Positions 1-64,000 of a DNA stretch of 64,000 nt are shown here, piece after piece; positions within the stretch are counted from its first letter, which is position 1; each line of letters starts with the position of its first letter. A program made the position numbers and the translations under genes. The notes under the pieces were generated by a model, which worked only from the letters and a program-made list of their open reading frames with translations, did no database searches and was not told the DNA's origin. The stretch spans positions 141,716 to 205,715 of the forward strand of contig CAJNOJ010000189.1 of NCBI GenBank assembly GCA_905250025.1. Reading direction: 5' to 3'. Source of the DNA: Adineta ricciae (lineage: Eukaryota > Rotifera > Eurotatoria > Adinetida > Adinetidae).

Positions 1-778
1 CGTTGAAAATGTTTCATCGATAATAAATTCTTTTTCTGATTCATTTTGGACTAAAAGCAAACAATGGTTTGTCACATGTGATTTCATTCGAAATCTTCGT
101 CAAATTCGACTTTATTCAATTCCAATTTGTCGAACGGATTTTGATTTAATTCCTCAACGGAATTTATTCTCGCGATCAACGTTAACTTCAACTACAACGA
201 TGGAACCAATACAGAAACTTCAAGTTAATCTTTCGTCCGGTATGACAGAAGAAAACTCAATCCATAAAATATCCCTTCCAATCCGAGATTTATTCGACTC
301 ATCTTCTCCTTCGATATTTCCGCAAGTTGATGAGCTTCATTTTGAATTTGATGATCAATCGCCAATGAATTTGCACGAGTTAATCGCAATTGATCTCTCG
401 AGAATTGTGAAAGTTTCTTTAAATATTTATTTTGATCAAGATTCTCATCATCAAGTTGTAATCGATGCGTTAAACGATGTGTTTCAACGTATGCCAAACG
501 TTCATACTGTTTACAATATGAATCGCACAGTAAATGCGAAAATTCTTTGTTCAATTATTCCTTCGCATATTCAACATTTACAAACAAAAGTCAAGGAAAT
601 TCATCAAATGAAAATCATTTTACAGCATTTTCAGTGTTTATCGAGCGTAGAATTCGATTTTCTCGCTCGTTCGCCACATTTTCCAAAAACTATTATCAAA
701 TGGCTCAAAAAGAAGCAGATTTTATTCGAGTTTTACTGTACACAATATTCTTTACAATTGTGGCTCGACAACAACTAA
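1..778 (+). CDS. F-box-like protein, 3' part (copy A)
   Basis: The reading frame is open from base 2 to the stop at 776-778 (258 residues), with no start inside because the gene is cut by the window edge. It matches the C-terminal half of the complete gene at 19527-21224 almost residue for residue (about 95 % identical by eye), with base 1 corresponding to base 20447. The full-length copy has an F-box-like N-terminus, so this is inferred to be the same kind of protein, probably a substrate-recognition adaptor of an SCF-type ubiquitin ligase. No frameshift or stop is seen in the visible part. An AATAAA polyadenylation signal lies about 70 bases after the stop, near 850. Confidence 0.75.
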   Translation, partial: VENVSSIINSFSDSFWTKSKQWFVTCDFIRNLRQIRLYSIPICRTDFDLIPQRNLFSRSTLTSTTTMEPIQKLQVNLSSGMTEENSIHKISLPIRDLFDSSSPSIFPQVDELHFEFDDQSPMNLHELIAIDLSRIVKVSLNIYFDQDSHHQVVIDALNDVFQRMPNVHTVYNMNRTVNAKILCSIIPSHIQHLQTKVKEIHQMKIILQHFQCLSSVEFDFLARSPHFPKTIIKWLKKKQILFEFYCTQYSLQLWLDNN

Positions 779-1150
779 AGTGAACTATATTTGAATGGTT
801 GGAAACTCTCTGTGTAGTTTTGTTTGTTCTTGAAAAGTATTTTTGAAAATCAATAAATGAAGGTGACGATGGAGAAACAATACCGATAGCATAACAGTGA
901 TAATACTGCCTTTTGACATCGGTCGAAATCATGTAAGCTTTGGAATATTTCAAAGCCGATGCATAGAATGCGATCAGAATCTGTGAATGTCGATATCACG
1001 TTTTTTTTCTGCATTGAAATTCCAATGTAGAACATTGACATTTTAATAAGAGTGTCTGTTTAATTCAAGAATAAAATAATAGATAAGTAAAAATAGACCA
1101 AAAAGCAGTAAACTTGATGAATTTTGAAAAGAATATTGCCGTGCGATATG
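779..1150. other. Convergent intergenic region (copy A)
   Basis: Space between the ends of two convergent genes. It contains an AATAAA near 850 and is conserved at 21225-21593. No gene is supported. Confidence 0.6.
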
Positions 1151-2446
1151 CTAATTGTGTATTTGTGTCCTTTCAAGCAAAACTTCCAATTCCTCTTTTG
1201 CATTAGTATGTGCCCGTGCGATGTGCTGCGTTGTTTCCTTTGCTTCTCTTTGCAGTTCCTCACATTTATCAATGACGAGTTGGCACTGACGTGACCCGAA
1301 CTTGCAAGTTCCATAGCTTGTAAGAAAGAGAAACGACAAAGCTACAGATTGATTAGCTAAAGTAGCCTTTGCAATCGCAAGCGCTGTTCCTGCCCCTTTC
1401 ACAGCTTGAGCTCCTGAGTATAATGCGCCTGCTCCTAAACAAATGCTGGCGCCCAGAGCAACATGACCAGCCAAATCGACTCTATCCTTTCTTTGCAAAG
1501 CTTTGTTGTGATGATATATCACCTGACGTATGGTTGATTGTAATTTATCTTGTGCTGTGATGTTGGCTAGTTCAAGACGAGTAAAAGCGGCTCTGATTCT
1601 AGCTGTGCTTATGTTCGAACTTTGAATAGCTGCAATCAAGTTGCTGATGGCTTCATCAAAATCCTTCTTCACTGGCTCGAATGTGATTTTGTTCAATTCT
1701 TTGAACTGTTGATTCGCACCATAGGCAATATAAAGACCATAAGCAGCTATAGTTAGAGAAACAGCCACATTAGCGGTCAGAAAGGCCGGCGAATTGATAA
1801 TGGTCTCGATTTGGCTGCGCAGATTGATAACTTTCCGAAGACATTCAGAGCAACTGTCAGGAGCATATTTACAGATGAATTCGATAATTTGGCTCCATTT
1901 AACAGTAATTCCTGCAATTGCAATTCCACTAGCGGCCACTTTGAATTTATTAGTAACTAGAGCATTCCAAATTCGATCTTCGAGGCTCTTGTGATTATAG
2001 CGTTGAGCAGCCAAATCGTTTTGATCTTGAGACCAACGCTGGAACTGCTGCATACCTTCCGCAATCCATTGATCCAATTTAGTCACAAGTGGTTCGAGAA
2101 GCTTAGTGTTTAAAACTACATTGGCAGCAACTCCTACTCCTAATGCGACAGCTGCATTCATAGGACGTTGATCAGAATCAGGATTAGCAGTGTTCATTAA
2201 GGTATAGGTAACGACTGAAGCTGCTGCAGTACCGATCATGCTAGTTGCAGAGCGAGTGATAGAACAGACTGATGAACGGGGCTGTTGTCTGAGGGGCGAG
2301 GTAGAAGCACCAGGTGGAACGGACAAGTCATCGTCGCCATTGGACGACATGCTTTCGTTGTCACTATCAGTGTTGGCATTTTTTGGAAGATGATTCGTAT
2401 TGGACAATGGTGATGAATGATGCATCTGAAAAGTAACTATCGTCAA
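1151..2446 (-). CDS. Orphan protein with Gly/Ala-rich hydrophobic segments (copy A)
   Basis: An uninterrupted frame of about 431 codons on the minus strand. I do not recognise the family. The N-terminal 60 residues are polar and Ser/Asp-rich. The rest has at least four short Gly/Ala/Val-rich hydrophobic stretches (around residues 65-85, 100-115, 170-185, 220-245 and 325-350) separated by charged helical segments, and a C-terminal charged helix with coiled-coil character. This could be a membrane-interacting or pore-like helical protein, but no function can be assigned. The start is uncertain: a splice-acceptor-like CTTTTCAG sits directly before the ATG at 2425, and the other copy (21594-22823) has no ATG there, so a short 5' exon upstream is likely. 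The last 350 residues are about 95 % identical between the copies and frame-preserving, which argues that it is a real gene. Confidence 0.65.
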   Translation of the reverse strand: MTIVTFQMHHSSPLSNTNHLPKNANTDSDNESMSSNGDDDLSVPPGASTSPLRQQPRSSVCSITRSATSMIGTAAASVVTYTLMNTANPDSDQRPMNAAVALGVGVAANVVLNTKLLEPLVTKLDQWIAEGMQQFQRWSQDQNDLAAQRYNHKSLEDRIWNALVTNKFKVAASGIAIAGITVKWSQIIEFICKYAPDSCSECLRKVINLRSQIETIINSPAFLTANVAVSLTIAAYGLYIAYGANQQFKELNKITFEPVKKDFDEAISNLIAAIQSSNISTARIRAAFTRLELANITAQDKLQSTIRQVIYHHNKALQRKDRVDLAGHVALGASICLGAGALYSGAQAVKGAGTALAIAKATLANQSVALSFLFLTSYGTCKFGSRQCQLVIDKCEELQREAKETTQHIARAHTNAKEELEVLLERTQIHN

Positions 2447-2545
2447 TTTACATTTTCACTTTAGTAAAAAATTTTCTGCGTTTCTTGTTTTTGTTATAGT
2501 CAGTACTTTGTGTCTCCATACAAAGCATAAAAGAAATAAAGAAGA

Positions 2546-2882
2546 CCAAGTCAGACAAAAATTTGGAAAAACGCGTTTAAACACACAAAAGAGAACCGCG
2601 ATTGTGAGCTGTTAACGTTCAGTTAAAACACGTTCGAACACGCGTTTACTGGTGTTTTTTCCAACTTTCTCAGCGTGTAAACATCAGAACTTTCCTTTTT
2701 CCAACGTAAAAGCGATCTTTTAATATAGAATTCTAAAACAAGGCGTTTTCACGCTGAGAAAGTTGGAAAAAACACCAGTAAACGCGTGTTCGAACTTATT
2801 TTCACTGAACGTTAATAGCTCACAATCGCGGTTCTCTTTTGTGTGCCTGAACGCGTTTTTCCAAACTTTTGTCTGACTGGGG
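2546..2882. mobile_element. Fold-back MITE, about 335 bp
   Basis: Two arms of about 130 bases, 2549-2677 and 2750-2879, are near-perfect reverse complements (outer ends AGTCAGACAAAA... and ...TTTTGTCTGACT) around a loop of about 70 bases. There is no coding capacity. The equivalent place in the other copy (near 22965) has none of this sequence: there the flanks GAAGAGATAGCGAG and AAGATGCTTGAAG are contiguous. This is therefore a recent insertion in one copy only. A clear target-site duplication was not identified by eye. Confidence 0.8.
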
Positions 2883-3533
2883 AGAGAGGCTTGAAGAAAT
2901 GCTTGAAAAGGAAAAAACAAAGTGGAAATAAACCAGCTATGCGTCACCTATGAGTAACATAGCATAAATAACATCATCAGTGGGAAAGACTAAAGCAATG
3001 CTCATGCAAAATGCAGCTCGACCTCTCCTGTACTACTTCACCAAAGAGAGCAAGGATTTTTTTCAAATAAATAATGACGAAAAGCTTACATCAAAACTGT
3101 ACACTGAAAGTCATAAAAATCAAAGCCAACAATACCACTGACGCATCAGTACAAAGTGAACTATCTCTAGATCGTAATTAGTTAAGAACAAAATACAGTA
3201 TGTTCATGTGAATTAAGTCACTACTAAGTGTACTTTAAATTTTAACTAGTTGGTACAAAAGCTATTATGTCACTAAGCTGACTCTATTCATTGCTCACAT
3301 CCTTGTTGAATAATGAAAAAAAAGTTTCTTAACCATCATATGAAATTTATTGTGCAAGATTCTCAAATTTTCTTTAATAGTATTTTTAGAAAGAAAAAGA
3401 ATACATCCATTTGCACTCAAGATACAACAGTTTTTTTCTTTGTGTGATACAATGTCACAATGATAACAACGTAAAGATAAATGTCGCTTTGTCATAGTAT
3501 CAATTATTTCTGCTTCATCATTTTCTCTTTAAA
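2883..3533. other. Intergenic region upstream of NHL gene (copy A)
   Basis: AT-rich sequence, partly conserved at 22980-23505. It is presumably promoter and 5' UTR of the NHL gene. No gene, RNA or strong motif is seen. Confidence 0.5.
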
Positions 3534-4772
3534 ATGTTTATCATGAAGGCGATTTTCATTCAAGTTTGTATAATCCAATTGTACTTCTTAGTTGTGACAT
3601 CGATTCAACTAAGTCCGTGTGCTAAATGGAATTCAACAGGAAGGACAACGGCTGGTACAGGCACTGCTGGTTCTACTTCAACTCAACTCAATTGGCCTCA
3701 TGGAATTTTTATTCATCAGCAAACCAATTCTTTATATGTTGCCGATTCGGAAAATAATCGTGTACAAGTATTCCGATTGAATGATCAATCAATGATTGCG
3801 ACAACTGTAGCATTCAACGTATCGGATCCAACGAGTGTCTATGTCGATGACGATGAGAAAGATGGACCTATTCTATATGTTGCCATGGAAGGAAGTGATC
3901 GGGTAGAAAAATGGATGAAAGGCGCCACTGTCGGCATACAAGTGGGAAGTGAATGCCGTATTTGTTCAGGTGTTTGGTTAGATAAACAAAAGAATATTTA
4001 TGCTGCGGAAGCGGTACGATTTCGTGTAGTTAAATGGTTATCAACTACACAAGCAGAAATAGTTGTTGCCGGAAAAACCGACCAATTTGGAAATAAAGAC
4101 GAACTTTTAAATGTTTTAGGAAGTATTTATGTTCATTCGACTGATGGAACAGTTTATGTTGCAGATAGACTCAACAATCGAGTACAAAAATGGACTAAAG
4201 ATGCATCATATGGCATTACTGTAGCTGGCAATGGAATTGCCAATGATACTGCTCAATCTCTTGATAATCCATTCGGTGTTTTTGTTGATGAGGGAACAGG
4301 AGTTGTCTTTGTAGTCGATACATTCAATGAAAGAATTCAACGTTGGCTTCCTGATGCTCTTCAAGGTGAAACTATCGTTGGTGATCCTGGTAAATTTGAT
4401 TATATATTCTTGATTTTAACTGTATTTTCATATAGATTCTACTAGCCCATTCAATCAATTGAAAGGTCCGACTAGTATGGCATTTGACAGCGATGGTAAT
4501 CTCTACGTTAGTGATTCACTTAATCATCGAATTCAAAAATATGCTTTATTGGATAATTCACCATGTTCATCATCATCAGCAGGTAATTGATTATATGCGT
4601 AGTCATTTCAATTTCAATTATTTGTTTTATCTTTTTGTATACAGCAATCTTTTCGGTATTATTAAAGTAAGTTAAGCGAATGATTACATGGTTTCTATGA
4701 AAATTCTGAGATTTTTTTAGATTAAACCTTATCTTTTTATTGCCATTGTGGTTTTATTCTCGATGTGAATAA
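3534..4772 (+). CDS. Secreted NHL-repeat beta-propeller protein (copy A)
   Basis: The ATG at 3534 (a second is at 3543) begins a hydrophobic signal peptide of about 25 residues. It is followed by NHL-type repeats with the pattern LYVADSENNRVQVF / VYVADRLNNRVQKW / LYVSDSLNHRIQKY, which form a beta-propeller. Proposed exons are 3534-4389, 4436-4582, 4645-4666 and 4721-4772. All three introns are GT-AG, 46-62 bases long, and keep phase. The last two small exons encode a Ser-rich stretch followed by a hydrophobic tail, which could be a GPI-anchor signal. Reading through the third donor instead would stop at 4670. The same splice sites and frames are kept in the copy at 23506-24741. Role: extracellular, binding partner unknown. 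NHL proteins are greatly expanded in bdelloids. Confidence is high for the family and moderate for the C-terminus. Confidence 0.8.
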
Positions 4773-5012
4773 TCCGAAACGCTTTTCGTCTATTTGATGC
4801 ACTTCTATTGAAATAAACATTCCCGAAAAGATCACCGAAGGAGTATTCAGTAAAATTCGGTTACGTTTGAGTGATTCCGCTTATAATGACACATTCTCGA
4901 CTCTTGACAAAAGAAACAATATTTTAATAACGTATCTTTGTTCGCTCGTTACATTGTACACATCTAAAGGTAAGCAAAAAAAAGAATATTTAACGTTTTG
5001 TTACATACTCAC

Positions 5013-6992
5013 ATGGGCGAATCAAATGTTGATCAAATAACTAAACAATCCGACGAAGAACGTCTTCCAGCATTTATTCTTGAACAATGTCTTACTGATA
5101 ATATCCAAGAAGAACAAATCGAATATAAACTAAATGCACCTTTGTGCATTTCAAAAACTTATCAAAATGAATTTTTTCCTAATGTATGTTTATGATTTGT
5201 TTTTATCGCGTATTCATTGATTATTTGTTAATCTAGTTTCATGTGAATTACTCAGGCACATTTGAAAATCAAGAGTTATTTTTCGCTTCGATTCGAGTGA
5301 TTGCGAAAGACAGTAATGAAGAAGAAGAAGAAAGAATTGTTCAGGCATTGATTCGGTAAGTTACACTAAACATGGAAGATAAAAATAACTTTTCTTTAAG
5401 AACGAAAACTAATAATTACCATGTATCAAATAAAATGAACATAACAAATGAAGAAAATCTTCTACGAATGTTATTCAACAAAGTTCAATTACAACCAATT
5501 CAGCATTATGAAATCATTCGTCATATTAACGTAAGAGAACTTCCAACAAAACTCATGGCAATCAGTGAAAATTTGACGAGATAGAAAAATTTTCTCGACA
5601 AAGTTAAAAAGGAACGGAGATTGTCACGGAGAGAGTTTTCAGCATACCCAAAGATTCAAAAAAGACGAATCTGATCAGAAAGTAGAAGTTCATAATCCAA
5701 ACACTCTTAGAATTTATAGGAATTGACTAAAATCTTGTGAGAAATGAGTTCGAATTTATGTTTCTGAAATTCGATTATAAAGGCGAATGGAAAACTTCTT
5801 GAATTTGATCAATCTAACGATGAACAATATTCGAGTAAAATCGCTCTGATATTTCAACGTTTAAATCAAACAAGTGAAGACGAAATCTTCAATAATAATG
5901 ATTTATCCATGGAAATGGAGGATTTTCTCAGTTTCATCAGCGATCGGATCGAACTGAAAAATTTTCCGAAATATCGCGGTGATCTCGATGTGAAAACCAA
6001 TGAACACGGCATTTATTCGTATTTTACGACTTTTCAAAATCATCAAATCATGTTTAATGTTGCTCAGATGATTCCGTTAGATAAAAACAATCGAAATTTT
6101 ATTCAAAGAAAAGGTTTAATTGGGAATGCATTAATCTGTGTTGTTTTTCAAGAAGGAGGCGCAACATTTCAACCGGATTTTATTCTTAGCAAAGTCACAC
6201 AAGTTTATATCACTGTTCAACCAATCAAAATCGATTCTCAACTTTATTATAAAGTTCTTATTTCCTTTGCATTGCGCGACATGAATATTTTCTTTGGTTT
6301 TTAGATCGAAATTTGGCGTCGTAATAGCATTGAACCAATCAGAGTACCGTCTGTTGGAATTATTGAAGTAAATGAATCCTTTCGAAGTTATTTTTTAACA
6401 TTATTGTTAAATACAATGAATATTATTTTGAAAAACGAATATTTCGCTAAAAGAATCATTGAACCACGACAACAATTGAGATCAGATTCAATGGATAAAC
6501 TCTCTCAATTGTTTTCTTCATATTCTAAGCCAATACCTGTCAATCTCACACAACAAGTAGCTCAACATCAACATAGTGGACTAATTCCCAAAATATTAGA
6601 AGCATTTTCAACACCTCGTCATGACACAACGAAGAAACAAATAGGAAAACCAAACTCATGGGTAACAAATTATGGAAAAGTGAAACGTTACTTATCAACG
6701 GTAAGATGAAGTTTTCGTCGGATCTTTCTGATTGTTTTTCTCTTAGAGTTCAAATAATTCAGCAACGACAGATCTTGTTGAGAATCGTGCACAACTATTA
6801 AATCCCAATTTTGAAAGATCAATTTCATCGGAATCGATTTCAAGTTTAGTTACGACTTTACCACATCATATAGGATCAAATACGGAAAAGTAATCTTTTC
6901 ATCAAATACTTTCTTTTATCTCAAACAGTTTGTTTAGATCATTTGGAAGTCATCCCAATTTGAATATTGAAGGACAATCAGTTCAAATTTAA
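5013..6992 (+). CDS. Rap-GAP domain GTPase-activating protein (copy A)
   Basis: Seven exons: 5013-5183, 5237-5355, 5401-5530, 5783-6253, 6305-6700, 6747-6889 and 6938-6992. All introns are GT-AG and phases agree, giving 494 residues. Residues about 183-365 align by motif with the Rap/Ran-GAP domain: YRGDLD, a GxHSxY-like GIYSYF, HQIMFNVAQMIP, and IGNALICVVFQEGG, whose Asn (about residue 255) is at the position of the catalytic asparagine thumb of Rap1GAP. An acidic Glu run (exon 2) precedes the domain and a Ser/Asn-rich tail follows it. It is expected to stimulate GTP hydrolysis by Rap-type small GTPases in the cytoplasm. The start is the first ATG in frame. The exon 6/7 junction is preferred over the in-frame stop at 6891 because both copies keep the downstream frame. 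Confidence 0.85.
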
Positions 6993-7837
6993 AATTTAAC
7001 TTTTTGATTATTAATCGCGCAATTTCACTAAAATATCTTGTAGAACTAACTCACTGATATCGATTATAAATGTTGCAATTGAGCAAATCAAGGAGTCAAT
7101 GATTACCGAGACAAAAGGCACTCGAATTTTTTTGGGAAATTTTTTTCTCTAATTATAATTGTTTCATCCGATGCTATGTAGGCTGCTCTCAACACAGTAT
7201 GGAAAAAGGTACATTTCTATATTATTTAAGGTGTCAATCATGACTATCGAAATAAACCAACATAAAATACGAAATTCTGTGGTATTCGTACGAGAACTGA
7301 GCCATGGTTGTTTGTTTGAGAAGGTGGAAAGTGTAGGGCGAAAACATTTTATAAATGAATTCTCAAACAGCTTATCATTTTACCATTTCTCTCAATGCAG
7401 ATGGCAACATAATGTTTATTCAACACAAAAAAATAAAATCGAAGTGCTCTTTTTTGCATTTAAAATTTTCGACAGATGTACGATGAAATAGTTTCAAAGT
7501 ACTTAAAAGAAAAAAAAAGAAAAAACAGCCATCGTAGCGAAATGTTTTGTCACACAATGTATCGGACGAACAAACTCAAATCAAAGTTTAACGTTTGTTG
7601 TTTTTAATCACGTGCACAACTGATGGTTGAAGTAGAGAGAATCTATAGTTCCCATCCATTTCTACGTGTTTATATTAATACTTGCAATACACGGGTTGTG
7701 CAAACATTCGAAGGAACAGTAAAACATGCGTGACATGAAATTTTAACTCTCTCTTTACTGTCTTCTCAATGAAATAACTACTTGTTTTGCTCGATTCTTA
7801 GATAAGTTAATATAATTTATTTTCTTGAACATCAATT
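6993..7837. other. Intergenic region (copy A)
   Basis: An AT-rich stretch between the Rap-GAP and ZIP genes. Open frames near 7159-7491 are not preserved in the other copy (26978-27790), where indels shift them. It is probably promoter and UTR sequence. No feature is supported. Confidence 0.5.
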
Positions 7838-8894
7838 ATGTGGAAACTATTCGGATTGGCTGGAAAAACTCAATCAAGATCAGCTGGTGGTGATGACGAT
7901 TCGTGTGACCCTTCGGCAGAGGATTCTGATACATATAAACTCACGTTGAGAATTATCTCTGTATTTGTCCTTCTTGTCCTATCCCTGCTCGGTGCTTCTC
8001 TTGCGATTATCTCGTCCCGAGTGAAACGTCTGCACATTAATCCTGTGATAATCAACACAGGCAAATTTTTCGGGACAGGGTATAAGCGTTAGGTATACTA
8101 AGTTATATGTTGTGAGTTACTTTTGTAGAGTCATTTTGGCAACAGGACTCATACACATGCTACCATCAGCCACAGAAGCACTCACCGATTCCTGTCTATC
8201 AGAAGATTGGAGAGCTTACGGAGCATATGCAGGTCTTTTTGCTATGTTGGCTATACTTGCCATGCAGCTTATCGAATTTTTTGCTCATCACCAATTACAT
8301 CGAGGATCGAACAAAGCCGATCCACAACCAGCTGAAGCGCCTGTCGAACATTGTGGGGAAGAAGCAGGTCATAGTCATGGTTTATCGCTTCTACAAGAAA
8401 GTTATAATCATAAGGTGAGCACCTACCTGCTCGAATTCGGTGTCGCTCTCCATTCGGTTCTCATTGGTGTGGCATTAGGCACTGAAAATGGTTCAACTTT
8501 TGTTGCTCTCTTCATTGCACTCTGTTTTCATCAGTTCTTCGAAGCGATCGCGCTCGGAGCACAGATTTCACGGTTGAATATTAAGTCCATCGTGCCAGCC
8601 ATCTTTATGATTATCTTTTTCACTTTAACCACACCGGTAGGTATTGCTATTGGTATTGGAATTCATTTCGGTACGTACAATCCAAAGTCAGTAGCCGCAT
8701 TGATGGTGAATGGAGTGTTGGATTCAGTATCAGCTGGCATTTTGATTTACGTGGCACTGGTCAATCTAATGGCTGCAGAGATGGGTGTTGGAGCACATGC
8801 ATTTTTTGCTTTGAAAAAACGATTCAAAGTTTTATATTTTGCTGCATTGTATCTTGGTGCGGCTCTCATGGCCGTTATTGGACGTTGGGCATAA
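7838..8894 (+). CDS. ZIP-family zinc/iron transporter (SLC39A1-3-like), copy A
   Basis: Two exons, 7838-8079 and 8129-8894, with a 49-base GT-AG intron (8080-8128); about 335 residues, normal for the family. The splice joins FGTG to VILATGFIHMLP-type sequence, the ZIP TM2-TM3 signature. There are about eight membrane segments. A His-containing cytoplasmic loop (HCGEEAGHSHG) precedes the two conserved metal-binding helices: HSVLIGVALG in TM4 and HQFFEAIALG in TM5, where the usual Gly after Glu is Ala. It moves Zn2+ or similar divalent metal into the cytosol across the plasma or an internal membrane. An AATAAA lies about 55 bases after the stop. It is very similar to the copy at 27791-28844. 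Confidence 0.93.
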
Positions 8895-9459
8895 AAGACC
8901 TTGAACTTATTTGCTTAGTTCCAAATAGAGAATATTTTTTCCTTTAAATCAAATAAATAGTTAGACCATATGAGTCATATATCTATATTGGAATAAACTA
9001 AGTGGACGAAGAAGAATAAATTTGTCTCACCAGTAAGAAAACTGAAAACGAACGTCGACTGAAATTTAATCTACTTTCATGGGCTTATATAGTGACACAA
9101 ATGTTGATTCGTTGATCACAGGGGGTGCCGTTTGCTTCTGTTCTACAGAGAAAGAACATTTTGTTTACTTTGATAGGCACCCCCTGTATTGTATGATGAC
9201 GTTCTCGTTAAACGTAGTCGTCTCTGACGATCAACAAAAATGTCCTTGCACAACTTCTAAACACTTCTCTTGAAGACTCATCATAGTTATTTTTCACGTC
9301 AATTATCCAAATTCGTTTCTATTTACTGAGAAGTAAGATGGTTGTGAAAGCGACTCTTAGATTTGTAATAATGACCTGACTTTGAAGAAGTGCTTCATAA
9401 AACAATATTAAAGTCACATTCATTAGGTAATATTTAATCGAGCAAAGATAGCATCTTGT
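8895..9459. other. Intergenic region downstream of ZIP (copy A)
   Basis: 3' UTR and flank of the ZIP gene, colinear with 28845-29380. It contains the small hairpin at 9119-9186. No gene is seen. Confidence 0.5.
9119..9186. repeat. Short inverted repeat with 11-base arms
   Basis: CAGGGGGTGCC at 9119-9129 is reverse-complemented exactly at 9176-9186, with 46 bases between. The other copy (29069-29134) keeps the right arm and has one change in the left. It could be a miniature fold-back element or a structured 3' UTR. Confidence 0.5.
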
Positions 9460-9473
9460 ATTCGATCGATTTC
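9460..9473. repeat. Target-site duplication, 5' side of LINE
   Basis: ATTCGATCGATTTC occurs here directly before the LINE sequence and again at 41115-41128 directly after its (TTA)n tail. The uninterrupted copy at 29381-29393 has the site once. Confidence 0.75.
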
Positions 9474-9583
9474 ATTCCTTCTTTTATCGAGCTACGATAA
9501 GCCACACAAATTTTTCTTCGCTCTTCGTCTCTCTCTCAGCTACTGACAGTGAGTCACCGGCACCGGTACGATTGCTGCAATAA

Positions 9584-11086
9584 ATGGAGCAGAACGCTGG
9601 TGGCGTAGGATCGCAACAAGCTGAGCTTCTCGTCGGTTTCCAGGAGGCAACTCCCATCAACAGAACAGATATTACTAATAATCAACATCAACAAATTAAT
9701 CAAAACTCACTGAAACGAGCCAAAGAAGGTGATGATTCATTTGAGCGTGAACATCGATTGGTTTCGAGCAACAACAAATACTTTTATAATAGTAATAATC
9801 GTCCAACAACCACCACATCTACAACTACATCTTCTGGACGTATTGGTACAACTGTTGGTGCACGTCAAGCATCCTTCCCTCCTTTCAAAATTAATTTTGT
9901 CAGTGACGAAGTTCCATCCGAATTAGCTATCATTAAGGACATTAACAAGAACTGCAAAATCAGTTTGTCCTATGGGCGATTTTCGTCAACAGGGAACAAG
10001 AAAAGTTTTCTTCTTTATGCAAATTCGAACGACCAATTTGAACGATTATTAAACAAGAACGTATGGCCGATCACTATCTGCTCTCACGACTACATTCTAG
10101 ATATTCCATCTAAGGTGCCAACTTCATATTCCTTAATTGCAACGGGTGTTCCGGCTCAATGGGATCTAACGGATTTCGAGCTAGATGTTAAAAAGCAACA
10201 TCCATCAATTATTAAAGTCGAGCGAATGATGGTAAGGGGTGGTACTCCCATCTCTAAAGTTCGCATTGACTTTTCCTCTAATCAAGATGTTCAAAAACTT
10301 CTCAAATGCAAACGATTACTACTGGATGATGAAAATACTTCTTTCATGGTTCAACAATATTATCCACCATTTAAAATCCTTCGTTGTTACAATTGTCAAC
10401 AATACAATGATCATGTCGCAGCAAACTGCCCACATAAAGACAATCCAGTCTGCTTTAGATGTGGACAAAATCATCCATACAATCCTAGCTGCTCGAATGC
10501 CATCTGTTGTGCAAATTGCGGAGAAGAGCATCTTGCTGGGAATCCTAATTGTCGAGTCAAAATTGCAGAACGTATCAAATGCAAATCAAATACAAACACA
10601 TCAAATGAATATCAAACATCTACAACCAAAACAACACCCAATGCATGGACAAATACAACATCTAAATACATCCCTGTTTTCGACTGTCAACCATCAACGA
10701 CAACTACTACTTCAACAACAACAGTAGAAAATCCAAAAAGCGATATATCAATCGAAATCTCAAATAAATTAGATTTAATCTTGAACAAAATCAATCATCT
10801 AACTGATGAATATGTTAATCTTAAAGCTAACTTCAACAACGTCGAGCAACAAATCAGATCGTGTCAACAAGTGATTAACTTATTCAAGATTTTTATAACT
10901 GAACAAATGTGTCCACTGATTATGGAGGTTGGCGAGGGAGTAATGGGAAAGAAACAAGACATGAACAAGAAAAAACTTCGTCCATTGATTTCAAATTTTA
11001 GTGAAGGTCTTGAACTATTGACAAAGTCGTTCGAAATAAACTCCATTCAACCATCGTCGTATGAATCCATCAGCGAAGATCTTTAA
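9584..11086 (+). CDS. LINE ORF1, gag-like nucleic-acid-binding protein
   Basis: 500 codons, intact. The N-terminus is Asn/Thr/Gln-rich and low in complexity. The middle part (about residues 100-260) resembles the RNA-binding region of Jockey-type ORF1 proteins. Three Cys/His zinc knuckles follow at about residues 266-325 (CYNCQQYNDHVAANC, CFRCGQNHPYNPSC, CANCGEEHLAGNPNC). The C-terminus has a predicted helical, coiled-coil-like stretch. It is expected to coat the element RNA. The ORF ends 26 bases inside the start of ORF2 in a different frame, as in other elements of this group, so ORF2 is probably made by reinitiation or a coupled mechanism. Confidence 0.85.
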   Translation: MEQNAGGVGSQQAELLVGFQEATPINRTDITNNQHQQINQNSLKRAKEGDDSFEREHRLVSSNNKYFYNSNNRPTTTTSTTTSSGRIGTTVGARQASFPPFKINFVSDEVPSELAIIKDINKNCKISLSYGRFSSTGNKKSFLLYANSNDQFERLLNKNVWPITICSHDYILDIPSKVPTSYSLIATGVPAQWDLTDFELDVKKQHPSIIKVERMMVRGGTPISKVRIDFSSNQDVQKLLKCKRLLLDDENTSFMVQQYYPPFKILRCYNCQQYNDHVAANCPHKDNPVCFRCGQNHPYNPSCSNAICCANCGEEHLAGNPNCRVKIAERIKCKSNTNTSNEYQTSTTKTTPNAWTNTTSKYIPVFDCQPSTTTTTSTTTVENPKSDISIEISNKLDLILNKINHLTDEYVNLKANFNNVEQQIRSCQQVINLFKIFITEQMCPLIMEVGEGVMGKKQDMNKKKLRPLISNFSEGLELLTKSFEINSIQPSSYESISEDL

Positions 11087-11260
11087 TCCTCATCCAAATC
11101 TTAACTATTCATTTAGCATCCCCGTAAACTGTCTAACGAAAGCCGAAGAAAACATCTTGAAAGCAGTAATACAAGAGTGGACAAATGTATTCAGTCTTGA
11201 CTCTCTACTAAACAATTGGTCCGAATACCGTAATAAATCAGCATTACTGATGAACCCCAA
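11061..11260 (+). CDS. LINE ORF2, 5' fragment cut by assembly join
   Basis: The ATG at 11061 overlaps the ORF1 end. The frame matches the first 66 codons of the full ORF2 at 37580-40585 and then meets the N. The sequence after the N is unrelated, so the frame beyond 11260 is artificial. Confidence 0.8.
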
Positions 11261-11261
11261 N
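11261..11261. other. Single-N contig join (c1/c2)
   Basis: One N between a LINE ORF2 and unrelated AT-rich DNA. The true continuation of the left side is at 37541 onward. Confidence 0.85.
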
Positions 11262-13694
11262 AAATAAACTTAGCAAAAGAATATTACCAGTTTTATTAAA
11301 TTTATCTCATAAAAAAACTAAAATAAAAGGATTAGTGTTATTCATTTTCGATTGATCCTCATTTCCAGTATGACTTGATTCGAGAAAAAGTCCGATAAAG
11401 AACTTTATGGGACAAAACGGATTATCTAGCATTAGGTTTAAAATCAACATAATACTTCCAGTTCGGTTGTCTAATAATTAATTTGGGAAGTACAGTTATT
11501 TATTCGACTACTTATGGCATCAACGTTCGGGAAAAATGACGATTGATTAAAGATTAGTATTATCATTTTGATTTTTGTACAAAATAATTTGATTCAAATG
11601 AGAAATAAGTTTTTTCTGAACAGGGATCTATTTTTTCGAGTAGTAAAGAGAAGAAGATCTAACTAAATACATGTAGAAACGAGTCAAAACTTGTCTATCA
11701 CAAGGATTTATTATTTTTCTAGTTATTTGCTCTTTGATCTCAGGAAAATTCTATCGTTTCTTCTTCTGAAGATCACTACGACTTCATCTAAAATTTATGT
11801 TACCTTTAAAGATCCTTTAGATCAACTGTCTAGTACAGCAGATTACAGACAACGTCTAAAAATGCTGAAACAGCAATAAAATTCCGTTGTTATGAAGGAA
11901 GAGAAACTATTACTAAGGGTATTAAACGGCATTAGAGGTTATTCGACGGTAAAATCGCGGTTTTTTTTAGTATTTTTGAATATTTTTTAAGCAAAAAAGA
12001 CTGTTTTAATGGATTCATGGTCCACATGTATAATTAGCAGGGCAGCTCTGCCTATTTTTGCTCTGCCCTGCCCTGTGGACATCTCTGGTATCTACTATAA
12101 ATAAAAGCAGATTAATCATCATCTTCTTGATCTAAAAGGTCGGTATTAATCTGTTCGGAATATTGTCGATGTGTTTGAATAATCAAATTTCAACTATTGA
12201 ATTAAAGTTGATTTCCATCACTTTGATAAAAAAATCTTAGTCTGTTTTGGTTATGCAAAGAGGGTAATTATTTCAGAGTTTTATTGTGAGATGACATTGA
12301 ATATTAAAGAAAGAGAAACAAAAATGAATAGAGAGATATAGAAGCGAGAGTCATAAAATAAGTAAGATACACAGAGTTATCTCCTCTCGATAAACATTCT
12401 GGTCTAATCTAAGTAAGTTTTATAAGTTATTGTGACTCACGATAGAATAACGACTCCATCGTGTTATCTTGTAGTTCTCAATCTTTGTATATGTGTACAA
12501 TCGTTTCGTCTTTTGTACAAATAAACAATAGTGAACTCGTAACAACTTTAATAACTCATAAGAATTTAGTTAGTGTTCTCTTCAGCTCACTCCCAAATTA
12601 CAAAGTTGTTGTACATATATTTTATTCTGTTACTTGAGAGTATCGCTATAGAATACTTTTTGGGTGTGATACGAATACTGATTTAGCACGATGCTTTGCT
12701 TTTGATTAGTCATGTGTCTCATTTAAGTTAAACAAATCTAATTCGCGTCACTATAAATTGTTCACTGATTATTCTGAAAGCTTTGTTATTGTTCATATGA
12801 ATACTATAAAAAAATTAATGAACCAGTGTGCCGACTACGGTATAATACGAGAGTTGATCAAGAGAAGAGTATAGGAAAAGCAATAAAAGTCTTATGGGAT
12901 GTAAGTACTTTGTAACAGCAGATGAATTGTATACTTTGACTTGTTATTTACACTCTGCGAGTATCAAACAAATAAGAAAACCATTGATTAAAGTTCAGTC
13001 TTTGGATAATTACAGAAGTATGCAACTCTCAATTAAAAATAATGACTTACATTCAACAGCTTCATGTACTGGCAGTATTGATATTGTCATTCATCAAACA
13101 TGAATGGAGTTTATCTTGATTGTGAGATGTGACATTAATGAAGATGAAAAAAGCACACACATCATCATCAGAAAATGGCACCTATATGTGTAGAGAATGG
13201 AAGGGAAGTAAAATATATTGAGGAGAAAAATCATAATTATAGCGATTATATATGTCAAGAGAACAAGTTGAGCAACTTTTATAATTTCTTCTAAATTTAC
13301 TGCAATAAATCTGTATGATATCTTCCACAGCACATTGTATCAGGTTCTTTCAAAAGAATACATTGATAATATGTTTATTTGATAACAGGTTAACTCGAGA
13401 AAAAAGATTTTGATGTACTACACACGTGTAGTGTAATACTTGCTCTTTGTCTATTATCGTGGTGCGAAAAAAAGAGTAAAACTCATATGAGATGCTTTAT
13501 CATTCTCATTTGATGTTAGAGAACATAAATCAATACGATTATGACATTGTTCATTACTAAAAGATAGGAGAAATGAAGAATTTACAGTTAAAAGAAAATC
13601 TTTCAGTTAAACGTATTAATTGAAGAATTTCCCATATTTTATGAAAATTACTTGTTCTATCATATTTATCGAATATCCCTTTTAGAGTTTAGAA
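11262..13694. other. AT-rich region without a supported gene
   Basis: 2.4 kb with many stops in all frames. Short open frames (for example 11691-11879 and 12894-13103) show no recognisable domain, codon pattern or splice context. Around 12020-12087 there is a GC-richer inverted-repeat remnant. The 3' part is presumably upstream sequence of the FkbM gene. Confidence 0.5.
12020..12087. repeat. Inverted-repeat remnant, possibly a hAT-type transposon end
   Basis: GTCCACA (12020-12026) pairs with TGTGGAC (12074-12080), and GGGCAGCTCTGCC/GGCAGAGC tracts lie inside. Read on the minus strand the right side is CAGAGATGTCCACAGGG, which resembles hAT terminal repeats (CAGnGnTG). No transposase is present. 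Confidence 0.35.
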
Positions 13695-14654
13695 TTGATG
13701 GCTCAAACCATAAATTTCAATCCGAATTGTTCGAAGTTGTTTCGAACTTTGATAATCATTGTTACTAGTTTATCACTCGGTTTCTATCTCGCATCTTTTG
13801 AACGTGTTGAAAAAGTACAAAAATTGTCTTCTTCGTCGATTAATATAGTCGATACAACTCAACCTTTAACAACAAACATCACATGTGTCAAAACCAAAAA
13901 ACTGTTTGATTTATATCATTCAACAATTTGTGTACATGACTATGAAGATTATGTTAGTGAAATAGTTCGTAAAGATCACATTTGGGAAGAAGATTATATT
14001 GTTCGTATATTACAAATACTTATTCGAAATCCAAGTTTAGATATGATCGATATCGGAGGTAATATTGGTACCTATACAATGTTTACTGCAGGAGCACTTG
14101 GTCGTTTTACGTTAACAATTGAATGTTTTAAACCAAATGTTGAACGTATTATTCGTGCTGTTCAGATAGAAAATGTTCATAATCGTGTTGTTATTGTTCA
14201 TCGTGCATTGTATTCGAAATCTGGAGAATATATTCAATTGTCTCAAGAATCTCCTTCGGGATTGCAAATTAAAAATGCAATTTCCAAAAACTCACAGGAT
14301 GATTATATTGTTCAAACAGTTCAACTTGATGATTTACTTCCTATTCTAATTCAACGAAATGTTCGTGCTGCGATTATTAAAATTGATATTGAAGGTTCGG
14401 AAGTTTATCTTTTAGAATCAGGACGAAAAGTTTTTCAACAAATCGACATTCAATTAGTTATGATGGAATGGGGAAATGGTTTACGAAAGACTTATGCAGA
14501 TCGTTATGAGAAGATTGTTAATTATTTTGAAGAATTACATTATATTACGACAGATGTTGATTGTAATATACTTGATGTGACGGACTGGCGAACAACATGG
14601 CCAGGAAGTGTTTATTGGATTAAAGAAATTCATTTTAAAAAAAGTATTTGTTAG
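13695..14654 (+). CDS. FkbM-family SAM-dependent methyltransferase, membrane-anchored
   Basis: A single-exon gene of 319 residues. A hydrophobic segment at about residues 16-34 looks like a type II signal anchor, placing the enzyme in the secretory pathway lumen. The Rossmann SAM-binding motif DIGGNIGTYT is at about residues 119-128. It is followed by the FkbM pattern IECFKPN, then the second conserved block AAIIKIDIEGSEVYLLESG and VMMEWGNG. The family O-methylates diverse substrates, often sugars or polyketides, and the substrate here is unknown. The ATG at 13695 is chosen because the next Met is already MAQ and both precede the anchor. The absence of introns fits an acquired or retrocopied origin, as FkbM genes in bdelloids are often of bacterial type. 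AAATAAAA lies about 80 bases after the stop. Confidence 0.88.
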   Translation: MMAQTINFNPNCSKLFRTLIIIVTSLSLGFYLASFERVEKVQKLSSSSINIVDTTQPLTTNITCVKTKKLFDLYHSTICVHDYEDYVSEIVRKDHIWEEDYIVRILQILIRNPSLDMIDIGGNIGTYTMFTAGALGRFTLTIECFKPNVERIIRAVQIENVHNRVVIVHRALYSKSGEYIQLSQESPSGLQIKNAISKNSQDDYIVQTVQLDDLLPILIQRNVRAAIIKIDIEGSEVYLLESGRKVFQQIDIQLVMMEWGNGLRKTYADRYEKIVNYFEELHYITTDVDCNILDVTDWRTTWPGSVYWIKEIHFKKSIC

Positions 14655-14801
14655 AGAAACAATGAACATATTGTTTAGTTATTTTTTGGAAGTCGCTTTA
14701 CGATATTTAAAAAATTCCATTAATAATCACAGGTTCAAATAAAATGAACAATAAATTGATTTTTATTGAAATAGAATTCTGGTTTTTCGTTTGAAAAGTT
14801 T

Positions 14802-16068
14802 TCATTCACAAATGAAATCAAATCTTTGAATTCGATCGTTTCCCCAATCAACAACACAAAGATTTCGTTTAACATCAAACGATACATTCTGAGGATCATA
14901 TGCAGTTGATTTTATGCATCTCCTTTCCATTCCCACCCAAAATTATTTCGTCTTCCCCGTTTCCTTCCCGTTAACACATTATTCGATGGTTTCTGTAGGT
15001 TGATTCAATTGATTAAGATTAATTCCATAACAATTTCCACCGACAATAACGTACTTTCTTTCTTCGTATCTTTTCTCCATTTCCTTTTTCATCTTCACAC
15101 TTTATGCTTCTGTTGATCACATAGATAGAGAAATTCATATTTATCCATTGCTAAACTGCAGCAATCGATGTTATTTATAAGACCTTCTTGTTGATTTTGT
15201 TTGGTTTCCATTGAATAATTTGATGGTTGTTTCTATCGGCAATGAGAATATTGTGATTTTTGTCAATAAAAATTCCTTTCGAACTTGAAAGTGAATTAAG
15301 TTTTTCTTCATATTTAATTCTTTCTATCACAGATCTTCCATTTTGTTTTCATTTGTTGAATTTGATTTCTAAATCAACGGTAGACTTGTTCAGCGATTTT
15401 TTTTCCAAAAAAGAAAACAATAAAAAACTCTCAACGAAGAAACTTAGCCTTTCATTTAGATCAACTTGAGAAAGGATTTTGCCGTTGTCGAGTTTTGACT
15501 TGACGAAGACTTAGTTTCTCCTAAAATTCTTGTTTTTATATTCGATGATGAACACACATTTGATAAAAATGGAGTCAATGTTTCATACAGAAGAGTTTGT
15601 TCTCTCAAGTAAATGATGAATAAACCATTTTCAGCATTACATTTACTCACAGTCTTGAAGAAAATTCCAGGAAAGAGAAGAATGGGATCGAATTGATTTG
15701 CCATTTAAATGTTCGAAATTGAAAATTGTTCCATAACATTCATTATTTCCGTACAAGAACTCAACCTCCACCAAATTTTATCAATATCATAATCATCACT
15801 TAGATTTCTCCAAACACCACGATAAATGATTTTATGAATTGTTAGGAGTTTAAATAAGACTGTAAGGAACAATTTCAAATAAAAAAAAAAACAAATTTTT
15901 AACAAATCTCGATTTTTCGATCAAAATCTTTTCATAACCTGTGATTGGTGTTAAAGATTGATCGGGCTTTTTATCAACGTGAAGAAAACGTTCAGGAATG
16001 ATTCTTTCAGCCATAAAATAGTTAACAACATATGTCTTGTTCTGAGATATATCCTTGATGTTAGCCAC
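14802..16068 (-). pseudogene. Decayed ADP-ribosyltransferase (ART) plus NHL-repeat gene
   Basis: Read on the minus strand from the ATG at 16068, the first piece contains the linker seen in front of bdelloid ART domains (SLTPITGYEK). Next (about 15835-15705) comes IIYRGV, the YRG containing the first catalytic Arg of the R-S-E class, and WWRLSSCT, the Ser motif. A stop follows at 15707-15705. The frame restarting at 15704 carries ILLFPGIFFKTVS, the strand that normally follows the catalytic E-x-E loop, but the two acidic positions read QFD and the part before it is missing. Farther down, frames broken by stops and shifts encode NHL repeats (ILIADRNNHQIIQW near 15200, LCVVDWGNDRIQRF near 14840) ending with a stop at 14802. 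The order ART then NHL repeats is a plausible bdelloid fusion. Stops, frameshifts and loss of the catalytic Glu mark it as a pseudogene. Confidence 0.65.
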
Positions 16069-16217
16069 TTTTAAACGAGTTAGATAATGTTTACTGAAAA
16101 TGAAAACGAAACTCGTAGTGATTTTCTAGAAATACTTCGATTAAGACACAAACATTTATTTCAAATAGAAGAAAATCAAATAAAAAACAACAATCTAATG
16201 TACAATTTCTGTTTTGT

Positions 16218-17981
16218 CTAATCTGAATCTTGATTGATTTGTTCGATATATTGTCGACGATCTGAATAATCAAATTTCAACCATTTCTTTAACACTGAAG
16301 TCCAACCCTTTAACAAGAATCGAATATTCGATTGATTTTGATCATAATCAAACTGTCGAAACCAATTTTGTTCAATAAATAAATACAACGCATCAACTGA
16401 AGATCGATCGAGAAACGGTTTTCGTCCAAAAGCCAAATAAATCTTTGTCAAAACATTAACAATCAGATGAAAATCATCTTTCCGTTCGCTGTGATCCATA
16501 CCAAACAATTCTCGTAAACCAATTTCAAACCATGACGATCTCTCCGGTTCGATCAGCTGAATGTCTTTTTCGATAAAAAAAAAATGAATGTTTTTTTGAC
16601 TCGCACACTACTCAATATAAACAGGTGAACTTACCTTCATCATCAATCTTTTTGCTAATTTTCGTTAGCACGAATTCGATTGTTTTGACTGATTGTTGTT
16701 TCCATTGATCGATCGTGAGATTTCGAATTGTATTTGTCACACATGTTTTCGATGGCGCTTCAAGATAATCGTAAAAGAAGATTTCAATTCCTTTGTTCAA
16801 TATTAATTTATCGAGAAAAAGATCTTTGTATGGATGAGAATGAATGTACGTTTCCATGGCATCTGATAAAGAATCACCTAATGAGTAACGATACAAATCA
16901 TTACTGATAAGACGATAAACTTGTTTCAATGCACGTAAGGAGAGATTTTCATCAGATGAATTCATGATTAATGAAACTAAGACATTGTTGGTGAAGAGAG
17001 AAAATTCCTAAAAGAGAATTTTGAAAATAATCAATCGAATTCGAAAGATACGAACGTTGGCAGCGACATCTTCAAGTGCTTTTTCGAGTAAACCTTTGTC
17101 TTGTTCATCATCGGGTAAATTCATTTGTGCGATGAATGCTTTACGTACTGAACCAACATCAGGCATTTCATTTAAAATTAAATCTTCGAAGATTGGATTA
17201 TTTCGAAGAATTTTCTAAGAAAAAAAAACCAAGACTTTAAAAACGAGAAAGACGTCACGTTAGAAAACGTACTGCTACGTTGAATTTTGAATTGAATTTC
17301 ATTGCTAACTTCTGTAATTTCGAACCAACTTCTTCGTGATCAATATTCATCAAGTGTTGATCTTTGTTTTTGTCAAAATAAGCTCGAAATATGTGTTGAA
17401 TCTGATAAAGAATTGAGGGAATTTCATGACAATATTTTCCTTGTCTAAAACCAATGTTCAACAAAATAAAAATTCACAATTCGAAAATCTCCTTACTTAT
17501 CGATGATCGATTTCAACATATTGAGATTTTTCTTTACTGTTGATGTTGGTTTTCTCCATTTTTTCATACATTTTTCTTTCTTTTCAATTATCAATTTCAG
17601 TTGATTGTAATCATCAATATTCTGTTTGTGTTCATCAATTGCTTCTCGAATTAATTTCTTCGCTTCATCCACATATCCAAGATGATATGCACAAATAGAT
17701 AATCGATAAAATCCTTTCGCATTTTTATTTCTCTGCAAGTTTAACGATTGTTTGGCATCTTTGTATCCATTATAGAAGTCTTTGTCTTGGATATGAGCAG
17801 CTGATCGATTGGAATATAACAAATACAAAGGAACATCATCATGTGAATTTTTTTCAATAAGTTGAATGGCTTGAGAATAAGATTGAATGGCTAATGATGA
17901 TTGTTGATTAGAATAATATTGGTTTCCTTGATTTTTTAAATCAGATGGTGTTAGAGACATATCGTCGATTTGAAATGACAA
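16218..17981 (-). CDS. TPR-domain protein (co-chaperone-like)
   Basis: Five exons on the minus strand: 17981-17497, 17444-17273, 17214-17056, 17007-16635 and 16564-16218. All introns are GT-AG, 41-70 bases, and in phase; 511 residues. The N-terminal 130 residues contain about three tetratricopeptide repeats (starting LKNQGNQYYSNQQSSLAIQSYSQAI), of the type that binds the C-termini of Hsp70/Hsp90. The remaining 380 residues are all-helical, possibly armadillo-like, with no recognised catalytic motif. The layout recalls UNC-45-like co-chaperones, but the protein is shorter and I cannot confirm that family. It is divergent from the tail-collar gene's promoter side and head-to-tail with the ART remnant. 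Confidence 0.75.
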
Positions 17982-18098
17982 CGGTTAATCCTTTTCGTTC
18001 TATGGAGAGATTTGAATGGACGAAGGAAAGGAAAAAGAACACGTGATGAGAGAAAAGAATTCTTCGAAATTTATTTGACTTTATGTTCGAAAAAGTGT

Positions 18099-19116
18099 TT
18101 ACAATTTCATAATATAAAGTAAAGCAATAAACGGCGGTGTTACATCTATCGATGTGATGTCAGCTGTATGTGTATGTGGCTGATTGCCACCATCTACCGG
18201 TATTGAGTGCTGATGTTGACAACTGCCACATTGATTAAAACTTTTAGTATTGATCCATCGCGGAGGACTTGTATTCAATGGACCTATGAAATAAAATCAA
18301 TTTTTCGATCTTTCAATGAATTATATACTCACTTGCACTGCAAGGATTACTGTTGATATCATAATATATTGTACCAGTATCTTCAATACCTGTACTACCA
18401 CCATGTGAATGACTTGGCATTTGTGCTACAGTCAGTGTAGTATCATGTACGGTAACAGTCGGTGTTTGACTTGATGAACCACCAGTTTGTGTTGGTGCAT
18501 ATGTGGAACCGGTACCTAGAACAAGAAAAGTTCAAAAACTTCTCTTTCATCGTGATGTGTGTTTACCGGATCCAAGAACGAATCGATCTCGTAAATCAGG
18601 TGTACCTTGTGTACCATCACAAACAGCCCAACCCAAAGGAACAGTTGCGGTAGATCCACTCCTACATCGACTAAGTTATTCAATGAAGATTATATGCTTC
18701 TATCAATTACCATAACATAATCATCCCAGGTGGTACAAGAGGATACACTTTAAACAACAAATATCATGTTTTACGAAAATTTGAAAGAAAATATTCACTT
18801 GACGTAGATGTTGACGAAGTGGTGGATGTCGTTGATTCTGTTGTTGTTGTTGTTGATGTAGATGTTGAAGTAGTTGTTGTTGAAGTAGTGACATCCTCTA
18901 AAAAGTATTCACATATTAATTTAACTCCGGATCAAAAATGTTTTTTTTTCAATATAATATGCACTTACTGCGTAATAGTTCGTTGAGATATAAAGTGAGA
19001 AAAACACCGAGTACAATACCACTTACTAATGCACCGATGAACACCCAAGTGAGGAACCAAGTACGATTGGCTCGTTCCTCATTTTGAGACGAAGGCGAGT
19101 TTTGAACTTCTTTCAT
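18099..19116 (-). CDS. Type II membrane protein with phage tail-collar domain
   Basis: Six exons on the minus strand: 19116-18969, 18897-18799, 18747-18711, 18661-18567, 18515-18333 and 18283-18099. All five introns are GT-AG, 49-71 bases, with consistent phases; 248 residues. Residues 1-19 are polar, 20-43 form one hydrophobic membrane segment, and 51-82 are a stalk made almost only of Thr and Ser, a probable O-glycosylation zone. Residues 84-248 match the tail-collar family of bacteriophage tail fibres: LVPPGMIMLW, then PLGWAVCDG, TQGTPDLRDRFVLGSG (110-127), AQMPSHSHGG (157-166) and the typical ending PPFIALLYIMKL (237-248). In phages and bacteria such domains form trimeric receptor-binding or collar structures. 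Here the domain would face outside the cell. The introns show it is a resident eukaryotic gene, and the domain's phage/bacterial affinity suggests horizontal acquisition. Its function is unknown. Confidence 0.85.
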
Positions 19117-19526
19117 TATTAATAAAACATGAGATCACCAATGTTGCAAAAAAACAAATAACTGCAGTACTTCGTTTCATTAAGCATATTTTGATTTCTG
19201 TCGACAATTTCATTGTGAAAAGACTGGATTTCTATGCAAATTTTCTATATAGTTACGAGGCTTCCGTCTGATTCATTTCGTGCGATTCGATCCTTTCCTT
19301 TGTTTGCTACGTATACCATTATTAAAGTATATTTTTTGATAGATTCTATTTTTGAATTCTCTAAAAAAACACAATTGAGAGTGAAGGGACTTTTCGTAGG
19401 CAGCCGTTTGTTGCTCGATTGGAAAAGGTCAAGTACAGGCTAATTCGATATATGTGCAAATGAAATGATGCGTATCGGTCACGAGTTGCTGTGCGAGATG
19501 AGATATTTAGATGATTCGAAGTAGAA
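19117..19526. other. Intergenic region between divergent genes
   Basis: Holds the presumed promoters of the tail-collar gene (minus) and the F-box gene (plus). No specific motif can be supported. Confidence 0.5.
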
Positions 19527-21224
19527 ATGTCGAAGTTTGAACAATTTCCTGCTGAAGTGTTTTATCTTATTCTTGATTATTTGAAAACATGGGAGATTTT
19601 TTACTATTTTTACAATAAATCGCAACGGATGAGTATGCTTTTACTCAATTATTCACGATATCGAATAGATTTTCGTTCAATTTCACGAGACAATTTTGAT
19701 TTCTTTCTGGAGAAAATTCGTCTAACGAACATCATTTCCTTAATTCTTTCTAACGATAATCAAACTCCAGGTCAAATTCCATTATTTCTTTCTTTAATAA
19801 ACCCTTCTGATCTCTTTCGACTTCATTATTTATCTGTTCTTCATATTGAAGAACATCATCTACTAGAATTTCTTCGTCATCTCTCTCGAAAAAATCTCAA
19901 AGCTCTAACCATTCATTGTCAACCTTCGTTTCGTTTTCGTAATCACGGCGTTGAACTTCTTTGTCTTCTCTCGTCACTTATCTTCCAATCAAAACTTCGT
20001 TATCTTCATTTCAACTTCTGGATCTTCGAAATGAAAAGTCTCACTTGGTCAATTCAATCGACTCTTCACTCTCTTCGCACCGATCTTTCATCATTTTCCG
20101 AATATTGTCTTATCCTCAATTATTTCGTCAATCTAAAAACTTTAATCTTAAACAAATGTTCGATATTCGATATTGAAAATATTTATTTATCTTACAAGTT
20201 CATGCCTCCGTGTCATTTACAATTGAAATCTTTATCAATAGACAAGATTTGCTATGTTAAAATGGAGACTTTATCATTGTTTTTATCAGTTACACCGTCG
20301 ATTAAGTATTTGAAAATCATCGGTTGCGGTTCGTTGAGAAATCAGGCATTTAACGGAAATCAATGGAAGGATTTTATCGAAGGAAAATTACGTTCTCTCG
20401 ATAAGTTTCAGTTTTATTTTCAAACGCAACGAAATCCTCAAGTTGACGTTGAAAATGTTTCATCGATAATAAATTCTTTTTCTGATTCATTTTGGATTAA
20501 CAGCAAACAATGGTTTGTCGCATGTGATTTCATTCGAAATCTTCGTCAAATTCGACTTTATTCAATTCCGATTTGTCGAACGGATTTCTATTTAATTCCT
20601 CAATGGAATTTATTCTCACGGTCAACGTTAACTTCAACTACAACGATGGAACAAATACAGAAACTTCAAGTTAATCTTTCGTCTGGTATGACAGACGAAA
20701 ACTTAATCCATAAAATATCCTTTCCAATCCGAGATTTATTTGACTTATCTTCTCCTTCGATATTTCCGCAAGTTGATGAGCTTCATTTTGAATTTGATGA
20801 TCAATGGCCAATGAATTTGCACGAGTTAATCGCAATTGATCTCTCGAGAATTGTGAAAGTTTCTTTGAATATTTATTTTGATCAAGATTCTCGCCATCAA
20901 GTTGTAATCGATGCGTTAAACGATGTATTTCAACGTATGCCAAACATTCATACTGTTTACAATATGAATCGCACAGTAAATGCGAAAATTCTTTGTTCAA
21001 TTGTTCCTTCGCATATCCAACATTTACAAACAAAAGTCAAGGAAATTCATCAAATGAAAATCATTTTACAGCATTTTCAGTGTTTATCGAGCGTAGAATT
21101 CGATTTTCTCGCTTGTTCGCCACATTTTCCAAAAACTATTATCAAATGGCTAAAAAAGAAACAGATTTTATTCGAGTTTTACTGTACACAATATTCTTTA
21201 CAATTATGGCTTGACAACAACTAA
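19527..21224 (+). CDS. F-box-like / leucine-rich protein (copy B, complete)
   Basis: A single exon of 565 residues. The N-terminus FEQFPAEVFYLILDYL fits the F-box pattern (LPxEhhxxIhxyL), the Skp1-binding motif. The rest is Leu/Ile/Phe-rich with irregular LRR-like strands (LKALTIHCQ, LRYLHFNFW, LQLKSLSID), as in bdelloid F-box/LRR proteins. The inferred role is an adaptor selecting targets for ubiquitination. The start is the first Met directly before the F-box. The 3' 258 codons are duplicated at 1-778. Confidence 0.75.
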   Translation: MSKFEQFPAEVFYLILDYLKTWEIFYYFYNKSQRMSMLLLNYSRYRIDFRSISRDNFDFFLEKIRLTNIISLILSNDNQTPGQIPLFLSLINPSDLFRLHYLSVLHIEEHHLLEFLRHLSRKNLKALTIHCQPSFRFRNHGVELLCLLSSLIFQSKLRYLHFNFWIFEMKSLTWSIQSTLHSLRTDLSSFSEYCLILNYFVNLKTLILNKCSIFDIENIYLSYKFMPPCHLQLKSLSIDKICYVKMETLSLFLSVTPSIKYLKIIGCGSLRNQAFNGNQWKDFIEGKLRSLDKFQFYFQTQRNPQVDVENVSSIINSFSDSFWINSKQWFVACDFIRNLRQIRLYSIPICRTDFYLIPQWNLFSRSTLTSTTTMEQIQKLQVNLSSGMTDENLIHKISFPIRDLFDLSSPSIFPQVDELHFEFDDQWPMNLHELIAIDLSRIVKVSLNIYFDQDSRHQVVIDALNDVFQRMPNIHTVYNMNRTVNAKILCSIVPSHIQHLQTKVKEIHQMKIILQHFQCLSSVEFDFLACSPHFPKTIIKWLKKKQILFEFYCTQYSLQLWLDNN

Positions 21225-21593
21225 AGTGAACTATGTTTGAATGGTTGGAAACTCTCTGTGTAGTTTTGTTTGTTCTTGAAAAGTTTTTTCGAAAATCAAT
21301 AAATGAAGGTGACGATGGAGAAACAATACCGATAGCATAACAGTGATAATACTGCCTTTTGACATCGGTCGAAATTATGTAAGCTTTGGAATATTTCAAA
21401 GCCGATGCATAGAATGCGATCAGAATCTGTGACTGTCGATATTACTTTTTTTCTGCATTGAAATTCCAATGTAGAACATTGACATTTTAATAAGAGTGTC
21501 TGTTTATTCAAGAATAAAATAATAGATAAGTAAAAATAGACCAAAAAGCAGTAAACTTGATGAATTTTGAAAAGAATATTGCCGTGCGATATG
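21225..21593. other. Convergent intergenic region (copy B)
   Basis: Matches 779-1150 with a few small indels. It contains an AATAAA and no gene. Confidence 0.6.
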
Positions 21594-22823
21594 CTAATTG
21601 TGTATTTGTGTCCTTTCAAGTAAAACTTCCAACTCTTCTTTTGCATTAGTATGTGCCTGTGTGATGTGCTGCATTGTTTCCTTTGCTTCTGTTTGCAGTT
21701 CTTCACATTTATCAATGACGAGTTGGCACCGACGTGACCCAAACTTGCAAGTTCCATAGCTTGTAAGAAAGAGAAACGACAAAGCTGCAGATTGATTAAC
21801 TAATGTAGCCTTTGCAATCGCAAGCGCTGTTCCTGCCTCTTTTACAGCTTGAGCTCCTGAGTATAATGCGCCTACTCCTAAACAAATGCTGGCGCCCAGA
21901 GCAACATGACCAGCCAAATCGACTCTATCCTTTCTTTTCAAAGCTTTGTTGTGATGATATATCACTTGACGTATGGTTGATTGTAATTTATCTTGTGCTG
22001 TGATGTTGGCTAGTTCAAGACGAGTAAAAGCGGCTCTGATTCTAGCTGCGCTTATGTTTGAACTTTGAATAGCTGCAATCAAGTTGCTGATGGCTTCATC
22101 AAAATTCCTCTTCACTGGCTCGAAGGTGACTTTTCCCAATTCTTTGAGCTGTTGACTCGCACCATAGGCAATATAAAGACCATAAGCAGCTATAGTTAGA
22201 GAAACAGCCACATTAGCGGTCAGAAAGGCCGGCGAATTGATAATGGTCTCGATTTGGCTGCGCAGGTTGATCACTTTCCGAAGACATTCAGAGCAACTGT
22301 CAGGAGCATATTTACGGATGAATTCGATAATTTGGCTCCATTTAACAGTAATTCCTGCAATTGCAATTCCACCAGCGGCCACTTTGAATTTATTAGCAAC
22401 TAGAGCATTCCAAATTCGATCTTCGAGGCTCTCGTGTTTATGGCGTTGAGCAGCCAAATCGCTTTGATCTTGAGACCAACGCTGGAACTGCTGTATACCT
22501 TCCGCAATCCATTGATCCAATTTAGTCACAAGTGGTTCGAGAAGCTTAGTGTTTAAAACTACATTAGCAGCAACTCCTACTCCTAATGCGACAGCTGCAT
22601 TCATAGGGCGTTGATCAGAATCAGGATTAGCAGTGTTCATTAAGGTATAGGTAACGACTGAAACTGCTTCAGTGCCGATAATACCAGTTGCAGAACGAGT
22701 GGCGGGACGAACCAATGAAGTGGGCTGTTGTTCGAGGGACGAGGCAGAAGTACAAGGTGGAGCGGATAAGTCGTCATCACTATGAGTGCCGACATTTCTG
22801 AGAACGTGGTTCACCTTGGACAA
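21594..22823 (-). CDS. Orphan protein with Gly/Ala-rich hydrophobic segments (copy B)
   Basis: Second copy of the gene at 1151-2446, with about 409 codons open. The first codon of the open frame is TTG and the homologous ATG of copy A is TTA here. The frame is preceded by TTTTCAG at the same place, so the true N-terminus probably lies in an upstream exon. Copies differ mainly in the first 60 residues, which have several replacements and small indels, while the hydrophobic core and C-terminal helix are nearly unchanged. This suggests constraint on the core. The family is not recognised. Confidence 0.62.
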   Translation of the reverse strand: MSKVNHVLRNVGTHSDDDLSAPPCTSASSLEQQPTSLVRPATRSATGIIGTEAVSVVTYTLMNTANPDSDQRPMNAAVALGVGVAANVVLNTKLLEPLVTKLDQWIAEGIQQFQRWSQDQSDLAAQRHKHESLEDRIWNALVANKFKVAAGGIAIAGITVKWSQIIEFIRKYAPDSCSECLRKVINLRSQIETIINSPAFLTANVAVSLTIAAYGLYIAYGASQQLKELGKVTFEPVKRNFDEAISNLIAAIQSSNISAARIRAAFTRLELANITAQDKLQSTIRQVIYHHNKALKRKDRVDLAGHVALGASICLGVGALYSGAQAVKEAGTALAIAKATLVNQSAALSFLFLTSYGTCKFGSRRCQLVIDKCEELQTEAKETMQHITQAHTNAKEELEVLLERTQIHN

Positions 22824-23505
22824 TGGTAACAGATGATGTAACTGAAAAGAAATTATGCTATCAATTTATATTGTCACAGTGGTAAAAATTTCCTCCGTTG
22901 TTTGTTTTCTTATAGTCAATACCTTGTGCCTCCATAGACTACATAGAAGAGATAGCGAGAAAGAAAAGATGCTTGAAGAAGTGTGTGAAAAGAAAGAAAT
23001 CAAATGGAAATAAAATAGTTATGTGTTACCTATGAGTAACATTAAATACATAACGTCATCAATGGAAGAAAAGAATCTAAATAATGTTTATGCAAAATAT
23101 ATTTCGATCTCTCCTGTACTACTTCACCAAATAGATCAAAGCTTTTTTTCAAAATAAGTAATGACGAAAAGCTTTCATCAAAATCAAAATCATCAATAGA
23201 TTGAAAACACTCGACAATATCATTGACACGTCAGTAAGAAGTGATCTCTCTCGAGATCTTAACAGATCGAAATTAAAGTGTTTTTATGTAAATTAATTCA
23301 CTACAAAATATACTTGTAGAAGATTTTCCAGTTTTAATTCATAGAATTTTTAGAAAAACAGAAGAGTATATTCATTTGCACTCAAGATATAATAACAGTT
23401 TTTTCTTTTTACAATGCAATGCACTGTCACGATGATGAAAATGTGAAGATAAGTGTCACTTTGTTATCGAATCAGGTACTTCTCCGTCGTCATTTTCTCT
23501 TTGAA
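22824..23505. other. Intergenic region (copy B), empty MITE site
   Basis: Colinear with 2447-3533 but lacking the fold-back element of copy A; the uninterrupted site is near 22965. No gene is supported. Confidence 0.55.
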
Positions 23506-24741
23506 ATGTTTATCATGAAGGCGATTTTCATTCAAGTTTGTATAATCCAATTGTACTTCTTAGTTGTGACATCGATTCAATTAAGTCCGTGTGCCAAATG
23601 GAATTCAACAGGAAGGACAACGGCTGGCACAGGCACTGCTGGTTCGACTTCAACTCAACTCGATTGGCCTCATGGAATTTTTATTCATCAGCAAACCAAT
23701 TCTTTATATGTTGCCGACTCGGAAAATAATCGTGTACAAGTATTCCAATTGAATGACCAATCAATGCTTGCGACAACTGTAGCATTCAATGTATCGGATC
23801 CAACGAGTGTCTATGTCGATGACGATGAGAAAGATGGACCTATTCTATATGTTGCCATGGAAGGAAGTAATCGGGTAGAAAAATGGACGAAAGGAGCCAC
23901 CGTTGGTATACAAGTGGGAAGAGAATGCCGTGATTGTTCAGGTGTTTGGTTAGATAAACAAAAGAATATTTATGTTGCGGAAGCAGTACGATTTCGTGTA
24001 GTTAAATGGTTATCAACTACACAAGCAGAAATAATTGTTGCCGGAAAAACCGACCAGTTTGGAAATAAAGACGAACTTTTAAATGTTTTAGGAAGTATTT
24101 ATGTTCATTCGACTGATGGAACAGTTTATGTTGCAGATAGACTCAACAATCGAGTACAAAAATGGACTCAAGGTGCATCATATGGTACTACAGTAGCTGG
24201 CAATGGAATTGCCAATGATACTGCTCAATCTCTTGATAATCCAGTCGGTATTTTTGTTGATGAGAGAACAGGAGTTGTCTTTGTAGTCGATACATTTAAT
24301 GAAAGAATTCAACGGTGGCTTCCTGACGCTCTTCAAGGTGAAACTATCGTTGGTGATTCTGGTAAATTTGATTATATATTCTTGATTTTAACTGTATTTT
24401 CATATAGATTCTACTAGTCCATTCAATCAATTGAAAGGTCCGACTAGTATGGCATTTGACAGCGATGGTAATCTCTACGTTAGTGATTCACTTAATCATC
24501 GAATTCAAAAATATGCTTTATTGGATAATTCACCATGTTCATCATCATCAGCAGGTAATTGATTATATGTGTAGCTATTTCAATTTCAATTATTTCTTTT
24601 ATCTTTTTGTATACAGCAATCTTTTCAGTATTAAAGTAAGTTAAACGAATGATTATATGGTTTCTATGAAAATTCTGACATTGTTTTAGATCAAAAATTA
24701 TCTTTTTATTACCATTGTGGTTCTATTCTCGATATGAATAA
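23506..24741 (+). CDS. Secreted NHL-repeat beta-propeller protein (copy B)
   Basis: Exons 23506-24361, 24408-24554, 24617-24635 and 24690-24741, exactly paralleling copy A at 3534-4772. The third exon is one codon shorter and still in phase. It has an N-terminal signal peptide, about five or six NHL repeats, then a short Ser run and a hydrophobic C-terminus. The open frame also extends 29 codons upstream of the chosen ATG, but copy A supports the ATG before FIMKAIF as the start. Conservation of three intron boundaries and a one-codon indel in both copies supports the model, including the last two mini-exons. Confidence 0.8.
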
Positions 24742-24987
24742 TCCGAAATACTTTTCTTCTATTTGATGCACTTTTATTGAAATAAACAGCCCCGAAAAGA
24801 TCACCGAAGAAAAGGCGAGTATTCAGTAAAATTCGGTTACGTTTGAGTGATTCCGTTTATTATGACACATTCTCGACTCTTGACAAAAGAAACAATATTC
24901 TAATAACGTATCTTTGTTCGCTCGTTACATTCTACACATCTAAAGGTAAGCAAAAAAAGAAAATTTAACGTTTTGTTACATACTCAC

Positions 24988-26977
24988 ATGGGTGAATCAA
25001 ATGTTGATCAAACAACTAAACAATCCGATGAAGAACGTCTTCCAGCATTTATTCTTGAAAAATGTCTCACTGATAATATCCAAGAAGAACAAATCGAATA
25101 TAAATTAAACGCACCTTTGTGCATTTCAAAAATTTATAAAAATGAATTTTTTCCTTATGTATGTTTATGATTTGTTTTTGTTGTATATTCATTGATTATT
25201 TGTTAATCTAGTTTCATTTGAATTACTCAGGCACATTTGAAAATCAAGAGTTATTTTTCGCTTCGATTCGAGTGATTGCGAAAGAAAGTAATGAAGAAGA
25301 AGAAGAAGAAGAAGAAAGAATTGTTCAAGCATTGATTCGGTAAGTTACACTGAACATGGAAGATAAAAATAACATTTTTTTAAGAACGAAAACTAATAAT
25401 TACCATGTATCAAATAAAATGAACATAACAAATGAAGAAAATCTTCTACGAATGTTATTCAACAAAGTTCAATTACAACCAATTCAGCATTATGAAATCA
25501 TTCGTCATATTAACGTAAGAAAACTTCCAACAAAACTCATGACAATCAGTGAAAATTACACGATATAGAAAAGTTTTCTCGACAAAGTTAAAAACTAACG
25601 GAAATTGTCACGAGGGAGAATTTTCAACACATCTAAAGATTCAACAAAGACGAATCTAATCAGAAAATAGAAGTTCATAATCCAAACACTCATAGAATTT
25701 ATAGGAATTGACTGAGATCTTGTGAGAAATCAATTCAAATTTATGTTTTTGAAATTCGATTATAAAGGCTAATGGAAAACTTCTTGAATTTGATCAATCC
25801 AATGATGAACAATATTCGAGTAAAATCGCTCTGATATTTCAACGTTTAAATCAAACAAGTGAAGATGAAATTTTCAATAATAATGATTTATCCATGGAAA
25901 TGGAGGATTTTCTCAATTTCATCAGCGATCGGATCGAACTGAAAAATTTTCCGAAATATCGCGGTGACCTCGATGTCAAAACCAATGAACATGGAATTTA
26001 TTCCTATTTTACAACTTTTCAAAATCATCAAATTATGTTTAATGTTGCTCAGATGATTCCGTTAGATAAAAACAATCAAGATTTTATTCAAAGAAAAGGT
26101 TTAATTGGAAATGCATTAATCTGTGTTGTTTTTCAAGAAGGAGGTGCAACATTTCAACCGGATTTTATTCTTAGCAAAGTCACACAAGTTTATATCACTG
26201 TTCAACCAATCAAAATTGATTCTCAACTTTATTATAAAGTTCTTATTTCATTTGCATTGTGCGACATGAATCTTTTCTTTTGTTTTTAGATCGAAATTTG
26301 GCGTCGTAGTGACATTGAACCAATCAGGGTACCGTCTGTTGGAATTATTCCAGTAAATGAGTCCTTTCGAAGTTATTTCTTAACATTATTATTAAATACA
26401 ATGAATATTATTTTGAAAAAAGATTATTTCTCTAAAAGAATCATTGAACCACGACAACAATTGAGATCAGATTCAATGGATAAACTCTCTCAATTATTTT
26501 CTTCATATTCTAAACCAATACCTGTCAATCCAACACAATCAGTAGCTCAACATCAACATAGTGGACTGATTCCGAAAATCTTAGAAGCATTTTCAACACC
26601 TCGTCATGACACAACGAAGAAACAAACAGGAAAATCAAACTCATGGATGACAAATTATGGAAAAGTGAGACGATATTTATCAACGGTAAGATGAAATTTT
26701 CATCGAGTCTTTCTGATTGTTTTTCTCTTAGAGTCCAAATAGTTCAGCAACAACAGATCTTGTTGAGAATCGTACACAACTACTAAATCCCAATTTTGAA
26801 AGATCGATTTCATCGGAATCAATTTCAAGTTTAGTTACGAGTTTACCACATCATATGGGATCAAATACGGAAAAGTAATCTTTTCATCAAATACTTTCTT
26901 TTTTCTCAAAAAGTTTGTTTAGATCATCTGGAAGTCATCCAAATTTGAATATTGAAGGACAATCAGTTAAAGTTTAA
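24988..26977 (+). CDS. Rap-GAP domain GTPase-activating protein (copy B)
   Basis: Seven exons: 24988-25158, 25212-25339, 25385-25514, 25768-26238, 26290-26685, 26732-26874 and 26923-26977; 497 residues. Every exon has the same length as in copy A except exon 2, which is 9 bases longer because the GAA (Glu) run has three more codons. The Asn-thumb motif IGNALICVVFQEGG and the YRGDLD block are unchanged. Splice sites are all GT-AG. The function is as for copy A: activation of GTP hydrolysis on a Rap-like GTPase. Confidence 0.85.
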
Positions 26978-27790
26978 AATTTAACTTTTCAATTTTTAAT
27001 CGCGCTATTTTACTAAAATATCTTGTAGAACTAACTTATTTGGATTAATTATAAACATTGCAATTGAGCACATCAAGGAGTCGATGATTACCGAGACAAA
27101 AGGCACTTGAATTTTTTTGGGGAATTATTTTCTCTAATTAATTGTTTCTTTCAATTCCATGTAGACTGTTCTCAACAAAGTATGAAAAAAGGTACATTTA
27201 TATGATATTTAAGGTGTCAATCATAACTATCGAAACAAACCAACATAAAATATGAAATTCTGCGGTATTCGTAGGAGAACTGAGCCATGGTTGTTTGTTT
27301 GAGAAGATGGAAAGTTGTAGGGCGAAAACATTTTATAAATGAATTTTCAAACAGCCTATCATTTTACCATTTCTCTCAATGCAGATGGAAACATAATGTT
27401 TATTCAGCACAAAAAAATAAAATCGAAGTGCTCTTTTTTTGGTATTCAAAATTTTCGACAGATGTACGATGAAATAGTTTCAAAGTACTTAAAAGAAAAA
27501 AGAGAAAAAACAGCTATCGTAGCGAGATGTTTTGTCACACAAAGTATCGGACGAACAAACTTAAACCAAAGTTTAACGTTTGTTGTTTTCAATCACGTGC
27601 ACAACTGATGATTGAAATAAAGAGAATCTATAGTTCTCATCCATTTCTACGTGTTTATATTAATACTCGCAATACACGGGTTGTGCAAACATTCGAAGGA
27701 ACAGTAAAATATGCGTGACATGAAATTTTAACTCTTATTTTGCTTGATTCTTAGATAAGTTAATATAATTTGTTTTCTTGAACATCGATT
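26978..27790. other. Intergenic region (copy B)
   Basis: Colinear with 6993-7837. A small open frame at 27339-27608 (89 codons) is broken in copy A by indels in A-rich runs, so it is not called a gene. Confidence 0.5.
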
Positions 27791-28844
27791 ATGTGGAAAC
27801 TATTCGGATTGACTGGAAAAACTCAATCAAGATCAGCTGGTGGTGATGATTCGTGTGACCCTTCGGCAGAGGATTCTGATACATATAATCTCACGTTGAG
27901 AATTATCTCTGTATTTGTCCTACTTGTCCTATCACTGCTCGGTGCTTCTCTTGCGATTATCTCGTCCAGAGTGAAACGTCTGCACATTAATCCTGTGATA
28001 ATCAACACAGGCAAATTTTTCGGGACAGGGTACAAGCGTTAGGTATACTAAGCTATATGTTGTGAGTTACTTTTGTAGAGTCATTTTGGCAACAGGATTC
28101 ATACACATGCTACCATCAGCCACAGAAGCACTCACCGATTCCTGTCTATCAGAAGATTGGAGAGCTTACGAAGCATATGCAGGTCTTTTTGCCATGTTGG
28201 CTATACTTGCCATGCAACTTATCGAATTTATTGCTCATCACCAATTACATCGAGGATCGAACAAAGCCGATCCACAACCAGCTGAAGCGCCTGTCGAACA
28301 CTGTGAAGAAGAAGCGGGTCATAACCATGGTTTATCGCTTCTGCAAGAAAGTCATAATCATAAGGTGAGCACCTACCTGCTTGAATTCGGTGTCGCTCTT
28401 CATTCGGTTCTCATCGGTGTGGCATTAGGCACTGAAAATGGTTCAACTTTTGTTGCTCTCTTCATTGCACTCTGTTTTCATCAGTTCTTCGAAGCGATCG
28501 CGCTCGGAGCACAGATTTCACGGTTGAACATTAAGTCCATCGTGCCAGCCATCTTTATGATTATCTTTTTCACTTTAACCACACCGGTAGGTATTGCTAT
28601 TGGTATTGGAATCCATTCCGGCACATACAATCCAAAATCAGTAGCCGCATTGATGGTGAATGGAGTGTTGGATTCAGTATCAGGTGGTATTTTGATTTAT
28701 GTGGCACTGGTCAATTTAATGGCTGCAGAGATGGGTGTTGGAGCACATGCATTTTTTGCTTTGAAAAAACGATTCAAAGTTTTATATTTTGCTGCATTGT
28801 ATCTTGGTGCGGCTCTCATGGCCGTTATTGGACGTTGGGCATAA
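27791..28844 (+). CDS. ZIP-family zinc/iron transporter (SLC39A1-3-like), copy B
   Basis: Exons 27791-28029 and 28079-28844 with a 49-base intron; about 334 residues. It is nearly identical to the copy at 7838-8894. One Asp of the N-terminal acidic run is missing and the His-rich loop reads HCEEEAGHNHG instead of HCGEEAGHSHG. The TM4 and TM5 metal-site motifs HSVLIGVALG and HQFFEAIALG are the same. Intact and presumably functional. Confidence 0.93.
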
Positions 28845-31080
28845 AAGACCTTGAACTTATTTGTTTAGTTCTAAATAGAGAATATTTTGTCCTTCAAATG
28901 AAATAAATAGTTAGACCATATGAGTTATATATCTATATTGGAATAAACTAAGTGGACGAAGAAGAATAAATTTGTCTCACCAGTTAGAAAACTGAAAACG
29001 AACGTCGACTGAAATTTAATTTACTTTCATGGGCTTATATAGTGTCACAAATGTTGATTCGTTGATCACAGGGGGTGCTGTTTGCTTCTGTTCTACAAAG
29101 AGAACACTTTGTTTACTTTGATAGGCACCCCCTGTGTTGTATGATGACGTTCTCGTTAAACGTAGTCGTCTCTGACGATCAACAAAAATGTCCTTGCACA
29201 ACTTCTAAACACTTCTCTTGAAGACTCATCATAGTTATTTTTCACGCCAATTATCCAAATTCGTTTCCATCTACTGAGAAGTAAGATGGTTGTGAGAGCG
29301 ATTCTTAGATCTGTAACAATGATCTGACTTTGAAGAAGTGCTTCACGAAAGAATATTTAATTGAGCAAAAATAACATCCTATTCGATCGATTCCTGACCC
29401 CGAATAGTTTTGGCTACAAGTTGATATGGTAAAAAATGTCAAGAGATTGAAGAAAACTAGAAATATTGATACTCGTAAAAATATTGGCGTTTGTAATTGC
29501 ACATTCAATCATTCGTCTGTTTCGTTTGTAAAGTATCTTATCGGTCACCATTGACTCCAAATTTTTTTGTGTCTATAAAAATATCAATACTATGCGGAGA
29601 TTTGACATCACCTAATTAAAAGATATTCTGATAATATCGTATTTAGATGAATCGAAAATTAAATGAATGAATCTGCAAGTTCAATGTGACGCGATTTAAA
29701 TAATGTATATACATTGAAAACTTCATTAAATGTGTTGTATGTGTCAATAAAGATCAACTGAAACAAAATAGTTTGAACAAAATATATCTCACCAAAAAAC
29801 TTTGCACTGTTGAGACCAAAAGTTAACGAAATATAAATCAATATTTGAAAAATGATTAGAAATTATACTGTGTAAGTATTCGACGACGTTATGAACGTTG
29901 ATCTGATCGATGCATCAAATTTCTATATAACCTTGTCTTTTTACGCAGTTCACAGTTAGAGACGAGATGGTAGATGTCTAGACAGCTTTGTCTTCTCAGA
30001 TTTATCAAATTACAAAGTTCTATTCGATTTATAAACTTTTTTTGTCGACACAGTTTCGAAACCAAGAATAGAGAAGATGAACAAAAATTACATGAAAACA
30101 ACCAAAAGAACAATGATAGATACCTTTCAAGAAATTATCATCGTGTATTTTATATTTTGAAATCAATAGTGCATTAGTCTTATACCAAATAAAACGCATT
30201 CAATGTTCTCCAGGTAACAATTTGAACCAATAGTTTCTGAGTTAAAATGTAAAAAAAGGAAACAGTGTTCGTATTTCCAATTCACATCTATAGGTCGTTT
30301 TCTAAGCATGCTCTCATCAGCATCTCAGAGTAAGATATCAGATTGCTGGTATTTTGATATAATTCATATTGTCATAACGCTGAATAAATCAGTATAAGAG
30401 AACTTTTTCTTCGTATCCATTGTTGTTGACAACTATATATATACGGTATATACATTGAATCTGTTGACCACGATCTAATCAGAAGAGTCCGCACTGATAA
30501 AACTGCGCTTCCCCTTATTTCCTTCTCTATGCTCGGCCATCAGAAAGAAGAAAAGGAACGAACGAACGAAGGACACTCAGCATAGTAATAGCAACCGTAC
30601 TAAAAGAAGTAACAAAAGTCATATAGATCGTCATTGCGGCAACATTCTATTTCTCTTCTGCGCAACCCTACTAAGAAACACTGGAAGGAACAGATGATCT
30701 GTTCCTAGCAAAGAGAGCTTTTATTGCGTCATATGATCCAGATTACTCTTAGTCCAAGAACGACGCGGAGAAAAGAGGAAGAAGAAATGAAAGGTCGCGA
30801 GAACGAGGTGAAGGGCAAGCAGATTTACTGATAACACATTGTGTCAATCTACGACTGTACATTTTGTCTTTTCTTCTCATGAACCAATAATGACCTTGAT
30901 ATACGTGTAACAATCTATGATTGTGCATTCCTTCTTCTCTCATCCTACACCGATAATGATATGGACTTGCGCTTCTTCCTTCTTGCTTTCCTTTTTCTTC
31001 TCTTCCTCTTCTCATGTACGACTACTTCTCGCTTTCTTTCTTTCCTTCTGTTTGTCCTTAGATATCAATCTCTAAAGTTA
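28845..31080. other. Non-coding region downstream of ZIP (copy B)
   Basis: Colinear with 8895-9473 and then, across the LINE, with 41115-42425. It contains the small hairpin at 29069-29134, the LINE empty site at 29381, and a 9+1+9 palindrome at 30687-30705 (GGAACAGATGATCTGTTCC), also present at 42203-42221. The part 30750-31080 is pyrimidine-rich on the plus strand. No gene is supported. Confidence 0.5.
29381..29393. other. Empty (pre-insertion) site of the LINE
   Basis: ATTCGATCGATTC occurs once, with the left flank matching 9400-9459 and the right flank matching 41129 onward. This copy therefore never received the LINE present in the other copy. Confidence 0.75.
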
Positions 31081-31437
31081 TGTATCCAGCATACAATACG
31101 GATACAATTATCGTTCCTGAGTGGAATGATCATATGATATCGATATTAGAAACCCACTCATATGCATGGTATGTTTTGCTTTCTTTGCACACTTACAATA
31201 GATAAGCTCTCTCTAGAAGAAACTTTGATCGCATGATTTGTTAGATCCATCATCTTAGCAAATGATAACAGTAGGCTTTATATATTATTTTGAGAGTTTG
31301 GTATTTTTCGGTAGCGTAATACTGTATGTACCGAGGGTTATATAAAGACAAGGGAAGTACTGTATCGGAGCGATTTCTTTGGATTAAATAAACGATACAT
31401 ATACTACATCTTCTCTCTTGTATCAGAAAATGTCACA
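31081..31437 (+). repeat. 5' LTR of Gypsy element (copy in c2)
   Basis: About 357 bases, beginning TGTATCCA and ending GTCACA. It resembles the LTR at 46419-46778, with shared blocks such as GAGTTTGGTATTTTT and GCGATTTCTTTGGAT. It contains TATATAAAG near 31337 and AAATAAAC near 31385, fitting U3/R signals. It is followed directly by ATTGGCGACCCCG, a primer-binding-site-like sequence. Confidence 0.7.
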
Positions 31438-31517
31438 ATTGGCGACCCCGTCTACTCGAATCTTACTTCTAACATTCATTAATCTTATTGATTCAATACT
31501 TTTTATATTTCTTGACT

Positions 31518-32340
31518 ATGGCAAATGCAGAAGAGAAAAAAGTACCGATCGAAACAGTCGCTCAAGTTACTTAGAACACTTTAACTCAACATGCAAAAGA
31601 AATCCTAGCTCTATAAGAAACTTTAGGCAGTATTCAATCTCAACAATCAACTGAAGCACAGCTACAAACCGAAATACGTGCAGTAAGGGAAATACTCGCA
31701 GAAATCCGACACCATTTAATCCCACACAATCCTGAATCATCACCTACTACAAAGATCCAACATCATACTCCTTTAACCACAACTCTGAGTACACCAACAA
31801 TTGTTGTTCCACCTATCTCAAACTTACCTGAAACGTGGGATGAGTTCACCACACAATTCCTTGCACAATTTCATTTACCAATTTGTATTTCGCAACAAGA
31901 AAACGAAACCATTAATGAATTTGTGGTTTGTCTGCGCTCACTTTGGCTGGAACAAAAACCGGACGAAAAGGAAACTGATTTTATTAAACATCTGTTATGT
32001 AAAATGAAACCTGATATGTTAGCAGTTATGAACGCTAACCGTCCCCAAACCTTATCTAACATCATAACAGAAGCTCAACAAGTGGAAGAAATATTATATT
32101 TACGGGATAAAGAAGAGAGACGATGTGCAAACGAACGATCAAAACTAGCTGCCAATACTCCATTATTAACATTAAGTACAAACAACCAATATTCAGCGCG
32201 AAACACACCAAATACCTCACCTTTTTCTTTCACACCCACTTGCTGGCGCTGTTATGAAACCGGTCACTATGCTATAATTTGCCCCCTAAACAAAACTCGT
32301 CGAACCTTTGAAGTAACAGACAACCTCCAACAGCCATTAC
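31518..32340 (+). pseudogene. Gypsy gag remnant
   Basis: Begins with an ATG at 31518 but meets a stop after 18 codons. The capsid-like region (31800-32110) and one CCHC zinc knuckle (CWRCYETGHYAIIC near 32250) are readable farther on in other frames. It matches the gag fragment at 46786-47153 at protein level. Non-functional because of internal stops. Confidence 0.7.
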
Positions 32341-32435
32341 CACAACGTGCAAAGAAACAGCTAAGAAGTTTTCGTGAAGCGGGAACACAAAACTCCTATC
32401 ACCCAAACCCGCAAAGTCCTAAAATGTCATACGTA

Positions 32436-34116
32436 AATACCATAGACTCCTCCCACAATCATCCCCTTATAATCCACGGAAGGATCGGTGCGTTACCGAT
32501 TACCTTCCTAGTTGATACCAGCTTTACCCTAACTCTGATCAATTTACAAACCTTTAACTGCCTCAGTCCCAGACTCATCCAATCACGCTACAAGCCACCA
32601 TCGTCAATCACTACACATGGCCGATCATTCACCACTTACTATAAAATGGGTTGTAAATCTACCTTTCACATTCAATAACACCACTCATTGGCACCTCACT
32701 TACGTAGTACCAAATTTATGGCGACCATGTATCATTGGTAATAACTTTATCCGGACACATCAACTTATTATTGATGGCGCACATCAAAATGTCTATTACT
32801 GATCTCAACGAATCAGACCCCGTTACCATTCAGTACTCAACACAAATACATCAACCAACCATTATGATACCCTGTACGAAAACCTACCTGATAACGCATC
32901 TCACATTCAGATAAATTACAACAAATAGAAAAACCCGACTTATCAAAGTCAATATTAGATGAACATCAACAACAACAGCTGTCAAAAGTTCTGCAAGCAT
33001 TTCCTCAACTGTTTACTAATACATCAGGGCGTACAAACGTAATAAAACACCATATTGATATACAACCTGGAAGCAGACCATGTAACTCACCTCCTTATCG
33101 TTACGCGCCAGCACGTCGAAAAATTATTAAAGAAGAACTTAGTAAAATGTTAAATGACGGTATTATAATCCCGTCTAAAAGTCCATGGGCGTCGCCTGTA
33201 GTATTAGCTCCAAAAAAAAAGATGGGACGATGCGCTTCTGCATAGATTATCGAAAACTCAATAATATTACAATACGGGATGCTTATCCATTACCACGCAT
33301 TGATGATACCTTAGATTCGTTACAACAAGCTCAGTTCTTCTCAATGCTTGATCTACGATCCGATTATTGGCAAGTTGAGATGGATGAAAACAGCAAACCT
33401 ATTACTGCGTTTGTTACTCATCGTGGTCTCTTGGAATGCACAGTTATGCCGTTTGGTCTTACAAACGCTCCGGCAACGTTTCAAAGATTAATGGATATTG
33501 TATTATCGGGACTTAAATGGCAATGTTGCTTGGTATATTTAGATGATATCCTGTATTTTCTGCAACGTTTGAAGAACATCAACAAGACCTACGAAAAGTA
33601 TTTACTGCTTTATCGGATGCAAACCTTACACTCAAAGCTTCAAAATATAATTTTTGTTTATGAGAAATTAAATATTTAGGGCACCTCGTCACGCCAGAAG
33701 GCATCAAACCAGATCCTACACTGGTGGACACAGTGGTCGAAGCCAAACAACAAGTTACAATCAGAGATGTTCAAGCGTTTCTTGGACTCACCGGTTATTA
33801 TCGACGTTTCATTAAACACTGTGCACAAATGTCAGAACCGCATCTGAAATTATTAAGATGTAATCAAAACTCAACATCATGTTATCTAATACAATGGAAC
33901 GATGATTGTACCACAGTATTTAATACTTTAAAACAACGACTAGTATCATCACCTATGATGCAACTTCCAAACTTTTCTTATCCTTTTATACTGGAATTAG
34001 ACGCATGTGAATACGGTGTTGGACGCGTACTTACTCGAGAATATAACAAACACAAATCTGTGATTGCATATATGCAAGCCAGACACTCAACGCAGTCTAA
34101 TGCCTGGCTCTCGTGA
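32436..34116 (+). pseudogene. Gypsy pol remnant: protease, RT, start of RNase H
   Basis: The aspartic protease active-site region is near 32510 (LVDTS). RT motifs run from about 32975 to 33680, including the YLDD catalytic box near 33535. RNase H begins at 33724. The frame is broken at an A9 run (33212-33220), at a stop before 33670 and again near 34116. It stops short of the RNase H C-terminus. Confidence 0.75.
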
Positions 34117-34139
34117 TAGTCTGGACAATCAAACACTTT

Positions 34140-34379
34140 AGAGTGACTACGTACTCTTCCTCTTTTTTAAAGTAAACTGACGGTAGAATATCACGTTTTT
34201 CTTGTGTAAAAGAATGTTTTATGAGACTATGAAAACATTCAGCGTTTATCGAGTTTCAATTTTCTTTTCTTTCTCTAACAAACTTTAAAAAGGAACTTTT
34301 CTTACGTTCTGTCGTAAACTATATTTCTTTGCTTGTTAACTACCGAAAAACAATGAAAGAAACCAACGTCGTGTGATTA
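34140..34379. other. Junction between Gypsy remnant and next gene
   Basis: AT-rich, with no feature. Presumably promoter and 5' UTR of the zf-3CxxC gene. Confidence 0.4.
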
Positions 34380-35063
34380 ATGTCTGAAGAACTCGGTAAA
34401 AAATATCCTTGCTTTGGCGAATATAGATGTTTTCGTTGTGGAAGAAAATGGCAAAGTGCCAAAGCTTGGGCTGATTATGGACAACAGTGTCAAAACTGCG
34501 CAATTCCTGTAAGTGCATTCAATCTTCAAAGATTGTTCGTTTACATTTGCGACAGATGTAATGCAAAATGGAAGTGGGCCTATATTGAACAAGGAATGAA
34601 GTGCAGACAGTGTTCTTCGTCAATATTTGTTCGTCCATTAGATCCAAGGAATTATGAAGATCGTCGATATATTCAAGCTCATCGACTTCAAGAGCTCAGC
34701 GATGTAGAAGATGATGAAAATCATATAGATCCTAGTAGAGAACATCGACAGGATCTATGCGAAAAATGTACACGATTAGGTCGACCGTGTCGCGAAACAG
34801 CTGGTCAAAATGATATATTGGCGAGTACTCGACTTCGTCAACGAAATGTATTATCTGCAATTCCTACTCAACGGTTCGTATCAGCAGGGTCATATCGACC
34901 TTATGAATCTTCGAACACGTCGCGTTCAACATCGTCTAGAACACCTTTGTCGACGTCTGTCGATGGATCAGAGTCATCTGGCGGTGGCGCAATCGTCTGT
35001 GTAAGAATACTCATGTTAATATTTGGAATTGTTATTGTTATGTGGTATATTAGCAAGAGTTAA
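34380..35063 (+). CDS. zf-3CxxC zinc-binding protein with C-terminal membrane anchor (RTP/ZAR1-like)
   Basis: A single exon of 227 residues. It opens with FGEYRCFRCGRKWQSAKAW, the hallmark of zf-3CxxC domains (receptor-transporting proteins and ZAR1). CxxC pairs continue as CQNC, CDRC, CRQC and CEKC over the first 140 residues. A Ser/Thr-rich linker follows (about 160-200), then a hydrophobic segment at about 205-223 with a short lysine-ending tail, so it is tail-anchored like vertebrate RTPs. RTP proteins help surface delivery of chemoreceptors, and ZAR1 proteins bind mRNA. The membrane tail favours an RTP-like topology, but the role here is inferred. Confidence 0.75.
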   Translation: MSEELGKKYPCFGEYRCFRCGRKWQSAKAWADYGQQCQNCAIPVSAFNLQRLFVYICDRCNAKWKWAYIEQGMKCRQCSSSIFVRPLDPRNYEDRRYIQAHRLQELSDVEDDENHIDPSREHRQDLCEKCTRLGRPCRETAGQNDILASTRLRQRNVLSAIPTQRFVSAGSYRPYESSNTSRSTSSRTPLSTSVDGSESSGGGAIVCVRILMLIFGIVIVMWYISKS

Positions 35064-35878
35064 TATTGGGTCCCATAAACTGTCGTATAGTTTATCCTCT
35101 TTTACAAGTTCCCGTTGGTATATTATTTTGAATGTAAAATCAAATAATAAAACAAATACTAAATGGTTCATCAATGAATAGGATTTGTTTTAAATGCGAA
35201 AAATTGAAGGAAAGCTCATTTGAGTTATCGTTTATAAGTACAAAGGTGTAATGATGCAGCTATATAAAAAAATATTTTCATATGAAACAATGTAAAATAT
35301 CATCCATTACGGCAAAAACTTTAATTGATACTTCAACATGCATCCTCACTCTCAATGCAAATCAAATAATGCATAAGACTGTTTCTGTAACTTCAAAACT
35401 TAGTTTTTTGAAAAGAATTCGGCTAAACTTTAAAGAAAAGTCTTTCTCTGTATATCTGTACGAACTTAAATCACAAAAATTTTAATCATGTAATTGATAT
35501 AAATCCTCGTTATTATAATGTTAACGTATTTATCATGTCTCCTATTTTTTTAACCACGCAAAGATTACACTAACAGTTTTTTTTCTATTGACACCACGAC
35601 ATCGTGGTTCTCGCAGATAAATAAAAAATGATCGTTCATTTTTCTTTCTCAACTGATACAATATTTTTGTTTTCAAAGCGAACTCGTCTGAAACAAATAA
35701 CATTTAAAAGTTGCATTTAGCAAAGAATGTGATACAAATATTTAGCCAGAACGACGACGGATGGCAGTGTTGATGGTCTATTTGCTGACAAGAAATATTA
35801 TTCCTATTATGATTTCAACGGACACATGATAATATCGTTCTTCTAGAAGTCTGATATAGATTGGCGAAGAAGAATACT
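35064..35878. other. Intergenic region
   Basis: AT-rich space between the zf-3CxxC gene and the next NHL gene. The small frame at 35282-35485 has no support. Nothing else is seen. Confidence 0.45.
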
Positions 35879-37505
35879 ATGGCGCAAAAAGCTTGCATTT
35901 TTATAATTTTAATGACCTTATTTATTTACATTATGGGATCATTTGGTAAGTTAACTAAAATGTTCATTATTCTACCGAAACAAAGAAAATTTTCGTGTTC
36001 TAGCGTTTTCCAATAAACAACTGAATTTATCTTCAACAGTAATTTGGAATCGAAACGGAATCACATTCGCTAATAAATCCATCGTTGGCATAGAACCGAC
36101 CACCATATTTATCAATACAAATGACACGATCTATATCGTTAATCGGGACAAACAGAAAATCTTGATTTGGAATTATAGTCAGAGTCTAAATCCAACGAAC
36201 GAGATTCAAGGAAACTTCACAAATGCCACTTCTCTATTTCTAGCATCAAATGATGATATTTACATTGGTGATTATCAGAGTGGTAATGTGGTAAAGAGAT
36301 GGAAATCAGAAGGAAATACTTTTGAAACGATTATGTATGTCAATTCATCGTGTTATGGCCTTTTCGTCGATCTCATTGATAATGTGTACTGTTCAATGAG
36401 AGATGAACATCAAGTGGTGAGAAAAGACTTGAAACTCGTTTCGATGGAACCCGTTCTCATCGCTGGGACAGGTGTTGGTGGATCTGCTTTCGAAGAACTT
36501 GATAGGCCTCATGGAATTTTTATTGATATCAACTTGGATTTATTTGTGGCAGATTATGGAAATCATAGAGTACAACTATTCGCATTTGGAGAAAGAGATG
36601 GCATTACAGTTGCAGGAGAAGATTCAGAATACTTGACTATTTCACTCCGAGGTCCTACTGGAGTTTTATTAGATGTCCATAAATATTTATTCGTTGTCGA
36701 TTCAGAAAATCATCGTATAGTTGGAGAAAGGCCGGATGGTTTCCGATGTTTAGTTGGATGTTATGGAGTGGGTGATCATTTGAATCAGCTAAATCGCCCA
36801 TCTTCTATGGGTTTCGATAGTTTCGGTAATATGTTTGTTATTGATACAAGTAATCATCGCGTTCAAAAATATAAACCGATGAAAATCTCTTCTTGTGAGT
36901 AGATAAAAATCTATGTGCTCCATATTTCTTCGTGTGAGATGCTTATTTTTCCGATCACGCACAGCATGAAACGGTAGTTTCCAGTATCCAATAGCCTTCT
37001 TCATTCTTAGGAACTCTAGTTAGACATCTGCTTCGTTATAGCTACTTCGATTAATCAACCATCACTTTGTCAAAAACCAACTATGAATCGGAACGCAATT
37101 GTGTTTGCTGAAGAATCATTTAGCGGATGGGAACCCGGTTCCATTTTTTTTAATGCAAACGATACAGCTTTTATCATTGATCGAGAACAAAGAAACATCC
37201 TCATATGGAATCGCAATAGTCGTAATATGACAAATATTGCTATAGGCAACTTCTCAAGGATCAATTCTCTGTTTCTAAAATCCAATGGTGATATTTATAT
37301 TGATGACGGCAAAATTGAATCTACAGTGAAGATATGGATGGCAGAAACAAATACTTTGAAATCTGCTGTGGATCTAGTTTCATTTTGTTCTGACTTGTTT
37401 ATCGATATCAATGACAATTTGTATTGTTCGATGACATATCGGCATGTGGTGGCGAAAATAAACTTGAAAAATAGTTCGATGGACGCTATTGTTGCTGGGA
37501 GAGGC
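35879..37505 (+). CDS. Secreted NHL-repeat protein with duplicated module, 3' end lost in gap
   Basis: Exons 35879-35945, 36040-36894 and 37042 to the gap at 37506. The introns (94 and 147 bases) are GT-AG and keep phase. Exon 1 is essentially a signal peptide (MAQKACIFIILMTLF...). Exon 2 encodes a run of NHL repeats (LFVADYGNHRVQLF, LFVVDSENHRIV, MFVIDTSNHRVQKY). Exon 3 starts the same module again: NDTAFIIDREQRNILIWN parallels NDTIYIVNRDKQKILIWN of exon 2. The gene thus encodes at least two propeller-sized modules made by internal duplication. Extracellular, partner unknown. The end is missing because of the assembly gap. Confidence 0.78.
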
Positions 37506-37540
37506 NNNNNNNNNNNNNNNNNNNNNNNNNNNNNNNNNNN
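37506..37540. other. Assembly gap of 35 Ns (c2/c3)
   Basis: An NHL gene lies on the left and the inside of a LINE on the right. The two sides are not continuous biology. Confidence 0.95.
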
Positions 37541-37579
37541 CAAAGTCGTTCGAAATAAACCCCATTCAACCATCGTCGT

Positions 37580-40500
37580 ATGAATCCATCAGCGAAGATC
37601 TTTAATCCTCATCCAAATCTTAACTATTCATTTAGCATCCCCGTAAACTGTCTAACGAAAGCCGAAGAAAACATCTTGAAAGCAGTAATACAAGAGTGGA
37701 CAAATGTATTCAGTCTTGACTCTCTACTAAACAATTGGTCCGAATACCGTAATAAATCAGCATTACTGATGAACCCCAAGAAAAACATATCCCTTCTTCT
37801 TTTAAATGTTGCCAGCTTGAAACGTTATTTAGTAGAAGTCTTCAACCTTATTCAATCCACATTGTCTCCGATTATTATTCTCAATGGAATTTATCATGAT
37901 CCTGACACAATTAAACGATTCTCGTCTCATTTCTTTAATTACAACATATTTACGTCAAAGGGCACAAACAAATTTGGCGGCGTCCTGATTGCAGTGCACA
38001 AATCAATTCAATGTCGTCGTCCAGAAGAATTTACGCGTATAGATAATCTGATTGTGCTTGAAATCAGTTCAGGTGCCGATCTTTTTCAATTAGTAACATG
38101 CTATTCACCACCTGAGGAAAAAATCCCACTTAAAATCTTTGATCGTATTCTTCATATCAATCCGAACACGATCTTCACTGGTGATCTCAATGCTAAACAT
38201 AAATCATGGTCAAAATCGGTGGAGAACCCAAAAGGCTACTCCTTATTCAACTGGTTATCTTCTCCTGGTACTCACTCATCGTTGGAAATTATCAATAGAT
38301 ACTTAATCACCTCCACGCGCTCAGATGCAACAATTGATCTCATCATTGCTCCGTCCAAATTAGCTTCCACTTCATTTTCTGGTCTCCAATCTATCGGTAG
38401 TGATCACTATCCTGTCGTATGGGAACTTCCATTAAAAATTATTTCTTCTCATCACAAAATTTCTATCAAGCGAACGAATTGGAAAGCATTTGAGCTTTTC
38501 ATAACAAGTGTTGGCAACTACTGGCAACAATTGGCAGAGCTGATGAACCACTCAGCTACCTTTTTCTCATTATACGAACGATTTTTGTCACTTTGCCTGG
38601 CTCGTTTTACTACAATTACACAACGCCATGCGTACAAACCATCTCTTCCGCATCACATCGTCCAAATGATTCAACAAAAGCGCATATATCTTCAGGCTTT
38701 TCGTCGCACTCGTCATCCGTATTTCTCGTTGCTATTACACAACATGACAAAACAAGTCCACCAAGTATTATTCCAGCATAAAAGACAACTATGGTTAAAT
38801 TATTGCAATACGTTGAATGATTGTGACACAAAATCATTCTGGAAGAAAATCAAACGGCACTTCAAATCTGGTGCAGTACCTATCGATGGTTTTGTGTGCA
38901 ACAACAACATCATTACTGATCCAATAGAAATGTGTTCCATGGCCAAGGATCATTATGAAGTTCAATTTGCAAACCATCCTCCTGATCATTCGGAAATTGA
39001 AAAAGAAGCAGAATATATTAATGCGGAAATTGAAAATGATTTGATAAGAAATCCTCCTCCACCCATCATTATCAACTTCCTGGATTTAAAACGTGCTATT
39101 TCATCACTTAAGAATAAAAATTCGACTGGGGTTGATGGTGTTTCAAACAGGATAATTAAGAATCTACCATCAAATCATCTATCATTTATTTCGCAATGTT
39201 TCAACAACTTCGCTTCGTTGTCGCAAACCCCGCCTCAGTGGCATATAGCTAAAATGATCCTATTATCCAAATCAAAAGCAAGGACAATCTCCGTAGATGA
39301 AACTAGACCAATTTCGCTGTTACCCTGTTTTTCTAAATTGTTTGAAAAATGCTTTTTGCTTCACTTTCGACAATGGATTAAGGACCAAGGTTTACTTCCG
39401 GACGAGCAAAGCGGTTTTCGTCCAGGACATAATATGGCAGTACGGTTAGTGGCGATTGTGGACCAGATTGGGCAAAGTCTGTCAAAGCATACAGCTGCCG
39501 GCGGTTTATTTGTAGATTTTCGCACAGCATTTAACCAGTTGTGGTTCAATGGGTTATGGCTCAAATTGACGAAATTAAATTGTCCTATGAAATTAGTTAC
39601 TTGGTTGCGCCATTATCTATGTAATCGAAAAGCGTTTATCGACATCAAATCATCACAGTCCACGGCATTCATCCTAGAAAAAGGGGTTCCGCAAGGTAGT
39701 GTGATGGGTCCTGTTCTATTTATAGTCTATCACCACGATCTGATCGAGTCGCTGTCGACTATCCACTGGAAACATCTATTTGCTGATGATTTAGCCATCT
39801 TATTTGCACCCGATTCATCATTAGCTCCATCAAAAATGATCAAAGATATAATTGAGCAAATGATGAAAGTCCTCAATCGACTCATCGACTATTCAAAGTA
39901 TTGGAAACAACCAATAAACTTTAAGAAGACGTATTGGATGTTGTTCAACAGACAGGTTGCACCGAAAGTACCTGAAATTATTTGCCAAGGACATCATATC
40001 GACAAAGTAAACAGATTTAAATATCTGGGCACCATTTTGGACGAGAAACTCTCGTTCAACTCACATATCGATTACATTAAATCGAAAATCAATTCCAACC
40101 TAAAAATCTTCAAACGTTTAACATCAACCAGAATGACTAATGAGAAAACAAATCTCAAATTGTTTAATGCATATATCCGACCCTACTACCAATCCCTGCT
40201 CAATATCTATCCAATCTTATCGACCGGAAAGAAAAATGAATTAGAAAGTCTAAACCGCAAAATCTTTCGGATTGTCTACACCTGGCATGATGCCAGGAAT
40301 GTAGAAATCACAAATATGACAAAATATCGATCGATAGCTGAACTTACGGCAACGCACTGGGCTAAATTGACAAATACAATCATAAGAACAAATCCTAGTG
40401 TCATCCAAGATTACTTACAACACAAGATGTCAATCCTATACATACACGAATATTTAAACAATCCCACACTAGCGAAAGAAAGAAGAACCATCTTCGAAAG

Positions 40501-40585
40501 AGGCAGAATTCGCAAATACATCGTAAATCTAATAAAGAATAACCGAATGTCTCTCTTCGACCATACCCTGTCCTATCCCTGTTGA
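37580..40585 (+). CDS. LINE ORF2: APE endonuclease plus reverse transcriptase
   Basis: 1001 codons, intact. The exonuclease-endonuclease-phosphatase domain spans about residues 70-285, with GDLNAKH near 201 and the catalytic SDHYPV near 273. The reverse transcriptase follows at about 480-790, with GVPQGSVMGP near 701 and the FADD catalytic box near 732. The C-terminal 200 residues are a thumb-like helical region. No RNase H domain is evident. It nicks target DNA and copies the element RNA onto the cut. With an intact ORF1 and ORF2, a clean target-site duplication and an empty site in the other copy, the element looks recently active. Confidence 0.92.
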   Translation: MNPSAKIFNPHPNLNYSFSIPVNCLTKAEENILKAVIQEWTNVFSLDSLLNNWSEYRNKSALLMNPKKNISLLLLNVASLKRYLVEVFNLIQSTLSPIIILNGIYHDPDTIKRFSSHFFNYNIFTSKGTNKFGGVLIAVHKSIQCRRPEEFTRIDNLIVLEISSGADLFQLVTCYSPPEEKIPLKIFDRILHINPNTIFTGDLNAKHKSWSKSVENPKGYSLFNWLSSPGTHSSLEIINRYLITSTRSDATIDLIIAPSKLASTSFSGLQSIGSDHYPVVWELPLKIISSHHKISIKRTNWKAFELFITSVGNYWQQLAELMNHSATFFSLYERFLSLCLARFTTITQRHAYKPSLPHHIVQMIQQKRIYLQAFRRTRHPYFSLLLHNMTKQVHQVLFQHKRQLWLNYCNTLNDCDTKSFWKKIKRHFKSGAVPIDGFVCNNNIITDPIEMCSMAKDHYEVQFANHPPDHSEIEKEAEYINAEIENDLIRNPPPPIIINFLDLKRAISSLKNKNSTGVDGVSNRIIKNLPSNHLSFISQCFNNFASLSQTPPQWHIAKMILLSKSKARTISVDETRPISLLPCFSKLFEKCFLLHFRQWIKDQGLLPDEQSGFRPGHNMAVRLVAIVDQIGQSLSKHTAAGGLFVDFRTAFNQLWFNGLWLKLTKLNCPMKLVTWLRHYLCNRKAFIDIKSSQSTAFILEKGVPQGSVMGPVLFIVYHHDLIESLSTIHWKHLFADDLAILFAPDSSLAPSKMIKDIIEQMMKVLNRLIDYSKYWKQPINFKKTYWMLFNRQVAPKVPEIICQGHHIDKVNRFKYLGTILDEKLSFNSHIDYIKSKINSNLKIFKRLTSTRMTNEKTNLKLFNAYIRPYYQSLLNIYPILSTGKKNELESLNRKIFRIVYTWHDARNVEITNMTKYRSIAELTATHWAKLTNTIIRTNPSVIQDYLQHKMSILYIHEYLNNPTLAKERRTIFERGRIRKYIVNLIKNNRMSLFDHTLSYPC

Positions 40586-40986
40586 CCAATTCTGACGCAA
40601 CCAACTACGACTTTCCATATGTTGGCTATATCTTTCAATAGCATTACTCAAAATCAATCCCAGTCTACGCATCGATCCTCGCGTAACACCTTTCTATTGC
40701 TCCTCCTTCTTACTCTCCTTGTCGCCTAGTCGGGGTATTTAACCTGTTATTTGTTGTCTTTTTTNCGAATGTCTCTCTTCGACCATACCCTGTCCTATCC
40801 CTGTTGACCAATTCTGACGCAACCAACTACGACTTTCCATATGTTGGCTATATCTTTCAATAGCATTACTCAAAATCAATCCCAGTCTACGCATCGATCC
40901 TCGCGTAACACCTTTCTATTGCTCCTCCTTCTTACTCTCCTTGTCGCCTAGTCGGGGTATTTAACCTGTTATTTGTTGTCTTTTTT
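40544..40986. repeat. 221-base direct duplication around a single N (unmerged overlap)
   Basis: 40544-40764 is identical by eye to 40766-40986, ending at the same base of a T-run. The N at 40765 separates them. This looks like two contigs joined without merging their overlap. Confidence 0.88.
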
Positions 40987-41114
40987 TCTCTTTTCAAATT
41001 GGTTTTTTTTTTATGGGCTACAGGAACGAGTTCGCTCATAGCCATGGGATCTTTTTCTTTTTTTTCGAAAACATTATCCCTTAATAAAAGCTCTATATTA
41101 TTATTATTATTATT

Positions 41115-41128
41115 ATTCGATCGATTTC
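41115..41128. repeat. Target-site duplication, 3' side of LINE
   Basis: ATTCGATCGATTTC, an exact repeat of 9460-9473, follows the (TTA)n tail. Confidence 0.75.
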
Positions 41129-42585
41129 TTACCCCGAATAGTTTTGGCTACAAGTTGACATGGTAAAAAATGTCAAGAAATTGAAGAAAACTAGAAATGT
41201 TGATACTCGTAAAAATTTTGGCGTTTGTAATTGCACATTCAATCATTCGTCTATTTCGTTTGTAAAGTATGTTATCGGTTACCGTTACGACTCCAAGTTT
41301 TTTTTTGTGTCTATAGAAATATCAATACTGTGCGGAGATTTGACATCACCTAATTAAAAGATATTTAAAACAAAATAGTTTGAATAAAATTTATTTCACC
41401 AAAACACTTTACACTGTTGAGACCAAAAGTAAACGAATTATAAATTATACTGTCTAAGTATTCGACGACGTTATGAATGTTGATCTGATCGATGAATCAA
41501 ATTTCTATATAACCTTGTTTTTTCACGCAGTTCTCAGTTAGAGACGAAACCAAGGATAGAGAAGATGAACAAAAATTGCATGAAAGCAACCAAAAGGGCA
41601 ATGATAGATACCTTTCAAGAAATTACCATCGTGTATTTTATATTTTGAAATCAACAGTGCATTCGTCATATATCAAATAATAGCAATATTAATAAAACAA
41701 ATAAAACGCATTCAATGTTCTCCAAATAACAATTTGAATCAATAGTTTCTAAATTAAAATGTATAAAAACGGAACGTTGTTCGTATTTCCAATTCACATC
41801 TATAAGTCATTTTCTAAGCATGCTCTGCTCTCATCAGTATATCAGACTAATATATCAGATTGCTGGTATTTTGATATAATTCATATTGTCATAACGCTAA
41901 ATAAATCAGTATAAGAGAACTTTTTCTTCGTATCCATTGTTGTTGACAACTATATATATATACGGTATATACACTGAATCTGTTGGCCATGATCTTATAA
42001 TCAGAAGAGTACGCACTGATAAAACTGCGCTTCCCCTTATTTCCTTCTCTATGCTCGGCCATCAGAAAGAAGAAAAGGAAGGAACGAACGAAGGACACTC
42101 AGCATAGTAACCGTACTAAAAGAAGTAACAAAGGACATACAGATCGTCATTGCGGCAACGTTCTATCTCTCTTCTGCGTAACCCTACTAAGAAACACTGG
42201 AAGGAACAGATGATCTGTTCCTAGCAAAGAGAGCTTTTATTGCGTCATATGATCCAGATTACTCGTACTCCAAGAACGACGCGGAGAAAAGAGGAAGAAG
42301 AAATGAAAGGTCACGAGAACGAGGTGAAGGGCAAGCAGATTTACTGATAACAATAACACATCGTGCCAATCTACGATTGTACATTTCGTCTTTTCTTCTC
42401 ATGAACCAATAATGACCTTGATATATGCTTGTCGTCCGCTCTCCTCTCTAATTATGAGTTCTCTCTTCTTGTCTTCTTTGCTACTTTTCATATACAACCA
42501 CTGTCTCCTTTCTTCCTTTCCATTCGCACTTAAATATCAGCCTCTCATCTGACACACTCAAATTTGAGAGATTTATGTATTAAAT
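41129..42585. other. Non-coding flank, colinear with 29394-31080
   Basis: Close to the sequence after the empty site in c2 up to about 42425, with small indels. After that it becomes pyrimidine-rich and only weakly similar. No gene is supported. Confidence 0.5.
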
Positions 42586-42639
42586 GAACGTCAACAACAA
42601 CAATTACCAAATGAGAAGGTGTTATTATTCCATATAAAA

Positions 42640-44958
42640 GTCTACAGGCATCTTCAGTAGTCTTGGCCCCCCATAAAAAATGGGACGATGCGGTTTTGGA
42701 TCGATTATTGAAGACTAAACAATTTTACAATACAGAATGCATACCCCTTACCTCGTATCGATGATACTTTAGGTGCATTACAACAAGCTCAGTTCTTCTC
42801 AACGCTCGATCTCTGATCTGGCTACTGGCAAGTGGAAATGCATGAAGCTAGTAAACCACTTATGGTATTTGTTACTCACAGAGGTCTTTCTGAATGTACA
42901 GCTATGCCCTTTGGTCTCACAAACACTTCGGCAACGTTTCAAAGATTAATGGATATTGTATTAGCAGGACTTAAATAGCAATGTTGCTCGGTATATTTAG
43001 ATGATATCATTGTATTTTCTGCAACGTTTGAACAACACCAAAATGACTTCCGACGCAAGTCTGACACTAAAGCCTCGAAATGCAATTTTTGCCTTCCTGG
43101 AGTCAAATGCCTGGGACGCTTAGTGACTTCTGAAGATATTAAATCAGATCCTGCACTTGTCGAAACTGTCGTTGAATGCAAGCAAACAAGTACAATTAAA
43201 GACGTTCATGCTTTTCTATGACTCGCCGGTTATTATCGATGTTTCATTAAAAACTGTGCACAAATGCCGGAGCCTCTTCTGAAATTATTAAGATATAATC
43301 AAAACTCAACATCATGTTATCTAATAGAGTGGAACGATGACTGTGCCACAGTATTTAATACGTTAAAGCAACGACCAGTATCACTACCTATGATGCAAGC
43401 TTCAAACTTTTCTTATCCATTGATACTGGAATTAGACGCATGTGAATACGGCATTGGATGCGTACTTACTCAAAAATATGACAAACACAAGTATGTGATT
43501 GCATATGCAAGCCGAACATTCAACACGGTCGAAAGAAATTACAGTGCAGTTGAACGCGAAGCTCTCGCCATAGTCTGAGCAACCAAACATTTTAGACAAT
43601 ATATAGAAGGAGGACCAGTCCTGGTTCGTTCTGACTGCAAAGCTCTCCAGTGGCTGAAAAACACTCGTGATCCAACTGGTCGATTAGCACGATGAGCGAT
43701 GAAACTTTCTCAATATAATACAATTATACAACACTGATCAGGCGCAAAGAATCCAAATGTAGACTTTATGTCACGATATCCAATCAATCCGCTAAACAAC
43801 GAATTGCCAGAATTAAATTCAATTGAGTACAGTATTAATATTTTAGAAGACACCAATATACTTGATAATATACAAAAAGAACAAGAAAACGACCCACGAT
43901 TACAAGCAATAATTTAAAAAATTAATTCAGAACCAAGCAAAACATGCACCATATGTATTAGTCAACAACTTACTATATAAAGTACGCCATTTCAATACTT
44001 ATACAGATCATCGAATTTTAGGGAACAAATATCTTCTCGTTATATCAAAATCACTACAACAACCATTATTACAATTAGCTCACGACCACCCAACAGTCGG
44101 GCACGCCGGACGATTGAAGACATTACATCGATTATCATCGCGAGTCTATTGGCCCTTAATGAGAAATGACATATTCAACTATATACAATCTTGCTCAACT
44201 AGTCAACAATATAAATACGATAATTCACCAAAAGCAAATCCAATGCAGTTACACACTGTTTTACGACCATGGCATACAATAGGTATTGCTATTATGGGAC
44301 CGTTTCCCCCAACGTTTCGTCAAAAACGATTCTTGTTAGTCATCGTTGATTACTTCACTCGGTGGGTGGAATTATTTGCAGATACGGTGCTCCAATTTAC
44401 ATATTATCAGATAATGGACCACAATTTATATCAACCTTATTTAACGAAGTATGTAAAGATTTAGGCATTACACGCAAATTTACAGCCAACTACCATCCTC
44501 AAACTAATATGACAAAACGAGTAAATCGTAATCTCAAAACTTTAATCGCCATGTATACTCAAAAGAGTCCCGGGTTATGGGATAAGGAACTTCAAAAATC
44601 TGCTTTTGCCATCCGAATGTCCATTAATGAATTAATAGGGAATACACCAGCATACCTAAATTTTGGTCGGGACCCTCTGATGACACCCCTTGATCTTCTT
44701 CTAAATAAACCAACAACGAACACATCAGTAATTACACCTGAGTACAAATTTCTACAACAATATCGCTACGAATTGGCTCTAACGTTACGTAACACATATG
44801 AACTGGTCCGTGAATATTCACTGGTTCAGAAATTTAGCCAGAAAAATAAATACAACAAGCACACAAGTCAACGACAATTCTTTGTAGGTGACCTAGTATG
44901 GATTCAAATTCCTACTCCTCAAATTGACAATACGATTGGTACAATTACCTCGAAATAA
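42640..44958 (+). pseudogene. Gypsy pol remnant: RT, RNase H, integrase
   Basis: RT pieces lie from 42640 to about 43060 with several stops and a YLDD box near 43000. RNase H is readable at 43264-43578. The integrase, from about 44090 to 44958, is split by a frameshift between 44362 and 44464. It keeps the zinc-binding HPTVGHAG part and the second catalytic Asp (SDNGPQF), but the catalytic Glu position near 44518 reads Lys. Inactive. Confidence 0.75.
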
Positions 44959-46432
44959 TGTTGTCCATCCAACATCGGGCCTAGTTTTTCAATACCTGAA
45001 CCAATATGCTCCAGCAGACAATGTTATATCATTTACTGTCGCAATACCTCTTACCCAAGACATGTGCTACTTACTTCCATTGCATACACTACATAAAATA
45101 CCACAGTGTGGCTACGACCCCTCTAGATCATCATCTAATGTTACAACACGCCATAAACGTCTTATTTCCATTGGAATATGATCAGCAGCTCTTACAATGT
45201 CAACTGCAAACTATGCACATTTAACACAAATTGAACACGATATAGAAATGATCACCAAAGCGTTACCCAAAGTCGATTCAATGTCAACAGAACTTCCTCA
45301 TTTTCAAGCCGGCGAATTAGAACTGGCGCCAACACTTAACCATACACAGAGTGCTCTGAATCGCACTATAAACCTTATAAATCATCATCGAATCACTGTT
45401 GAACACCTAGGTATATTTGCGAAATACCTAGACAACCGACTATCTACTTTTATTCACTCAGTTGAATCTCATTTTTTACACACTGCTATTACGGACATTC
45501 TCGCGAACAGGCTTAATCTCAACTTCATACATCATCGTGACTTGAACAAAGTGGCAAAACATATTGCAACTGCAACTAATGTTAACTTCACTGCTGAAAA
45601 CTTGGGGCCAGCATTAATTGAATTCCTTAGCCACCTCTTAATTCAACAAACAATTCACTTTGTACCAAAAACACCATCGAACCAAACGGAATCGACTCTC
45701 GGAACACTTTCAATATCTTCTTTCTTTGCCGATACCAAATATTTTCTGTACCTTTTTACTGGTACGGAAAACGCATTCGTTTAGCAGACTTACCAGTTGC
45801 TGTTGGCATCGATTATGACAACTCTCAACTCATTAAATGGACAGAGTCCGATTACTCTACTTGCAATTTCAATTTTATGTCTGTTTGTCGAGAAACTCCC
45901 CCCAATTATAACAAAATGGGACAAAACTTGCTTATTCCAAATACTTAACGATTCTACTGTATCCGCATGTCGCACAGAACCGTGTAATGATGACATATTT
46001 TATCGTCAAATAGGATCTTAATGCATCATATCTTCAACACGCGTACAACGATGCAACTTTGCCACAGCACAAAAGATTAATACACCTCAACCCATTCAAA
46101 GCACGGGCCGAACACTGCTTTCAGTTACATTAATCACAATTCCACCAAAATCAACCCTTCTATGCGATCAATTTAATATACCCGCTTCCCTCGAGGCTTC
46201 TAATTCACTGGTCACTTTATGGGACTTTTCATTGACTAATCATACGTATGGAGAAAAGTTCGATCTAACACCGTATTTGCAAAATGATACCCGATGGTCG
46301 AAAATGCCTTTTATACCAAATGAATTACAAGAAGTAATCAATTTTATTTTCCAAAAACCTTATCTCTTTCCCTATGATCTTCTCTCCTCTTCTACATACA
46401 TCTATTATTTTCATCTGATGTATCCAACTTAG
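44924..46432 (+). pseudogene. Envelope-like third ORF of the Gypsy element, broken
   Basis: Follows integrase and precedes the LTR, the position of env in retroviruses and errantivirus-like Gypsy elements. Pieces are readable at 44924-45181, 45197-45784, 45797-46021 and 46232-46432, in different frames and separated by stops. The first ends with a basic RHKR motif like a furin site, and later pieces include hydrophobic segments, one of which could be a transmembrane anchor. This matches the layout of a fusion glycoprotein but is interrupted at least three times. The identification rests on position and layout. Confidence 0.55.
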
Positions 46433-46778
46433 AGATGTTGATATATTTATCCTCTTTTATGGTATGATACCAGGATGATATCAACATAAGAAACATATAT
46501 TTATGCATAATATTCTTATGATCTCTCTCATGCTTATGATAGATGAATTCTCTCTGAGAAAACCTATGACCGTATGATATTCTACCCATTTACTCAACGG
46601 GTGATACCTATGGATTATAGATAGTTAATCATAGAGTTTGGTATTTTTCTGTAGCGTGATACTGTATGTACCAAGAACTATAAACGGACGAGGGAAAATA
46701 CAGTAAGGTTGCGATTTCTTTGGATAAAATAAAGTATATACCTACTACATCTCACTTTTCTTGTCTGAAATCGTCACA
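46419..46778 (+). repeat. LTR of Gypsy element (c4)
   Basis: About 360 bases from TGTATCCA to GTCACA, related to the LTR at 31081-31437 but clearly diverged. It is followed almost directly by gag-like sequence, so it may have served as the LTR between two tandem elements. Confidence 0.7.
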
Positions 46779-46785
46779 AATAAAT

Positions 46786-47153
46786 GGTCCACTGAAGTTC
46801 TTCTCAAAGGCATTTCACAATTTCTTAAAGATTCTGCTTTTAAATAATACTGATCCTACAACTTGGGACGAATTCGTCAAGCGTTTTTTAGCACAACAAG
46901 AACATGAATGGGATGAATGTAAACAACATGAAAATGAAACAATAAATGAGTTCATTGTTCGTCTCCGTTCATTACGGCTCGAACAAAAGCCTGACCAAGA
47001 CGACGACAACTTTATAAAACATTTGTTCTGGAAAATGCGAACCGATATGTTAACATTAATGAGTGCGAATCGCTCATCAACGTTGACAGAAATAATTAAA
47101 GAAGCTCAAAAAGTCGAAGAAATATTATATTTAAGAAACAAAGAAGCTCGCAT
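46786..47153 (+). pseudogene. Gypsy gag fragment after the LTR
   Basis: Capsid-region coding sequence (TWDEFVKRFLAQ, NEFIVRLRSLRLEQKP) similar to the gag at 31800-32110, with one frameshift near 46850. The leader and primer-binding site are missing and it stops at the MITE at 47154. Confidence 0.7.
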
Positions 47154-47437
47154 GAGTTGCCTAATTCGACTTATATTATAAATGGACATCTGATAGACTA
47201 ATCTCGGTTCGAATAAAAAATAGATGTATATCTATATAATCCTACACGCTTAGGGATAGATACGGATAGATTTAGTTATACCTGTGTGTACCGATGGACA
47301 TAGGCTGACATATAGCTCGGTTGAGAGTATTCCTGAGACTATGCCTAACAAAGTCTATCGCTATCTATTCCTAAGTATGTGCAGGAGTGTATTAGGAATT
47401 CGTCACTTATATTATAAGTCGAATTAGGCAGCTACTC
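47154..47437. mobile_element. Fold-back MITE, about 284 bp
   Basis: The ends carry inverted repeats: GCCTAATTCGACTTATATTA at 47159 and its reverse complement ending at 47429. Inner parts (CGCTTAGG.ATAGATA... / ...TATCTATTCCTAAG) also pair, so most of the element can fold back. No coding capacity. It lies exactly at the end of the gag fragment. Confidence 0.7.
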
Positions 47438-47720
47438 AAAAAATGTTGTCGAGGGAACAGAGCGATACGGTTTCATACGCAATACAGCACACTCTCACAA
47501 GTGACGGTAGATAGACGAAAAATTGTTTACTCAATTTGAATAAAATATGATGAGAGTTGATATTCATGAAAAGAGAATGTCATCAATTTTGATTTCGAAA
47601 AGAAATATTTTTGTTCTACCAAAATCAAAGATTCAATTAATGATAAGAAAAGAAAAATAAATTTGTTTGACATTCGAATACACGTCGTTCACATTCAACA
47701 ACTGTCTAACGGATATTGAA

Positions 47721-50700
47721 ATGCAAACACTACAACAAGTCGATCTTGAGGAAGATTTCATCAATGTTAATAAGGAAAATGCAACAAACACGTTTGTATT
47801 TTCACTTTTCACATTTATTTCTATTCAAAAATCATTTTTATTAAAGATTCTTCCAATCTACAACGAAACGAATAATCATATTTGGTCTGTTCACATGTTT
47901 AATCATGTTAATTGGTATTCTCATTGTTTGTTTTACCTCACCAAAACCATCAAGTAAGTTTTCCTGAGAGAAAACAAACTCCTTGTTATTTGTTCGTTTA
48001 GATGAAACATGCAAATATCTTCTCAAATCAGAATCTCAATATTTAATCAAAACTGATTCTCAACCAACTTCCATGGCCATTGGTGATTTTAATAATGATG
48101 GTTTAAATGATTTTGTCACTTCAAATTCTGGTTCAAATACGATTCAAATATTTCTTGAACAGAACGACAATTCAATAACATATTCAACTGGTTCGAATTC
48201 CAAACCAAATTCAATTACAATTGCTGATTTTAATCAAGATCAAACATTGGACATCGCTGTGGCAAATTTCGGTACAAATAATATCGGAATTTTCCTTGGT
48301 CAAGGAAATGGAACATTTATCTCTTGGAAATCAATTTCTCTTGGAAAATCTCGTCCACAATGGATCTCCAATGAAGATTTAAATAACGATTCATTCATTG
48401 ATTTAGTTACAGTGAATCATGGAACAGATGATATGACAATTTTCATAGGCAATGGAAAAGGAGATTTTCAGAAACATTTGTCTTTATCAACTGGTTATGA
48501 TTCTTCTCCGCATTCATTGATGATCAAAGATCTCAATAACGATCAGTATTTCGATTTGATCGTTACGAATTCTGGAACGAATCATATTGGAATTTTCTTT
48601 GGAAAGGCGAACGGAACATTTAATGATGAAATAATGTTAAACACTGGTGTTAATTCTCATCCAACTTCAATTGATATCAATGATTTAAATGATGATACTT
48701 ATTTGGATATCGTGACTTGTTCTTCTACAACAAATTCGATTTATGTGTTTCTCAATTTCGGTAATGGAACTTTTACGAATGGAGAAGTTTATTCAACTGG
48801 AAATTCTTCTTCACCACAATCTCTGGTGATTGCTGATTTTGATAAAGATTCGTATTTGGATATCATTGTTGGAAATTATCAAATTCCAAATTTAGGTCTT
48901 TTCTATGGAAATGGAAGGGGAAAATTCTTGCAACAAATGATCTTTTATACAGAAAAGAGCTGTAATCCATATTTTCTAATTACAAATGATTTTAACTACG
49001 ATAGTCGATTGGATATTGCCATTGTTAATCATGATTATAATTGCATTGATATTGTTTTAACAAGTAAAGGTTATGGTTATGAAGATCTGATGATTTATGA
49101 AACAAGTGGCGTTAATTCTCAACCACATGCGATAACTCTCGGTGATTTCAATAATGATAATTATTTAGATATTGTCGTTGCGAATTATTTCACAAAAGAT
49201 ATCGGAGTTTTTCTCGGAGATGAAAATGGAAATTTTGAGGATCAAAAGACATTTTCAACTGGAATTGATTCGGGACCTTGGGCAATTGTTCATGGTGATT
49301 TCAATAATGATAGTCGATTAGATATTGTTGTTACGAATTATCAAAGAAATTCGATCAGTTTATTAATGGGTAGTGAAGAAGAAGAAGAATTTTCCGATCC
49401 ACAGAGTTATTCAACTGGAAATGGTTCTCTTCCAATTGCAATTGCAACTGATGATTTGGATAATGATTCTCAATTAGATATCGTTGTTGTTTATTATGGA
49501 ATGAATTCAATTGAAATCTTTTTTAGTCGTGATGATGGTAATTTGTCTTCTCAAATGATTTATTCAACTGGAAACGATTCTCGACCAACTGATGTTGCCA
49601 TTGCTGATCTCAATAATGATCAAATACTCGATATTCTTGTAACTAATTCGGCTACGAATAACATTGGTGTTTTCTTCGGATATGAAAATGGAACTTTTGC
49701 TAATCAAATTACTTTTTCAACTGGTACAAATTCAAATCCAATAAAACTCAATTGTGTTGATTTTAATGGAGATCATTTTCTGGATATTTTTGTTTTTAAC
49801 AAAAATCTTAATGAATTCGTTATTCTATTTGGATCTAATAATGGAAGTTTCCTATTAACAACGGCTTATTCACTTGGAAATGATTCAAATCCCGAATCAT
49901 TTGCTATTTCAGACATAAATAATGATGAACAACTTGATGTTATCGTTGCCAATTCGAAATCTAATACAATTGACATTCTTCTTGGTCATGGAAATGGTGA
50001 TTTGACATTTGAAAGAAGTTATTCAACAGGAATTGATTCTCAACCGATATTCGTTGTTATCAACGATTTGAATAACGATGATCTCATGGATATTATCGTT
50101 GTAAATTATGGTGAAAGCAATGTCGGTGTTTTGATTGGTTTTGGAGACGGAAGTTTTGCTTCTCAAATGACTTATTCGACTCGAGATGAGACTTCCAAAC
50201 CAAAATCTCTCGCTGTCGGTGATTTTAATAACGATAATCGATCAGATATCGTTGTTACGAACTTTCATGGTGATAATATTCAGATTTTTCTTGGAAATGA
50301 CGAAGAGACATTTTCATATAGTTTCACTTATTCAACAGGAATTGCTTCTGGACCGTCTTCTGTGGCTGTTGGCGATTTAAATAATGATAAATATTTAGAT
50401 ATTGTCGTTGCAAACAATGGAACGAATAACATTGCGATTTTCTATGGTTCTGGTGATGGAAGTTTTTCATCCAAACGAATTTATTCAACTGGTAGAAATT
50501 CTCAACCGAATTCCGTCGTGATTGGAGATTTGAACAATGATAATCAATTAGATATTGTTGTTTCTAATTGTAAAAATGACAATATTGGTGTTTTTCTCGG
50601 CTTTGCTAATGGAAGTTTTGCTTCTCAAGAGATTTACTCGACTGGAATTAGTTCTCGTCCACAAATGTTGTTCATTGAGGATCTCAATGATGACACTTAT

Positions 50701-53367
50701 CTAGATGTTGCAGTTATCAGTACATATTCGCCTAGTTTGACTATTTTTCTCAACAATGGCAATGGAACATTGTCGCAACGAATTGATCATGATATACGAA
50801 CCGGTCTTTCTCCTAATAGTTTAGCCATTGGTGATTTAAACAAAGATGGTCATCAGGATCTTGTTGTTACTGCTTATTATGGTCGTAATTTTTATATTTT
50901 CCAGGGATTTGGTAATGGAACATTTGAAAGTGTGGCAACTTATTCAACTGGTAGTGGTTCTCGACCATATTCATGCGTGATAACAGATTGGAATCATGAT
51001 AATAATCTCGATATTATAGTTAGTAATTGTGTTACTGACAATTTAGTATTGTTTAAAGGATATGGTAATGGAACATTTTCTTTGGATCAAATTTCATCAA
51101 CAGGTGACAATTCATGTCCAAGAGCAATTCGATTTGGATATTTTGACTCCGATGATCTCATTGATATCGTTGTTGCCAATTATGGTACTAATACTCTCGG
51201 TGTTTTCTTCAACAATATTTACACAAGTGGCGAACGTCAAACAACATATTCAACTGGATCTTCATCTCATCCACGAGGTATTGTTCTTGCTCATTTCAAT
51301 AATGATTTATATGCGGATGTCGCTATGACAAATTATGGATCGGATGATCTTAGTATTCTCTTAGGAAATGCCAATGCCACTTTTCCATCACGAATTACAT
51401 TTTCCACTGGTATTTTGTCAGCTCCAACATCATTGGCTGTTCATGATTTTGATAATGATGGAAAATTGGATGTTGTCGTTACCAATTCTGTTGCTGAAAA
51501 TATACGTCTGTTTTATGGATATGAAAATGAGAATTTTACCAATTCGAAGACATATTCAACTGGAATTGATTCTTCACCGCAATCGGTGATCATCGGTGAT
51601 TTTAATCTTGATGAAAAACAGGATATTGTCGTTGTTAATTCTGGTTCGAATGATATATTAACATTTCTCCAATATGATTTGATAGCTTTTCAAAAACAAG
51701 TTATGTATTCAACAGGCAAAGGTTCGTCTCCAAATTCAATAGCAATCGGTGATTTAAATAATGATCATCTATTGGATTTTGTTGTTGCTAATCAAAACAG
51801 TAACAGTATAGGTGTTTTCCTTGGATTCGGCAATGGTCTCTTTTCTAATCAAACAATCTATTCGACTACACTTCAAGAATATCCAAGATCGGTTCATATT
51901 GCCGATATTAATAAAGATCAAAACATGGATGTAATTGTTACTTATCTTTGGAGTTCTAATCTCGCTGTTCTTCTTGGATTTGGTAATGGCACATTATCCA
52001 ATGAAAGATGTTTTTCATTTCAAAGTGGTGCAGGACCAACTGAAGCAGCTATTGGTGACTTTGATAATGACAGCCATTTAGACATCGTTGTTGCTCTTCA
52101 ATTTGCTCATGAAATAATTATTTTACAAGGCTTCAGTAATGGAAGTCTTTCTTCTAAAGTGAATTATTTCCTGGGTAGTGATTCATATCCAACTGCAGTG
52201 TCTATTGCTGATTTGAATAACGATCATTTCTTAGATATTGTTGTTGCAAGTTATTCAGAGGAAAGTTTATATATATTTCAAGGATATGGAGATGGAACTT
52301 TTGTCAATGATGTTATTTTATCAACTGGATTTAATTCACTTCCACGATCACTCGTTATTGTTGATTTCAATAAAGACAACTTGAAAGATATCGCTGTTGC
52401 GAATTCTGGTTCAGATAATATTCGAATATTCTTTGGTGATACTGATGGAAGTTTTTCTGATGAAATAACTCTTTTGACTGGAATTGATTCTAGTCCATAT
52501 GCAATTTCTATTTCGGATTTTAACAATGACAATCAGTTGGATATTGTCGTTGCTAATTATGGTTCAAATACATTAGGAATTCTTCTTGGATGTAATGGTA
52601 AAACATTTTTTGGCCAAATCATTTATTCAACCGGTGATTTTTCTCAACCCTACGACATCGCTATTGGCGATGTTAATAATGATCAATATCTGGATGTTCT
52701 TATTGTTAATTTTGGGACTGATAATATTGGAGTATTTTTGGGATATATCATGGAAGATTTCATTGGTGTTCCATCTGATTCTATTGGATCATCAGGATCA
52801 CAATTGACATCTCTTGCAAGTGGAGATTGGAATAATGATACAAAATTAGATGTTGTTGTTACTGATAATTCGACCAACACTATAAGAATCTTATTTGGAT
52901 CAGGTTATGGAACTTTTAGTAATGAAACAATCTATTTAACTGGTAATAATTCTCATCCGACATCTGTTGTTGTTTCTGATCTAAATAATGATCATTTCTT
53001 GGATATTATTGTAACAAATTCTGGTACAAATAATCTTGGAATTTTCTTTGGAAATGCAAATGGAACATTTCAAAATCAACTGACATATTTTACTGGTGTT
53101 GGTTCACAACCGATTTCTGTTGTTATTTTAGATTTGAATAATGATACTCATCGAGATATTGCTGTGACCAATTATGGTTCAAGTAATATTGAAATCTTTT
53201 TCGGAAATGGTAACGGAAGTTTTAGTAATGATCTCATGTTTAATACTGGTTATCGTTCACATCCATATTCACTCAATATTGGAGATATCAACGATGATCA
53301 TTTCACGGACATTGTGGCAACTAATGATGAATATGGAAATATAAATATCATCATGAAAACTTGTTAG
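47721..53367 (+). CDS. Giant type II membrane protein with about 35 FG-GAP/VCBS-like repeats
   Basis: Exons 47721-47791, 47847-47953 and 48002-53367; both introns (55 and 48 bases) are GT-AG and in phase; 1847 residues. Residues 1-32 are polar. A hydrophobic segment follows (IIIFGLFTCLIMLIGILIVCF, about residues 33-53) as a single membrane anchor, and the rest should be extracellular. I count 35 units of about 50 residues, each with a calcium-loop motif such as DLNNDxxLDIVV, then NxGTNNIGIFxGxGNGTF and a YSTG-SxP link. These are FG-GAP repeats like those of integrin alpha propellers, so the protein would form about five 7-bladed propellers. The nearly pure repeat array points to internal expansion. 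Likely a surface adhesion or recognition molecule; partner unknown. The 3' third is repeated at 55586-57412. Confidence 0.85.
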
Positions 53368-53853
53368 AATTATACATTTTACATAAAGATTTTCATTTTT
53401 TTTTCGAAATCGATTTTGATTGAATATCTTATTTGTATTTATCTGTCGAATTTTAATAAATAGAACGCATTTAAAGTATGAGAAAATATAATAAAATGAG
53501 AAATGAATCCAATAGGTAGATCGAGAATTAATCTTCTACTCTTTCTACTAGAAAATAGCTGACATTCATATATTACATGGGATCACCGAATATAAAAACA
53601 ATAATTTGAGTGAGGGCGTGGAATAGAACAGGAGATCCGCACTCCCCTCATCATCACCCTCAATTCAAAATTTTTCCGATGAAATATGGATCATATTTTC
53701 TTTCAATAGCGTGTGGAATTTATATAATTTATTCAATGAAGATACTTTGTTATACTTTATTTCTTCAATTCAGACTGATACAGACAATTTTTAGGTGAGA
53801 GTGTGAGTGTCGACTATGACTAACATTATTTACTGACACTGACACTCGTAGAA
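53368..53853. other. Convergent intergenic region (c4)
   Basis: Between the FG-GAP stop and the receptor gene end. It contains AATAAATAG near 53455. Compared with 57413-58081 it lacks about 130 and 75 bases in two places. Confidence 0.5.
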
Positions 53854-55584
53854 TTAGCGAGTTCTCAATAACCATTTCATGTATCGTATCTTTCCAATCC
53901 ATGTCTGTTGAAATTCGTTTTTGTATACAGTTGATGGAATAACATAAAACATAAAGCTGAATATTTGTGGGGTATATGATAGAAGATAAGCGATTAATAA
54001 AGTATGCCTTTGCCATGATTGATTCAATTTCGTGCAAGCGAAAGCGAACGCGAGTACAGTCTGAGGAAGTAAACTTAATACAATAATTATTGGAGTAATA
54101 TAAAGTTCTTTTTGCTTTTCGAATTGCTTTTTAAGTACTTCAAAGAAGGATTCTTTTGCCAACTTTGCTCGACTTTGAGCAGCTGTCCAAACAAGGATAG
54201 TAATAGAAATAATTTGAATAGAAAACGGTAACAAATAATGAATGAGTACAGATATACGATTGTAATATGCAACACCTGGATGAATCTCGAAATTGACCAC
54301 ACACATTGATTGAACGACAGTATAGTAAATCAGTTCGTGTGTGTGTAAAATATGAATGATCAACACAGTTAATAAACTAAGAGAGAGAGCAAATCGAGAT
54401 TGTCTAAAACGCGTCATCGTTGGAACAAGAACGATTGCAAGTCGTTCAATAGTGATCCAACTACTTAACCAGTAATTGATACGGGTTAATACTGACAAAA
54501 AATAATTGATCATTTTGCATGAGATGACATTCGAGAATTGAACAAGTGTTTCTAAGACAACTTGAAAGATTTTAAGAGCGAGAAAAAGAATACATAATTG
54601 ATTAATGATTGAGAGAATAAGTAAGTAATTTCCAACACCCAATTTTCGTGGATTTTTACGTTGAAAGGTTAATATCGAGCAAATATTACTGAAAAAACCA
54701 ATGACAAACAAAACAATAATTAAATTTAAATAAAGTATTTGAACAAAGAATGAATTTGGTGCCATGAGTGAATTAAGAGTGAAACTTAATAATCTCGTAC
54801 TAAATTGACATAAATGACCATAATGACAATATGGGCAAAGACATAAGAAATTACTGGAATTTCCGAGATCACCTTTCAGACAACGTCCATTTGCGATACA
54901 ATACGAACATGAATCCAACGATCTATCATAGCCAAAACATTCAACACGACGGAAATTAGATTCACAAATGCATAAATAATTGTCATCATGGAAGCAAATC
55001 ATATGACGATGTGTCGATAAATTTTGTCGCTGACAAATTGTGTGATATAAAAATACATGAGGTATTGTCGAGTACAAACCTTTTCAAAAAATTTTATATA
55101 CTTATGTTTTGAAATCAAAGACTTACTTTGATTGACAAGAAATGTGTCTGCTTTCGGACAGAAGGTCGTGTTTTCACTGACTATTGAATTGATACGAGCA
55201 TTAGTTTCCTTTTTTCTGATATACAGCAGATGAAAACGCGGTTCATTATCGTTGCCATACAATTTCAGTAGACCAAAAACAGGCGCTAACTGTTGTTCAT
55301 AACTAAAATTCAAACTATTTGGAATAACTTCCGATAAAATTTGATTTCTGATGATCAATTCGAGTGTTACATAATTATAGTCGAAGTATTGCATAATGAC
55401 AGCATGAATTTTGTCTTCCTGTGTGATATTGAGTCGAATATGAACAGACATTTTTTCATTTTCACAATTGTCACCGTAGAATCGAGAAGTACAAATACAT
55501 TTGTAGGAATTTATGCTAATCGGATCAGGTATGGGAAGACAAGTTCCGTTGTTTAAACAAACATCAGTATCACATTGATCATAT
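53854..55584 (-). CDS. LDLa-EGF-7TM receptor, 3' part (c4 copy)
   Basis: The minus-strand 7TM exon 55029-53854 and the end of the ectodomain exon 55584-55080 are joined by a 50-base GT-AG intron (55079-55030). The ectodomain exon holds an EGF-like module (CLNNGTCLP...CICTSRFYGDNC) and a linker. The last exon starts with a Cys-rich segment, then seven hydrophobic helices of rhodopsin-like type. TM3 ends in ERLAIV (DRY position) and TM7 in VIPSTVY (NPxxY position). It is truncated at the N at 55585. The missing N-terminal part is inferred to be the sequence at 59814-62592, whose first 221 bases are the same as 55364-55584. A cell-surface signalling receptor; ligand unknown. Confidence 0.82.
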
Positions 55585-55585
55585 N
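55585..55585. other. Single-N contig join (c4/c5)
   Basis: The left side ends inside a receptor exon. The right side starts in the middle of an FG-GAP repeat equivalent to position 51541. Not biologically continuous. Confidence 0.88.
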
Positions 55586-57412
55586 AATTCGAAGACATAT
55601 TCAACTGGAATTGATTCTTCACCGCAATCGGTGATCATCGGTGATTTTAATCTTGATGAAAAACAGGATATTGTCGTTGTTAATTCTGGTTCGAATGATA
55701 TATTAACATTTCTCAAATATGATTTGATAGCTTTTCAAAAACAAGTTATGTATTCAACAGGCAAAGGTTCTTCTCCAAATTCAATAGCGATCGGTGATTT
55801 AAATAATGATCATCTATTGGATTTTGTTGTTGCTAATCAAAACAGTATCAGTATAGGTGTTTTCCTTGGATTCGACAATGGTCTCTTTTCTAATCAAACA
55901 ATCTATTCAACTACACTTCAAGAATATCCAAGATCGGTTCATATTGCCGATATTAATAAAGATCAAAACATGGATGTCATTGTTACTTATCTTTGGAGTT
56001 CTAATCTCGCTGTTCTCCTTGGATTTGGTAATGGTACATTATCCAATGAAAGATATTTTTCATTTCAAAGCGATGCAGGACCAACTGAAACAGCTATTGG
56101 TGACTTTGACAATGACAGCCATTTAGACATCGTTGTTACTCTTCAATTTGCTCATGAAATAATTGTTTTACAAGGCTTTAGCAATGGAAGTTTTTCTTCT
56201 AAAATGAATTATTTCCTGGGTAGTGATTCATATCCAACTGCAGTGTCTATTGCTGATTTGAATAACAATCATTTGTTAGATATTGTTGTTGCAAGTTATT
56301 CAGAGGGAAGTTTATATATATTTCAAGGATATGGAAATGGAACTTTTGTCAATGATGTTACTTTATCAACTGGATTTAATTCACTTCCACGATCACTCGT
56401 CATTGTTGATTTCAATAAAGATAACTTCAAGGATATCGCTGTTGCGAATTCTGGTTCAGATAATATTCGAATATTCTTTGGTGATACTGATGGAAGTTTT
56501 TCTGATGAAATAACTCTCTCGACTGGAATTGATTCTAGTCCATATGCAATTTCGATTTCGGATTTTAACAATGACAATCAGTTGGATATTGTCGTTGCTA
56601 ATTATGGTTCAAATACATTAGGAATTCTTCTTGGATGTAACGGTAAAACATTTTTTGACCAAATCATTTATTCAACTGGTGATTTTTCTCAACCCTACGA
56701 CGTCGCTATTGGCGATGTTAATAACGATCAATATCTAGATGTTCTTATTGTTAATTTAGGGACTGATAATATTGGTGTATTTTTGGGATATATCATGGAA
56801 GATTTCATTGGTGTTCCATCTAATTCTCTTGGATCATCAGGATCACAATTGGCATCGCTTGCAAGTGGAGATTGGAATAATGATACAAAATTAAATGTTG
56901 TTGTTACTGATAATTCGACCAACACTATGAGAATCTTATTTGGAACAGGTTATGGAACTTTTAGTAATGAAACAATCTATTCAACTGGTAATAATTCTCA
57001 TTCAACATCTGTTGTTGTTTCGGATCTAAACAATGATCATTTCTTGGATATCATTGTCGCAAATTCTGGTACAAATAATCTTGGAATTTTCTTTGGAAAT
57101 GCAAATGGGACATTTCAAAATCAACTGACATATTTTACTGGTGTTGGTTCACAACCAATTTCTGTTGTTATTTTAGATTTGAATAATGATACTCATCGAG
57201 ATATTGCTGTGACCAATTATGATTCAAGTAATATTGAAATCTTTTTCGGAAATGGTAACGGAAGTTTTAGTAATGATCTCACGTTTAATACTGGTTATCG
57301 TTCACATCCATATTCACTCAATATTGAAGATATCAATAATGATCATTTCACAGACATTGTGGCAACTAATGATGAATATGGAAATATAAATATTATCATG
57401 AAAACTTGTTAA
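55586..57412 (+). CDS. FG-GAP repeat protein, 3' part (c5 copy)
   Basis: Open from 55586 to the stop at 57410-57412 (608 residues) with no start, because the piece begins inside a repeat. It covers the last 12 of the 35 units of the gene at 47721-53367 and is about 97 % identical to it by eye, with scattered substitutions and no indels in the coding part. It is best read as an alternative haplotype of the same locus rather than as a separate gene. Confidence 0.78.
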   Translation, partial: NSKTYSTGIDSSPQSVIIGDFNLDEKQDIVVVNSGSNDILTFLKYDLIAFQKQVMYSTGKGSSPNSIAIGDLNNDHLLDFVVANQNSISIGVFLGFDNGLFSNQTIYSTTLQEYPRSVHIADINKDQNMDVIVTYLWSSNLAVLLGFGNGTLSNERYFSFQSDAGPTETAIGDFDNDSHLDIVVTLQFAHEIIVLQGFSNGSFSSKMNYFLGSDSYPTAVSIADLNNNHLLDIVVASYSEGSLYIFQGYGNGTFVNDVTLSTGFNSLPRSLVIVDFNKDNFKDIAVANSGSDNIRIFFGDTDGSFSDEITLSTGIDSSPYAISISDFNNDNQLDIVVANYGSNTLGILLGCNGKTFFDQIIYSTGDFSQPYDVAIGDVNNDQYLDVLIVNLGTDNIGVFLGYIMEDFIGVPSNSLGSSGSQLASLASGDWNNDTKLNVVVTDNSTNTMRILFGTGYGTFSNETIYSTGNNSHSTSVVVSDLNNDHFLDIIVANSGTNNLGIFFGNANGTFQNQLTYFTGVGSQPISVVILDLNNDTHRDIAVTNYDSSNIEIFFGNGNGSFSNDLTFNTGYRSHPYSLNIEDINNDHFTDIVATNDEYGNINIIMKTC

Positions 57413-58081
57413 AATTATACATTTTACATAAAGATTTTCATTTTTTTCGAAATCAATTTTGATTGAATATCTTCTCTGTATTTATCTGTCAAATTTTAAT
57501 AAATAGAACGCCTTTAAAGTATGAGCAAATATAATCAAATAGAAAAAGAATACTCCAAGCAGGTAAATATTCAAGAAACGATGTTTTTATGTCATCAAAA
57601 GTACTTGTTGAATGGGCATGTTTACTTTCTCAATGACATCTTATACATCGGGAAAAGAATTCAATAGTTGTATCGAGAATTAATCTTACTCGTCCTACTG
57701 CTAACTAGCTGACATTCATATATTACATGGGATCACTGAATATAAAAACAATGATTTGAGTGTGAGTGTGGAATAGAACAGGAGATCCGAACACCCTCAT
57801 CATCACCCTCAATTCAAAATTTTTCCGATGAAATATGGATCATATTTTCTTTCAATAGCGTGTGGAATTTATATAAATTATTCACTGAATATACACGACC
57901 TTCCTACACGTTGATCTATATGTTCTGTAGCATGCGTCAGTCACTCAGACGCAGCATTATTCATTATGATAGATTTGTTATACTTTATTTCTTCAATTCA
58001 GACTGATACAGACAATTTTTAGGTAAGGGTGTGAATGTCGGCTATGATTAACATTATTTACTAACACTGACACTCGTAGAA
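57413..58081. other. Convergent intergenic region (c5)
   Basis: Equivalent of 53368-53853 but longer. It holds about 130 extra bases after 57540 and about 75 after 57895, showing indel differences between the two copies. No gene. Confidence 0.5.
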
Positions 58082-59812
58082 TTAGCGATTTCTCAATAAC
58101 CATTTCATGTATCGTATCTTTCCAATCCATGTCTGTTGAAATTCATTTTTGTATACAGTTGATGGAATAACATAAAATATAAAGCCAAGTATTTGTGGGG
58201 TATATGATAGGAGATAAGCGATTAATAAGGTGTGCCTTTGCCATGATTGGTTCAATTTCGTGCAAGCGAAAGCGAACGCAAGTACAGTCTGAAGAAGTAA
58301 ACATAATACAATAATTATTGGCGTAATATAAAGTTCTTTTTGCTTTTCGAATTGCTTTTTAAGTACTTCAACGAAGGATTCTTTTGCCAACTTTGCTCGA
58401 CTTTGAGAAGCTGTCCAAACAAGCATAGTAATAGAAATAATTTGAATAGAAAATGGTAACAAATAATGAATGAGTACAGATATACGATTATAATATGCAA
58501 CACCTGGATGAATCTCGAAATTCACCACACACATTGATTGAACGACAGTATAGTAAATCAGTTCGTGTGTGTGTAAAATATGAATGATCAACACAGTTAA
58601 TAAACTAAGAGAGAGAGCAAATCGAGGTTGTCTAAAACGCGTCATCGTCGGAACAAGAACGATTGCAAGTCGTTCAATAGTGATCCAACTACTTAACCAG
58701 TAATTGATACGGGTTAATACTGGCAAAAAGTAATTGATCATTTTGCATGAGATGACATTCGAGAATTGAACGAGTGTTTCTAAGACAACTTGAAAGATTT
58801 TAAGAGCGAGAAAAAGAATACATAATTGATTAATGATTGAGAGAATAAGTAAATAATTTCCAACACCCAATTTTCGTGGATTGTTACGTTGAAAGGTTAA
58901 TATCGAGCAAATATTACTGAAAAAACCAATGACAAACAAAACAATAATTAAATTTAAATAAAGTATTCGAACAAAGAATGAATTTGGTGCAATGAGTGAA
59001 TTAAGAGTGAAACTTAATAATCTTGTATTAAATTGACATAAATGACCATAATGACAATATGGACAAAGACATAATAAATTACTGGAATTTCCGAGATCAC
59101 CTTTCAGACAACGTCCATTTGCGAGACAATAAGAACATGAATCCAACGATCTATCATAGCCAAAACATTCAACACGACGGAAATTAGATTCACAAATGCA
59201 TAAATAATTGTCATCATGAAAGCAAATCATATGACGATGTGTCGATAAATTTTGTCGCTGACAAATTGTGTGATATAAAAATATATGAGGTATCGTCGAG
59301 TACAAACCTTTTCAAAAAATTCTATATATTTATGTTTTGAAATCAAAGATTTAATTTGATTGACAAGAAATGTGTCTGCTTTCGGACAGAAGGTCGTGTT
59401 TTCACTGACTATTGAATTGATACGAGCATTCGTTTCCTTTTTTCTGATATACAGCAGATGAAAACGTGGTTCATTATCGTTGCCATACAATTTCAGTAGA
59501 CCAAACACAGGCGCTAACTGTTGTCCATAACTAAAATTCAAACTATTTGGAATAACTTCCGATAAAAATTGATTTCTGATGATCAATTCGAGTGTTACAT
59601 AATTATAGTCGAAATATTGCATAATGACAGCATGAATTTTGTCTTCCTGTGTGATATTGAGTAGAATATGAACAGACATTTTTTCATTTTCACAATTGTC
59701 ACCGTAGAATCGAGAAGTACAAATACATTTGTAGGAATTTATGCTAATCGGATCAGGTATGGGAAGACAAGTTCCGTTGTTTAAACATACATCAGTATCA
59801 CATTGATCATAT
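58082..59812 (-). CDS. LDLa-EGF-7TM receptor, 3' part (c5 copy)
   Basis: Exon 59257-58082 (7TM, 392 codons with stop) and the end of the ectodomain exon 59812-59308, with a 50-base GT-AG intron 59307-59258. It ends at the same place in the gene as the c4 copy (55584). Differences from c4 are scattered amino-acid changes only. Features match those of c4: Cys-rich juxtamembrane segment, seven helices, ERLAIV after TM3 and VIPSTVY at TM7. The continuous frame through the N at 59813 is false because the EGF module would be repeated. Confidence 0.82.
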
Positions 59813-60034
59813 NGTGTTACATAATTATAGTCGAAGTATTGCATAATGACAGCATGAATTTTGTCTTCCTGTGTGATATTGAGTCGAATATGAACAGACA
59901 TTTTTTCATTTTCACAATTGTCACCGTAGAATCGAGAAGTACAAATACATTTGTAGGAATTTATGCTAATCGGATCAGGTATGGGAAGACAAGTTCCGTT
60001 GTTTAAACAAACATCAGTATCACATTGATCATAT
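59592..60034. repeat. 221-base direct duplication around a single N (unmerged overlap)
   Basis: 59592-59812 corresponds to 59814-60034 with a few mismatches (for example CGAAATATT against CGAAGTATT). The right-hand copy is instead identical to 55364-55584 in c4. So c6 continues c4, not c5. Confidence 0.85.
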
Positions 60035-62592
60035 TTTAAATGGCAACTTGGACCAAAATAACCAAAAGGGCAAATACAGAATGGATGCTGAGTATCAAGA
60101 ACTACCGGTCGATTTGTAGGTTTGCAAATTGAATGTGAGGAACAAAATTGTGAACACTGCTCGTCATATTGATCACAATGTTCGCCATAGAATCCATCAA
60201 AACATGAACATATATAAGAAGTATTTGAATTAAGTACACGTTGACATTTAGTTCTATTCGATTGACATGGATTACTGGCACATGGATCATTTAAATCTGT
60301 AGGAAATCGTAAGATCTTGGCTAAACGAAACGAAGGTAGAAAATCAAAATAGATTGGGTAGCGCCAAAGACCAATTAGACGAATGTTTAAGTTTCTACTG
60401 AGCTCATACGCTTCGAAATAGACTGAATATGGATGTTCATAGATAATTGCAGCACGTTGGAGACGACGAGCTTTTTTATAGTCCAAAAAAACATCTGATC
60501 GGGGATAAAGAAGATGAATTTTATGTCTCGTATAGAAATCTTTCTGTTCAAGAGATGGAAAAACGTGAACTTCATGTTGATCAAGTAAAAGATTGTTTTT
60601 AAACATAAATTTAACAAGTAATTTGATAGTAACAGTATTCTGTGCGGAACTTGGATAGTTATCAAGATTAATATGAGTAAAAACAGTAATACGATCATTC
60701 ATGTATTCACAGTTGGCTCCATAATACGATGGCGGACAAAAGCAGATATACTTGTTCGACATATGATCAGCAAATTGAACACCTTTATTGCAAATAAACG
60801 GGTAATGTACAGTTTCATCATCATCATGAAAAACTTGTTTGTCAATGAGAGAGATATTTTCAGATGAAAACGATTGTAACAACGAGGATGACGATAAAAG
60901 TGACTCTACTGGTGGAAATTCAGGTAAGAGACCAATGGTTTTTACTTGGTTGAATACACTGACTTTTTCAAGGCGGTAACTGATCGCCTTGAATATGTCA
61001 TTACGGTGACTAGAACACCAATATTCGTCTTCTCCATTTGGACATTCTATTATTCCATTACACCGAGCTCCAATGATACATGATTTGTTCAGACAGATCG
61101 CATCGTACTTATTTGGACACTCATTTGTACCATTACCAATCAAAGAACAAATAGGACTATCATCAAATGGATTTTGACAACGCTTGTTGCACATTATTGT
61201 ATAATAAATGCATTCCCCTTCTGTTTCGCAATACACATCGAATCCTTTTTGTTTGTTTACACAGCCGGTCACTATGTTGCGTTCGTCCAAGTTATTAAAA
61301 CAATCTTGAACACCATCTCCAATTTGCTTTAAATCAATGCAGGGTCGATTTTGAATAATGTTTAATGGATCGAGTACATTCGCTAACAAACATGGAAATT
61401 CATGCGTAATATTACAAATATTAGAGAAAGGTTGATGCTTATAATGATTGAAGCATCTCTCTTTTACTTTACTGATATCACCGAGTACAATTTGATTATG
61501 AAGTGACAATTGATCGATTATCATAAAAATGCCTTGTTCATCGCTCGCATCTGAACAATCCCATGAACCATCGCACACCCATTCGGGATTGATACATTGA
61601 CCTGATAAACACTTATATTCGTTATCAGTACAAACCCATTGCTGACAAAAACTCGTGTATTCATCTTTGAATGATACTGTATCCCAAAAAGTGTTACAAT
61701 ATTCACGGAATTGAATGCGCCATTCTTCCGTACTTCTTTCTGATTTTGTGATTGTGTTTGTAATCTTGTGGATGTCGAAAGTACGTGTCCATGAGTCGAT
61801 TATATGTTTGCGGATTAGTTGACAACCCGAATCCGTCGGCTGATTACATAGTAGATTATGAATGAGCAAAGTTTCTTTTGTTATACCATCAATAGTAATA
61901 CTTTCGTCAAGAAAATTTGGACAATTAATCACTGCATCACCAACTTTCGATACTTGAATGCATGTGGGAAATTCATTTGAACAACGAAGACGAAACTGCT
62001 TCTGGTTTTCACATAGATTTTTATTGCCTAAATAATTTGCTATATTCCTGTGCTCGTCTAAACTGTCAAAAGCATCAGTAATGCCATCTAGAAGTCGATA
62101 AGCTGAAATACATTGCATTGTAGGTGGGAAAATATTATAAAAGTGGTAAGGTTGACCAGTAAATGTTCGTTCACTTGATGACCAACAGTTATAATCATAT
62201 TGACTTGCGAATGGTGATACATAATGATCAGCTCGTTCACAAAATTGAGCTTCCCACGAAACCCAATCGAGTTGAGCATTATTGGATATAATAACAGATT
62301 TATTAACGGATAATGTTGCTTGATAACCACGACACTTGATATTTCCTGATAAATGATATTCGTCAGGGAGTTTACCTCTGCCATCCTTTGACCAATCACG
62401 ATTACGATAGTACACCGTGATGATATAAGGACGGATCAACGGTTGTGCTGGATAGACAATGCGATCTGATGGACAGTGTTGCTGAATTAGTTCAGAACAG
62501 TTGTATGAACAAGGGCAGTATCGTTCGAAACCCTTCGATAAAGCACATTTAACCAAATACTGGCAGTACTCTGTTTTATTTGTACGATTAAT
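59814..62592 (-). CDS. LDLa-EGF-7TM receptor, ectodomain (c6)
   Basis: Open on the minus strand from the N at 62593 to the N at 59813 without introns (926 codons). It has Cys-rich N-terminal sequence, then LDL-receptor class A modules, the clearest at about 61650-61535 (CLSGQCINPEWVCDGSWDCSDASDE, shown only as its key Cys and DxSDE pattern), with further calcium-site-like pieces (DGVQDCFNNLDE, CNGIIECPNGEDEYWC). A linker follows, and three EGF-like modules at about 60290-59820. Joined with c4 (55363-55080 and 55029-53854) it keeps frame and would give at least 1412 residues. The start codon is beyond the N. Such LDLa-EGF ectodomains on a rhodopsin-like 7TM are a bdelloid-type receptor family; ligand unknown. 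Confidence 0.8.
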
Positions 62593-62593
62593 N
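62593..62593. other. Single-N contig join (c6/c7)
   Basis: The right side starts at the point equivalent to 60819, that is about 1.8 kb back in the same gene, so the sequence is repeated rather than continued. Confidence 0.85.
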
Positions 62594-64000
62594 CATCATC
62601 ATGAAAAACTTGTTTGTCAATGAGAGAGATATTTTCAGATGAAAACGATTGTAATAAAGAGGATGACGATAAAAGTGACTCTGCTGGTGGAAATTCAGGT
62701 AAGAGACCAATGGTTTTTACTTGATTAAATACACTGAGTTTTTCAAGGCGGTAATCAATCGCCTTGAATATGTCATTACGGTGACTAGAACACCAATATT
62801 CGTCTTCTCCATTTGGACATTCGATTATTCCATTACACCGAGCTCCAATGATACATGATTTGTTCAGACAAATAGCATCGTACTTATTTGGACACTCATT
62901 TGTACCATTACCAATCAAAGAACAAATAGGACTATCATCAAATGGATTTGGACAACGCTTGTTGCACATCATTGTATAATAAATGCATTCCCCTTCTGTT
63001 TGGCAATACACATCGAATCCTTTTTGTTTGTTTACACAGCCGGTTACTATGTTGCGTTCGTCCAAGTTATTAAAACAATCTTGAACACCATCTCCAATCT
63101 GCTTTAAATCAATGCAGGGTCGATTTTGAATAATGTTTAATGGATCGAGTACATTCGCTAACAAACATGGAAATTCATGTGTAATATTACAAATATTAGA
63201 GAAAGGTTGATGCTTATAATGATTGAAGCATCCCTCTTTTATTTTACTGATATCACCCAGTACAATTTGATTATGAAGTGACAATTGTTCGATTATCATA
63301 AAAATGCCTTGTTCATCGCTCGCATCTGAACAATCCCATGAACCATCGCACACCCATTCGGGATTGATACATTGACCTGATAAACACTTATATTCGTTAT
63401 TAGTGCAAACCCATTGCTGACAAAAACTCGTGTCTTCATCTTTGAATGATACCATATCCCAAAAAGTGTTACAATATTCACGGAATTGAATGCGCCATTC
63501 TTTCGTACTTCTTTCTGATTTTGTGATTGTGTTTGTAATCTTGTGGATGTCGGAAGTATGTGTCCATGAGTCGATTATATGTTTGCGGATTAGTTGACAA
63601 CCCGAATCCGTCGGTTGATTACATAGTAGATTATGTATGAGCAAAGTTTCTTTTGTTATATCATGAATAGTAATACTTTCGTCAAGAAAATTTGGACAAT
63701 TAATCATTGCATCACCAACTTTCGATACTTGAATGCATGTAGGAAATTCGTTTGAACAACGAAGACGAAACTGCTTTTGGTTTTCACATAGATTTTTATC
63801 GCCTAAATAATTTGCTATATCCCTGTGCTCGTCTAAACTGTCAAAAGCATCAGTAATGCCATCTAGAAGTCGATAAGCTGAAATACATTGCATTGTAGGT
63901 GGCAAAATATTATAAAAATGGTAAGATTGACCAGTAAATGTTCGTCCACTTGATGACCAACAGTTATAATCATATTGACTTGCGAATGGTGATACATAAT
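62594..64000 (-). CDS. LDLa-EGF-7TM receptor, ectodomain fragment (c7 copy)
   Basis: Open on the minus strand from the window edge (first full codon 63998-63996) to the N at 62593. It matches 60819-62230 of c6 at about 97 % by eye, including the LDLa module with its CxSGQC and SDASDE signature. It is a third partial copy of this gene region and runs out of the window at its 5' end. No frameshift is seen. Confidence 0.78.

Follow-up and report, generated by a model that had tools for sequence, protein, structure and literature searches.

Results

A predicted six-exon gene with a putative membrane anchor, a Thr/Ser stalk and a phage-type tip

The window (the whole 64,000-nucleotide stretch of Adineta ricciae contig C189 that was analysed) carries a gene on its minus strand, with the ATG at 19116 and the end of the stop codon at 18099. 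Its six predicted exons of 148, 99, 37, 95, 183 and 185 nt together encode a protein of 248 residues. The five introns of 71, 51, 49, 51 and 49 nt (phases 1, 1, 2, 1 and 1) are all of the GT...AG form, and their GC content is 0.22-0.33 versus 0.39-0.48 in the exons. The parts of the gene are as follows, with the basis of the assignment in brackets:

18969..19116, minus strand: exon 1, with the start codon, the N-terminal tail and the sole hydrophobic segment (anchor A, residues ~20-45) (splicing and Kyte-Doolittle hydropathy)
18898..18968, minus strand: intron 1, 71 nt, phase 1 (splicing)
18799..18897, minus strand: exon 2, the Thr/Ser stalk, residues 52-82 (splicing and composition)
18748..18798, minus strand: intron 2, 51 nt, phase 1, common to four close copies (splicing and copy comparison)
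18711..18747, minus strand: exon 3, the start of the collar (YPLVPPGMIMLW) (splicing)
18662..18710, minus strand: intron 3, 49 nt, phase 2, kept in five A. ricciae copies including C246
18567..18661, minus strand: exon 4, the collar core GWAVCDGTQGTPDLRDRFVLGSG with C109 and G111 (splicing and 53-sequence alignment)
18516..18566, minus strand: intron 4, 51 nt, phase 1, kept in five A. ricciae copies including C246
18333..18515, minus strand: exon 5, with QMPSHSHGG and HxH motif 1 (H162, H164) (splicing and alignment)
18284..18332, minus strand: intron 5, 49 nt, phase 1, in four close copies and absent from C246
18099..18283, minus strand: exon 6, with the variable tip region, HxH motif 2 (H211, H213), HxH motif 3 (H224, H226), the terminal PPFIALLYIMKL and the stop codon
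18070..18075, minus strand: AATAAA, a poly(A)-signal-like hexamer ~23 nt past the stop codon (direct sequence reading)

Six exons and five short GT-AG introns had been proposed here from the letters of the DNA, and the outer coordinates given for the gene, 19116 and 18099, were reproduced exactly. A database search with residues 83-248 returned the public A. ricciae protein P0001 at 100% identity, and the spliced protein of 248 residues is the same as P0001 letter for letter; P0001 is itself most likely a gene prediction. Whether the gene stood in rotifer annotations had been left open. It does, by domain name: P0001 is already called 'Phage tail collar domain-containing protein' in UniRef.

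Hydropathy analysis found one hydrophobic segment in the 248 residues. Among stretches of 19 residues, the five with the highest Kyte-Doolittle means (2.31-2.36) start between residues 21 and 26, and the value of 2.36 is reached from residues 22 and 24. In the stalk, 29 of 31 residues are threonine or serine, and the collar domain that follows is 166 residues long. The hydrophobic segment might instead act as a signal peptide, or the topology might be reversed, and the protein would then be secreted or internal. Two observations would suit such an arrangement: the charges that flank anchor A are balanced, and the relatives P0005 and P0110, both bdelloid, each combine an N-terminal hydrophobic segment with the lack of a Thr/Ser stalk. 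A hydrophobic stretch of this length, located some 20 residues into the protein and followed by the Thr/Ser stalk, argues the other way, as does the RKK on the N-terminal side of anchor B (the N-terminus of two further copies, see below), and we consider a secreted or internal protein improbable.

The tip resembles phage tail-fibre tips along its length

The sequence-only reading had described a complete tail-collar module, a description that does not hold for the Pfam model. The profile search it proposed did recover Pfam Collar (PF07484, E = 2.9e-4), although the match is partial, covering residues 90-113 and profile positions 1-22 of 57, and its score of 21.2 bits is below the curated cut-off of 24 bits that defines the family. 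The relatives P0002, P0004, P0005 and P0110 likewise score below this cut-off. Judged from its sequence, the domain is a short-form tail-fibre tip that lacks much of the Pfam Collar model.

Most or all of the domain aligns with phage tail families, with phage records and with fibre tips of solved structure, and this kinship along the domain argues for a phage-type tail-fibre tip of the gp12/gp37-like kind. PHROG 5795 and PHROG 1800 were matched at E values of 1.7e-27 and 5.6e-21, which are inflated, both matches beginning in the stalk; with the collar alone as query, a tblastn search against phages gave an E value of 1e-20 over 99%. NCBIfam yielded four matches only, all far below cut-off and mostly on the anchor and stalk, and the SUEL lectin domain (PF02140) is absent from the Pfam matches of the window protein. 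The closest solved relatives by profile are 9qgo, 9nxk (Pseudomonas phage Pa223) and 6ov6 (C24 of a Bizionia argentinensis phage), the last two being closest by fold too; all are phage structural proteins. Relative to the receptor-binding domain of the T4 short tail fibre gp12 and the tip of the long tail fibre gp37 (1ocy, 1pdi, 2xgf), which are phage proteins borne on a shaft, the tip of the window gene belongs to an animal gene with introns and follows an anchor and a Thr/Ser stalk. Moreover, the gp12 core has an insert, whereas the core of the window gene is short and has none.

HxH motifs and invariant positions

Among 53 aligned sequences the only invariant columns are C109, G111, H162 and H164. 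All ten bdelloid domains that span the tip, namely nine complete ones and Rotaria P0112, whose start is missing, contain exactly three HxH motifs, which fall at corresponding positions of the alignment. Seven incomplete public bdelloid models were left out of this count: P0006, P0008 and P0009 stop after HxH motif 1, P0111 is without the collar core and P0113 runs into other sequence. In the remaining two, the Adineta steineri models P0119 and P0121, a collar piece without the first HxH motif lies behind a seven-helix receptor-like sequence, and these may be fused gene predictions.

At least one HxH motif occurs in 271 of 272 rows that are not of bdelloid type, and exactly three occur in 71. 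The first motif reads HKH in T4 gp12, HYH in 9qgo and HTH in 9nxk, and 6ov6 has none at the aligned place. Motifs of this kind coordinate iron in T4 gp37 (PMC11705849). A putative metal-binding HxH motif past the core is thus found in the window protein as in a phage-type tip. The sequence between HxH motifs 1 and 2 differs among paralogues and genera.

Copies in A. ricciae and relatives in other bdelloids

A protein search of the 130-Mb A. ricciae assembly found four copies besides the window gene: C189b, which lies 20.5 kb before it on the same contig, C89, C555 and C246, the last with 44% identity to the window protein over collar residues 43-166. Further matches were a weak, stop-containing one on C328 and two marginal ones on C266. 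Introns 2-5 are common to the window gene, C189b, C89 and C555, and introns 3 and 4 are also present in C246. Over 166 collar codons (NG86), dN/dS was 0.48 between the window gene and C189b (dS 0.06) and 0.17-0.30 in the other five pairs of the four copies (dS 0.16-0.28), and these values indicate that the collar domain is under purifying selection.

The best 120 of 925 matches include homologues from the bdelloids A. vaga (76%), A. steineri, Didymodactylos carnosus and Rotaria sordida; non-bdelloid animals with the tip may lie lower among the 925. The search for homologues in other bdelloids that had been suggested was thus rewarded with relatives in three genera, Adineta, Didymodactylos and Rotaria. 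The A. vaga homologue sits on a contig of 16.3 Mb. Five metagenome proteins (P0007, P0010, P0014, P0114 and P0141) seem to include translated intron sequence where intron 4 or 5 would lie and therefore probably come from intron-bearing genes.

Because the intron positions recur in other copies and the A. vaga homologue lies on so long a contig, the gene is neither a chance resemblance nor a bacterial contaminant. Host DNA, host-type introns and paralogues are as expected of a horizontally acquired bdelloid gene, and the view that an animal gene combines a phage-type tip with introns, an anchor and a Thr/Ser stalk is borne out by sequence kinship, gene structure and the relatives in three bdelloid genera. 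A recent, non-functional insertion or contamination would account for the incompleteness of several public bdelloid models; it is strongly contradicted by the introns, the five A. ricciae loci, the 16.3-Mb contig, the spread over three genera and purifying selection, and we regard it as very improbable. A bacterial contaminant or artefact in particular is ruled out by the introns, the paralogues and the A. vaga contig.

A ~20.4-kb direct segmental repeat relates window positions 1-9409 to 20447-29357 (pieces 93-96% identical) and extends into the preceding 10 kb (L026, C189:131716-141715). By eye, it doubles F-box-like, NHL-repeat-like and transporter-like reading frames, and it also doubles the collar gene itself, in the 10 kb before the window. 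The repeat is either a real tandem duplication or stitched haplotypes. Elsewhere in the window, an open frame of 1,794 residues at positions 47983-53367 shows, by eye, FG-GAP-like repeats and has a shorter second copy at 55631-57412; these frames belong to a local duplication (51541-53503 and 55586-57545, 96% identical). Reading frames that look retroelement-like by eye occur at 31923-34116, 37580-40585 and 44362-44958, and comprise gag/zinc-knuckle and reverse-transcriptase pieces, a LINE-like frame of 1,001 residues and an integrase-like piece.

Phylogeny of the tip

The alignment available for phylogeny has 126 columns only. In a 207-row tree, 13 bdelloid-type rows (ten with a species name and three further ones) and the phage-type P0031 form one 14-row set with an SH-aLRT of 99. 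In a 73-row tree, a set with support of 100/96 unites the ten species-named bdelloid rows with one ungrouped row, and a strict clade of the ten is not rejected (p-AU 0.458). One pattern recovered 250 relatives in contigs of prokaryote genomes, of which 80 were kept, the best with 42% identity over most of the collar; viral contigs held four loci with relatives.

One possibility is that the anchored tip arrived ready-made from a giant virus of protists. Foldseek matches include proteins of Terrestrivirus (A0A3G4ZMD8) and Fadolivirus (A0A7D3V7S9), and the small collar proteins P0061, P0091 and P0099 begin with a hydrophobic segment. Yet these three proteins, though present in the 207-row tree, fall outside the 25 rows nearest the window gene and have no long Thr/Ser stalk, which makes arrival in ready-made form quite improbable. 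Given the Fadolivirus and Terrestrivirus fold matches, P0061, P0091 and P0099 are perhaps proteins of protist viruses.

Exchange of the anchor with a lectin-type gene

The C89 and C555 copies have an N-terminus other than that of the window gene (anchor B). At DNA level, what the stretches compared share with the window is almost confined to one block:

18080..18832, minus strand: exchanged block, with the stalk end, four collar exons with their introns and the stop codon (87.5% in C555, 85.8% in C89)

In C555, positions 1656-2414 align with window positions 18832-18080 at 87.5%, and positions 1100-1650, which comprise ~350 bases of 5' flank, anchor B and the start of the stalk, align with the locus C549 at 78.5%. 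The two alignments are about six bases apart, within the stalk, which places the junction at ~18832, in exon 2. Outside the block, a 6-kb stretch of C555 has no DNA-level match to the window, and the sole window match of a 9.9-kb stretch of C89 at E <= 1e-8 is 50 bases at 47386.

Behind anchor B and the stalk, C549, read as successive frames with no splice model applied, has EGF-like stretches, the best of which narrowly misses the cut-off (22.0 versus 22.1 bits), and a SUEL lectin domain (PF02140, 41.4 bits versus a cut-off of 31.4). This anchored gene shares its 5' flank, anchor B and stalk start with the C555 collar gene and differs in its EGF-like stretches and its D-galactoside/L-rhamnose-binding SUEL domain, with no collar found. 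At C452, a second locus with anchor B, an EGF-like stretch reaches an N in the sequence, and SUEL is not among the matches listed for it. By these comparisons, C555 and C89 are chimeras with the 5' part of an EGF-like/SUEL-lectin gene. The stalk end and four collar exons appear to have moved behind the 5' part of the lectin-type gene, or the exchange may have run in reverse. Anchor A is also found in A. vaga and A. steineri, which suggests that A predates B in Adineta. At a separate locus (L049, C203:86200-89400), two neighbouring exons encode anchors weakly like A (47% and 45% over ~30 residues), with other sequence behind each; the one frame scanned there had no Pfam match.

Scaffold exchange and long-form collars

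A window-type collar also follows a ~430-residue scaffold in C246 (P0209) and in A. vaga P0210. A 185-residue part of this scaffold was found in 27 proteins, 21 of them marked Pfam Collar, and all those with a species assignment are bdelloid (A. ricciae, A. vaga, A. steineri, D. carnosus and several Rotaria). All seven of the 21 that were inspected, including D. carnosus P0211, have a long-form collar. Thus, one scaffold carries two collar types in different species, the window type in C246 and P0210 and the long form in the seven others. A predicted structure of the P0210 scaffold was set aside (mean pLDDT 43.6).

The A. ricciae assembly has 19 long-form matches over the Pfam Collar cut-off, 17 of them with no internal stop, on the following contigs:

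Contigs with long-form collars: C4, C99, C105, C171, C249, C266, C299, C462, C481, C519, C523, C594, C817, C847

Where inspected, the long-form collars mostly have a DPGHNHGG-like motif, and several lie at or near the end of open frames of 400-800 residues. Like the window gene, they place a collar-family domain at the C-terminus, and one scaffold type also occurs in Rotaria and Didymodactylos; they differ in a long-form core that passes the Pfam Collar cut-off. The nine long-form collars taken into a tree form a group apart from the short form. Holding both bdelloid types together costs 7.4 log units (p-AU 0.36), so that a single origin is not rejected in a tree set that was collected with the short form and may miss the long form's own prokaryote kin.

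Taken together, these comparisons show the tip to be a mobile module, found on anchor A with a stalk, on anchor B with a stalk, in stalkless short forms and on a large scaffold. The main rival to a binding role draws on the same observations: the tip may be a compact trimerising cap only, which gathers the stalk and N-terminal parts into clusters, with adhesion or a structural coat as its role, and has no microbial ligand. That unrelated carriers bear the same tip is expected of a generic trimerising module, and the invariant positions are those of a structural core plus HxH. The stretch that varies between HxH motifs 1 and 2 fits a mere cap less well, as does an anchor held in common with a lectin gene, and we judge this explanation possible though rather unlikely.

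Discussion

An attractive question is how a phage-type tip came to stand on an animal gene and what it may do there. Phage tips of this kind bind bacterial surface structures. We propose that a common ancestor of Adineta, Rotaria and Didymodactylos acquired, probably in one event, the receptor-binding tip at the C-terminus of a phage-type tail fibre. The coding stretch would then have gained short introns and been placed behind an N-terminal anchor and a Thr/Ser stalk, probably with the N-terminus inside the cell and the stalk and tip outside. Three tips probably wrap around one another as a trimer, and the three HxH motifs of each chain may form axial metal sites as in T4. On feeding surfaces or on the body surface, such a trimer would probably serve as a lectin-like receptor or adhesin for glycans of the bacterial envelope. 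Comparison of the copies shows that the tip has also shifted between carriers. That an acquired phage-type tip became an anchored, trimeric, lectin-like surface protein, with topology, trimer and ligand as predicted here, is the explanation to which we give slightly better than even chances. The partner anchor from a lectin gene and the binding habit of phage tips are suggestive of ligand binding and are not proof of it.

A more far-reaching and tentative extension, which we think unlikely as a whole, is that bdelloids, for a long time regarded as animals without sex, built from phage tips a combinatorial surface-recognition system that gives them a large number of lectin-like receptors for bacteria. 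In such a system, secreted scaffolds, anchors and tips would change partners through the movement of short segments at the repetitive stalk.

Literature searches on rotifer, metazoan and eukaryotic tail-collar or tail-fibre proteins, some result sets of which were judged in part by titles, found no description of such a protein. The main texts of PMC4632278 and PMC3499245 make no mention of phage, collar, tail or lectin, lists of horizontally transferred genes being usually in supplements; that of PMC5916493 makes no mention of phage, collar or lectin. Gene transfer into bdelloids is well known, and a membrane-anchored phage tip on a lectin-type anchor is new, as far as searched.

Published accounts of genes acquired by bdelloids often deal with enzymes. 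The acquisition in this case is a viral tip for binding cells, which has kept its metal-site signature and has been joined to carriers of animal type. The anchor swaps give a direct view of exon-scale shuffling that can be tested by experiment. If the tip binds bacteria, these animals would have turned a recognition tool of phages into their own.
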